Source: Terebella lapidaria
Taxonomy: Eukaryota > Annelida > Polychaeta > Terebellida > Terebellidae
Length of the DNA: 64,000 nucleotides
Assembly: GCA_949152475.1 (NCBI GenBank)
Contig: CASCJZ010000001.1
Coordinates: 15,001 to 79,000, forward strand
Direction of reading: 5' to 3'
In this document: in pieces, positions 1-64,000 of the stretch
How the letters are laid out: each line of letters begins with the position of its first letter
How positions within the stretch are numbered: position 1 is the stretch's first letter
Notes under the pieces: generated by a model
What the model was told of the DNA's origin: nothing
The model's database searches: none
Seen by the model: only the letters and a program-made list of their open reading frames with translations
Made by a program: the position numbers and the translations under genes

Positions 1-1081
1 CACCAATTTTCTTATATGACCCATTTGCCACTTATACGACACACTGTGTGCAAACACTACCACCAATTCTCTTATATGACCCATTTGCCACTTATATGAC
101 ACACTGTGTGCAAACACTACCACCATTCTCTTATATGACCCATTTGCCATTTATATGGCACACTGTGTGCAAACACTACCACCTGTCACTCATATGGCCA
201 AGTCCCTTATATGACACACTGTGTGCAATCACTACCACCTGTCGCTCATGTGGCCAAGCCACTTATAAGACACACAGCGTGCAAACACTATCACCAATTC
301 TCTTATATGACACATTTGCCACTTATATGACACTATGTGCAAACACTACCACCTGTCACTCATATGGCCAAGTCCCTTATATGACACACTGTGTGCAAAC
401 ACTACCACCTGTCGCTCATATGGCCAAGTCACTTATATGACACACTATGTGCAAACACTACCACCTGTCGCTCATGTGGCCAAGCCACTTATATGACACA
501 CTGTGTGCAAACACTACCACCAATTCTCTTATATGACCCATTTGCCACTTATATGACACACTGTGTGCAAACACTACCACCAATTCTCTTATATGACCCA
601 TTTGCCACTTATACGACACACTGTGTGCAAACACTACCACCAGTCGCTCATATGGCCAAGTCACTTATATGACACACTGTGTGCAAACACTACCACCAAT
701 TCTCTTATATGACCCATTTGCCACTTATACGACACACTGTGTGCAAACACTACCACCTGTCGCTCATATGGCCAAGTCCCTTATATGACACACTGTGTGC
801 AAACACTACCACCTGTCGCTCATATGGCCAAGTCCCTTATATGACACACTGTGTGCAAACACTACCACCAGTCGCTCATATGGCCAAGCCACTTATATGA
901 CACACTGTGTGCAAACACTACCACCAATTCTCTTATATGACCCATTTGCCACTTATACGACACACTGTGTGCAAACACTACCACCTGTCGCTCATGTGGC
1001 CAAGCCACTTATAAGGACACACAGCGTGCAAACACTACCCCCAATTCTCTTATATGACCCATCTGCCACTTACATGACACA
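1..1081 (+). repeat. Satellite 1 tandem array, block 1
   Basis: Tandem monomers of two interleaved types share a left half of about 30 bp (tgacacactgtgtgcaaac followed by actaccacc) and differ in the right half. Type A (56 bp) continues with gtcgctcatatggccaagcc. Type B (60 bp) continues with attctcttatatgacccatt and ends tgccacttat. The two types alternate irregularly, and all monomers here run in the same direction. Long open frames cross the block because neither monomer type has a stop in some frames and both lengths recur. I see no codon-level sign of a gene. Confidence 0.95.
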
Positions 1082-1735
1082 CAATGAATTGGGTAATGAA
1101 TAACTTCTAAGATAATTACGATAAAATTACGATAAATTCAACCAAGATTGCTCAAATTGTAGACTTTTATCATGGTGATTTTCGTGATGTGTTATTGATT
1201 TCATCTAATTGATTATTTACTTGTGACTCGTTTAAATGACCTGAAGTACGTCAAACACGATGTATATTATGTACAATGATGTAGATTGAATGTAATGTTG
1301 CCTCTACCAGTTCTGCATTCAAAAGTGATTTCAAATCTAATAACTGGCACACAATTGTATTGCCCGTTGCTATACTCTGATGTAATCTACTGTGATTGGC
1401 TAACTGGTTGTGGGTGTAATTACCTATTGATTTCCTAAGGGGGCCACTTCCATGGCCGGTCACATATATAGGTTAACAAAACGTCCAAATTTCAGATTCT
1501 TGTCTCAAATAGAAAAGTTTTTATGAGACTTAGGAAAATTGAAAATTTTCACCATATGTTTCCATGCTCCCGATTCTGAAATTATTTGAACCTTCTGGGA
1601 TTTTCTTTCATAGGAGTATTCCTCATGGTACCCCCTACCTCTGGTAAAACATTGGGTTTATATCATAATTAATTACTGAGTAATTAAAGAAAAACATATT
1701 TAAACTCTTCTCATGACACGATTTTCCACCTTACC
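1082..1735. repeat. ~655-bp segment embedded in satellite 1, copy 1
   Basis: This AT-rich, non-satellite segment begins caatgaattgggtaatga and ends in a satellite-like stretch. Two further copies at 2493-3146 and 4136-4789 start and stop at the same satellite positions, so it was multiplied together with the array: spacing is 1,411 bp from copy 1 to 2 and 1,643 bp from 2 to 3. I find no terminal inverted repeats, target-site duplication or convincing ORF. It may be a short inserted element or a unique spacer captured by the array. The 70-aa minus-strand frame inside it resembles nothing I know. Confidence 0.85.
1394..1472 (+). promoter_or_regulatory. Promoter-like CCAAT/TATA arrangement in the 655-bp segment
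   Basis: A gattggc motif (inverted CCAAT, 1394-1400) lies about 70 bp upstream of tatatagg (1465-1472), an RNA polymerase II-like spacing. The arrangement is kept in the copies at +1411 and +3054. Duplicates this young would keep any sequence, so conservation is weak evidence. No transcript is inferred. Confidence 0.2.
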
Positions 1736-2492
1736 ACTTGGACCACTTATACGACACACTGTGTGTAAACACTACCACCTGTCGCTCATGTGGCCAAGCC
1801 AATTATATGAAAGATAGCAGGCAATGTTTGTAGCCAAGCATGTCATAAGGAAATATAGATGGTAATGATTTGCACATATATGCCAGTATATTTTGTCCTT
1901 GCATGAGTATTCCAGTGTTGCTTACATGACACATTTGCCACTTATACGACACACTGTGTGTAAACACTACCACCTGTAGCTCATGTGGCCAAGCCACTTA
2001 TATGAAAGATAGGTGGCAATGTTTTGCAGCCAAGCGTGTCATAAGGAAATATAGATTGTAATGATTTGCACATATATGCCAGTATAATTCTTGCATGAGT
2101 ATGCCAGTGTTGCTTATATGACCATTTGCCACTTATATGACACACTGTGTGCAAACACTACCACCTATCGCTCATATGGCCAAGCCACTTATATGACACA
2201 CTGTGTGCAAACACTACCACCTGTCGCTCATATGGCCAAGTCACTTATATGACACACTATGTGCAAACACTACCACCTGTCGCTCATGTGGCCAAGCCAC
2301 TTATATGACACACTGTGTGCAAACACTACCACCAATTCTCTTATATGACCCATTTGCCACTTATATGACACACTGTGTGCAAACACTACCACCAATTCTT
2401 TTATATGACCCATTTGCCACTTATATGACACACTGTGTGCAAACACTACCACCAATTCTCTTATATGACCCATCTGCCACTTACATGACACA
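1736..2492 (+). repeat. Satellite 1 block 2, with inverted monomers
   Basis: Forward 56/60-bp monomers surround two short stretches (about 1806-1870 and 1988-2070) in which the monomer runs the other way. They are recognisable by gtgtcataaggaaatatag and ggcaatg...ttgcagccaagc, the reverse complement of the tatgacac and tgcaaacactacc parts. Each inverted stretch starts straight after a forward acttatatga, so the array contains head-to-head junctions. Confidence 0.88.
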
Positions 2493-3146
2493 CAATGAAT
2501 TGGGTAATGAATAACTTCTAAGATAATTACGATAAAATTACGATAAATTCAACCAAGATTGCTCAAATTGTAGATTTTTATCATGGTGATTTTCGTGATG
2601 TGTTATTGATTTCATCTAATTGATGATTTACTTGTGACTCGTTTAAATGACCTGAAGTACGTCAAACACGATGTATATTATGTACAATGATGTAGATTGA
2701 ATGTAATGTTGCCTCTACCAGTTCTGCATTCAAAAGTGATTTCAAATCTAATAACTGGCACACAATTGTATTGCCCGTTGCTATACTCTGATGTAATCTA
2801 CTGTGATTGGCTAACTGGTTGTGGGTGTAATTACCTATTGATTTCCTAAGGGGGCCACTTCCATGGCCGGTCACATATATAGGTTAACAAAACGTCCAAA
2901 TTTCAGATTCTTGTCTCAAATAGAAAAGTTTTTATGAGACTTAGGAAAATTGAAAATTTTCACCATATGTTTCCATGCTCCCGATTCTGAAATTATTTGA
3001 ACCTTCTGGGATTTTCTTTCATAGGAGTATTCCTCATGGTACCCCCTACCTCTGGTAAAACATTGGGTTTATATCATAATTAATTACTGAGTAATTAAAG
3101 AAAAACATATTTAAACTCTTCTCATGACACGATTTTCCACCTTACC
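2493..3146. repeat. ~655-bp segment embedded in satellite 1, copy 2
   Basis: This copy is 1,411 bp after copy 1 and nearly identical to it by eye, with scattered single-base differences such as attgatgattt for attgattattt near 2620. The flanking satellite monomers, including the inverted ones, are copied too, so the duplicated unit is the whole 1,411 bp. Confidence 0.85.
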
Positions 3147-4135
3147 ACTTGGACCACTTATACGACACACTGTGTGTAAACACTACCACCTGTCGCTCAT
3201 GTGGCCAAGCCAATTATATGAAAGATAGCAGGCAATGTTTGTAGCCAAGCATGTCATAAGGAAATATAGATGGTAATGATTTGCACATATATGCCAGTAT
3301 ATTTTGTCCTTGCATGAGTATTCCAGTGTTGCTTACATGACACATTTGCCACTTATACGACACACTGTGTGTAAACACTACCACCTGTAGCTCATGTGGC
3401 CAAGCCACTTATATGAAAGATAGGTGGCAATGTTTTGCAGCCAAGCGTGTCATAAGGAAATATAGATTGTAATGATTTGCACATATATGCCAGTATAATT
3501 CTTGCATGAGTATGCCAGTGTTGCTTATATGACCATTTGCCACTTATATGACACACTGTGTGCAAACACTACCACCTATCGCTCATATGGCCAAGCCACT
3601 TATATGACACACTGTGTGCAAACACTACCACCTGTCGCTCATGTGGCCAAGCCACTTATATGACACACTGTGTGCAAACACTACCACCGATTCTCTTATA
3701 TGACCCATTTGCCACTTATATGACACACTGTGTGCAAACACTACCACCAATTCTCTTATATGACCCATTTTCCACTTATACGACACACTGTGTGCAAACA
3801 CTACCACCTGTCGCTCATGTGGCCAAGCCACTTATATGACACACTGTGTGCAAACACTACCACCAATTCTCTTATATGACCCATTTGCCACTTATACGAC
3901 ACACTGTGTGCAAACACTACCACCTGTCGCTCATGTGGCCTTGCCACTTATATGACACACTGTGTGCAAACACTACCACCTGACGCTCATGTGGCCAAGC
4001 CACTTATAGGACACACTGTGTGCAAACACTACCACCAACTCTCTTATATGACCCATTTGCCACTTATACGACACACTGTGTGCAAACACTACCACCAATT
4101 CTCTTATATGACCCATTTGCCACTTACATGACACA
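3147..4135 (+). repeat. Satellite 1 block 3, with inverted monomers
   Basis: The first ~400 bp repeat block 2, with the same inverted monomers from about 3217 and 3399. The block then has more forward A and B monomers than the preceding unit. This accounts for the longer spacing (1,643 rather than 1,411 bp) to the next embedded segment. Confidence 0.88.
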
Positions 4136-4789
4136 CAATGAATTGGGTAATGAATAACTTCTAAGATAATTACGATAAAATTACGATAAATTCAACCAAG
4201 ATTGCTCAAATTGTAGACTTTTATCATGGTGATTTTCGTGATGTGTTATTGATTTTATCTAATTGATGATTTACTTGTGACTCGTTTAAATGACCTGAAG
4301 TACGTCAAACACGATGTATATTATGTACAATGATGTAGATTGAATGTAATGTTGCCTCTACCGGTTCTGCATTCAAAAGTTATTTCAAATCTAATAACTG
4401 GCACACAATTGTATTGCCTGTTGCTATACTCTGATGTAATCTACTGTGATTGGCTAACTGGTTGTGGGTGTAATTACCTATTGATTTCCTAAGGGGGCCA
4501 CTTCCATGGCCGGTCACATATATAGGTTAACAAAACGTCCAAATTTCAGATTCTTGTCTCAAATAGAAAAGTTTTTATGAGACTTAGGAAAATTGAATAT
4601 TTTCACCATATGTTTCCATGCTCCCGATTCTGAAATTATTTGAACCTTCTGGGATTTTCTTTCATAGGAGTGTTCCTCATGGTACCCCCTACCTCTGGTA
4701 AAACATTGGGTTTATATCATAATTAATTACTGAGTAATTAAAGAAAAACATATTTAAACTCTTCTTATGACACGATTTTCCACCTTACC
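4136..4789. repeat. ~655-bp segment embedded in satellite 1, copy 3
   Basis: This is the third and most diverged copy, with for example gaatatttt for gaaaatttt near 4595 and a cggt/cagt difference near 4360. It has the same boundaries with satellite 1 as copies 1 and 2 and no recognisable coding content. Confidence 0.83.
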
Positions 4790-5480
4790 ACTTGGACCAC
4801 TTATACGACACATTGTGTGTAAACACTACCACCTGTCGCTCATGTGGCCAAGCCAATTATATGAAAGATAGCAGGCAATGTTTGTAGCCAAGCATGTCAT
4901 AAGGAAATATAGATGGTAATGATTTGCACATATATGCCAGTATATTTTGTCCTTGCATGAGTATTCCAGTGTTGCTTATATGACACATTTGCCACTTATA
5001 CGACACACTGTGTGTAAACACTACCACCTGTCGCTCATGTGGCCAAGCCACTTATATGAAAGATAGGTGGCAATGTTTTGCAGCCAAGCGTGTCATAAGG
5101 AAATATAGATTGTAATGATTTGCACATATATGCCAGTATAATTCTTGCATGAGTATACCGGTGTTGCTTATATGACCATTTGCCACTTATATGACACACT
5201 GTGTGCAAACACTACCACCAATTCTCTTATATGACTCATTTGCCACTTTTTTGACACACTGTGTGCAAACACTACCACCATTCTCTTATATGACACATTT
5301 GCCACTTATACGACACACTGTGTGCAAACACTACCACCTGTTGCTCATGTGGCCAAGCCACCTATGTGACCCACTACGTGCAAACACTGCCAGCATTCTC
5401 TTATATGACACATTTGCCACTTATGCGACACACTGTGTGTAAACACTACCACCTGTCGCTCATGTGGCCAAGCCACTTAT
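4790..5480 (+). repeat. Satellite 1 block 4
   Basis: Forward monomers with inverted stretches (from about 4860 and 5042) as in blocks 2 and 3, then more degenerate forward monomers (5180-5480). The block ends at the orientation switch at about 5481. Confidence 0.88.
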
Positions 5481-6190
5481 ATGAAAGATGGGTGGCAATG
5501 TTTTGCAGCCAAGCGTGTCATAAGGAAGATGGCAATGTTTTCCAGACAAGTGTGTCATAAGGAAATATCGATGGAAATGATTTGCAGACAAGTGTGTCAT
5601 AAGAAAAAAAAGGTGGTAATGTTTTGCAGGAAAGTGTGTCATAAGATTCCCATATCAGCAAATATTAAAGATGAAACCAGTAACCGAGTAAGTATTCCAA
5701 GCAAACAAAGCCAAGTCCGTTATCCAATCTAAAAGCCCAGGGCCAAGCAAACATCCTAGAATTGGGTTTTCAAGAGATAGGTGGTAGTGTTCTCCAGACA
5801 AGTGCATCATAAGGAAATATAGATGATAATGATTTGCACATAAGTGTGTCATAAGGAAAGATCGGTGGTAATGTTTTGCAGGAAAGTGTGTCATAAAGCG
5901 AGGTCAGTGGTAATGTTTTGCACACAAGTGTGTCATAAGAAGCAGTACATTTCTTAACACTATATTCCCCATAAGGAAAGATAGGTGGTAATCTTTTGCA
6001 GGAAATTGTGTCATAAGGAACAGGTAGGTGGTAATATTTTGCAGGAAAGTGTGTCATAAGGAAAGATCGGTGGTCATGTTTTACACATAAGTTTGTCATA
6101 AGGAAAGATAGGTGGTAATAATTTGCAGGAAAGTGTGTCATAAGGAAAGATCGGTGGTAATGTTTTGCAGGAAAGTGTGTCATAAGAAGC
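5481..6190 (-). repeat. Inverted satellite 1 array with a 42-bp period
   Basis: Monomers here run opposite to the rest of the array: agtgtgtcataaggaaag, then ggtggtaatgttttgcagg, repeating every 42 bp where regular (gtgtgtcataag at 6049, its variant at 6091, next at 6133). Read on the minus strand they match the tgcaaac-actaccacc and cttatatgacacac parts of the forward monomer but lack the middle of the 56/60-bp types. About 150 bp of unrelated DNA (about 5645-5775) interrupts the block. It is either an older monomer form or an inverted, independently amplified branch. Confidence 0.88.
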
Positions 6191-6600
6191 TATACATATT
6201 TTAACACTGTATTCTCATTTCAGCAAATCATGTGCATCTTAGAATTAACTTATGTGATGTAACTGGAAAAAATAAATAATGAGACAATTATGAGCATCAT
6301 AAACGTCACTGCAAGCATCTACTTCAGCATATAATCACCTCAGTTTCTACAGAAAACTAAGCCGGAAACGGATGCAATTGTTTTTTTTTTAAGACAGAGT
6401 CCATTTACTTATCATGTTAAATTAATAGGGACTTGTTCTTTATCCTCAGGCTTTTCAACATGATAAGAAGTTTCAACATGAACATCGATGAATAAGTGTC
6501 CTAATATATTTCTGCTCATCAAGAGAAAGAAGTAGCTCAGTTGTGTAAATACAAAGCCTGGCTCTACTGAGACATGTACGATCAAACTTATACTATTCAA
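6191..6600. other. Non-repetitive spacer, no gene seen
   Basis: AT-rich sequence with a run of ten T at 6381-6390. A 62-codon minus-strand frame (6412-6600) has no similarity I recognise and no supporting features. Nothing else is seen here. Confidence 0.6.
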
Positions 6601-6785
6601 GGATAAGTGTCCTTATGACACGTTTTGCACCACTACTACCATTCTCTCATATGACCTATTTGCCACTTATATGACACACTGTGTGCAAACACTACCACCA
6701 TTCTCTTATATCACACATTTGCCACTTATACGACACACTGTGTGCAAACACTACCACCATTCTCTTATATGACCCATTTGGAACT
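6601..6785 (+). repeat. Short forward satellite 1 island with a hybrid monomer
   Basis: About three forward monomers lie outside the main array. The first (6613-6644) reads ttatgacacgttttgcacc followed by actactaccattc. This is intermediate between the satellite 1 monomer and the ttatgacac...ttgcac...ctaccatc box of satellite 2 (for example 9030-9057). The island therefore links the two satellite families. Confidence 0.8.
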
Positions 6786-7040
6786 AATGAAACACTGACT
6801 GCAAGAGCTTCCTTCTGAAACTTAGACAATGTTCTTGAGTGTATCAGTGTACAAGATCAGTGTGAGTAGTCAAATCCGAGAGATACTAAAGTATCAAAGT
6901 CAAAGCCATGTGAAAATCACAAACAACCAGCCAGCTGAGGGTGAGATCAGGTGCTCCGGAAGAGTGAGCATCTCCTGCCCCACATGCGACACTCGCTGTG
7001 ATATTCACACTGGCATATTGAGACGGAAATATGCACAAGA
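6786..7040. other. Non-repetitive spacer, no gene seen
   Basis: This is unique sequence. An 87-codon plus-strand frame (6829-7092) overlaps the antisense retroelement fragment that follows and shows no recognisable domain, so I do not call it. Confidence 0.5.
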
Positions 7041-7400
7041 CTATAAGGATGGGATAATATCTTCCATCATATGTGTGACAGGCTTGGCGTAACCTTCAAC
7101 CAGATCATAGTGACGACCATAAAACTTTTTGAATGTCGACCTCAGCCTAGGCATTTGGTATCCTTGTTTGAGCAATTTGGTAGTCAGAACCTGTGCTCGA
7201 ACTATGAATCCCTGGTATGATGAACATGCTCTAGCATAACGAATTAACTGGGACACGTAGACGCCATAGGCTGGTGATGCTGGGATATTACTGCTCAAAA
7301 CAGGAAAGTCGATAATGGGAAAATCAAAATCGTCACGTTTGTCATATAACCTTGTAGCCAACTCAGTAGCCTTCGGGCTTGTGATTAGGTACTTATGTAC
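7041..7400 (-). mobile_element. Fossil retroelement fragment (reverse-transcriptase ORF C-terminal part)
   Basis: On the minus strand this encodes a stretch containing TRLYDKRDDFDFPIIDFP, then AYGVYVSQLIRYARACSSY and RSTFKKFYGRHYDLV. I recognise this signature from the region downstream of the polymerase domain in reverse-transcriptase-type ORFs scattered through marine invertebrate genomes. Only this short piece is present. The catalytic domain and element ends are missing from the window, so it is a broken relic. I cannot assign it to an order (LINE, Penelope-like or LTR kin) from this fragment. Confidence 0.6.
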
Positions 7401-7675
7401 TTGTCATATATCTGTTCCATTGGGGTTGTTGGATTTCTAAATTGCTTTCATAGGTTGTTGGGCAGTTGTATACTAATTCCATCAGGTGTAAAGTAGAAAC
7501 AACTACAGTTAACACACTGATTAACACACTCCCCTAATGACGCCAGTGTGTCTTCGGATAAACTATTCAGTCGGGCTTTGTTTCTATTGCAAAATATTGT
7601 ATTTTTCGTTTCTTATTGTCATCATTAAAATCTCATTGTATTGGGGGTAATAGATTGATACTTACACTTGTACAC
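7401..7675. other. AT-rich non-repetitive spacer, no gene seen
   Basis: Unique AT-rich sequence between the retroelement relic and the first satellite 2 monomer. No ORF, RNA or repeat is seen. Confidence 0.5.
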
Positions 7676-9883
7676 AGTTGTGACAGCACAGTCACAGGCA
7701 CTCGGCATTTTCTCTTTTAGTCAAACAGCTCGCGTCTACTAGGACGTCGACGGGTGACAGATACACGTACCCTCTCGAGGAAGAGTCCTATTTCTGGCCC
7801 ACTGGACGAAGCTCACCTGGAAGATGTTCCGGGTCACAGACGGTTGCTTTTCGTCGGGCTCTTTCCACCTGTCGGCCTAGCTCGGGTCATCAACGGTCAC
7901 GTAAAACACCCAAGAACTCGGAATAGGTCAAGTAGACGGAAACCAATGCGATAAAACCAACTCTTCTTATGACACGTGTTGCACCAGTACCATCATGCTA
8001 TGAAAAGCCTCAGCTTATGACACATTTTGCATGCTTTCGTGTGGTCAAACAGCTCGCATCCACTGGGACACTGACGGGTGACAGAGACAAGTACCCTCTC
8101 GAGGCAGATTCCTACTCGTCACCCGGAACATGTTCACCACAAGCACACCATGAGACCATTCGCCGGCTCATCGGCTGAAAGCAGTTTCTCAACTACATAA
8201 TAGGAAGGGCCGAGTGTGTGTGACAGCGTAGTCTCACTCAAGTCTCACTAAGACAGCTCGCGTCCTCTAGGACGTCGAGGGGTGACAGATACACGTACCC
8301 TCTCGAGGAAGAGTCCCACTCTTGGCCAACTGAACGAAGCTCACCTGGAACAGGTTCCGGGTCACCGACGGTTGCATTTCTTCGGACTCTCTCCACCTGT
8401 CGGCTTAGCTCGGGTCATCAACGGTCACGTAAAAGACCCACGAACTCAGTCTACGTCAAGTAGACGAAAACGATAGCAATAAAACCAACTCTCTTCATGA
8501 CAGGTTTTGCACCACTACCATCATGCTATGAAAAGCCTTAGCTCTGTCACCCGTCAGCTTTCGTGTGGTCAAACAGCTAGCATCCACTGGGACACTGTCA
8601 GGTGACAGATACAAGTACCCTCTCGAGGCAGCATCCTACTCTTCACTTGGACTATGTTCACCACAAGCACAACATGAGACCTTTCGCCGGCTTACCGGCC
8701 GATAACATTTTCCTAAATATGTATAAGGAGTGCCGGGCGTTTGTGACAGCGCAGTCGCAGGCATTCGGCACTTACTCGTTTAGTCAAACAGCTCGCGTCC
8801 AGTAGGACGTCGACGGGTGACAGATACAAGTACCCTCTCGAGCAAGAGGCCTACTCTTGGCCCACTGAACGAAGCTCACTCGGAACATGTTCCGGGTCAC
8901 CGACGGTTGCCCTTCGTCGGGCTCTTTCCACCAGTCGGCTTAGTTCGGGTCATCAACGGACACGTAAAAGACTCAAGAACTCGGTCTAGGTCAAGTAGAC
9001 GGAAACCAGAGCGATAAAACCAACTCTCTTTATGACACGTCTTGCACTACTACCATCATGTTATGAAAAGCCTAGGCTTATGACACATTTCGCAAGCTTT
9101 GGTGTGGTCAAACAGCTCACTTCCACTGGAAAACCGACGGGTGACCGATTCAAGTACTCTTTCGAAGCAGCGTACTACTTTCCACCCGGAACATGTTCAC
9201 CACAAGCAGACCATGAGACCTTTCACCGCCTAACCGGCCGATAACATTTTTCTAACTATCTATGGAAGATGCGGGTTGTTTGTGACAGCACAGTCACAGG
9301 CACTCGGCATTTTCTCTTTTAGTCAAACAGCTCGCGTCTACTAGGACGTCGACGGGTGACAGATACACGTACCCTCTCGAGGAAGAGTCCTATTTCTGGC
9401 CCACTGGACGAAGCTCACCTGGAAGATGTTCGGGGTCACAGGCGGTTGCTTTTCGTCGGGCTCTTTCCACCTGTCGGCCTAGCTCGGGTCATCAACGGTC
9501 ACGTAAAACACCCAAGAACTCGGAATAGGTCAAGTAGACGGAAACCAATGCGATAAAACCAACTCTTCTTATGACACGTGTTGCACCAGTACCATCATGC
9601 TATGAAAAGCCTCAGCTTATGACACATTTTGCATGCTTTCGTGTGGTCAAACAGCTCGCATCCACTGGGACACTGACGGGTGACAGAGACAAGTACCCTC
9701 TCGAGGCAGATTCCTACTCGTCACCCGGAACATGTTCACCACAAGCACACCATGAGACCATTCGCCGGCTCATCGGCTGAAAGCAGTTTCTCAACTATAT
9801 AATAGTAAGGGCCGAGTGTGTGTGACAGCGTAGTCTCACTCAAGTCTCACTAAGACAGCTCGCGTCCTCTAGGACGTCGAGGG
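7676..9883 (+). repeat. Satellite 2, proximal block of A/B dimers
   Basis: The array begins near gttgtgacagcacagtcac. Half-unit A (~320 bp) and half-unit B (~215 bp) alternate, giving dimers of about 530-540 bp (equivalent points at 8282, 8602, 8817, 9356, 9571). Both halves open with the same ~85-bp core: gtcaaacagctcgc, then ggtgacagatac and ccctctcgagg. They then diverge, so A and B come from one ancestral monomer. Recurrent 64-70-codon frames start at the gtgaca or atgaca of each half-unit. I treat them as by-products of the repeat. Confidence 0.93.
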
Positions 9884-10342
9884 GTGACAGATACACGTAC
9901 CCTCTCGAGGAAGAGTCCCACTCTTGGCCAACTGAACGAAGCTCACCTGGAACAGGTTCCGGGTCAAGGACGGTTGCATTTCTTCTGACTCTCTCCACCT
10001 GTCGGCTTAGCTCGGGTCATCAACGGTCACGTAAAAGACCCACGAACTTAGTCTACGTCAAGTAGACGAAAACGATAGCAATAAAACCAACTCTCTTCAT
10101 GACAGGTTTTGCACCACTAAAATCATGCTATGAAAAGCCTTAGCTCTGTCACCCGTCAGCTTTCGTGTGGTCAAACAGCTCGCATCCACTGGGACACTGT
10201 CAGGTGACAGATACAAGTACCCTCTCGAGGCAGATTCCTACTCGTCACTTGTAACATGTTCACCACAAGCACAGCATGAGACCATTCGCCGGCTCATCGG
10301 CTGAAAGCAGTTTTTCAACAATATATAGGAGATACTGGGTGT

Positions 10343-10371
10343 TTCGGACCTCACAATGTGGGAGTTCCGAA
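10343..10371 (+). other. Imperfect 29-nt hairpin at the start of satellite 2 module C
   Basis: The arms ttcgga (10343-10348) and tccgaa (10366-10371) pair fully. Inside them ctc pairs with gag and ca with tg, leaving two single mismatches and a 3-nt loop: 11 of 13 positions paired. The same hairpin recurs in each module C I checked, for example near 11,345, 13,085, 14,080, 22,185, 38,727 and 58,321. Confidence 0.7.
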
Positions 10372-10507
10372 GCATTCAGGATTTCCTTTAAGCAGTCAGG
10401 AAAATGAAGTCGGCCGATGAGTGGGCAAATATTCTCATGGCGGGCTTTTGATGTTTTACTTTGGTGGTTGCTCTGTGATGCGACTTGCCACTTTTCCCAG
10501 ATGAATG

Positions 10508-10587
10508 CCCCGAGCTAAGTCAACAGGAGGCGAGAGCCCGACGAAGGGCAACCGTCGGTGACCTGGAACTTGTTCCTAGTGAGCTTC
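10508..10587 (-). repeat. Inverted half-unit A fragment inside module C
   Basis: About 80 bp from cccgagctaag to gtgagcttc is the reverse complement of the middle of half-unit A (gaagctcactcgg ... gcttagctcggg), with roughly nine mismatches by eye. Every module C in the window carries it. It is the only part of satellite 2 that I see in reverse orientation. Confidence 0.8.
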
Positions 10588-11994
10588 TTTCAAGTGAGCA
10601 GTCACAGGCACTCGGCATTTTCTCGTTTAGTCAAACAGCTCTCATCCACTAGGACGTCGGCATGAGACAGACACAAGTACCCTTTCGAGGCAGATTCCTA
10701 CTCGTCAACCGGAACATGTTCACCACAAGCAGACCATGAGACCTTTCACCGCCTAACCGGCCGATAACATTTTTCTAACTATCTATGGGAGATGCGGGTT
10801 GTTTGTGACAGCACAGTCACAGGCACTCGGCATTTTCTCTTTTAGTCAAACAGCTCGCGTCTACTAGGACGTCGACGGGTGACAGATACACGTACCCTCT
10901 CGAGGAAGAGTCCTATTTCTGGCCCACTGGACGAAGCTCACCTGGAAGATGTTCCGGGTCACAGACGGTTGCTTTTCGTCGGGCTCTTTCCACCTGTCGG
11001 CCTAGCTCGGGTCATCAACGGTCACGTAAAACACCCAAGAACTCGGAATAGGTCAAGTAGACGGAAACCAATGCGATAAAACCAACTCTTCTTATGACAC
11101 GTGTTGCACCAGTACCATCATGCTATGAAAAGCCTCAGCTTATGACACATTTTGCATGCTTTCGTGTGGTCAAACAGCTCGCATCCACTGGGACACTGAC
11201 GAGTGACAGAGACAAGTACCCTCTCGAGGCAGATTCCTACTCGTCACCCGGAACATGTTCACCACAAGCACACCATGAGACCATTCGCCGGCTCATCGGT
11301 TGAAAGCAGTTTTTCAGCAATATATAGGAGATACTGAGTGTTTCGGACCTCACAATGTGGGAGTTCCGAAGCATTCAGGATTTCCTTTGAGCAGTCAGGA
11401 AAATGAAGTCGGCCGATGAGTGGGCAAATATTCTCACGGCGGGCTTTTGATGTTTTACTTTGGTGGTTGCTCTGTGATGCGACTTGCCACTTTTCCCAGA
11501 TGAATGACCCGAGCTAAGCCAACAGGAGGCGAGAGCCCGACGAAGGGCAACCGTCGGTGACCTGGAACTTGTTCCTAGTGAGCTTCTTTCAGTGAGCAGT
11601 TACAGGCACTCGGCATTTTCTCGTTTAGTCAAACAGCTCTCATCCACTAGGACGTCGGCATGAGACAGACACAAGTACCCTCTCGAGGCAGATTCCTACT
11701 CGTCAACCGGAACATGTTCACCACAAGCACACCATGAGACCACTCACCGGCTCATCCACTGACTCTATTTTTCTAACTATATATAGGAAGGGCCTTTTCA
11801 GCCTTTTCCTTTTTAGTAAAACAGCTCGCGTCCTCTAGGACGTCGAGAGGTGACAGATACAAGTACCCTCTCGAGGAAGAGTCCCACTCTTGGCCAACGG
11901 AACGAAGCTCAGCTGGATCAGGTTCCGGGTCACCGACGGTTGCAATTCTTCAGACTCTCTCCACCTGTCGGCTTAGCTCGGGTCATCAACGGTC

Positions 11995-12003
11995 ACGTAA
12001 AAG
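11995..12003 (+). other. Empty LINE target site
   Basis: The sequence acgtaaaag occurs once here, flanked by the same satellite sequence found on both sides of the inserted LINE (cacggtc-type left flank, acccacgaactc right flank). It sits exactly 2,741 bp before the left target-site duplication of LINE copy 1, so it represents the uninterrupted site. Confidence 0.9.
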
Positions 12004-14735
12004 ACCCACGAACTCAGTCTACGTCAAGTAGACGAAAACGAGAGCAATAAAACCAACTCTCTTCATGACAGGTTTTGCACCACTACCGTCATGCTATGAA
12101 AAGCCTTAGCTTACGACACATTTTGCACGCTTTCGTGTGGTCAAACAGCTCGCGTCCACTATAACACTGACGGGAGATAGATACAAGTACCCTCTTGAGG
12201 CAGCATCCTACTCTTCACTCGAAACATGTTCACCACCAGCACACCATGAGACCTTTCGCCAACTCACCGGCTGATAACATTTTCTTAAATATGTATAAGG
12301 AGTGCCGGGCGTTTGTGACAGCGCAGTCACAGGCACTCGGCACTTACTTGTTTAGTCAAGCAGCTCGCGTCCAGTAGGACGTCGACGGGTGACAGATACA
12401 AGTACCCTCTCGAGCAAGAGTCCTACTCCTGGCCCACTGCACGAAGCTCACTCGGAACATGTTACGGGTCACCGATGGTTGCCCTTCGTCGGGCTCTTTC
12501 CACCCGTCGGCTTACTTCGGGTGATCAACGGACACGTAAAAGACTCAAGAACTCGGTCTAGGTCAAGTAGACAGAAACCAGTGACAAAGACAAGTACCCT
12601 CTCGAGGCAGGACGTCGAGGGGTGACAGATACATGTACCCTCTCGAGGAAGAGTCCCACCCTTGGCCCACTGAACGAAGCTCACCTGGATCAGGTTCCGG
12701 GTCACCGACGGTTGCATTTCTTCGGACTCTTTCCACCTGTCGGCTTAGCTCGGGTCATCAACGGTCACGTAAAAGACCCACGAACTCAGTCTACGTCAAG
12801 TAGACGAAAACGAGAGCAATAAAACCAACTCTCGTCAAGACAGGTTTTGCACCACTACCGTCATGCTATGAAAAGCCTTAGCTTATGACACATTTTGCAC
12901 GCTTTCGTGTGGTCAAACAGCTCGCATCCACTGGGACACTGTCAGGTGACAGATACAAGTACCCTCTCGAGGCAGATTCCTACTCGTCACCCGGAACATG
13001 TTCACCACAAGCACACCATGAGACCATTCGCCGGCTCATCGGTTGAAAGCAGTTTTTCAGCAATATATAGGAGATACTGAGTGTTTCGGACCTCACAATG
13101 TGGGAGTTCCGAAGCATTCAGGATTTCCTTTAAGCAGTCAGGAAAATGAAGTCGGCCGATGAGTGGGCAAATATTCTCACGGCGGGCTTTTGATGTTTTA
13201 CTTTGGTGGTTGCTCTGTGATGCGACTTGTCACTTTTCTCAGATGAATGACCCGAGCTAAGCCAACAGGAGGCGAGAGCCCGACGAAGGGCAACCGTCGG
13301 TGACCTGGAACTTGTTCCAAGTGAGCTTCTTTCAGTGAGCAGTCACAGGCACTCGGCATTTTCTCATTTAGTCAAACAGCTCTCATCCACTAGGACGTCG
13401 GCATGAGACAGATACAAGTACCCTCTCGAGGCAGATTCCTACTCGTCACCCGGAACATGTTCACCACAAGCAGACCATGAGACCTTTCACCGCCTAACCG
13501 GCCGATAACATTTTTCTAACTATCTATGGGAGATGCGGGTTGTTTGTGACAGCACAGTCACAGGCACTCGGCATTTTCTCTTTTAGTCAAACAGCTTGCG
13601 TCTACTAGGACGTCGACGGGTGACAGATACACGTACCCTCTCGAGGAAGAGTCCTATTTCTGGCCCACTGGACGAAGCTCACCTGGAAGATGTTCCGGGT
13701 CACAGACGGTTGCTTTTCGTCGGGCTCTTTCCACCTGTCGGCCTAGCTCGGGTCATCAACGGTCACGTAAAACACCCAAGAACTCGGAATAGGTCAAGTA
13801 GACGGAAACCAATGCGATAAAACCAACTCTTCTTATGACACGTGTTGCACCAGTACCATCATGCTATGAAAAGCCTCAGCTTATGACACATTTTGCATGC
13901 TTTCGTGTGGTCAAACAGCTCGCATCCACTGGGACACTGACGAGTGACAGAGACAAGTACCCTCTCGAGGCAGATTCCTACTCGTCACCCGGAACATGTT
14001 CACCACAAGCACACCATGAGACCATTCGCCGGCTCATCGGTTGAAAGCAGTTTTTCAGCAATATATAGGAGATACTGAGTGTTTCGGACCTCACAATGTG
14101 GGAGTTCCGAAGCATTCAGGATTTCCTTTAAGCAGTCAGGAAAATGAAGTCGGCCGATGAGTGGGCAAATATTCTCACGGCGGGCTTTTGATGTTTTACT
14201 TTGGTGGTTGCTCTGTGATGCGACTTGCCACTTTTCCCAGATGAATGACCCGAGCTAAGCCAACAGGAGGCGAGAGCCCGACGAAGGGCAACCGTCGGTG
14301 ACCTGGAACTTGTTCCTAGTGAGCTTCTTTCAGTGAGCAGTCACAGGCACTCGGCATTTTCTCGTTTAGTCAAACAGCTCTCATCCACTAGGACGTCGGC
14401 ATGAGACAGACACAAGTACCCTCTCGAGGCAGATTCCTACTCGTCAACCGGAACATGTTCACCACAAGCACACCATGAGACCACTCGCCGGCTCACCCAC
14501 TGACTCTATTTTTCTAACTATATATAGGAAGGGCCTTTTCAGCCTTTTCCTTTTTAGTAAAACAGCTCGCGTCCTCTAGGACGTCGAGAGGTGACAGATA
14601 CAAGTACCCTCTCGAGGAAGAGTCCCACTCTTGGCCAACGGAACGAAGCTCAGCTGGATCAGGTTCCGGGTCACCGACGGTTGCATTTCTTCAGACTCTC
14701 TCCACCTGTCGGCTTAGCTCGGATCATCAACGGTC
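12004..14735 (+). repeat. Satellite 2 unit left of LINE copy 1
   Basis: One 2.74-kb higher-order unit of A, B and C modules with two module C copies (from about 13,072 and 14,066). It is repeated at +9,100 (21104-23835) with few differences, for example ctgcacgaag for ctgaacgaag near 12440. The last bases before the insertion carry ggatcatcaa, where LINE-free units have gggtcatcaa. Both LINE-bearing units share this variant. Confidence 0.9.
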
Positions 14736-15640
14736 ACGTAAAAGCCCGTTCTACAGTACTTGAGGGTCGCCTAACCCGAGCCGAGAAAGTTATTGGTGAC
14801 CTTAGGGAACGGACCTTCGAGATCGAAGCACGTAGCATGCGGGAGAATATTGTTTTTCAACAGATTCCTGAGTCAAATGAACCAAGTATTAGAGTGGTGT
14901 GGAATTTCTTGAAATCGGAAATGAATATATCAGATGACAACTTGCGAAAAATCAACTTGATCAGGGCTCATCGTATGGGCAAACAGGGGAATTATATCCG
15001 ACCAATTGTGGCCCGTTTTGACAGAGGCAGTATTGAGTTGGTAATGAAACATGCCAACCAACTCAAGGGAACAACTTACGCTGTCAATGTCCAGCTTCCT
15101 AGAGAACTGGAGGAGAGACGCAAGGAACTTGTGCCGAAGTACAAGGAAGCCCGAGATGCTAAGAAAAAAGTGGCTTGGAAGCGGGACCGTCTTTTTATCG
15201 ACGACATTGAGTACCGGGCTGCTAACGACCAGATCCAGGTTGATCCTTCAGCATGTGACCCCGTCGAGAAATCATCAGCTACTAAGGTTACCAGAACACC
15301 CCCCAAAGTGTATACAGGCAGTCGATACCAGGGTAATTCCGTCCCCATCGATAAGCAGGAGGATATTCTTCCAGGTTTACACGCCATATATAGCGACGCT
15401 AGAGTAGCATCTGCCACACATAACACCTACGCATATCGTCTGAGTACTCCGTCCGGGATTGTGGAACATTACGAGGATGATGGCGAGCACGGAGCGGGTA
15501 GGCGAGTCCTTCGTGTTCTTCAGTCACTCGACATCCAGAACCGCATCGTGTGCATCACTCGCTGGTACGGGGGAGTTGAACTTGGTCCAGCTCGCTTTAA
15601 GCATGTGGAGGAGGCAGTCAATGACGTTCTGAAATTGTAG
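14591..15640 (+). CDS. LINE ORF1 protein with C-terminal IMPACT domain, fused to satellite-encoded leader
   Basis: The 349-codon frame has three origins. Residues 1-51 are satellite 2 translation. LINE sequence starts at residue 52, inside a coiled coil (about 53-85, TVLEGRLTRAEKVIGDLRER). Residues 86-165 (RENIVFQQIPES, RAHRMG, RPIVARFDR) match the RRM-like domain of L1-type ORF1 RNA-binding proteins, and 166-215 (LPRELEERRKELVPKYKEAR, DRLFIDDIEY) match its C-terminal domain. After a polar linker, residues 257-349 carry the hallmarks of the IMPACT/UPF0029 family: ATHNTYAYR (275-283), DDGEHGAGRRVL (296-307) and ITRWYGGVELGPARFKHV (322-339). The first part should bind LINE RNA. The IMPACT domain's role here is unknown; cellular IMPACT binds GCN1 and dampens GCN2 signalling. 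The native start is lost. The start given is only where the open frame begins (a GTG), so true translation from it is doubtful. Confidence 0.85.
   Translation: MTDTSTLSRKSPTLGQRNEAQLDQVPGHRRLHFFRLSPPVGLARIINGHVKARSTVLEGRLTRAEKVIGDLRERTFEIEARSMRENIVFQQIPESNEPSIRVVWNFLKSEMNISDDNLRKINLIRAHRMGKQGNYIRPIVARFDRGSIELVMKHANQLKGTTYAVNVQLPRELEERRKELVPKYKEARDAKKKVAWKRDRLFIDDIEYRAANDQIQVDPSACDPVEKSSATKVTRTPPKVYTGSRYQGNSVPIDKQEDILPGLHAIYSDARVASATHNTYAYRLSTPSGIVEHYEDDGEHGAGRRVLRVLQSLDIQNRIVCITRWYGGVELGPARFKHVEEAVNDVLKL
14736..14744 (+). repeat. Target-site duplication, left (LINE copy 1)
   Basis: The 9-bp acgtaaaag is repeated at 21095-21103 on the other side of the element and is present once in the empty sites at 11995-12003 and 32727-32735. 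Confidence 0.92.
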
Positions 15641-17352
15641 TTTGTTTTGCATGTTCATTCTCAGTCGAATCTTGTGATTCTAGTGTTGAAAACAGTAACT
15701 TTCTTAATCTGCAAGTGCATGATCAATCAATAGACTTAGTGAAATGTATGAGCCTGAATCAATAATTATAGACTTACCGGTATGCTTCCTTAAATTCCCG
15801 TCATTCTATGCACTTGAATCGTCCACCTTGTATCAGCATAACTTTATGAACAGGAATGGATTGACATAGAAAATCTACATCTGAACTGTTTGTTGTAATG
15901 TCGTAAGTTAATTTTGAATACACACTTATTAAGGAAAAATAACGATCACAGTGTGGTGTAAATAATCACTAATGAACGCGTGTAGTTGTGACTTTATGTC
16001 TACAGCAGCAAAACTTGACACTACGTTGCTGGTAGTTCATTCAATATTTTGCTGTAATGTCCGTTGAATTTGGTGTGCTTGTTTGATCACATCATATACA
16101 TGAACGTATGAATGGGATTAATTTGGTTGTTGATGCGTACCGCTGAAGTTTGTAACAATCATAATTTGTCGAAACTCTTCGATCATAAATGTGAACAATT
16201 GACAATATATTAATAACAACCAACATCATTAATATATGAATGAGGTAAACTTGTGTGCTTTTCTGTTGTTCGTGTTGATATTCGAGAAGACTTGGATACT
16301 TTCGTTGGCGTCATTTCTATTTGAAAGTGTACTACTTAAAAGCATGGCACGCATTTATGTTGCATTTAAAAAATATATATTTACATATTTTACATTATAT
16401 AGATATATTATTCGAACTGCTGACAAACAGAGCTAACACAGGTTTTAGGTCTCCGACGTCGGGTTGCATTTGTCGTACCTCAGTCGTCTGTCTAACTGCC
16501 GACAGAGCAAGCGCAGGTTTTAGACGTGGCGTTGCATTTGTCGTCCCTCAGTCGTCTATATACAATTTTGACTTTGGAATTTGCAGCCGGATCGAAATAT
16601 TCCAAGAGGAAAGAACTGAGGGAGGTATTACACTTGTGTAGCTTCGTACCATGTGTGGGGTTTCGTTACTCGTTACTCTTGAGTTGTCTATTTTGGCGTG
16701 GCATCTATTTTGATCTTTTGACGGCTTTGTAAAGAGTTGAACGCTTCCGGAAGAAGCCATAATGTTGGCACATCCGAGTGAAAGGTCGTGTGCTTGGTTT
16801 CGGTGGTGGCCTTGGTTTTAGCCTTCGGTGACTTTGAAGGCTGAAGGTAGAAAATTGGTGGGGAAATATATGATTGCGACTCAACACTGTATTTTCCTCC
16901 GGTAACCTTCTTTGGCCCTTGGGCTAATATGTAACGCTACAGTTTATAGCAGAATGATCGTAGCACCATACACATGTTTGAGATAGTACATTCTTATGGT
17001 GAACATATGATATAATGTGCAATGCCTCATGAACGTATCTCGGAAGTTTACATTGAGAGTTGGTCTTTTTTTCAGCACAATAAGTTCGTTCGACCCGCAT
17101 ATTTACCAGTGGTCGATTTGTCGATTTCTGACCCTAAAACACTTGGGGGGGTCCTTGTATGTATCTTGCTATTCGTATTAATATGATATATTATAGCATC
17201 AAAAATTAGTTCATACATCATTAAGCAAATGGTAGAAATTGTTTCTTTGGTCGATTGGCACACATGTAGAGATAACTATTCACAATGATAAATTAATGCA
17301 GCTTTCACAATTCGCTTACAAGGCCTTCTTGGAGTCCGTGTAACTGTAAATA
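15641..17352 (+). other. Inter-ORF region of LINE copy 1 (1.7 kb)
   Basis: No convincing gene lies between ORF1 and ORF2. The stretch is AT-rich from the ORF1 stop onward, unlike ORF1. Frames of 60-106 codons (16236-16436, 16321-16641 and several antisense) have no recognisable domain. It holds a ~70-bp direct repeat (16439-16562). CR1-type elements normally have closely spaced or overlapping ORFs, so 1.7 kb is unusual. It could carry an internal promoter, an IRES or a former 5' UTR. Confidence 0.7.
16439..16562 (+). repeat. Imperfect ~70-bp direct repeat in the inter-ORF region
   Basis: Two copies share caggttttag, gttgcatttgtcgt and cctcagtcgtct. The second block recurs at 68-bp spacing (16463 and 16531), with a short indel after the first block. 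The second copy runs into tatatac. Tandem monomers of this size are typical of LINE 5' UTR promoters, so this may be a promoter remnant; that is inference. Confidence 0.6.
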
Positions 17353-20300
17353 ATGTGTCACGAAGCCGACGTGTTTGGTGTCCATATTGTTGAAACATGT
17401 ATTTGTACATATGTTTTTTATTTGTGTTCTCGTATTTTGTTATATATTTCTAAGAACAGTGGCGCAATATTAAATGGCACCAGGAATACTTCAATTTATA
17501 TATTTTTTGGTGAAAAGTATTTGATTACAGCTTTGTTGTCCACCTCTGCACTGAAGGTAATATTATTATTATCCGGAGACATTCATTCTAATCCAGGCCC
17601 AAACCAAATATCAATCTGTCATTCAAATATAAGGGGACTGTCTATCAACTCATGTGAAAACAAAATGTATAAGGTTGACGAGCTCTATAGCCATTATTGC
17701 GTCGAGGAATCTTTCAATTTTATATGCATATCTGAAACTCACCTGAATGCGGATACAGATATGACAGACTTTCCAATTCCTGACGATGAATATATATTGT
17801 ACCGTCGCGACCGTGTGGGTCGTCGAGGTGGCAGAGTGGCGATCTTAGCGTCAACTCATTTTGCGCATACTCAAATTCTCGATTTGTCACACCCAAATAT
17901 TGAAAATCTATGGATTGAAATTGTTCATCATAACAAGTCCATAATGCTTGGTGTATTTTACAGACCTCCAAACCAATCCAATGATGAGGTAGACCTCTTC
18001 ATTGATAGTTTTCAAGACAACTTGAATGACGTTTGTGCACGTAAACCCTCCAATATTTTCGTTCTAGGCGACTTCAATGATCGGTGTACTACTTGGCACT
18101 CAGATCATAGTAACAGTGAATTAAGAAACAAATTATATGATCTCTTGAATTGCAATGATTTGTCGCAGGTCATTGAAGACCCGACAAGGATAACATCTCA
18201 AACAGCTACTATACTGGACCTTGTCATTACCGATTCACCTGTAAGTATAACTGCACATGGTGTATTACCGCCTATAGCCGACAGTGATCATAGTGTTGTT
18301 TTTTGTAAAACTAGTTTCACTTATTGCTCTGATAAACCATATACGAGAAGAATTTATGACTATCGAAAAGCAAATTTTGATGATATGAATGTAGATATTT
18401 ATAACTCGCCATTATGCACCCTTATTAACGCAGTGGATGACGTCGACGACGCAGTAGATGTATGGTATACGTTTATGAATGATAATATAACAAATTATAT
18501 TCCATCGAAAGTAGTGACTGTGCGACCAAAAGATAAACCATGGTTAACTGGTGAAATAAAAAGATTACTCAGAGTTAGAAATAGGTTGTTTAAGAAGTTT
18601 AAAAGAACTAGGAAAATAGAGGATGAAATTCGTTGGAAGGACAGTCGTCGGGAGGCGAAAATTTCGATGAACGCATCCAAAAAGCGTTATTTTGATAAAC
18701 TTTACAATTTGCTGGAAGATCCTGATTTAGCACCGAAAAAGTATTGGCAGATAACAAAATCCTTGTATGGTAGTACAAAAACAAAAAACTTTGGCATTCC
18801 ATCTTTAATAGATAACGACGTGCAATACACGAAATCTTCAGAAAAATGTAATTTGCTCAATCGCTTTTTTGCAGATCAGTCGAAGTTGAATATACCTTCT
18901 GACCATAAACTTCCCGATTTGGTACCAAAATCAAATAATACCCTCAGTGACATTGTTGTGACTGAGGAACAGGTCATGGAAGTATTACAAAAACTGGACG
19001 TCAATAAAGCAAGTGGCCCTGATCACATAAGTAATAGAGTATTAAGATTGTGTGCCCCTTCTATTGCCCTTCCATTGAGTATTATATTTAACAAATCATT
19101 CGCGACTGGAAAAGTACCTGAAAAATGGAAGTTATCTAACATCACCCCAGTTTATAAAAAAGGCGAAAAGTCAGTTAAATCTAACTATAGACCAGTGGCC
19201 CTGTTGCCGTGTGTGTCCAAAGTACAGGAGAAACTTATTTTTAATGTATTGTATCAATTTTGTATAGACAATAACTTACTCACTTGGAGAAATTCGGGAT
19301 TCAAAAAAATGGACTCGGCAATGAATCAACTTATATATATAACCCACCAATTGAATAAAGACTTAGACACTGGTAATGACATCTGTATGGTATTCCTGGA
19401 CGTTAGTAAAGCTTTCGATAAGGTTTGGCATCCAGGATTATTACATAAGTTGAAAGAATTTGGAATATGTGGATCATTGTTGAACTGGTTAGCTTCATAT
19501 CTATCCAACCGTAAACAACGGGTCGTGATTAATGGACAAGATTCTGAGTGGCTTGAAACAGAAGCTGGGGTTCCCCAGGGATCAATATTAGGTCCCCTAT
19601 TATTTTTGATATTTATAAATGACATAATTAGCGATATTCAATCTGAGATATATCTATTTGCGGACGACACATTCTTGTACAAAACCATTAGGTCTGACCA
19701 AGATAGTTTTGACGACTTGAATAGTGACTTATACAAACTTCAGTGCTGGTCATCACAGTGGTTGGTCACATTTAATGCAGAAAAAACAGAATATATGAAA
19801 GTATCGCGCAAAAAACATGTCGCTGATGATTCGCCTCTGATGTTAAATAATACTCATATCAAGCTCGTCGACACCCATAAACATCTCGGCGTAACTTTCA
19901 ATAGCAAAGGCTCATGGGTTGACCATATTTACGATCTGAAACGCAAGGCAACCAGGTCCACTGGTCTGTTGCGCCGGATACAATATTATGTTCCACGTTC
20001 ATGTTTGGACACACTTTATAAATCCTTCGTAAGGCCATTATTAGAATATGGAGATGTATTGTTTGATTCTGCGCCAAATTTATACCTAACTCAGCTTGAA
20101 AAGGTTCAACGGGATTGTGCGATAATTGTTACTGGCGCGTACAGACATACATCACATGAAGCACTGTTACACGAGTTGGGATGGGAGCCGCTCTCATTGC
20201 GTCGTCGACGTCATCGATTGTGTATCATGTACAAAATTCAAACGGAATTGGCCCCAAATTATTTGTGTGATATATGTCCATCGGCAATAGGGGATGTTGT

Positions 20301-20868
20301 ACCATATAACCTTCGTAGTAACGCTGATTTGAGGAATGTCCCCACCCGAACAACAACATTTATGAATTCTTTTTTCCCCGTAACCATTCGTGAATGGAAT
20401 AATTTAGATATCGATTTGAAGAGTGCCATTTCACTCAAATCTTTCGAAAGTAGACTCAGAAATTTATCACAATATAAAGCGAATGTGTTATATTCGTACG
20501 GTCAAGGATATGGCCGCATAAACCAAACTAGACTCCGACTCGGCTTAAGTGCTTTAAATGCACATAGACATCAATATAATTTTATTGACTATTCACAGTG
20601 TCCAAAATGTTGTCATCCAGTTGAAGATACGTGCCATTTCTTACTTGATTGTCCAAGTTACTCAAATGCGAGACGCATTCTGGCTATAGAGCTTGCCAGC
20701 CTCCTAGCACCAGGTGTGCATTATTCATTGTTTTTGCCAGAATCTATCGATGACATGAAACATTTTATAAATTGTATTTTACATGGTTTTCCTGATCTTT
20801 CATACTATGATAATAAGGTTGTATTCAAAGCTGTTCAACATTTCATTTCTATAACTAAACGCTTCTGA
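17353..20868 (+). CDS. LINE ORF2: endonuclease-reverse transcriptase, copy 1
   Basis: A 1,171-aa polyprotein that nicks target DNA and primes reverse transcription from it. Residues 1-74 are hydrophobic-rich, ending at a 2A-like motif (75-83). An APE-type endonuclease follows (about 86-320) with the expected residues N92 (SNIRG), E128 (SETHL), Y203 (FYRPP), D240 and N242 (LGDFN), and D312/H313 (SDHS). The reverse transcriptase (about 535-800) has D683 (FLDVSKAFDKVW), AGVPQGSILGP (738-748) and the catalytic FADD (769-772). A thumb/connection region leads to a CX2CX8HX4C finger (C1083, C1086, H1095, C1100). The first ATG is used; an in-frame TAA lies two codons upstream. The frame is complete. 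Residue 161, in the RRGG-VAI motif of the endonuclease, is Arg here but Gly in copy 2. Confidence 0.95.
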   Translation: MCHEADVFGVHIVETCICTYVFYLCSRILLYISKNSGAILNGTRNTSIYIFFGEKYLITALLSTSALKVILLLSGDIHSNPGPNQISICHSNIRGLSINSCENKMYKVDELYSHYCVEESFNFICISETHLNADTDMTDFPIPDDEYILYRRDRVGRRGGRVAILASTHFAHTQILDLSHPNIENLWIEIVHHNKSIMLGVFYRPPNQSNDEVDLFIDSFQDNLNDVCARKPSNIFVLGDFNDRCTTWHSDHSNSELRNKLYDLLNCNDLSQVIEDPTRITSQTATILDLVITDSPVSITAHGVLPPIADSDHSVVFCKTSFTYCSDKPYTRRIYDYRKANFDDMNVDIYNSPLCTLINAVDDVDDAVDVWYTFMNDNITNYIPSKVVTVRPKDKPWLTGEIKRLLRVRNRLFKKFKRTRKIEDEIRWKDSRREAKISMNASKKRYFDKLYNLLEDPDLAPKKYWQITKSLYGSTKTKNFGIPSLIDNDVQYTKSSEKCNLLNRFFADQSKLNIPSDHKLPDLVPKSNNTLSDIVVTEEQVMEVLQKLDVNKASGPDHISNRVLRLCAPSIALPLSIIFNKSFATGKVPEKWKLSNITPVYKKGEKSVKSNYRPVALLPCVSKVQEKLIFNVLYQFCIDNNLLTWRNSGFKKMDSAMNQLIYITHQLNKDLDTGNDICMVFLDVSKAFDKVWHPGLLHKLKEFGICGSLLNWLASYLSNRKQRVVINGQDSEWLETEAGVPQGSILGPLLFLIFINDIISDIQSEIYLFADDTFLYKTIRSDQDSFDDLNSDLYKLQCWSSQWLVTFNAEKTEYMKVSRKKHVADDSPLMLNNTHIKLVDTHKHLGVTFNSKGSWVDHIYDLKRKATRSTGLLRRIQYYVPRSCLDTLYKSFVRPLLEYGDVLFDSAPNLYLTQLEKVQRDCAIIVTGAYRHTSHEALLHELGWEPLSLRRRRHRLCIMYKIQTELAPNYLCDICPSAIGDVVPYNLRSNADLRNVPTRTTTFMNSFFPVTIREWNNLDIDLKSAISLKSFESRLRNLSQYKANVLYSYGQGYGRINQTRLRLGLSALNAHRHQYNFIDYSQCPKCCHPVEDTCHFLLDCPSYSNARRILAIELASLLAPGVHYSLFLPESIDDMKHFINCILHGFPDLSYYDNKVVFKAVQHFISITKRF
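17575..17601 (+). other. 2A-like ribosome-skipping motif (copy 1)
   Basis: Residues 75-83 of ORF2 read GDIHSNPGP after a leucine-rich run (VILLLS). The 2A consensus is DxExNPG^P; here the Glu position is His78. 2A-like motifs upstream of the endonuclease are known in LINEs of sea urchins, molluscs and amphioxus. Release would occur between Gly82 and Pro83, separating an 82-residue leader from the enzyme. Activity with His at this position is uncertain. Confidence 0.65.
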
Positions 20869-21094
20869 ATTGTCTCAATATAAATATATAAAATGTCATT
20901 AGTATCCCTTGATACTTCGTTTGTAATTCCGCTGGTGTCCACTGTAAAAAGTTAACTGGTATAATATATGTTCTGTTCATTATTGTATATATGTTCCTGC
21001 ACTTGTTGTACAGAGCACGGAGGAGACCCCCTAGTGGCTACGGCTGTGGGGAATCCTCCTTAAACAAATAAAGTTTACATTTACATTTACATTT
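20869..21094 (+). other. LINE 3' UTR and tail, copy 1
   Basis: A 226-bp AT-rich stretch follows the ORF2 stop, ending in a stable hairpin (21019-21059), an AATAAA polyadenylation-type signal (21067-21072) and (TTTACA)3 plus TTT (21074-21094). In this supergroup the reverse transcriptase recognises the 3' end of its own RNA, so hairpin and tail are the likely recognition elements. Confidence 0.8.
21019..21059 (+). promoter_or_regulatory. 3'-terminal hairpin of the LINE RNA (copy 1)
   Basis: ggagga (21019-21024) pairs with tcctcc (21054-21059) and cccc (21027-21030) with gggg (21048-21051). They are separated by a symmetric 2x2 internal loop (ga/aa) and enclose a 17-nt loop. It lies 35 bp from the insertion end and is identical at +9,100. 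It is probably the template-recognition structure for target-primed reverse transcription. Confidence 0.7.
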
Positions 21095-21103
21095 ACGTAA
21101 AAG
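21095..21103 (+). repeat. Target-site duplication, right (LINE copy 1)
   Basis: acgtaaaag, matching 14736-14744. Together with the last TTT of the tail it makes the palindrome tttacgtaaa across the junction (21092-21101). Confidence 0.92.
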
Positions 21104-23835
21104 ACCCACGAACTCAGTCTACGTCAAGTAGACGAAAACGAGAGCAATAAAACCAACTCTCTTCATGACAGGTTTTGCACCACTACCGTCATGCTATGAA
21201 AAGCCTTAGCTTACGACACATTTTGCACGCTTTCGTGTGGTCAAACAGCTCGCGTCCACTATAACACTGACGGGTGACAGATACAAGTACCCTCTTGAGG
21301 CAGCATCCTACTCTTCACTCGAAACATGTTCACCACCAGCACACCATGAGACCTTTCGCCAACTCACCGGCTGATAACATTTTCTTAAATATGTATAAGG
21401 AGTGCCGGGCGTTTGTGACAGCGCAGTCACAGGCACTCGGCACTTACTTGTTTAGTCAAGCAGCTCGCGTCCAGTAGGACGTCGACGGGTGACAGATACA
21501 AGTACCCTCTCGAGCAAGAGTCCTACTCCTGGCCCACTGAACGAAGCTCACTCGGAACATGTTACGGGTCACCGATGGTTGCCCTTCGTCGGGCTCTTTC
21601 CACCCGTCGGCTTACTTCGGGTGATCAACGGACACGTAAAAGACTCAAGAACTCGGTCTAGGTCAAGTAGACAGGAACCAGTGACAAAGACAAGTACCCT
21701 CTCGAGGCAGGACGTCGAGGGGTGACAGATACATGTACCCTCTCGAGGAAGAGTCCCACCCTTGGCCCACTGAACGAAGCTCACCTGGATCAGGTTCCGG
21801 GTCACCGACGGTTGCATTTCTTCGGACTCTCTCCACCTGTCAGCTTAGCTCGGGTCATCAACGGTCACGTAAAAGACCCACGAACTCAGTCTACGTCAAG
21901 TAGACGAAAACGAGAGCAATAAAACCAACTCTCGTCAAGACAGGTTTTGCACCACTACCGTCATGCTATGAAAAGCCTTAGCTTATGACACATTTTGCAC
22001 GCTTTCGTGTGGTCAAACAGCTCGCATCCACTGGGACACTGTCAGGTGACAGATACAAGTACCCTCTCGAGGCAGATTCCTACTCGTCACCCGGAACATG
22101 TTCACCACAAGCACACCATGAGACCATTCGCCGGCTCATCGGTTGAAAGCAGTTTTTCAGCAATATATAGGAGATACTGAGTGTTTCGGACCTCACAATG
22201 TGGGAGTTCCGAAGCATTCAGGATTTCCTTTAAGCAGTCAGGAAAATGAAGTCGGCCGATGAGTGGGCAAATATTCTCACGGCGGGCTTTTGATGTTTTA
22301 CTTTGGTGGTTGCTCTGTGATGCGACTTGTCACTTTTCTCAGATGAATGACCCGAGCTAAGCCAACAGGAGGCGAGAGCCCGACGAAGGGCAACCGTCGG
22401 TGACCTGGAACTTGTTCCAAGTGAGCTTCTTTCAGTGAGCAGTCACAGGCACTCGGCATTTTCTCATTTAGTCAAACAGCTCTCATCCACTAGGACGTCG
22501 GCATGAGACAGATACAAGTACCCTCTCGAGGCAGATTCCTACTCGTCACCCGGAACATGTTCACCACAAGCAGACCATGAGACCTTTCACCGCCTAACCG
22601 GCCGATAACATTTTTCTAACTATCTATGGGAGATGCGGGTTGTTTGTGACAGCACAGTCACAGGCACTCGGCATTTTCTCTTTTAGTCAAACAGCTTGCG
22701 TCTACTAGGACGTCGACGGGTGACAGATACACGTACCCTCTCGAGGAAGAGTCCTATTTCTGGCCCACTGGACGAAGCTCACCTGGAAGATGTTCCGGGT
22801 CACAGACGGTTGCTTTTCGTCGGGCTCTTTCCACCTGTCGGCCTAGCTCGGGTCATCAACGGTCACGTAAAACACCCAAGAACTCGGAATAGGTCAAGTA
22901 GACGGAAACCAATGCGATAAAACCAACTCTTCTTATGACACGTGTTGCACCAGTACCATCATGCTATGAAAAGCCTCAGCTTATGACACATTTTGCATGC
23001 TTTCGTGTGGTCAAACAGCTCGCATCCACTGGGACACTGACGAGTGACAGAGACAAGTACCCTCTCGAGGCAGATTCCTACTCGTCACCCGGAACATGTT
23101 CACCACAAGCACACCATGAGACCATTCGCCGGCTCATCGGTTGAAAGCAGTTTTTCAGCAATATATAGGAGATACTGAGTGTTTCGGACCTCACAATGTG
23201 GGAGTTCCGAAGCATTCAGGATTTCCTTTAAGCAGTCAGGAAAATGAAGTCGGCCGATGAGTGGGCAAATATTCTCACGGCGGGCTTTTGATGTTTTACT
23301 TTGGTGGTTGCTCTGTGATGCGACTTGCCACTTTTCCCAGATGAATGACCCGAGCTAAGCCAACAGGAGGCGAGAGCCCGACGAAGGGCAACCGTCGGTG
23401 ACCTGGAACTTGTTCCTAGTGAGCTTCTTTCAGTGAGCAGTCACAGGCACTCGGCATTTTCTCGTTTAGTCAAACAGCTCTCATCCACTAGGACGTCGGC
23501 ATGAGACAGACACAAGTACCCTCTCGAGGCAGATTCCTACTCGTCAACCGGAACATGTTCACCACAAGCACACCATGAGACCACTCGCCGGCTCACCCAC
23601 TGACTCTATTTTTCTAACTATATATAGGAAGGGCCTTTTCAGCCTTTTCCTTTTTAGTAAAACAGCTCGCGTCCTCTAGGACGTCGAGAGGTGACAGATA
23701 CAAGTACCCTCTCGAGGAAGAGTCCCACTCTTGGCCAACGGAACGAAGCTCAGCTGGATCAGGTTCCGGGTCACCGACGGTTGCATTTCTTCAGACTCTC
23801 TCCACCTGTCGGCTTAGCTCGGATCATCAACGGTC
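21104..23835 (+). repeat. Satellite 2 unit between the two LINE copies
   Basis: This is the 2.74-kb unit of A, B and C modules, equivalent to 12004-14735 at +9,100. Its left part is identical, at the level of translated frames, to 30204-31213 and slightly different from 12004 onward (for example LSPPVSLARV here against LFPPVGLARV). The copies therefore homogenised at different times. Confidence 0.9.
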
Positions 23836-24740
23836 ACGTAAAAGCCCGTTCTACAGTACTTGAGGGTCGCCTAACCCGAGCCGAGAAAGTTATTGGTGAC
23901 CTTAGGGAACGGACCTTCGAGATCGAAGCACGTAGCATGCGGGAGAATATTGTTTTTCAACAGATTCCTGAGTCAAATGAACCAAGTATTAGAGTGGTGT
24001 GGAATTTCTTGAAATCGGAAATGAATATATCAGATGACAACTTGCGAAAAATCAACTTGATCAGGGCTCATCGTATGGGCAAACAGGGGAATTATATCCG
24101 ACCAATTGTGGCCCGTTTTGACAGAGGCAGTATTGAGTTGGTAATGAAACATGCCAACCAACTCAAGGGAACAACTTACGCTGTCAATGTCCAGCTTCCT
24201 AGAGAACTGGAGGAGAGACGCAAGGAACTTGTGCCGAAGTACAAGGAAGCCCGAGATGCTAAGAAAAAAGTGGCTTGGAAGCGGGACCGTCTTTTTATCG
24301 ACGACATTGAGTACCGGGCTGCTAACGACCAGATCCAGGTTGATCCTTCAGCATGTGACCCCGTCGAGAAATCATCAGCTACTAAGGTTACCAGAACACC
24401 CCCCAAAGTGTATACAGGCAGTCGATACCAGGGTAATTCCGTCCCCATCGATAAGCAGGAGGATATTCTTCCAGGTTTACACGCCATATATAGCGACGCT
24501 AGAGTAGCATCTGCCACACATAACACCTACGCATATCGTCTGAGTACTCCGTCCGGGATTGTGGAACATTACGAGGATGATGGCGAGCACGGAGCGGGTA
24601 GGCGAGTCCTTCGTGTTCTTCAGTCACTCGACATCCAGAACCGCATCGTGTGCATCACTCGCTGGTACGGGGGAGTTGAACTTGGTCCAGCTCGCTTTAA
24701 GCATGTGGAGGAGGCAGTCAATGACGTTCTGAAATTGTAG
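23691..24740 (+). CDS. LINE ORF1 protein with C-terminal IMPACT domain, copy 2
   Basis: The 349 residues are identical to the ORF at 14591-15640: 51 satellite-encoded residues, then a truncated coiled coil, the RRM-like and C-terminal RNA-binding domains of LINE ORF1, and the IMPACT/UPF0029 domain at 257-349. The family's signature blocks (ATHNTYAYR, DDGEHGAGR, RWYGGVELGP) are all present and end only ten residues before the stop, as a compact terminal domain should. Identity with copy 1 reflects recent duplication and is not independent evidence of selection. The open frame through the IMPACT part does show it was coding when the element inserted. Confidence 0.85.
   Translation: MTDTSTLSRKSPTLGQRNEAQLDQVPGHRRLHFFRLSPPVGLARIINGHVKARSTVLEGRLTRAEKVIGDLRERTFEIEARSMRENIVFQQIPESNEPSIRVVWNFLKSEMNISDDNLRKINLIRAHRMGKQGNYIRPIVARFDRGSIELVMKHANQLKGTTYAVNVQLPRELEERRKELVPKYKEARDAKKKVAWKRDRLFIDDIEYRAANDQIQVDPSACDPVEKSSATKVTRTPPKVYTGSRYQGNSVPIDKQEDILPGLHAIYSDARVASATHNTYAYRLSTPSGIVEHYEDDGEHGAGRRVLRVLQSLDIQNRIVCITRWYGGVELGPARFKHVEEAVNDVLKL
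23836..23844 (+). repeat. Target-site duplication, left (LINE copy 2)
   Basis: acgtaaaag, with the same context as 14736-14744 including the linked ggatcatcaa variant. It arose by duplication of the filled site, not by a second insertion. Confidence 0.9.
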
Positions 24741-26452
24741 TTTGTTTTGCATGTTCATTCTCAGTCGAATCTTGTGATTCTAGTGTTGAAAACAGTAACT
24801 TTCTTAATCTGCAAGTGCATGATCAATCAATAGACTTAGTGAAATGTATGAGCCTGAATCAATAATTATAGACTTACCGGTATGCTTCCTTAAATTCCCG
24901 TCATTCTATGCACTTGAATCGTCCACCTTGTATCAGCATAACTTTATGAACAGGAATGGATTGACATAGAAAATCTACATCTGAACTGTTTGTTGTAATG
25001 TCGTAAGTTAATTTTGAATACACACTTATTAAGGAAAAATAACGATCACAGTGTGGTGTAAATAATCACTAATGAACGCGTGTAGTTGTGACTTTATGTC
25101 TACAGCAGCAAAACTTGACACTACGTTGCTGGTAGTTCATTCAATATTTTGCTGTAATGTCCGTTGAATTTGGTGTGCTTGTTTGATCACATCATATACA
25201 TGAACGTATGAATGGGATTAATTTGGTTGTTGATGCGTACCGCTGAAGTTTGTAACAATCATAATTTGTCGAAACTCTTCGATCATAAATGTGAACAATT
25301 GACAATATATTAATAACAACCAACATCATTAATATATGAATGAGGTAAACTTGTGTGCTTTTCTGTTGTTCGTGTTGATATTCGAGAAGACTTGGATACT
25401 TTCGTTGGCGTCATTTCTATTTGAAAGTGTACTACTTAAAAGCATGGCACGCATTTATGTTGCATTTAAAAAATATATATTTACATATTTTACATTATAT
25501 AGATATATTATTCGAACTGCTGACAAACAGAGCTAACACAGGTTTTAGGTCTCCGACGTCGGGTTGCATTTGTCGTACCTCAGTCGTCTGTCTAACTGCC
25601 GACAGAGCAAGCGCAGGTTTTAGACGTGGCGTTGCATTTGTCGTCCCTCAGTCGTCTATATACAATTTTGACTTTGGAATTTGCAGCCGGATCGAAATAT
25701 TCCAAGAGGAAAGAACTGAGGGAGGTATTACACTTGTGTAGCTTCGTACCATGTGTGGGGTTTCGTTACTCGTTACTCTTGAGTTGTCTATTTTGGCGTG
25801 GCATCTATTTTGATCTTTTGACGGCTTTGTAAAGAGTTGAACGCTTCCGGAAGAAGCCATAATGTTGGCACATCCGAGTGAAAGGTCGTGTGCTTGGTTT
25901 CGGTGGTGGCCTTGGTTTTAGCCTTCGGTGACTTTGAAGGCTGAAGGTAGAAAATTGGTGGGGAAATATATGATTGCGACTCAACACTGTATTTTCCTCC
26001 GGTAACCTTCTTTGGCCCTTGGGCTAATATGTAACGCTACAGTTTATAGCAGAATGATCGTAGCACCATACACATGTTTGAGATAGTACATTCTTATGGT
26101 GAACATATGATATAATGTGCAATGCCTCATGAACGTATCTCGGAAGTTTACATTGAGAGTTGGTCTTTTTTTCAGCACAATAAGTTCGTTCGACCCGCAT
26201 ATTTACCAGTGGTCGATTTGTCGATTTCTGACCCTAAAACACTTGGGGGGGTCCTTGTATGTATCTTGCTATTCGTATTAATATGATATATTATAGCATC
26301 AAAAATTAGTTCATACATCATTAAGCAAATGGTAGAAATTGTTTCTTTGGTCGATTGGCACACATGTAGAGATAACTATTCACAATGATAAATTAATGCA
26401 GCTTTCACAATTCGCTTACAAGGCCTTCTTGGAGTCCGTGTAACTGTAAATA
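24741..26452 (+). other. Inter-ORF region of LINE copy 2
   Basis: This is the +9,100 duplicate of 15641-17352. It holds the same ~70-bp direct repeat (about 25539-25662) and the same short unrecognised frames (25336-25536, 25421-25741). No gene is called. Confidence 0.7.
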
Positions 26453-29400
26453 ATGTGTCACGAAGCCGACGTGTTTGGTGTCCATATTGTTGAAACATGT
26501 ATTTGTACATATGTTTTTTATTTGTGTTCTCGTATTTTGTTATATATTTCTAAGAACAGTGGCGCAATATTAAATGGCACCAGGAATACTTCAATTTATA
26601 TATTTTTTGGTGAAAAGTATTTGATTACAGCTTTGTTGTCCACCTCTGCACTGAAGGTAATATTATTATTATCCGGAGACATTCATTCTAATCCAGGCCC
26701 AAACCAAATATCAATCTGTCATTCAAATATAAGGGGACTGTCTATCAACTCATGTGAAAACAAAATGTATAAGGTTGACGAGCTCTATAGCCATTATTGC
26801 GTCGAGGAATCTTTCAATTTTATATGCATATCTGAAACTCACCTGAATGCGGATACAGATATGACAGACTTTCCAATTCCTGACGATGAATATATATTGT
26901 ACCGTCGCGACCGTGTGGGTCGTCGAGGTGGCGGAGTGGCGATCTTAGCGTCAACTCATTTTGCGCATACTCAAATTCTCGATTTGTCACACCCAAATAT
27001 TGAAAATCTATGGATTGAAATTGTTCATCATAACAAGTCCATAATGCTTGGTGTATTTTACAGACCTCCAAACCAATCCAATGATGAGGTAGACCTCTTC
27101 ATTGATAGTTTTCAAGACAACTTGAATGACGTTTGTGCACGTAAACCCTCCAATATTTTCGTTCTAGGCGACTTCAATGATCGGTGTACTACTTGGCACT
27201 CAGATCATAGTAACAGTGAATTAAGAAACAAATTATATGATCTCTTGAATTGCAATGATTTGTCGCAGGTCATTGAAGACCCGACAAGGATAACATCTCA
27301 AACAGCTACTATACTGGACCTTGTCATTACCGATTCACCTGTAAGTATAACTGCACATGGTGTATTACCGCCTATAGCCGACAGTGATCATAGTGTTGTT
27401 TTTTGTAAAACTAGTTTCACTTATTGCTCTGATAAACCATATACGAGAAGAATTTATGACTATCGAAAAGCAAATTTTGATGATATGAATGTAGATATTT
27501 ATAACTCGCCATTATGCACCCTTATTAACGCAGTGGATGACGTCGACGACGCAGTAGATGTATGGTATACGTTTATGAATGATAATATAACAAATTATAT
27601 TCCATCGAAAGTAGTGACTGTGCGACCAAAAGATAAACCATGGTTAACTGGTGAAATAAAAAGATTACTCAGAGTTAGAAATAGGTTGTTTAAGAAGTTT
27701 AAAAGAACTAGGAAAATAGAGGATGAAATTCGTTGGAAGGACAGTCGTCGGGAGGCGAAAATTTCGATGAACGCATCCAAAAAGCGTTATTTTGATAAAC
27801 TTTACAATTTGCTGGAAGATCCTGATTTAGCACCGAAAAAGTATTGGCAGATAACAAAATCCTTGTATGGTAGTACAAAAACAAAAAACTTTGGCATTCC
27901 ATCTTTAATAGATAACGACGTGCAATACACGAAATCTTCAGAAAAATGTAATTTGCTCAATCGCTTTTTTGCAGATCAGTCGAAGTTGAATATACCTTCT
28001 GACCATAAACTTCCCGATTTGGTACCAAAATCAAATAATACCCTCAGTGACATTGTTGTGACTGAGGAACAGGTCATGGAAGTATTACAAAAACTGGACG
28101 TCAATAAAGCAAGTGGCCCTGATCACATAAGTAATAGAGTATTAAGATTGTGTGCCCCTTCTATTGCCCTTCCATTGAGTATTATATTTAACAAATCATT
28201 CGCGACTGGAAAAGTACCTGAAAAATGGAAGTTATCTAACATCACCCCAGTTTATAAAAAAGGCGAAAAGTCAGTTAAATCTAACTATAGACCAGTGGCC
28301 CTGTTGCCGTGTGTGTCCAAAGTACAGGAGAAACTTATTTTTAATGTATTGTATCAATTTTGTATAGACAATAACTTACTCACTTGGAGAAATTCGGGAT
28401 TCAAAAAAATGGACTCGGCAATGAATCAACTTATATATATAACCCACCAATTGAATAAAGACTTAGACACTGGTAATGACATCTGTATGGTATTCCTGGA
28501 CGTTAGTAAAGCTTTCGATAAGGTTTGGCATCCAGGATTATTACATAAGTTGAAAGAATTTGGAATATGTGGATCATTGTTGAACTGGTTAGCTTCATAT
28601 CTATCCAACCGTAAACAACGGGTCGTGATTAATGGACAAGATTCTGAGTGGCTTGAAACAGAAGCTGGGGTTCCCCAGGGATCAATATTAGGTCCCCTAT
28701 TATTTTTGATATTTATAAATGACATAATTAGCGATATTCAATCTGAGATATATCTATTTGCGGACGACACATTCTTGTACAAAACCATTAGGTCTGACCA
28801 AGATAGTTTTGACGACTTGAATAGTGACTTATACAAACTTCAGTGCTGGTCATCACAGTGGTTGGTCACATTTAATGCAGAAAAAACAGAATATATGAAA
28901 GTATCGCGCAAAAAACATGTCGCTGATGATTCGCCTCTGATGTTAAATAATACTCATATCAAGCTCGTCGACACCCATAAACATCTCGGCGTAACTTTCA
29001 ATAGCAAAGGCTCATGGGTTGACCATATTTACGATCTGAAACGCAAGGCAACCAGGTCCACTGGTCTGTTGCGCCGGATACAATATTATGTTCCACGTTC
29101 ATGTTTGGACACACTTTATAAATCCTTCGTAAGGCCATTATTAGAATATGGAGATGTATTGTTTGATTCTGCGCCAAATTTATACCTAACTCAGCTTGAA
29201 AAGGTTCAACGGGATTGTGCGATAATTGTTACTGGCGCGTACAGACATACATCACATGAAGCACTGTTACACGAGTTGGGATGGGAGCCGCTCTCATTGC
29301 GTCGTCGACGTCATCGATTGTGTATCATGTACAAAATTCAAACGGAATTGGCCCCAAATTATTTGTGTGATATATGTCCATCGGCAATAGGGGATGTTGT

Positions 29401-29968
29401 ACCATATAACCTTCGTAGTAACGCTGATTTGAGGAATGTCCCCACCCGAACAACAACATTTATGAATTCTTTTTTCCCCGTAACCATTCGTGAATGGAAT
29501 AATTTAGATATCGATTTGAAGAGTGCCATTTCACTCAAATCTTTCGAAAGTAGACTCAGAAATTTATCACAATATAAAGCGAATGTGTTATATTCGTACG
29601 GTCAAGGATATGGCCGCATAAACCAAACTAGACTCCGACTCGGCTTAAGTGCTTTAAATGCACATAGACATCAATATAATTTTATTGACTATTCACAGTG
29701 TCCAAAATGTTGTCATCCAGTTGAAGATACGTGCCATTTCTTACTTGATTGTCCAAGTTACTCAAATGCGAGACGCATTCTGGCTATAGAGCTTGCCAGC
29801 CTCCTAGCACCAGGTGTGCATTATTCATTGTTTTTGCCAGAATCTATCGATGACATGAAACATTTTATAAATTGTATTTTACATGGTTTTCCTGATCTTT
29901 CATACTATGATAATAAGGTTGTATTCAAAGCTGTTCAACATTTCATTTCTATAACTAAACGCTTCTGA
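26453..29968 (+). CDS. LINE ORF2: endonuclease-reverse transcriptase, copy 2
   Basis: The 1,171 residues have the same layout as 17353-20868: hydrophobic leader, 2A-like GDIHSNPGP (75-83, at 26675-26701), APE endonuclease, reverse transcriptase with FADD (769-772), and C-terminal CX2CX8HX4C finger (1083-1100). The only residue difference from copy 1 is Gly161 (codon gga, variable base at 26933), giving RRGGGVAIL. That is the form usual for LINE endonucleases, so this copy has the ancestral state and the better claim to a working endonuclease. The start is the first ATG after an in-frame stop. Activity in cells cannot be judged from sequence. Confidence 0.95.
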   Translation: MCHEADVFGVHIVETCICTYVFYLCSRILLYISKNSGAILNGTRNTSIYIFFGEKYLITALLSTSALKVILLLSGDIHSNPGPNQISICHSNIRGLSINSCENKMYKVDELYSHYCVEESFNFICISETHLNADTDMTDFPIPDDEYILYRRDRVGRRGGGVAILASTHFAHTQILDLSHPNIENLWIEIVHHNKSIMLGVFYRPPNQSNDEVDLFIDSFQDNLNDVCARKPSNIFVLGDFNDRCTTWHSDHSNSELRNKLYDLLNCNDLSQVIEDPTRITSQTATILDLVITDSPVSITAHGVLPPIADSDHSVVFCKTSFTYCSDKPYTRRIYDYRKANFDDMNVDIYNSPLCTLINAVDDVDDAVDVWYTFMNDNITNYIPSKVVTVRPKDKPWLTGEIKRLLRVRNRLFKKFKRTRKIEDEIRWKDSRREAKISMNASKKRYFDKLYNLLEDPDLAPKKYWQITKSLYGSTKTKNFGIPSLIDNDVQYTKSSEKCNLLNRFFADQSKLNIPSDHKLPDLVPKSNNTLSDIVVTEEQVMEVLQKLDVNKASGPDHISNRVLRLCAPSIALPLSIIFNKSFATGKVPEKWKLSNITPVYKKGEKSVKSNYRPVALLPCVSKVQEKLIFNVLYQFCIDNNLLTWRNSGFKKMDSAMNQLIYITHQLNKDLDTGNDICMVFLDVSKAFDKVWHPGLLHKLKEFGICGSLLNWLASYLSNRKQRVVINGQDSEWLETEAGVPQGSILGPLLFLIFINDIISDIQSEIYLFADDTFLYKTIRSDQDSFDDLNSDLYKLQCWSSQWLVTFNAEKTEYMKVSRKKHVADDSPLMLNNTHIKLVDTHKHLGVTFNSKGSWVDHIYDLKRKATRSTGLLRRIQYYVPRSCLDTLYKSFVRPLLEYGDVLFDSAPNLYLTQLEKVQRDCAIIVTGAYRHTSHEALLHELGWEPLSLRRRRHRLCIMYKIQTELAPNYLCDICPSAIGDVVPYNLRSNADLRNVPTRTTTFMNSFFPVTIREWNNLDIDLKSAISLKSFESRLRNLSQYKANVLYSYGQGYGRINQTRLRLGLSALNAHRHQYNFIDYSQCPKCCHPVEDTCHFLLDCPSYSNARRILAIELASLLAPGVHYSLFLPESIDDMKHFINCILHGFPDLSYYDNKVVFKAVQHFISITKRF

Positions 29969-30194
29969 ATTGTCTCAATATAAATATATAAAATGTCATT
30001 AGTATCCCTTGATACTTCGTTTGTAATTCCGCTGGTGTCCACTGTAAAAAGTTAACTGGTATAATATATGTTCTGTTCATTATTGTATATATGTTCCTGC
30101 ACTTGTTGTACAGAGCACGGAGGAGACCCCCTAGTGGCTACGGCTGTGGGGAATCCTCCTTAAACAAATAAAGTTTACATTTACATTTACATTT
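29969..30194 (+). other. LINE 3' UTR and tail, copy 2
   Basis: Same as 20869-21094: hairpin arms at 30119-30130 and 30148-30159, AATAAA at 30167-30172 and a (TTTACA)n tail to the target-site duplication. Confidence 0.8.
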
Positions 30195-30203
30195 ACGTAA
30201 AAG
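30195..30203 (+). repeat. Target-site duplication, right (LINE copy 2)
   Basis: acgtaaaag, matching 23836-23844, followed by the normal satellite 2 sequence acccacgaactc. Confidence 0.9.
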
Positions 30204-32726
30204 ACCCACGAACTCAGTCTACGTCAAGTAGACGAAAACGAGAGCAATAAAACCAACTCTCTTCATGACAGGTTTTGCACCACTACCGTCATGCTATGAA
30301 AAGCCTTAGCTTACGACACATTTTGCACGCTTTCGTGTGGTCAAACAGCTCGCGTCCACTATAACACTGACGGGTGACAGATACAAGTACCCTCTTGAGG
30401 CAGCATCCTACTCTTCACTCGAAACATGTTCACCACCAGCACACCATGAGACCTTTCGCCAACTCACCGGCTGATAACATTTTCTTAAATATGTATAAGG
30501 AGTGCCGGGCGTTTGTGACAGCGCAGTCACAGGCACTCGGCACTTACTTGTTTAGTCAAGCAGCTCGCGTCCAGTAGGACGTCGACGGGTGACAGATACA
30601 AGTACCCTCTCGAGCAAGAGTCCTACTCCTGGCCCACTGAACGAAGCTCACTCGGAACATGTTACGGGTCACCGATGGTTGCCCTTCGTCGGGCTCTTTC
30701 CACCCGTCGGCTTACTTCGGGTGATCAACGGACACGTAAAAGACTCAAGAACTCGGTCTAGGTCAAGTAGACAGGAACCAGTGACAAAGACAAGTACCCT
30801 CTCGAGGCAGGACGTCGAGGGGTGACAGATACATGTACCCTCTCGAGGAAGAGTCCCACCCTTGGCCCACTGAACGAAGCTCACCTGGATCAGGTTCCGG
30901 GTCACCGACGGTTGCATTTCTTCGGACTCTCTCCACCTGTCAGCTTAGCTCGGGTCATCAACGGTCACGTAAAAGACCCACGAACTCAGTCTACGTCAAG
31001 TAGACGAAAACGAGAGCAATAAAACCAACTCTCGTCAAGACAGGTTTTGCACCACTACCGTCATGCTATGAAAAGCCTTAGCTTATGACACATTTTGCAC
31101 GCTTTCGTGTGGTCAAACAGCTCGCATCCACTGGGACACTGTCAGGTGACAGATACAAGTACCCTCTCGAGGCAGATTCCTACTCGTCACCCGGAACATG
31201 TTCACCACAAGCAGACCATGAGACCTTTCACCGCCTAACCGGCCGATAACATTTTTCTAACTATCTATGGGAGATGCGGGTTGTTTGTGACAGCACAGTC
31301 ACAGGCACTCGGCATTTTCTCTTTTAGTCAAACAGCTCGCGTCTACTAGGACGTCGACGGGTTACAGATACACGTACCCTCTCGAGGAAGAGTCCTATTT
31401 CTGGCCCACTGGACGAAGCTCACCTGGAAGATGTTCCGGGTCACAGACGGTTGCTTTTCGTCGGGCTCTTTCCACCTGTCGGCCTAGCTCGGGTCATCAA
31501 CGGTCACGTAAAACACCCAAGAACTCGGAATAGGTCAAGTAGACGGAAACCAATGCGATAAAACCAACTCTTCTTATGACACGTGTTGCACCAGTACCAT
31601 CATGCTATGAAAAGCCTCAGCTTATGACACATTTTGCATGCTTTCGTGTGGTCAAACAGCTCGCATCCACTGGGACACTGACGAGTGACAGAGACAAGTA
31701 CCCTCTCGAGGCAGATTCCTACTCGTCACCCGGAACATGTTCACCACAAGCACACCATGAGACCATTCGCCGGCTCATCGGTTGAAAGCAGTTTTTCAGC
31801 AATATATAGGAGATACTGAGTGTTTCGGACCTCACAATGTGGGAGTTCCGAAGCATTCAGGATTTCCTTTAAGCAGTCAGGAAAATGAAGTCGGCCGATG
31901 AGTGGGCAAATATTCTCATGGCGGGCTTTTGATGTTTTACTTTGGTGGTTGCTCTGTGATGCGACTTGCCACTTTTCCCAGATGAATGACCCGAGCTAAG
32001 CCAACAGGAGGCGAGAGCCCGACGAAGGGCAACCGTCGGTGACCTGGAACTTGTTCCTAGTGAGCTTCTTTCAGTGAGCAGTCACAGGCACTCGGCATTT
32101 TCTCGTTTAGTCAAACAGCTCTCATCCACTAGGACGTCGGCATGAGACAGACACAAGTACCCTCTCGAGGCAGATTCCTACTCGTCAACCGGAACATGTT
32201 CACCACAAGCACACCATGAGACCACTCGCCGGCTCACCCACTGACTCTATTTTTCTAACTATATATAGGAAGGGCCTTTTCAGCCTTTTCCTTTTTAGTA
32301 AAACACCTAGTGAGCTTCTTTCAGTGAGCAGTCACAGGCACTCGGCATTTTCTCGTTTAGTCAAACAGCTCTCATCCACTAGGACGTCGGCATGAGACAG
32401 ACACAAGTACCCTCTCGAGGCAGATTCCTACTCGTCAACCGGAACATGTTCACCACAAGCACACCATGAGACCACTCGCCGGCTCACCCACTGACTCTAT
32501 TTTTCTAACTATATATAGGAAGGGCCTTTTCAGCCTTTTCCTTTTTAGTAAAACAGCTCGCGTCCTCTAGGACGTCGAGAGGTGACAGATACAAGTACCC
32601 TCTCGAGGAAGAGTCCCACTCTTGGCCAACGGAACGAAGCTCAGCTGGATCAGGTTCCGGGTCACCGACGGTTGCATTTCTTCAGACTCTCTCCACCTGT
32701 CGGCTTAGCTCGGGTCATCAACGGTC
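30204..32726 (+). repeat. Satellite 2 unit after the LINE copies, rearranged
   Basis: This unit matches 21104-23835 up to 31213. It then skips about 459 bp (one module C and neighbouring sequence) at a cacaagca repeat, resumes in register at spacing 8,641, and contains a 250-bp tandem duplication (32056-32555). The net spacing from target site to target site is 2,532 bp. It carries no LINE. Confidence 0.85.
32056..32555 (+). repeat. Exact-looking 250-bp tandem duplication in satellite 2
   Basis: The segment from cctagtgagcttctttcag to tttttagtaaaaca occurs twice in direct succession (32056-32305 and 32306-32555) with no difference visible to me. It is not duplicated in the equivalent units at 14,3xx, 23,4xx, 39,0xx or 42,8xx, so it is private to this unit and recent. 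Confidence 0.85.
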
Positions 32727-32735
32727 ACGTAAAAG
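32727..32735 (+). other. Second empty LINE target site
   Basis: acgtaaaag is present once, in intact satellite context, at the position equivalent to the LINE insertion. With the empty site at 11995-12003 it brackets the two filled units. Confidence 0.88.
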
Positions 32736-34108
32736 ACCCACGAACTCAGTCTACGTCAAGTAGACGAAAACGAGAGCAATAAAACCAACTCTCTTCATGA
32801 CAGGTTTTGCACCACTACCGTCATGCTATGAAAAGCCTTAGCTTACGACACATTTTGCACGCTTTCGTGTGGTCAAACAGCTCGCGTCCACTTTAACACT
32901 GACGGGTGACAGATACAAGTACCCTCTTGAGGCAGCATCCTACTCTTCACTCGAAACATGTTCACCACAAGCACACCATGAGACCTTTCGCCAACTCACC
33001 GGCTGATAACATTTTCTTAAATATGTATAAGGAGTGCCGGGCGTTTGTGACAGCGCAGTCGCAGGCACTCGGCACTTACTGGTTTAGTCAAACAGCTCGC
33101 GTCCAGTAGGACGTCGACGGGTGACAGATACAAGTACCCTCTCGAGCAAGAGTCCTACTCCTGGCCCACTGAACGAAGCTCACTCGGAACATGTTACGGG
33201 TCACCGATGGTTGCCCTTCGTCGGGCTCTTTCCACCCGTCGGCTTAGTTCGGGTGATCAACGGACACGTAAAAGACTCAAGAACTCGGTCTAGGTCAAGT
33301 AGACAGGAACCAGTGACAAAGACAAGTACCCTCTCGAGGCAGGACGTCGAGGGGTGACAGATACATGTACCCTCTCGAGGAAGAGTCCCACCCTTGGCCC
33401 ACTGAACGAAGCTCACCTGGATCAGGTTCCGGGTCACCGACGGTTGCATTTCTTCAGACTCTCTCCACCTGTCGGCTTAGCTCGGGTCATCAACGGTCAC
33501 GTAAAAGACCCACGAACACAGTCTACGTCAAGTAGACGAAAACGAGAGCAATAAAACCAACTCTCGTCAAGACAGGTTTTTGCACCACTACCGTCATGCT
33601 ATGAAAAGCCTTAGCTTATGACACATTTTGCACGCTTTCGTGTGGTCAAACAGCTCGCGTCCACTATAACACTGACGGGTGACAGATACAAGTACCCTCT
33701 CGAGGCAGCATCCTATTCTTCACTCACAAGATGTTCACCACAAGCACACCATGAGACCTTTCGCCGGCTGACCGGCCAATAACATTTTCCTAAATATGTA
33801 TAAGGAGTGCCGGGGGTTTGTGACAGCGCAGTCGCAGGCACTCGGCACTTACTCGTTTAGTCAAACAGCTCGCGTCCAGTAGGACGTCGACTGGTGACAG
33901 ATACAAGTACCCTCTCGAGCAAGAGTCCTACTCTTGGCCCACTGAACGAAGCTCACTCGGAACATGTTCCGGGTCACTGACGGTTGCCCTTCGTCGGGCT
34001 CTTTCCACCCGTCGGCTTAGTTCGGGTCATCAACGGACACGTAAAACACCCAAGAACTCAGAATAGGTCAAGTAGACGGAAACCAATGCGATAAAACCAA
34101 CTCTTCTT
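32736..34108 (+). repeat. Satellite 2, transitional block
   Basis: A and B half-units continue without a module C. Landmarks equivalent to 30374, 30589 and 30822 fall at 32906, 33121 and 33354 (2,532 bp apart). The right part (33650-34030) resembles the ends of the 5.27-kb units further on. Confidence 0.88.
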
Positions 34109-34333
34109 ATGACACGTGTTGCACCAGTACCATCATGCTATGAAAAGCCTCAGCTTATGACACATTTTGCATGCTTTCGTGTGGTCAAACAGCTCGCATC
34201 CACTGGGACACTGACGAGTGACAGAGACAAGTACCCTCTCGAGGCAGATTCCTACTCGTCACCCGGAACATGTTTACCACATGCACACCATGAAACCATT
34301 CGCCGGCTCATCGGCTGAAAGCAGTTTCTCAAC

Positions 34334-34340
34334 TATATAA
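34334..34340 (+). promoter_or_regulatory. TATA-like motif in satellite 2 half-unit B (representative)
   Basis: tatataa lies about 30 bp upstream of gtgacagc. Nearly every B half-unit has a TATA-like variant at this place (aactatatatagg, aatatatagg, aaatatgtataagg, aactatctatggg), followed by a gtgtgtgtgacag or gtttgtgacag stretch. It is a possible site of satellite transcription initiation; the evidence is motif position only. Confidence 0.25.
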
Positions 34341-35094
34341 TAGGAAGGGCCGAGTGTGTGTGACAGCGTAGTCTCACTCAAGTCTCACTACTCACTAAGA
34401 CAGCTTGCATCCTCTAGGACGTCGAGGGGTGACAGATACACGTACCCTCTCGAGGAAGAGTCCCACTCTTGGCCAACTGAACGAAGGTCACCTGGAACAG
34501 GTTCCAGGTCACCGACGGTTGCATTTCTTCGGACTCTCTCCACCTGTCGGCTTAGCTCGGGTCATCAACGGTCACGTAAAAGACCCACGAACTCAGTCTA
34601 CGTCAAGTAGACGAAAACGATAGCAATAAAACCAACTCTCTTCATGACAGGTTTTGCACCACTACCATCATGCTATGAAAAGCCTTAGCTCTGTCACCCG
34701 TCAGCTTTCGTGTGGTCAAACAGCTAGCATCCACTGGGACACTGTCAGGTGACAGATACAAGTACCCTCTCGAGGCAGCATCCTACTCTTCACTTGGACT
34801 ATGTTCACCACAAGCACAACATGAGACCTTTCGCCGGCTCACCGGCCGATAACATTTTCCTAAATATGTATAAGGAGTGCCGGGCGTTTGTGACAGCGCA
34901 GTCGCAGGCATTCGGCACTTACTCGTTTAGTCAAACAGCTCGCGTCCAGTAGGACGTCGACGGGTGACAGATACAAGTACCCTCTCGAGCAAGAGTCCTA
35001 CTCTTGGCCCACTGAACGAAGCTCACTCGGAACATGTTCCGGGTCACCGACGGTTGCCCTTCGTCGGGCTCTTTCCACCCGTCGGCTTAGTTCG

Positions 35095-35125
35095 GGTCAT
35101 CAACGGACATTTTCTCTTTTCACCA
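35095..35125 (+). other. Fused junction creating a shortened A half-unit
   Basis: The A sequence gtcatcaacggac is joined directly to attttctctttt and then to caccacaagcagacc of half-unit B, skipping the rest of A and the start of B. The same junction is at about 36493, 45557, 50823 and 56089, so it is a single ancestral event that marks these units. Confidence 0.8.
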
Positions 35126-36133
35126 CAAGCAGACCATGAGACCTTTCACCGCCTAACCGGCCGATAACATTTTTCTAACTATCTATGGGAGATGCGGGTT
35201 GTTTGTGACAGCACAGTCACAGGCACTCGGCATTTTCTCTTTTAGTCAAACAGCTCGCGTCTACTAGGACGTCGACGGGTGTCAGATACACGTACCCTCT
35301 CGAGGAAGAGTCCTATTTCTGGCCCACTGGACGAAGCTCACCTGGAAGATGTTCCGGGTCACAGACGGTTGCTTTTCGTCGGGCTCTTTCCACCTGTCGG
35401 CCTAGCTCGGGTCATCAACGGTCACGTAAAACACCCAAGAACTCGGAATAGGTCAAGTAGACGGAAACCAATGCGATAAAACCAACTCTTCTTATGACAC
35501 GTGTTGCACCAGTACCATCATGCTATGAAAAGCCTCAGCTTATGACACATTTTGCATGCTTTCGTGTGGTCAAACAGCTCGCATCCACTGGGACACTGAC
35601 GAGTGACAGAGACAAGTACCCTCTCGAGGCAGATTCCTACTCGTCACCCGGAACATGTTTACCACACGCACACCATGAAACCATTCGCCGGCTCATCGGC
35701 TGAAAGCAGTTTCTCAACTATATAATAGGAAGGGCCGAGTGTGTGTGACAGCGTAGTCTCACTCAAGTCTCACTACTCACTAAGACAGCTTGCATCCTCT
35801 AGGACGTCGAGGGGTGACAGATACACGTACCCTCTCGAGGAAGAGTCCCACTCTTGGCCAACTGAACGAAGCTCACCTGGAACAGGTTCCGGGTCACCGA
35901 CGGTTGCATTTCTTCGGACTCTCTCCACCTGTCGGCTTAGCTCGGGTCATCAACGGTCACGTAAAAGACCCACGAACTCAGTCTACGTCAAGTAGACGAA
36001 AACGATAGCAATAAAACCAACTCTCTTCATGACAGGTTTTGCACCACTACCATCATGCTATGAAAAGCCTTAGCTCTGTCACCCGTCAGCTTTCGTGTGG
36101 TCAAACAGCTAGCATCCACTGGGACACTGTCAG

Positions 36134-39100
36134 GTGACAGATACAAGTACCCTCTCGAGGCAGCATCCTACTCTTCACTTGGACTATGTTCACCACAAGC
36201 ACAACATGAGACCTTTCGCCGGCTCACCGGCCGATAACATTTTCCTAAATGTGTATAAGGAGTGCCGGGCGTTTGTGACAGCGCAGTCGCAGGCATTCGG
36301 CACTTACTCGTTTAGTCAAACAGCTCGCGTCCAGTAGGACGTCGACGGGTGACAGATACAAGTACCCTCTCGAGCAAGAGTCCTACTCTTGGCCCACTGA
36401 ACGAAGCTCACTCGGAACATGTTCCGGGTCACCGACGGTTGCCCTTCGTCGGGCTCTTTCCACCCGTCGGCTTAGTTCGGGTCATCAACGGACATTTTCT
36501 CTTTTCACCACAAGCAGACCATGAGACCTTTCACCGCCTAACCGGCCGATAACATTTTTCTAACTATCTATGGGAGATGCGGGTTGTTTGTGACAGCACA
36601 GTCACAGGCACTCGGCATTTTCTCTTTTAGTCAAACAGCTCGCGTCTACTAGGACGTCGACGGGTGTCAGATACACGTACCCTCTCGAGGAAGAGTCCTA
36701 TTTCTGGCCCACTGGACGAAGCTCACCTGGAAGATGTTCCGGGTCACAGACGGTTGCTTTTCGTCGGGCTCTTTCCACCTGTCGGCCTAGCTCGGGTCAT
36801 CAACGGTCACGTAAAACACCCAAGAACTCGGAATAGGTCAAGTAGATGGAAACCAATGCGATAAAACCAACTCTTCTTATGACACGTGTTGCACCAGTAC
36901 CATCATGCTATGAAAAGCCTCAGCTTATGACACATTTTGCATGCTTTCGTGTGGTCAAACAGCTCGCATCCACTGGGACACTGATGGGTGACAGAGACAA
37001 GTACCCTCTCGAGGCAGATTCCTACTCGTCACCCGGAACATGTTCACCACAAGCACACCATGAGACCATTCGCCGGCTCATCGGCCGATAACATTTTCCT
37101 AAATATGTATAAGGAGTGCCGGGCGTTTGTGACAGCGCAGTCGCAGGCATTCGGCACTTGCTCGTTTAGTCAAACAGCTCGCGTCCAGTAGGACGTCGAC
37201 GGGTGACAGATACAAGTACCCTCTCGAGCAAGAGTCCTACTCTTGGCCCACTGAACGAAGCTCACTCGGAACATGTTCCGGGTCACCGACGGTTGCCCTT
37301 CGTCGGGCTCTTTCCACCCGTCGGCTTAGTTCGGGTCATCAACGGACACGTAAAAGACTCAAGAACTCGGTCTAGGTCAAGTAGACGGAAACCAGAGCGA
37401 TAAAACCAACTCTCTTTATGACACGTCTTGCACTACTACCATCATGTTATGAAAAGCCTAGGCTTATGACACATTTCGCACGCTTTGGTGTGGTCAAACA
37501 GCTCACTTCCACTGGAAAACCGACGGGTGACCGATTCAAGTACTCTTTCGAAGCAGCGTACTACTTTTCACCCGGAACATGTTCACCACAAGCAGACCAT
37601 GAGACCTTTCACCGCCTAACCGGCCGATAACATTTTTCTAACTATCTATGGAAGATGCGGGTTGTTTGTGACAGCACAGTCACATGCACTCGGCATTCTC
37701 TCTTTTAGTCAAACAGCTCGCGTCTACTAGGACGTCGACGGGTGACAGATACACGTACCCTCTCGAGGAAGAGTCCTATTTCTGGCCCACTGGACGAAGC
37801 TCACCTGGAAGATGTTCGGGGTCACAGACGGTTGCTTTTCGTCGGGCTCTTTCCACCTGTCGGCCTAGCTCGGGTCATCAACGGTCACGTAAAACACCCA
37901 AGAACTCGGAATAGGTCAAGTAGACGGAAACCAATGCGATAAAACCAACTCTTCTTATGACACGTGTTGCACCAGTACCATCATGCTATGAAAAGCCTCA
38001 GCTTATGACACATTTTGCATGCTTTCGTGTGGTCAAACAGCTCGCATCCACTGGGACACTGACGGGTGACAGAGACAAGTACCCTCTCGAGGCAGATTCC
38101 TACTGGTCACCCGGAACATGTTCACCACAAGCACACCATGAGACCATTCGCCGGCTCATCGGCTGAAAGCAGTTTCTCAACTATATAATAGGAAGGGCCG
38201 AGTGTGTGTGACAGCGTAGTCTCACTCAAGTCTCACTAAGACAGCTCGCGTCCTCTAGGACGTCGAGGGGTGACAGATACACGTACCCTCTCGAGGAAGA
38301 GTCCCACTCTTGGCCAACTGAACGAAGCTCACCTGGAACAGGTTCCGGGTCACCGACGGTTGCATTTCTTCAGACTCTCTCCACCTGTCGGCTTAGCTCG
38401 GGTCATCAACGGTCACGTAAAAGACCCACGAACTCAGTCTACGTCAAGTAGACGAAAACGATAGCAATAAAACCAACTCTCTTCATGACAGGTTTTGCAC
38501 CACTACCATCATGCTATGAAAAGCCTTAGCTCTGTCACCCGTCAGCTTTCGTGTGGTCAAACAGCTCGCATCCACTGGGACACTGTCAGGTGACAGATAC
38601 AAGTACCCTCTCGAGGCAGATTCCTACTCGTCACCCGTAACATGTTCACCACAAGCACAGCATGAGACCATTCGCCGGCTCATCGGCTGAAAGCAGTTTT
38701 TCAACAATATATAGGAGATACTGGGTGTTTCGGACCTCACAATGTGGGAGTTCCGAAGCATTCAGGATTTCCTTTAAGCAGTCAGGAAAATGAAGTCGGC
38801 CGATGAGTGGGCAAATATTCTCACGGCGGGCTTTTGATGTTTTACTTTGGTGGTTGCTCTGTGATGCGACTTGCCACTTTTCCCAGATGAATGCCCCGAG
38901 CTAAGCCAACAGGAGGCGAGAGCCCGACGAAGGGCAACCGTCGATGACCTGGAACTTGTTCCTAGTGAGCTTCTTTCAGTGAGCAGTCACAGGCACTCGG
39001 CATTTTCTCGTTTAGTCAAACAGCTCTCATCCACTAGGACGTCGGCATGAGACAGACACAAGTACCCTCTCGAGGCAGACTCCTACTCGTCAACCGGAAC

Positions 39101-41402
39101 ATGTTCACCACAAGCACACCATGAGACCACTCGCCGGCTCACCCACTGACTCCATTTTTCTAACTATATATAGGAAGGGCCTTTTCAGCCTTTTCCTTTT
39201 TAGTAAAACAGCTCGCGTCCTCTAGGACGTCGAGAGGTGACAGATACAAGTACCCTCTCGAGGAAGAGTCCCACTCTTGGCCAACGGAACGAAGCTCAGC
39301 TGGATCAGGTTCCGGGTCACCGACGGTTGCATTTCTTCAGACTCTCTCCACCTGTCGGCTTAGCTCGGGTCATCAACGGTCACGTAAAAGACCCACGAAC
39401 TCAGTCTACGTCAAGTAGACGAAAACGAGAGCAATAAAACCAACTCTCTTCATGACAGGTTTTGCACCACTACCGTCATGCTATGAAAAGCCTTAGCTTA
39501 CGACACATTTTGCACGCTTTCGTGTGGTCAAACAGCTCGCGTCCACTATAACACTGACGGGTGACAGATACAAGTACCCTCTTGAGGCAGCATCCTACTC
39601 TTCACTCGAAACATGTTCACCACAAGCACACCATGAGACCTTTCGCCAACTCACCGGCTGATAACATTTTCTTAAATATGTATAAGGAGTGCCGGGCGTT
39701 TGTGACAGCGCAGTCGCAGGCACTCGGCACTTACTGGTTTAGTCAAACAGCTCGCGTCCAGTAGGACGTCGACGGGTGACAGATACAAGTACCCTCTCGA
39801 GCAAGAGTCCTACTCCTGGCCCACTGAACGAAGCTCACTCGGAACATGTTACGGGTCACCGATGGTTGCCCTTCGTCGGGCTCTTTCCACCCGTCGGCTT
39901 AGTTCGGGTGATCAACGGACACGTAAAAGACTCAAGAACTCGGTCTAGGTCAAGTAGACAGGAACCAGTGACAAAGACAAGTACCCTCTCGAGGCAGGAC
40001 GTCGAGGGGTGACAGATACATGTACCCTCTCGAGGAAGAGTCCCACCCTTGGCCCACTGAACGAAGCTCACCTGGATCAGGTTCCGGGTCACCGACGGTT
40101 GCATTTCTTCAGACTCTCTCCACCTGTCGGCTTAGCTCGGGTCATCAACGGTCACGTAAAAGACCCACGAACACAGTCTACGTCAAGTAGACGAAAACGA
40201 GAGCAATAAAACCAACTCTCGTCAAGACAGGTTTTGCACCACTACCGTCATGCTATGAAAAGCCTTAGCTTATGACACATTTTGCACGCTTTCGTGTGGT
40301 CAAACAGCTCGCGTCCACAATAACACTGACGGGTGACAGATACAAGTACCCTCTCGAGGCAGCATCCTATTCTTCACTCACAAGATGTTCACCACAAGCA
40401 CACCATGAGACCTTTCGCCGGCTGACCGGCCAATAACATTTTCCTAAATATGTATAAGGAGTGCCGGGGGTTTGTGACAGCGCAGTCGCAGGCACTCGGC
40501 ACTTACTCGCTTAGTCAAACAGCTCGCGTCCAGTAGGACGTCGACTGGTGACAGATACAAGTACCCTCTCGAGCAAGAGTTCTACTCTTGGCCCACTGAA
40601 CGAAGCTCACTCGGAACATGTTCCGGGTCACCGACGGTTGCCCTTCGTCGGGCTCTTTCCACCCGTCGGCTTAGTTCGGGTCATCAACGGACACGTAAAA
40701 CACCCAAGAACTCGGAATAGGTCAAGTAGACGGAAACCAATGCGATAAAACCAACTCTTCTTATGACACGTGTTGCACCAGTACCATCATGCTATGAAAA
40801 GCCTCAGCTTATGACACATTTTGCATGCTTTCGTGTGGTCAAACAGCTCGCATCCACTGGGACACTGACGAGTGACAGAGACAAGTACCCTCTCGAGGCA
40901 GATTCCTACTCGTCACCCGGAACATGTTTACCACACGCACACCATGAAACCATTCGCCGGCTCATCGGCTGAAAGCAGTTTCTCAACTATATAATAGGAA
41001 GGGCCGAGTGTGTGTGACAGCGTAGTCTCACTCAAGTCTCACTACTCACTAAGACAGCTTGCATCCTCTAGGACGTCGAGGGGTGACAGATACACGTACC
41101 CTCTCGAGGAAGAGTCCCACTCTTGGCCAACTGAACGAAGCTCACCTGGAACAGGTTCCAGGTCACCGACGGTTGCATTTCTTCGGACTCTCTCCACCTG
41201 TCGGCTTAGCTCGGGTCATCAACGGTCACGTAAAAGACCCACGAACTCAGTCTACGTCAAGTAGACGAAAACGATAGCAATAAAACCAACTCTCTTCATG
41301 ACAGGTTTTGCACCACTACCATCATGCTATGAAAAGCCTTAGCTCTGTCACCCGTCAGCTTTCGTGTGGTCAAACAGCTCGCATCCACTGGGACACTGTC
41401 AG
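36134..41402 (+). repeat. Satellite 2 higher-order unit U1 (5,269 bp)
   Basis: This is the first of four ~5.27-kb higher-order units. It has about ten A/B dimers, one module C (from about 38,706, with gggcttttgatgttttac) and the fused junction near 36493. Private markers shared only with U4 are gagttctactcttgg near 40575 and ctcgcttagtc near 40508. Its first part overlaps the second 1,385-bp repeat. Confidence 0.88.
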
Positions 41403-44400
41403 GTGACAGATACAAGTACTTTCTCGAGGCAGATTCCTACTCGTCACCCGTAACATGTTCACCACAAGCACAGCATGAGACCATTCGCCGGCTCATCGGC
41501 TGAAAGCAGTTTTTCAACAATATATAGGAGATACTGGGTGTTTCGGACCTCACAATGTGGGAGTTCCGAAGCATTCAGGATTTCCTTTAAGCAGTCAGGA
41601 AAATGAAGTCGGCCGATGAGTGGGCAAATATTCTCACGGCGCGCTTTTGATATACTTTGGTGGTTGCTCTGTGATGCGACTTGCCACTTTTCCCAGATGA
41701 ATGACCCGAGCTAAGCCAACAGGAGGCGAGAGCCCGACGAAGGGCAACCGTCGGTGACCTGGAACTTGTTCCTAGTGAGCTTCTTTCAGTGAGCAGTCAC
41801 AGGCACTCGGCATTTTCTCGTTTAGTCAAACAGCTCTCATCCACTAGGACGTCGGCATGAGACAGACACAAGTACCCTCTCGAGGCAGATTCCTACTCGT
41901 CAACCGGAACATGTTCACCACAAGCACACCATGAGACCATTCGCCGGCTCATCGGCTGAAACCAGTTTCTCAACTATATAATAGGAAGGGCCGAGTGTGT
42001 GTGACAGCGTAGTCTCACTCAAGTCTCACTAAGACAGCTCGCGTCCTCTAGGACGTCGAGGGGTGACAGATACACGTACCCTCTCGAGGAAGAGCCCCAC
42101 TCTTGGCCAACTGAACGAAGCTCACCTGGAACAGGTTCCGGGTCACCGACGGTTGCATTTCTTCAGACTCTCTCCACCTGTCGGCTTAGCTCGGGTCATC
42201 AACGGTCACATAAAAGACCCACGAACTCAGTCTACGTCAAGTAGACGAAAACGATAGCAATAAAACCAACTCTCTTCATGACAGGTTTTGCACCACTACC
42301 ATCATGCTATGAAAAGCCTTAGCTCTGTCACCCGTCAGCTTTCGTGTGGTCAAACAGCTCGCATCCACTGGGACACTGTCAGGTGACAGATACAAGTACT
42401 TTCTCGAGGCAGATTCCTACTCGTCACCCGTAACATGTTCACCACAAGCACAGCATGAGACCATTCGCCGGCTCATCGGCTGAAAGCAGTTTTTCAACAA
42501 TATATAGGAGATACTGGGTGTTTCGGACCTCACAATGTGGGAGTTCCGAAGCATTCAGGATTTCCTTTAAGCAGTCAGGAAAATGAAGTCGGCCGATGAG
42601 TGGGCAAATATTCTCACGGCGGGCTTTTGATGTTTTACTTTGGTGGTTGCTCTGTGATGCGACTTGCCACTTTTCCCAGATGAATGACCCGAGCTAAGCC
42701 AACAGGAGGCGAGAGCCCGACGAAGGGCAACCGTCGGTGACCTGGAACTTGTTCCTAGTGAGCTTCTTTCAGTGAGCAGTCACAGGCACTCGGCATTTTC
42801 TCGTTTAGTCAAACAGCTCTCATCCACTAGGACGTCGGCATGAGACAGACACAAGTACCCTCTCGAGGCAGATTCCTACTCGTCAACCGGAACATGTTCA
42901 CCACAAGCACACCATGAGACCACTCGCCGGCTCACCCACTGACTCCATTTTTCTAACTATATATAGGAAGGGCCTTTTCAGCCTTTTCCTTTTTAGTAAA
43001 ACAGCTCGCGTCCTCTAGGACGTCGAGAGGTGACAGATACAAGTACCCTCTCGAGGAAGAGTCCCACTCTTGGCCAACGGAACGAAGCTCAGCTGGATCA
43101 GGTTCCGGGTCACCGACGGTTGCATTTCTTCAGACTCTCTCCACCTGTCGGCTTAGCTCGGGTCATCAAAGGTCACGTAAAAGACCCACGAACTCAGTCT
43201 ACGTCAAGTAGACGAAAACGAGAGCAATAAAACCAACTCTCTTCATGACAGGTTTTGCACCACTACCGTCATGCTATGAAAAGCCTTAGCTTACGACACA
43301 TTTTGCACGCTTTCGTGTGGTCAAACAGCTCGCGTCCACTATAACACTGACGGGTGACAGATACAAGTACCCTCTTGAGGCAGCATCCTACTTTTCACTC
43401 GAAAGATGTTCATCACAAGCACACCATGAGACCTTTCGCCAACTCACCGGCTGATAACATTTTCTTAAATATGTATAAGGAGTGCCGGGCGTTTGTGACA
43501 GCGCAGTCGCAGGCACTCGGCACTTACTGGTTTAGTCAAACAGCTCGCGTCCAGTAGGACGTCGACGGGTGACAGATACAAGTACCCTCTCGAGCAAGAG
43601 TCCTACTCCTGGCCCACTGAACGAAGCTCACTCGGAACATGTTACGGGTCACCGATGGTTGCCCTTCGTCGGGCTCTTTCCACCCGTCGGCTTAGTTCGG
43701 GTGATCAACGGACACGTAAAAGACTCAAGAACTCGGTCTAGGTCAAGTAGACAGGAACCAGTGACAAAGACAAGTACCCTCTCGAGGCAGGACGTCGAGG
43801 GGTGACAGATACATGTACCCTCTCGAGGAAGAGTCCCACCCTTGGCCCACTGAACGAAGCTCACCTGGATCAGGTTCCGGGTCACCGACGGTTGCATTTC
43901 TTCAGACTCTCTCCACCTGTCGGCTTAGCTCGGGTCATCAACGGTCACGTAAAAGACCCACGAACACAGTCTACGTCAAGTAGACGAAAACGAGAGCAAT
44001 AAAACCAACTCTCGTCAAGACAGGTTTTGCACCACTACCGTCATGCTATGAAAAGCCTTAGCTTATGACACATTTTGCACGCTTTCGTGTGGTCAAACAG
44101 CTCGCGTCCACTATAACACTGACGGGTGACAGATACAAGTACCCTCTCGAGGCAGCATCCTATTCTTCACTCACAAGATGTTCACCACAAGCACACCATG
44201 AGACCTTTCGCCGGCTGACCGGCCAATAACATTTTCCTAAATATGTATAAGGAGTGCCGGGGGTTTGTGACAGCGCAGTCGCAGGCACTCGGCACTTACT
44301 CGTTTAGTCAAACAGCTCGCGTCCAGTAGGACGTCGACTGGTGACAGATACAAGTACCCTCTCGAGCAAGAGTCCTACTCTTGGCCCACTGAACGAAGCT

Positions 44401-45195
44401 CACTCGGAACATGTTCCGGGTCACCGACGGTTGCCCTTCGTCGGGCTCTTTCCACCCGTCGGCTTAGTTCGGGTCATCAACGGACACGTAAAACACCCAA
44501 GAACTCGGAATAGGTCAAGTAGACGGAAACCAATGCGATAAAACCAACTCTTCTTATGACACGTGTTGCACCAGTACCATCATGCTATGAAAAGCCTCAG
44601 CTTATGACACATTTTGCATGCTTTCGTGTGGTCAAACAGCTCGCATCCACTGGGACACTGACGAGTGACAGAGACAAGTACCCTCTCGAGGCAGATTCCT
44701 ACTCGTCACCCGGAACATGTTTACCACACGCACACCATGAAACCATTCGCCGGCTCATCGGCTGAAAGCAGTTTCTCAACTATATAATAGGAAGGGCCGA
44801 GTGTGTGTGACAGCGTAGTCTCACTCAAGTCTCACTACTCACTAAGACAGCTTGCATCCTCTAGGACGTCGAGGGGTGACAGATACACGTACCCTCTCGA
44901 GGAAGAGTCCCACTCTTGGCCAACTGAACGAAGCTCACCTGGAACAGGTTCCAGGTCACCGACGGTTGCATTTCTTCGGACTCTCTCCACCTGTCGGCTT
45001 AGCTCGGGTCATCAACGGTCACGTAAAAGACCCACGAACTCAGTCTACGTCAAGTAGACGAAAACGATAGCAATAAAACCAACTCTCTTCATGACAGGTT
45101 TTGCACCACTACCATCATGCTATGAAAAGCCTTAGCTCTGTCACCCGTCAGCTTTCGTGTGGTCAAACAGCTAGCATCCACTGGGACACTGTCAG
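41403..45195 (+). repeat. Satellite 2 higher-order unit V1 (3,793 bp)
   Basis: A rearranged unit, 1,476 bp shorter than U1, with two module C copies (from about 41,525 and 42,489) and the private variant agtactttctcgagg at 41415 and 42395. Its right part is in register with the U units (39237/43030, 39776/43569, 41059/44852). It looks like the product of unequal exchange between non-equivalent monomers. Confidence 0.87.
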
Positions 45196-48100
45196 GTGAC
45201 AGATACAAGTACCCTCTCGAGGCAGCATCCTACTCTTCACTTGGACTATGTTCACCACAAGCACAACATGAGACCTTTCGCCGGCTCACCGGCCGATAAC
45301 ATTTTCCTAAATGTGTATAAGGAGTGCCGGGCGTTTGTGACAGCGCAGTCGCAGGCATTCGGCACTTACTCGTTTAGTCAAACAGCTCGCGTCCAGTAGG
45401 ACGTCGACGGGTGACAGATACAAGTACCCTCTCGAGCAAGAGTCCTACTCTTGGCCCACTGAACGAAGCTCACTCGGAACATGTTCCGGGTCACCGACGG
45501 TTGCCCTTCGTCGGGCTCTTCCCACCCGTCGGCTTAGTTCGGGTCATCAACGGACATTTTCTCTTTTCACCACAAGCAGACCATGAGACCTTTCACCGCC
45601 TAACCGGCCGATAACATTTTTCTAACTATCTATGGGAGATGCGGGTTGTTTGTGACAGCACAGTCACAGGCACTCGGCATTTTCTCTTTTAGTCAAACAG
45701 CTCGCGTCTACTAGGACGTCGACGGGTGTCAGATACACGTACCCTCTCGAGGAAGAGTCCTATTTCTGGCCCACTGGACGAAGCTCACCTGGAAGATGTT
45801 CCGGGTCACAGACGGTTGCTTTTCGTCGGGCTCTTTCCACCTGTCGGCCTAGCTCGGGTCATCAACGGTCACGTAAAACACCCAAGAACTCGGAATAGGT
45901 CAAGTAGACGGAAACCAATGCGATAAAACCAACTCTTCTTATGACACGTGTTGCACCAGTACCATCATGCTATGAAAAGCCTCAGCTTATGACACATTTT
46001 GCATGCTTTCGTGTGGTCAAACAGCTCGCATCCACTGGGACACTGATGGGTGACAGAGACAAGTACCCTCTCGAGGCAGATTCCTACTCGTCACCCGGAA
46101 CATGTTCACCACAAGCACACCATGAGACCATTCGCCGGCTCATCGGCCGATAACATTTTCCTAAATATGTATAAGGAGTGCCGGGCGTTTGTGACAGCGC
46201 AGTCGCAGGCATTCGGCACTTGCTCGTTTAGTCAAACAGCTCGCGTCCAGTAGGACGTCGACGGGTGACAGATACAAGTACCCTCTCGAGCAAGAGTCCT
46301 ACTCTTGGCCCACTGAACGAAGCTCACTCGGAACATGTTCCGGGTCACCGACGGTTGCCCTTCGTCGGGCTCTTTCCCCCCGTCGGCTTAGTTCGGGTCA
46401 TCAACGGACACGTAAAAGACTCAAGAACTCGGTCTAGGTCAAGTAGACGGAAACCAGAGCGATAAAACCAACTCTCTTTATGACACGTCTTGCACTACTA
46501 CCATCATGTTATGAAAAGCCTAGGCTTATGACACATTTCGCACGCTTTGGTGTGGTCAAACAGCTCACTTCCACTGGAAAACCGACGGGTGACCGATTCA
46601 AGTACTCTTTCGAAGCAGCGTACTACTTTTCACCCGGAACATGTTCACCACAAGCAGACCATGAGACCTTTCACCGCCTAACCGGCCGATAACATTTTTC
46701 TAACTATCTATGGAAGATGCGGGTTGTTTGTGACAGCACAGTCACATGCACTCGGCATTCTCTCTTTTAGTCAAACAGCTCGCGTCTACTAGGACGTCGA
46801 CGGGTGACAGATACACGTACCCTCTCGAGGAAGAGTCCTATTTCTGGCCCACTGGACGAAGCTCACCTGGAAGATGTTCGGGGTCACAGACGGTTGCTTT
46901 TCGTCGGGCTCTTTCCACCTGTCGGCCTAGCTCGGGTCATCAACGGTCACGTAAAACACCCAAGAACTCGGAATAGGTCAAGTAGACGGAAACCAATGCG
47001 ATAAAACCAACTCTTCTTATGACACGTGTTGCACCAGTACCATCATGCTATGAAAAGCCTCAGCTTATGACACATTTTGCATGCTTTCGTGTGGTCAAAC
47101 AGCTCGCATCCACTGGGACACTGACGGGTGACAGAGACAAGTACCCTCTCGAGGCAGATTCCTACTGGTCACCCGGAACATGTTCACCACAAGCACACCA
47201 TGAGACCATTCGCCGGCTCATCGGCTGAAAGCAGTTTCTCAACTATATAATAGGAAGGGCCGAGTGTGTGTGACAGCGTAGTCTCACTCAAGTCTCACTA
47301 AGACAGCTCGCGTCCTCTAGGACGTCGAGGGGTGACAGATACACGTACCCTCTCGAGGAAGAGTCCCACTCTTGGCCAACTGAACGAAGCTCACCTGGAA
47401 CAGGTTCCGGGTCACCGACGGTTGCATTTCTTCAGACTCTCTCCACCTGTCGGCTTAGCTCGGGTCATCAACGGTCACGTAAAAGACCCACGAACTCAGT
47501 CTACGTCAAGTAGACGAAAACGATAGCAATAAAACCAACTCTCTTCATGACAGGTTTTGCACCACTACCATCATGCTATGAAAAGCCTTAGCTCTGTCAC
47601 CCGTCAGCTTTCGTGTGGTCAAACAGCTCGCATCCACTGGGACACTGTCAGGTGACAGATACAAGTACCCTCTCGAGGCAGATTCCTACTCGTCACCCGT
47701 AACATGTTCACCACAAGCACAGCATGAGACCATTCGCCGGCTCATCGGCTGAAAGCAGTTTTTCAACAATATATAGGAGATACTGGGTGTTTCGGACCTC
47801 ACAATGTGGGAGTTCCGAAGCATTCAGGATTTCCTTTAAGCAGTCAGGAAAATGAAGTCGGCCGATGAGTGGGCAAATATTCTCACGGCGCGCTTTTGAT
47901 ATACTTTGGTGGTTGCTCTGTGATGCGACTTGCCACTTTTCCCAGATGAATGACCCGAGCTAAGCCAACAGGAGGCGAGAGCCCGACGAAGGGCAACCGT
48001 CGGTGACCTGGAACTTGTTCCTAGTGAGCTTCTTTCAGTGAGCAGTCACAGGCACTCGGCATTTTCTCGTTTAGTCAAACAGCTCTCATCCACTAGGACG

Positions 48101-50461
48101 TCGGCATGAGACAGACACAAGTACCCTCTCGAGGCAGATTCCTACTCGTCAACCGGAACATGTTCACCACAAGCACACCATGAGACCACTCGCCGGCTCA
48201 CCCACTGACTCCATTTTTCTAACTATATATAGGAAGGGCCTTTTCAGCCTTTTCCTTTTTAGTAAAACAGCTCGCGTCCTCTAGGACGTCGAGAGGTGAC
48301 AGATACAAGTACCCTCTCGAGGAAGAGTCCCACTCTTGGCCAACGGAACGAAGCTCAGCTGGATCAGGTTCCGGGTCACCGACGGTTGCATTTCTTCAGA
48401 CTCTCTCCACCTGTCGGCTTAGCTCGGGTCATCAAAGGTCACGTAAAAGACCCACGAACTCAGTCTACGTCAAGTAGACGAAAACGAGAGCAATAAAACC
48501 AACTCTCTTCATGACAGGTTTTGCACCACTACCGTCATGCTATGAAAAGCCTTAGCTTACGACACATTTTGCACGCTTTCGTGTGGTCAAACAGCTCGCG
48601 TCCACTTTAACACTGACGGGTGACAGATACAAGTACCCTCTTGAGGCAGCATCCTACTTTTCACTCGAAAGATGTTCACCACAAGCACACCATGAGACCT
48701 TTCGCCAACTCACCGGCTGATAACATTTTCTTAAATATGTATAAGGAGTGCCGGGCGTTTGTGACAGCGCAGTCGCAGGCACTCGGCACTTACTGGTTTA
48801 GTCAAACAGCTCGCGTCCAGTAGGACGTCGACGGGTGACAGATACAAGTACCCTCTCGAGCAAGAGTCCTACTCCTGGCCCACTGAACGAAGCTCACTCG
48901 GAACATGTTACGGGTCACCGATGGTTGCCCTTCGTCGGGCTCTTTCCACCCGTCGGCTTAGTTCGGGTGATCAACGGACACGTAAAAGACTCAAGAACTC
49001 GGTCTAGGTCAAGTAGACAGGAACCAGTGACAAAGACAAGTACCCTCTCGAGGCAGGACGTCGAGGGGTGACAGATACATGTACCCTCTCGAGGAAGAGT
49101 CCCACCCTTGGCCCACTGAACGAAGCTCACCTGGATCAGGTTCCGGGTCACCGACGGTTGCATTTCTTCAGACTCTCTCCACCTGTCGGCTTAGCTCGGG
49201 TCATCAACGGTCACGTAAAAGACCCACGAACACAGTCTACGTCAAGTAGACGAAAACGAGAGCAATAAAACCAACTCTCGTCAAGACAGGTTTTGCACCA
49301 CTACCGTCATGCTATGAAAAGCCTTAGCTTATGACACATTTTGCACGCTTTCGTGTGGTCAAACAGCTCGCGTCCACTATAACACTGACGGGTGACAGAT
49401 ACAAGTACCCTCTCGAGGCAGCATCCTATTCTTCACTCACAAGATGTTCACCACAAGCACACCATGAGACCTTTCGCCGGCTGACCGGCCAATAACATTT
49501 TCCTAAATATGTATAAGGAGTGCCGGGGGTTTGTGACAGCGCAGTCGCAGGCACTCGGCACTTACTCGTTTAGTCAAACAGCTCGCGTCCAGTAGGACGT
49601 CGACTGGTGACAGATACAAGTACCCTCTCGAGCAAGAGTCCTACTCTTGGCCCACTGAACGAAGCTCACTCGGAACATGTTCCGGGTCACCGACGGTTGC
49701 CCTTCGTCGGGCTCTTTCCACCCGTCGGCTTAGTTCGGGTCATCAACGGACACGTAAAACACCCAAGAACTCGGAATAGGTCAAGTAGACGGAAACCAAT
49801 GCGATAAAACCAACTCTTCTTATGACACGTGTTGCACCAGTACCATCATGCTATGAAAAGCCTCAGCTTATGACACATTTTGCATGCTTTCGTGTGGTCA
49901 AACAGCTCGCATCCACTGGGACACTGACGAGTGACAGAGACAAGTACCCTCTCGAGGCAGATTCCTACTCGTCACCCGGAACATGTTTACCACACGCACA
50001 CCATGAAACCATTCGCCGGCTCATCGGCTGAAAGCAGTTTCTCAACTATATAATAGGAAGGGCCGAGTGTGTGTGACAGCGTAGTCTCACTCAAGTCTCA
50101 CTACTCACTAAGACAGCTTGCATCCTCTAGGACGTCGAGGGGTGACAGATACACGTACCCTCTCGAGGAAGAGTCCCACTCTTGGCCAACTGAACGAAGC
50201 TCACCTGGAACAGGTTCCAGGTCACCGACGGTTGCATTTCTTCGGACTCTCTCCACCTGTCGGCTTAGCTCGGGTCATCAACGGTCACGTAAAAGACCCA
50301 CGAACTCAGTCTACGTCAAGTAGACGAAAACGATAGCAATAAAACCAACTCTCTTCATGACAGGTTTTGCACCACTACCATCATGCTATGAAAAGCCTTA
50401 GCTCTGTCACCCGTCAGCTTTCGTGTGGTCAAACAGCTAGCATCCACTGGGACACTGTCAG
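45196..50461 (+). repeat. Satellite 2 higher-order unit U2 (5,266 bp)
   Basis: In register with U1 and U3. It is 3 bp shorter than U1 because module C near 47888 reads gcgcttttgatatac. It has a private ctttccccccgtcgg near 46375, where U1 and U3 have ctttccacccgtcgg. Confidence 0.88.
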
Positions 50462-53400
50462 GTGACAGATACAAGTACCCTCTCGAGGCAGCATCCTACT
50501 CTTCACTTGGACTATGTTCACCACAAGCACAACATGAGACCTTTCGCCGGCTCACCGGCCGATAACATTTTCCTAAATGTGTATAAGGAGTGCCGGGCGT
50601 TTGTGACAGCGCAGTCGCAGGCATTCGGCACTTACTCGTTTAGTCAAACAGCTCGCGTCCAGTAGGACGTCGACGGGTGACAGATACAAGTACCCTCTCG
50701 AGCAAGAGTCCTACTCTTGGCCCACTGAACGAAGCTCACTCGGAACATGTTCCGGGTCACCGACGGTTGCCCTTCGTCGGGCTCTTCCCACCCGTCGGCT
50801 TAGTTCGGGTCATCAACGGACATTTTCTCTTTTCACCACAAGCAGACCATGAGACCTTTCACCGCCTAACCGGCCGATAACATTTTTCTAACTATCTATG
50901 GGAGATGCGGGTTGTTTGTGACAGCACAGTCACAGGCACTCGGCATTTTCTCTTTTAGTCAAACAGCTCGCGTCTACTAGGACGTCGACGGGTGTCAGAT
51001 ACACGTACCCTCTCGAGGAAGAGTCCTATTTCTGGCCCACTGGACGAAGCTCACCTGGAAGATGTTCCGGGTCACAGACGGTTGCTTTTCGTCGGGCTCT
51101 TTCCACCTGTCGGCCTAGCTCGGGTCATCAACGGTCACGTAAAACACCCAAGAACTCGGAATAGGTCAAGTAGACGGAAACCAATGCGATAAAACCAACT
51201 CTTCTTATGACACGTGTTGCACCAGTACCATCATGCTATGAAAAGCCTCAGCTTATGACACATTTTGCATGCTTTCGTGTGGTCAAACAGCTCGCATCCA
51301 CTGGGACACTGATGGGTGACAGAGACAAGTACCCTCTCGAGGCAGATTCCTACTCGTCACCCGGAACATGTTCACCACAAGCACACCATGAGACCATTCG
51401 CCGGCTCATCGGCCGATAACATTTTCCTAAATATGTATAAGGAGTGCCGGGCGTTTGTGACAGCGCAGTCGCAGGCATTCGGCACTTGCTCGTTTAGTCA
51501 AACAGCTCGCGTCCAGTAGGACGTCGACGGGTGACAGATACAAGTACCCTCTCGAGCAAGAGTCCTACTCTTGGCCCACTGAACGAAGCTCACTCGGAAC
51601 ATGTTCCGGGTCACCGACGGTTGCCCTTCGTCGGGCTCTTTCCACCCGTCGGCTTAGTTCGGGTCATCAACGGACACGTAAAAGACTCAAGAACTCGGTC
51701 TAGGTCAAGTAGACGGAAACCAGAGCGATAAAACCAACTCTCTTTATGACACGTCTTGCACTACTACCATCATGTTATGAAAAGCCTAGGCTTATGACAC
51801 ATTTCGCACGCTTTGGTGTGGTCAAACAGCTCACTTCCACTGGAAAACCGACGGGTGACCGATTCAAGTACTCTTTCGAAGCAGCGTACTACTTTTCACC
51901 CGGAACATGTTCACCACAAGCAGACCATGAGACCTTTCACCGCCTAACCGGCCGATAACATTTTTCTAACTATCTATGGAAGATGCGGGTTGTTTGTGAC
52001 AGCACAGTCACATGCACTCGGCATTCTCTCTTTTAGTCAAACAGCTCGCGTCTACTAGGACGTCGACGGGTGACAGATACACGTACCCTCTCGAGGAAGA
52101 GTCCTATTTCTGGCCCACTGGACGAAGCTCACCTGGAAGATGTTCGGGGTCACAGACGGTTGCTTTTCGTCGGGCTCTTTCCACCTGTCGGCCTAGCTCG
52201 GGTCATCAACGGTCACGTAAAACACCCAAGAACTCGGAATAGGTCAAGTAGACGGAAACCAATGCGATAAAACCAACTCTTCTTATGACACGTGTTGCAC
52301 CAGTACCATCATGCTATGAAAAGCCTCAGCTTATGACACATTTTGCATGCTTTCGTGTGGTCAAACAGCTCGCATCCACTGGGACACTGACGGGTGACAG
52401 AGACAAGTACCCTCTCGAGGCAGATTCCTACTGGTCACCCGGAACATGTTCACCACAAGCACACCATGAGACCATTCGCCGGCTCATCGGCTGAAAGCAG
52501 TTTCTCAACTATATAATAGGAAGGGCCGAGTGTGTGTGACAGCGTAGTCTCACTCAAGTCTCACTAAGACAGCTCGCGTCCTCTAGGACGTCGAGGGGTG
52601 ACAGATACACGTACCCTCTCGAGGAAGAGTCCCACTCTTGGCCAACTGAACGAAGCTCACCTGGAACAGGTTCCGGGTCACCGACGGTTGCATTTCTTCA
52701 GACTCTCTCCACCTGTCGGCTTAGCTCGGGTCATCAACGGTCACGTAAAAGACCCACGAACTCAGTCTACGTCAAGTAGACGAAAACGATAGCAATAAAA
52801 CCAACTCTCTTCATGACAGGTTTTGCACCACTACCATCATGCTATGAAAAGCCTTAGCTCTGTCACCCGTCAGCTTTCGTGTGGTCAAACAGCTCGCATC
52901 CACTGGGACACTGTCAGGTGACAGATACAAGTACCCTCTCGAGGCAGATTCCTACTCGTCACCCGTAACATGTTCACCACAAGCACAGCATGAGACCATT
53001 CGCCGGCTCATCGGCTGAAAGCAGTTTTTCAACAATATATAGGAGATACTGGGTGTTTCGGACCTCACAATGTGGGAGTTCCGAAGCATTCAGGATTTCC
53101 TTTAAGCAGTCAGGAAAATGAAGTCGGCCGATGAGTGGGCAAATATTCTCACGGCGCGCTTTTGATATACTTTGGTGGTTGCTCTGTGATGCGACTTGCC
53201 ACTTTTCCCAGATGAATGACCCGAGCTAAGCCAACAGGAGGCGAGAGCCCGACGAAGGGCAACCGTCGGTGACCTGGAACTTGTTCCTAGTGAGCTTCTT
53301 TCAGTGAGCAGTCACAGGCACTCGGCATTTTCTCGTTTAGTCAAACAGCTCTCATCCACTAGGACGTCGGCATGAGACAGACACAAGTACCCTCTCGAGG

Positions 53401-55727
53401 CAGATTCCTACTCGTCAACCGGAACATGTTCACCACAAGCACACCATGAGACCACTCGCCGGCTCACCCACTGACTCCATTTTTCTAACTATATATAGGA
53501 AGGGCCTTTTCAGCCTTTTCCTTTTTAGTAAAACAGCTCGCGTCCTCTAGGACGTCGAGAGGTGACAGATACAAGTACCCTCTCGAGGAAGAGTCCCACT
53601 CTTGGCCAACGGAACGAAGCTCAGCTGGATCAGGTTCCGGGTCACCGACGGTTGCATTTCTTCAGACTCTCTCCACCTGTCGGCTTAGCTCGGGTCATCA
53701 AAGGTCACGTAAAAGACCCACGAACTCAGTCTACGTCAAGTAGACGAAAACGAGAGCAATAAAACCAACTCTCTTCATGACAGGTTTTGCACCACTACCG
53801 TCATGCTATGAAAAGCCTTAGCTTACGACACATTTTGCACGCTTTCGTGTGGTCAAACAGCTCGCGTCCACTTTAACACTGACGGGTGACAGATACAAGT
53901 ACCCTCTTGAGGCAGCATCCTACTTTTCACTCGAAAGATGTTCACCACAAGCACACCATGAGACCTTTCGCCAACTCACCGGCTGATAACATTTTCTTAA
54001 ATATGTATAAGGAGTGCCGGGCGTTTGTGACAGCGCAGTCGCAGGCACTCGGCACTTACTGGTTTAGTCAAACAGCTCGCGTCCAGTAGGACGTCGACGG
54101 GTGACAGATACAAGTACCCTCTCGAGCAAGAGTCCTACTCCTGGCCCACTGAACGAAGCTCACTCGGAACATGTTACGGGTCACCGATGGTTGCCCTTCG
54201 TCGGGCTCTTTCCACCCGTCGGCTTAGTTCGGGTGATCAACGGACACGTAAAAGACTCAAGAACTCGGTCTAGGTCAAGTAGACAGGAACCAGTGACAAA
54301 GACAAGTACCCTCTCGAGGCAGGACGTCGAGGGGTGACAGATACATGTACCCTCTCGAGGAAGAGTCCCACCCTTGGCCCACTGAACGAAGCTCACCTGG
54401 ATCAGGTTCCGGGTCACCGACGGTTGCATTTCTTCAGACTCTCTCCACCTGTCGGCTTAGCTCGGGTCATCAACGGTCACGTAAAAGACCCACGAACACA
54501 GTCTACGTCAAGTAGACGAAAACGAGAGCAATAAAACCAACTCTCGTCAAGACAGGTTTTGCACCACTACCGTCATGCTATGAAAAGCCTTAGCTTATGA
54601 CACATTTTGCACGCTTTCGTGTGGTCAAACAGCTCGCGTCCACTATAACACTGACGGGTGACAGATACAAGTACCCTCTCGAGGCAGCATCCTATTCTTC
54701 ACTCACAAGATGTTCACCACAAGCACACCATGAGACCTTTCGCCGGCTGACCGGCCAATAACATTTTCCTAAATATGTATAAGGAGTGCCGGGGGTTTGT
54801 GACAGCGCAGTCGCAGGCACTCGGCACTTACTCGTTTAGTCAAACAGCTCGCGTCCAGTAGGACGTCGACTGGTGACAGATACAAGTACCCTCTCGAGCA
54901 AGAGTCCTACTCTTGGCCCACTGAACGAAGCTCACTCGGAACATGTTCCGGGTCACCGACGGTTGCCCTTCGTCGGGCTCTTTCCACCCGTCGGCTTAGT
55001 TCGGGTCATCAACGGACACGTAAAACACCCAAGAACTCGGAATAGGTCAAGTAGACGGAAACCAATGCGATAAAACCAACTCTTCTTATGACACGTGTTG
55101 CACCAGTACCATCATGCTATGAAAAGCCTCAGCTTATGACACATTTTGCATGCTTTCGTGTGGTCAAACAGCTCGCATCCACTGGGACACTGACGAGTGA
55201 CAGAGACAAGTACCCTCTCGAGGCAGATTCCTACTCGTCACCCGGAACATGTTTACCACACGCACACCATGAAACCATTCGCCGGCTCATCGGCTGAAAG
55301 CAGTTTCTCAACTATATAATAGGAAGGGCCGAGTGTGTGTGACAGCGTAGTCTCACTCAAGTCTCACTACTCACTAAGACAGCTTGCATCCTCTAGGACG
55401 TCGAGGGGTGACAGATACACGTACCCTCTCGAGGAAGAGTCCCACTCTTGGCCAACTGAACGAAGCTCACCTGGAACAGGTTCCAGGTCACCGACGGTTG
55501 CATTTCTTCGGACTCTCTCCACCTGTCGGCTTAGCTCGGGTCATCAACGGTCACGTAAAAGACCCACGAACTCAGTCTACGTCAAGTAGACGAAAACGAT
55601 AGCAATAAAACCAACTCTCTTCATGACAGGTTTTGCACCACTACCATCATGCTATGAAAAGCCTTAGCTCTGTCACCCGTCAGCTTTCGTGTGGTCAAAC
55701 AGCTAGCATCCACTGGGACACTGTCAG
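50462..55727 (+). repeat. Satellite 2 higher-order unit U3 (5,266 bp)
   Basis: Spacing from U2 is exactly 5,266 bp at every landmark I compared (45411/50677, 46804/52070, 48296/53562, 49607/54873). Almost no differences from U2 are visible apart from the U2-private base near 46375. Confidence 0.88.
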
Positions 55728-58700
55728 GTGACAGATACAAGTACCCTCTCGAGGCAGCATCCTACTCTTCACTTGGACTATGTTCACCACAAGCACAACA
55801 TGAGACCTTTCGCCGGCTCACCGGCCGATAACATTTTCCTAAATGTGTATAAGGAGTGCCGGGCGTTTGTGACAGCGCAGTCGCAGGCATTCGGCACTTA
55901 CTCGTTTAGTCAAACAGCTCGCGTCCAGTAGGACGTCGACGGGTGACAGATACAAGTACCCTCTCGAGCAAGAGTCCTACTCTTGGCCCACTGAACGAAG
56001 CTCACTCGGAACATGTTCCGGGTCACCGACGGTTGCCCTTCGTCGGGCTCTTCCCACCCGTCGGCTTAGTTCGGGTCATCAACGGACATTTTCTCTTTTC
56101 ACCACAAGCAGACCATGAGACCTTTCACCGCCTAACCGGCCGATAACATTTTTCTAACTATCTATGGGAGATGCGGGTTGTTTGTGACAGCACAGTCACA
56201 GGCACTCGGCATTTTCTCTTTTAGTCAAACAGCTCGCGTCTACTAGGACGTCGACGGGTGTCAGATACACGTACCCTCTCGAGGAAGAGTCCTATTTCTG
56301 GCCCACTGGACGAAGCTCACCTGGAAGATGTTCCGGGTCACAGACGGTTGCTTTTCGTCGGGCTCTTTCCACCTGTCGGCCTAGCTCGGGTCATCAACGG
56401 TCACGTAAAACACCCAAGAACTCGGAATAGGTCAAGTAGACGGAAACCAATGCGATAAAACCAACTCTTCTTATGACACGTGTTGCACCAGTACCATCAT
56501 GCTATGAAAAGCCTCAGCTTATGACACATTTTGCATGCTTTCGTGTGGTCAAACAGCTCGCATCCACTGGGACACTGATGGGTGACAGAGACAAGTACCC
56601 TCTCGAGGCAGATTCCTACTCGTCACCCGGAACATGTTCACCACAAGCACACCATGAGACCATTCGCCGGCTCATCGGCCGATAACATTTTCCTAAATAT
56701 GTATAAGGAGTGCCGGGCGTTTGTGACAGCGCAGTCGCAGGCATTCGGCACTTGCTCGTTTAGTCAAACAGCTCGCGTCCAGTAGGACGTCGACGGGTGA
56801 CAGATACAAGTACCCTCTCGAGCAAGAGTCCTACTCTTGGCCCACTGAACGAAGCTCACTCGGAACATGTTCCGGGTCACCGACGGTTGCCCTTCGTCGG
56901 GCTCTTTCCACCCGTCGGCTTAGTTCGGGTCATCAACGGACACGTAAAAGACTCAAGAACTCGGTCTAGGTCAAGTAGACGGAAACCAGAGCGATAAAAC
57001 CAACTCTCTTTATGACACGTCTTGCACTACTACCATCATGTTATGAAAAGCCTAGGCTTATGACACATTTCGCACGCTTTGGTGTGGTCAAACAGCTCAC
57101 TTCCACTGGAAAACCGACGGGTGACCGATTCAAGTACTCTTTCGAAGCAGCGTACTACTTTTCACCCGGAACATGTTCACCACAAGCAGACCATGAGACC
57201 TTTCACCGCCTAACCGGCCGATAACATTTTTCTAACTATCTATGGAAGATGCGGGTTGTTTGTGACAGCACAGTCACATGCACTCGGCATTCTCTCTTTT
57301 AGTCAAACAGCTCGCGTCTACTAGGACGTCGACGGGTGACAGATACACGTACCCTCTCGAGGAAGAGTCCTATTTCTGGCCCACTGGACGAAGCTCACCT
57401 GGAAGATGTTCGGGGTCACAGACGGTTGCTTTTCGTCGGGCTCTTTCCACCTGTCGGCCTAGCTCGGGTCATCAACGGTCACGTAAAACACCCAAGAACT
57501 CGGAATAGGTCAAGTAGACGGAAACCAATGCGATAAAACCAACTCTTCTTATGACACGTGTTGCACCAGTACCATCATGCTATGAAAAGCCTCAGCTTAT
57601 GACACATTTTGCATGCTTTCGTGTGGTCAAACAGCTCGCATCCACTGGGACACTGACGGGTGACAGAGACAAGTACCCTCTCGAGGCAGATTCCTACTGG
57701 TCACCCGGAACATGTTCACCACAAGCACACCATGAGACCATTCGCCGGCTCATCGGCTGAAAGCAGTTTCTCAACTATATAATAGGAAGGGCCGAGTGTG
57801 TGTGACAGCGTAGTCTCACTCAAGTCTCACTAAGACAGCTCGCGTCCTCTAGGACGTCGAGGGGTGACAGATACACGTACCCTCTCGAGGAAGAGTCCCA
57901 CTCTTGGCCAACTGAACGAAGCTCACCTGGAACAGGTTCCGGGTCACCGACGGTTGCATTTCTTCAGACTCTCTCCACCTGTCGGCTTAGCTCGGGTCAT
58001 CAACGGTCACGTAAAAGACCCACGAACTCAGTCTACGTCAAGTAGACGAAAACGATAGCAATAAAACCAACTCTCTTCATGACAGGTTTTGCACCACTAC
58101 CATCATGCTATGAAAAGCCTTAGCTCTGTCACCCGTCAGCTTTCGTGTGGTCAAACAGCTCGCATCCACTGGGACACTGTCAGGTGACAGATACAAGTAC
58201 CCTCTCGAGGCAGATTCCTACTCGTCACCCGTAACATGTTCACCACAAGCACAGCATGAGACCATTCGCCGGCTCATCGGCTGAAAGCAGTTTTTCAACA
58301 ATATATAGGAGATACTGGGTGTTTCGGACCTCACAATGTGGGAGTTCCGAAGCATTCAGGATTTCCTTTAAGCAGTCAGGAAAATGAAGTCGGCCGATGA
58401 GTGGGCAAATATTCTCACGGCGGGCTTTTGATGTTTTACTTTGGTGGTTGCTCTGTGATGCGACTTGCCACTTTTCCCAGATGAATGCCCCGAGCTAAGC
58501 CAACAGGAGGCGAGAGCCCGACGAAGGGCAACCGTCGATGACCTGGAACTTGTTCCTAGTGAGCTTCTTTCAGTGAGCAGTCACAGGCACTCGGCATTTT
58601 CTCGTTTAGTCAAACAGCTCTCATCCACTAGGACGTCGGCATGAGACAGACACAAGTACCCTCTCGAGGCAGACTCCTACTCGTCAACCGGAACATGTTC

Positions 58701-60996
58701 ACCACAAGCACACCATGAGACCACTCGCCGGCTCACCCACTGACTCCATTTTTCTAACTATATATAGGAAGGGCCTTTTCAGCCTTTTCCTTTTTAGTAA
58801 AACAGCTCGCGTCCTCTAGGACGTCGAGAGGTGACAGATACAAGTACCCTCTCGAGGAAGAGTCCCACTCTTGGCCAACGGAACGAAGCTCAGCTGGATC
58901 AGGTTCCGGGTCACCGACGGTTGCATTTCTTCAGACTCTCTCCACCTGTCGGCTTAGCTCGGGTCATCAACGGTCACGTAAAAGACCCACGAACTCAGTC
59001 TACGTCAAGTAGACGAAAACGAGAGCAATAAAACCAACTCTCTTCATGACAGGTTTTGCACCACTACCGTCATGCTATGAAAAGCCTTAGCTTACGACAC
59101 ATTTTGCACGCTTTCGTGTGGTCAAACAGCTCGCGTCCACTATAACACTGACGGGTGACAGATACAAGTACCCTCTTGAGGCAGCATCCTACTCTTCACT
59201 CGAAACATGTTCACCACAAGCACACCATGAGACCTTTCGCCAACTCACCGGCTGATAACATTTTCTTAAATATGTATAAGGAGTGCCGGGCGTTTGTGAC
59301 AGCGCAGTCGCAGGCACTCGGCACTTACTGGTTTAGTCAAACAGCTCGCGTCCAGTAGGACGTCGACGGGTGACAGATACAAGTACCCTCTCGAGCAAGA
59401 GTCCTACTCCTGGCCCACTGAACGAAGCTCACTCGGAACATGTTACGGGTCACCGATGGTTGCCCTTCGTCGGGCTCTTTCCACCCGTCGGCTTAGTTCG
59501 GGTGATCAACGGACACGTAAAAGACTCAAGAACTCGGTCTAGGTCAAGTAGACAGGAACCAGTGACAAAGACAAGTACCCTCTCGAGGCAGGACGTCGAG
59601 GGGTGACAGATACATGTACCCTCTCGAGGAAGAGTCCCACCCTTGGCCCACTGAACGAAGCTCACCTGGATCAGGTTCCGGGTCACCGACGGTTGCATTT
59701 CTTCAGACTCTCTCCACCTGTCGGCTTAGCTCGGGTCATCAACGGTCACGTAAAAGACCCACGAACACAGTCTACGTCAAGTAGACGAAAACGAGAGCAA
59801 TAAAACCAACTCTCGTCAAGACAGGTTTTGCACCACTACCGTCATGCTATGAAAAGCCTTAGCTTATGACACATTTTGCACGCTTTCGTGTGGTCAAACA
59901 GCTCGCGTCCACAATAACACTGACGGGTGACAGATACAAGTACCCTCTCGAGGCAGCATCCTATTCTTCACTCACAAGATGTTCACCACAAGCACACCAT
60001 GAGACCTTTCGCCGGCTGACCGGCCAATAACATTTTCCTAAATATGTATAAGGAGTGCCGGGGGTTTGTGACAGCGCAGTCGCAGGCACTCGGCACTTAC
60101 TCGCTTAGTCAAACAGCTCGCGTCCAGTAGGACGTCGACTGGTGACAGATACAAGTACCCTCTCGAGCAAGAGTTCTACTCTTGGCCCACTGAACGAAGC
60201 TCACTCGGAACATGTTCCGGGTCACCGACGGTTGCCCTTCGTCGGGCTCTTTCCACCCGTCGGCTTAGTTCGGGTCATCAACGGACACGTAAAACACCCA
60301 AGAACTCGGAATAGGTCAAGTAGACGGAAACCAATGCGATAAAACCAACTCTTCTTATGACACGTGTTGCACCAGTACCATCATGCTATGAAAAGCCTCA
60401 GCTTATGACACATTTTGCATGCTTTCGTGTGGTCAAACAGCTCGCATCCACTGGGACACTGACGAGTGACAGAGACAAGTACCCTCTCGAGGCAGATTCC
60501 TACTCGTCACCCGGAACATGTTTACCACACGCACACCATGAAACCATTCGCCGGCTCATCGGCTGAAAGCAGTTTCTCAACTATATAATAGGAAGGGCCG
60601 AGTGTGTGTGACAGCGTAGTCTCACTCAAGTCTCACTACTCACTAAGACAGCTTGCATCCTCTAGGACGTCGAGGGGTGACAGATACACGTACCCTCTCG
60701 AGGAAGAGTCCCACTCTTGGCCAACTGAACGAAGCTCACCTGGAACAGGTTCCAGGTCACCGACGGTTGCATTTCTTCGGACTCTCTCCACCTGTCGGCT
60801 TAGCTCGGGTCATCAACGGTCACGTAAAAGACCCACGAACTCAGTCTACGTCAAGTAGACGAAAACGATAGCAATAAAACCAACTCTCTTCATGACAGGT
60901 TTTGCACCACTACCATCATGCTATGAAAAGCCTTAGCTCTGTCACCCGTCAGCTTTCGTGTGGTCAAACAGCTCGCATCCACTGGGACACTGTCAG
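55728..60996 (+). repeat. Satellite 2 higher-order unit U4 (5,269 bp)
   Basis: It matches U1 at +19,594 (36664/56258, 38270/57864, 40548/60142), including the gagttctactcttgg and ctcgcttagtc markers and the longer form of module C near 58430. It starts a second round of the super-period. Confidence 0.88.
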
Positions 60997-63900
60997 GTGA
61001 CAGATACAAGTACTTTCTCGAGGCAGATTCCTACTCGTCACCCGTAACATGTTCACCACAAGCACAGCATGAGACCATTCGCCGGCTCATCGGCTGAAAG
61101 CAGTTTTTCAACAATATATAGGAGATACTGGGTGTTTCGGACCTCACAATGTGGGAGTTCCGAAGCATTCAGGATTTCCTTTAAGCAGTCAGGAAAATGA
61201 AGTCGGCCGATGAGTGGGCAAATATTCTCACGGCGCGCTTTTGATATACTTTGGTGGTTGCTCTGTGATGCGACTTGCCACTTTTCCCAGATGAATGACC
61301 CGAGCTAAGCCAACAGGAGGCGAGAGCCCGACGAAGGGCAACCGTCGGTGACCTGGAACTTGTTCCTAGTGAGCTTCTTTCAGTGAGCAGTCACAGGCAC
61401 TCGGCATTTTCTCGTTTAGTCAAACAGCTCTCATCCACTAGGACGTCGGCATGAGACAGACACAAGTACCCTCTCGAGGCAGATTCCTACTCGTCAACCG
61501 GAACATGTTCACCACAAGCACACCATGAGACCATTCGCCGGCTCATCGGCTGAAACCAGTTTCTCAACTATATAATAGGAAGGGCCGAGTGTGTGTGACA
61601 GCGTAGTCTCACTCAAGTCTCACTAAGACAGCTCGCGTCCTCTAGGACGTCGAGGGGTGACAGATACACGTACCCTCTCGAGGAAGAGCCCCACTCTTGG
61701 CCAACTGAACGAAGCTCACCTGGAACAGGTTCCGGGTCACCGACGGTTGCATTTCTTCAGACTCTCTCCACCTGTCGGCTTAGCTCGGGTCATCAACGGT
61801 CACATAAAAGACCCACGAACTCAGTCTACGTCAAGTAGACGAAAACGATAGCAATAAAACCAACTCTCTTCATGACAGGTTTTGCACCACTACCATCATG
61901 CTATGAAAAGCCTTAGCTCTGTCACCCGTCAGCTTTCGTGTGGTCAAACAGCTCGCATCCACTGGGACACTGTCAGGTGACAGATACAAGTACTTTCTCG
62001 AGGCAGATTCCTACTCGTCACCCGTAACATGTTCACCACAAGCACAGCATGAGACCATTCGCCGGCTCATCGGCTGAAAGCAGTTTTTCAACAATATATA
62101 GGAGATACTGGGTGTTTCGGACCTCACAATGTGGGAGTTCCGAAGCATTCAGGATTTCCTTTAAGCAGTCAGGAAAATGAAGTCGGCCGATGAGTGGGCA
62201 AATATTCTCACGGCGGGCTTTTGATGTTTTACTTTGGTGGTTGCTCTGTGATGCGACTTGCCACTTTTCCCAGATGAATGACCCGAGCTAAGCCAACAGG
62301 AGGCGAGAGCCCGACGAAGGGCAACCGTCGGTGACCTGGAACTTGTTCCTAGTGAGCTTCTTTCAGTGAGCAGTCACAGGCACTCGGCATTTTCTCGTTT
62401 AGTCAAACAGCTCTCATCCACTAGGACGTCGGCATGAGACAGACACAAGTACCCTCTCGAGGCAGATTCCTACTCGTCAACCGGAACATGTTCACCACAA
62501 GCACACCATGAGACCACTCGCCGGCTCACCCACTGACTCCATTTTTCTAACTATATATAGGAAGGGCCTTTTCAGCCTTTTCCTTTTTAGTAAAACAGCT
62601 CGCGTCCTCTAGGACGTCGAGAGGTGACAGATACAAGTACCCTCTCGAGGAAGAGTCCCACTCTTGGCCAACGGAACGAAGCTCAGCTGGATCAGGTTCC
62701 GGGTCACCGACGGTTGCATTTCTTCAGACTCTCTCCACCTGTCGGCTTAGCTCGGGTCATCAAAGGTCACGTAAAAGACCCACGAACTCAGTCTACGTCA
62801 AGTAGACGAAAACGAGAGCAATAAAACCAACTCTCTTCATGACAGGTTTTGCACCACTACCGTCATGCTATGAAAAGCCTTAGCTTACGACACATTTTGC
62901 ACGCTTTCGTGTGGTCAAACAGCTCGCGTCCACTATAACACTGACGGGTGACAGATACAAGTACCCTCTTGAGGCAGCATCCTACTTTTCACTCGAAAGA
63001 TGTTCACCACAAGCACACCATGAGACCTTTCGCCAACTCACCGGCTGATAACATTTTCTTAAATATGTATAAGGAGTGCCGGGCGTTTGTGACAGCGCAG
63101 TCGCAGGCACTCGGCACTTACTGGTTTAGTCAAACAGCTCGCGTCCAGTAGGACGTCGACGGGTGACAGATACAAGTACCCTCTCGAGCAAGAGTCCTAC
63201 TCCTGGCCCACTGAACGAAGCTCACTCGGAACATGTTACGGGTCACCGATGGTTGCCCTTCGTCGGGCTCTTTCCACCCGTCGGCTTAGTTCGGGTGATC
63301 AACGGACACGTAAAAGACTCAAGAACTCGGTCTAGGTCAAGTAGACAGGAACCAGTGACAAAGACAAGTACCCTCTCGAGGCAGGACGTCGAGGGGTGAC
63401 AGATACATGTACCCTCTCGAGGAAGAGTCCCACCCTTGGCCCACTGAACGAAGCTCACCTGGATCAGGTTCCGGGTCACCGACGGTTGCATTTCTTCAGA
63501 CTCTCTCCACCTGTCGGCTTAGCTCGGGTCATCAACGGTCACGTAAAAGACCCACGAACACAGTCTACGTCAAGTAGACGAAAACGAGAGCAATAAAACC
63601 AACTCTCGTCAAGACAGGTTTTGCACCACTACCGTCATGCTATGAAAAGCCTTAGCTTATGACACATTTTGCACGCTTTCGTGTGGTCAAACAGCTCGCG
63701 TCCACTATAACACTGACGGGTGACAGATACAAGTACCCTCTCGAGGCAGCATCCTATTCTTCACTCACAAGATGTTCACCACAAGCACACCATGAGACCT
63801 TTCGCCGGCTGACCGGCCAATAACATTTTCCTAAATATGTATAAGGAGTGCCGGGGGTTTGTGACAGCGCAGTCGCAGGCACTCGGCACTTACTCGTTTA

Positions 63901-64000
63901 GTCAAACAGCTCGCGTCCAGTAGGACGTCGACTGGTGACAGATACAAGTACCCTCTCGAGCAAGAGTCCTACTCTTGGCCCACTGAACGAAGCTCACTCG
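60997..64000 (+). repeat. Satellite 2 higher-order unit V2 (partial, runs off the window)
   Basis: It matches V1 at +19,594 (42063/61657, 43030/62624, 43569/63163), including agtactttctcgagg and two module C copies. One difference is caccacaag near 63005, where V1 has catcacaag near 43410. The array continues past 64000. Confidence 0.87.

Follow-up and report, generated by a model that had tools for sequence, protein, structure and literature searches.

Domain additions to LINE ORF1 proteins

The type II (L1-type) ORF1 of LINEs comprises a coiled coil, an RRM and a C-terminal domain, and it occurs in the L1, CR1, L2 and R1 clades (PMC4120745, partial text). Esterase and PHD domains have been described as additions to the ORF1 of CR1/L2 elements in the same partial text, and a viral SF1 helicase has been described in the ORF1 of Jockey-like elements (PMC5563155, partial text). 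IMPACT/Yih1 inhibits GCN2 through competition for GCN1, according to parts of PMC4503747 and PMC7140605. The ancient domain of the IMPACT/YigZ family is conserved in all kingdoms, and its function is called unknown in those same parts.

The window analysed here is a stretch of 64,000 nucleotides of Terebella lapidaria DNA, and all positions refer to it. It contains a LINE whose ORF1 ends in a UPF0029/IMPACT domain. Like type II ORF1s, this ORF1 probably has a helix, an RRM-like part and a C-terminal part in that order, lies upstream of an APE-RT ORF2 and can be aligned end to end with LINE-1 ORF1p. It differs from them in the added C-terminal UPF0029 domain, in a core without a Pfam-level match and in the 1.7-kb spacer before ORF2. 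As in the ORF1s with esterase, PHD or helicase, the extra domain would sit in the ORF1 of a Jockey-superfamily element; the difference is that the extra domain in the present element is IMPACT/UPF0029. LINE ORF1s with varied extra domains are already known, and the IMPACT domain would add one from a translation-stress regulator. With modest confidence, we explain the locus as a 5′-truncated LINE in which an L1-type ORF1 is extended by a eukaryote-type UPF0029 domain, which would be an accessory module of the particle.

The term UPF0029 occurs zero times in PMC4120745, PMC11203168 and PMC10294476, which deal with LINE ORF1s or mollusc elements. In the same papers, "impact" occurs zero times in PMC4120745 and once in PMC11203168, and "impact domain" zero times in PMC10294476. 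UPF0029/IMPACT is not named in section 7 of PMC5563155. Literature searches, with most subscription papers outside their scope, returned no description of a fusion between a LINE ORF1 and IMPACT/UPF0029. It may be, though, that proteins labelled "Impact N-terminal domain" are listed for several molluscs in protein databases; in that case the fusion could be widespread and have simply escaped description.

A truncated LINE and its duplicate in satellite DNA

Beyond about 7.6 kb the window consists largely of satellite DNA, in which the following features were annotated.

14745..21094, + strand: 5′-truncated non-LTR retrotransposon (LINE) insertion in satellite DNA, 6,350 bp; satellite sequence breaks off after 14744 and continues from 21095
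14736..14744, + strand: left copy of the target-site duplication, 9 bp of satellite DNA that recur at 21095–21103
21095..21103, + strand: right copy of the target-site duplication, equal to the left copy
23845..30194, + strand: second copy of the insertion, by tandem duplication with a 9,100-base offset

The nine bases ACGTAAAAG flank the insertion on both sides and have a single occurrence in the intact satellite copy at 39382–39390. Uninterrupted satellite copies cross the insertion site (five were compared at the left flank), and the one at 39382–39390 spans both flanks. The satellite on both sides and the 9-bp target-site duplication indicate that 14745–21094 was inserted as a single unit, as a LINE would be. 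This single insertion carries both the ORF1 with the UPF0029 domain and an ORF2 with endonuclease and reverse transcriptase (EN-RT), and the domain lies in a single frame with an ORF1-like core.

The insertion is cut at its 5′ end inside ORF1. Besides the target-site duplication and this truncation, its lack of long terminal repeats marks it as a LINE; the longest direct repeat within the element is 48 nt. The LINE is probably CR1/L2-like, judging by its 3′ hairpin and its short repeat tail. Both ORFs are open, which suggests that the copy is young. Two separate neighbouring insertions were also considered and rejected, since one target-site duplication bounds the whole of 14745–21094.

The tandem duplication takes in the satellite flanks (about 11994–22111 and its copy). 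The two copies of the insertion differ at 1 of 6,357 bases (14745–21101), with an A at 17833 and a G at the matching place of the second copy. A second transposition was rejected as the origin of the second copy, because the 9,100-bp duplication includes the satellite flanks. The sequence-only reading had noted the same domain at 24459–24737. A copy is indeed present there; as it lies within the tandem duplication, it does not count as independent evidence.

The ORF1 core and the UPF0029 domain

The frame at 14591–15640 is open and encodes 349 aa. None of 15,000 chance frames (5,000 first-order Markov resamplings of 14745–15637, three frames each) remained open throughout, so a frame this long is not due to chance. 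About residues 1–51 of the earlier ORF1 numbering (14591 to about 14744) are satellite, with dozens of further matches in the window; the element's ORF1 therefore lacks its 5′ part, including the true start. The parts of ORF1 are as follows.

14745..15640, + strand: element part of ORF1 without its true start, an open frame of 297 complete codons from 14747 plus the stop
14747..14836, + strand: predicted long helix (helix 2–29 in a low-confidence model), probable end of the ORF1 coiled coil
14837..15220, + strand: probable L1-type (type II) RRM and C-terminal domain, limits approximate, from the alignment to LINE-1 ORF1p
15221..15316, + strand: linker between ORF1 core and UPF0029 domain, limits approximate, from the translation, with no family match above cut-off
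15317..15631, + strand: UPF0029 (IMPACT "ancient") domain, full length, from Pfam and an IMPACT homolog in the PDB

The Pfam search of the core and linker showed no family above cut-off. The only other Pfam match in ORF1, V-set_CD47, was below cut-off (E 0.26 and 0.06) and was taken as chance. PHROGs gave 0 matches to ORF1, and thus no phage relatives. The core was aligned end to end with LINE-1 ORF1p (chain 2ykp) through the RRM and the C-terminal domain, and the semi-global score was reached by 16 of 2000 shuffles. The score of the local alignment was reached by 94 of 2000 shuffles. As a control, the UPF0029 domain was aligned locally with LINE-1 ORF1p, and that score was reached by 367 of 2000 shuffles. 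Two AlphaFold models made without alignments had mean pLDDT values of 39.9 and 42.5 (low confidence). In the first, helix and strands come in an order that fits a coiled coil plus an RRM; in the second their order does not clearly fit, and neither model is evidence at such pLDDT.

Taken with the position upstream of the EN-RT, the LINE-1 ORF1p alignment weakly suggests that the core before the UPF0029 domain is an L1-type ORF1. A LINE ORF1 RNA-binding core ahead of the domain in one frame had been claimed earlier from the letters. The single frame and the ORF1-like core hold; the likeness to the L1 type is weak at the shuffle counts given.

The sequence-only reading had also placed an IMPACT/UPF0029 domain at the C-terminus of ORF1 and had named a UPF0029 profile search as the check. 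This search was run and confirmed the domain. The C-terminal part of the frame 14591–15640 matched Pfam UPF0029 (PF01205) with an E of 3.9e-25 over profile positions 2–107 of 107, scoring 88.4 bits against a cut-off of 27 bits. The limits of 15359–15637 given earlier need correction at the start, as the match spans 15317–15631 and begins before 15359.

A sequence search of ORF1 against solved structures (E up to 1) returned two chains, the IMPACT homolog 6bqi (E 1.4e-14) as the best and the bacterial TTHA1053 (E 1.2e-6). The domain alone as the query returned 6bqi again, then TTHA1053, and YigZ (1vi7) third with an E of 0.7. The domain scored 56.9 bits against 6bqi and 33.9 bits against the bacterial relative. 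Unlike the bacterial chains, both the ORF1 domain and 6bqi have RW[YF]GG and GPxRFKH, and neither has two extra residues after DDGE, whereas the ATHN stretch is common to the ORF1 domain and TTHA1053, not 6bqi. Identical positions number 30/101 against 6bqi and 29/83 against the bacterial relative, so percent identity gives the eukaryotic relative no advantage. By bits and letters shared with one solved protein (6bqi), and not by percent identity, the ORF1 domain is classed as eukaryote-type.

The element has in common with eukaryotic IMPACT/Yih1 the UPF0029 "ancient" domain, including the letters it shares with the solved homolog; it differs in that no RWD domain is seen and that it is joined to an ORF1-like core on a retrotransposon. 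With the bacterial YigZ family it has the domain family and the common motifs in common. It differs in its score against the bacterial YigZ model TIGR00257, which is 36 bits and below the cut-off of 167.95, and in its partial coverage of that model (positions 21–110 of 205); the ORF1 protein ends shortly past the matching part.

It had been suggested earlier that the domain may act as in IMPACT, which binds GCN1 and restrains GCN2. ORF1 would then mimic IMPACT and sustain translation for the element. The domain is IMPACT-type, and IMPACT/Yih1 does inhibit GCN2 by way of GCN1. However, GCN1 binding depends on the RWD domain in the cited work. Residues of RWD are needed for it, and changes in RWD helix H3 lowered Gcn1 binding and abolished Gcn2 inhibition (PMC4503747, in part), while the RWD domain alone inhibits when overexpressed (PMC7140605, in part). 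The ancient domain, whose function is called unknown in both, is described as needed but insufficient for actin binding and as not clearly determined in function in the part of PMC6550387 available. Pfam showed no RWD match in the 349-aa ORF1 frame, which includes the surviving part of an ORF1 that has lost its 5′ end. Since the GCN1-binding RWD part is not seen, the domain most likely does not work by GCN1 competition, and mimicry of IMPACT in GCN2 control is very improbable.

DDGE, the AG that follows and R[WY][YF]GG are common to the three solved relatives and are retained in the ORF1 domain. The features that are invariant between Yih1 and YigZ map to a single face, which could be a binding site for conserved molecules (PMC4503747, in part). 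Because these residues are kept, binding through one face has been suggested and RWD is not matched, we propose an accessory role instead of GCN1 competition. ORF1 would encode an RNA-packaging protein of the L1 type, built of a coiled coil, an RRM and a C-terminal domain, with a complete UPF0029/IMPACT domain at its C-terminus, and this domain would be accessory to the ribonucleoprotein particle of the LINE. It could give ORF1p a further surface that faces RNA or ribosomes and so aid the packaging or translation of the element RNA. A role of this kind is plausible and is put forward tentatively. A possible partner for the ancient domain is the cell-cycle kinase Cdc28, which was pulled down by the Yih1 fragment 133–258 (PMC4503747, in part). 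A LINE that had retained the ancient domain but no RWD domain would offer a test, set up by nature, of how the ancient domain acts by itself. We are rather doubtful that a LINE family has the IMPACT "ancient" domain fixed in ORF1 and forms a particle with a direct effect on host ribosomes or the starvation response. If true, the retrotransposon would encode a regulator of translation in its host.

The codon usage of the core and the UPF0029 domain is similar (GC3 0.457 and 0.509). The best composition break inside ORF1 is at 15436, within the domain and not at the junction with the core, and it is not significant (reached by 27 of 100 shuffles). These results fit an old fusion of core and domain. 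A one-off event would instead have joined a UPF0029 part to an ORF1 relic solely in the present copy or its immediate source, and the domain would have no role. One independent copy is known, the other being a duplication, as such an event would give. But core and domain are joined in frame, the protein stops at the end of the domain, and the codon usage on the two sides is similar. The domain is also far from 6bqi and yet keeps DDGE, AG, RW.GG and GP.RFKH, and the satellite flanks and target-site duplication show that the fusion came with the inserted piece. A one-off joining is improbable on these grounds.

The spacer, ORF2 and the rest of the window

The remaining parts of the element are as follows.

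15641..17352, + strand: spacer between ORF1 and ORF2, 1,712 bp, with 38 ATGs, a longest stop-free stretch of 120 codons and no Pfam match
17353..20868, + strand: ORF2, 1,171 aa, with a 2A/StopGo-like peptide, an APE-type endonuclease and a reverse transcriptase (Pfam and translation)
21019..21059, + strand: 3′-end hairpin of the element RNA, from the predicted fold of 21010–21092
21064..21094, + strand: AATAAA (21067) and a short ATTTAC repeat tail, from the sequence

A spacer of 1.7 kb with 38 ATGs is unusual in a LINE. The codon usage of ORF1 also differs from that of ORF2 (GC3 0.476 vs 0.320; 0 of 5000 permutations). Among the composition breaks of the element, the strongest falls at 15627, practically where ORF1 ends (0 of 100 shuffles). 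Another significant one is found within ORF2 at 17540, just before the 2A-like motif (0 of 100 shuffles), with a GC of 0.37 on both sides. Within the spacer, the GC content rises from about 16395, GTAAGT is present at 15903, and a duplicated stretch was found at 16427–16494 and 16502–16562, with pieces 83% and 86% alike. The spacer might act as a promoter or be an intron.

Given the length of the spacer and the codon-usage difference, the insertion could be a chimera of two RNAs, with the ORF1-IMPACT stretch from an ORF1-only element or a host-derived gene and the spacer-ORF2 stretch from a separate LINE. Read-through transcription or template switching by the reverse transcriptase would have joined them, and the fusion protein would then belong to another element or gene. 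The break at the end of ORF1 agrees with such a joint, and the GC rise and the duplicated segment within 16427–16562 could belong to a separate 5′ region. The stretch at 16366–16397 resembles the element's own 3′ tail, a likeness that 5 of 200 shuffles reached when 40 bases close to the 3′ end were compared and 55 of 200 when the whole 3′ UTR was; it is weak, was picked after the fact and is suggestive only.

Against a chimera, the best break within the spacer, at 16441, is not significant (12 of 100 shuffles), and the significant break at 17540 lies inside ORF2, so that a break need not mark a joint. AATAAA is absent from the spacer, as are runs of at least seven A. A search of it for short repeats and tail motifs showed nothing convincing for a nested insertion, and none of 31 repeated 9-mers made a convincing second target-site repeat. 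LINEs normally have their ORF1-like core ahead of the EN-RT, as here, which also counts against a chimera. Reticulate exchange of ORF1s among LINEs has been described (PMC4120745, partial text), and the composition difference between ORF1 and ORF2 could equally reflect an ORF1 acquired as a block. We consider a chimera unlikely, with an appreciable chance of being right, and keep the single LINE with an extended ORF1 as the preferred explanation.

ORF2 matched the Pfam families RVT_1 (E 1.4e-34) and Exo_endo_phos_2 (E 4.4e-15). Endonuclease and reverse transcriptase are found in one ORF, as in APE-type non-LTR elements. The N-terminal part of ORF2 (17560–17601) contains a hydrophobic stretch followed by ILLLSG-DIHSNPGP, a predicted 2A/StopGo-like peptide, just before the endonuclease. 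Such peptides are defined by a D(V/I)ExNPGP core and by what precedes it, which must be of a suitable kind; the ORF2 motif was compared with this definition by sequence. An H at p14 is a rare variant that was active in the natural context tested, and LLLLSG-like stretches are a reported upstream class (PMC12846837, partial text). The predicted fold of 21010–21092 has an energy of -25.3 kcal/mol and a z of -3.04, and 0 of 200 shuffles were as good.

Pattern searches for relatives of ORF1 (14837 on) gave 3 matches in viral contigs and 26 in prokaryotic genome contigs, with 0 confirmed in either. For ORF2, 5 pattern matches in viral contigs were obtained and 0 confirmed. A degenerate DNA pattern for roughly W-Y-G-G-[VIM]-x-L-G-P-[ADE]-R-F had 0 matches in viral and 0 in prokaryotic genome contigs, and one for A-T-H-N-x-Y-A-Y-R had 0 in viral contigs. 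These searches covered viruses and prokaryotes only, so absence says little, and single-protein queries reach close relatives only.

The window gave 0 matches to 4227 Rfam families at gathering score and 0 tRNAs. A 120-codon open frame without a Pfam match lies on the - strand at 7041–7403, near the start of the satellite; it may resemble a retroelement-associated protein of marine invertebrates. Positions 1–6780 hold arrays of a different 56–59 bp minisatellite and a 42-bp repeat. The right-side satellite at 43030–58983 is a higher-order repeat of about 5,266 bp, with matching copies at 43030, 48296, 53562 and 58831.
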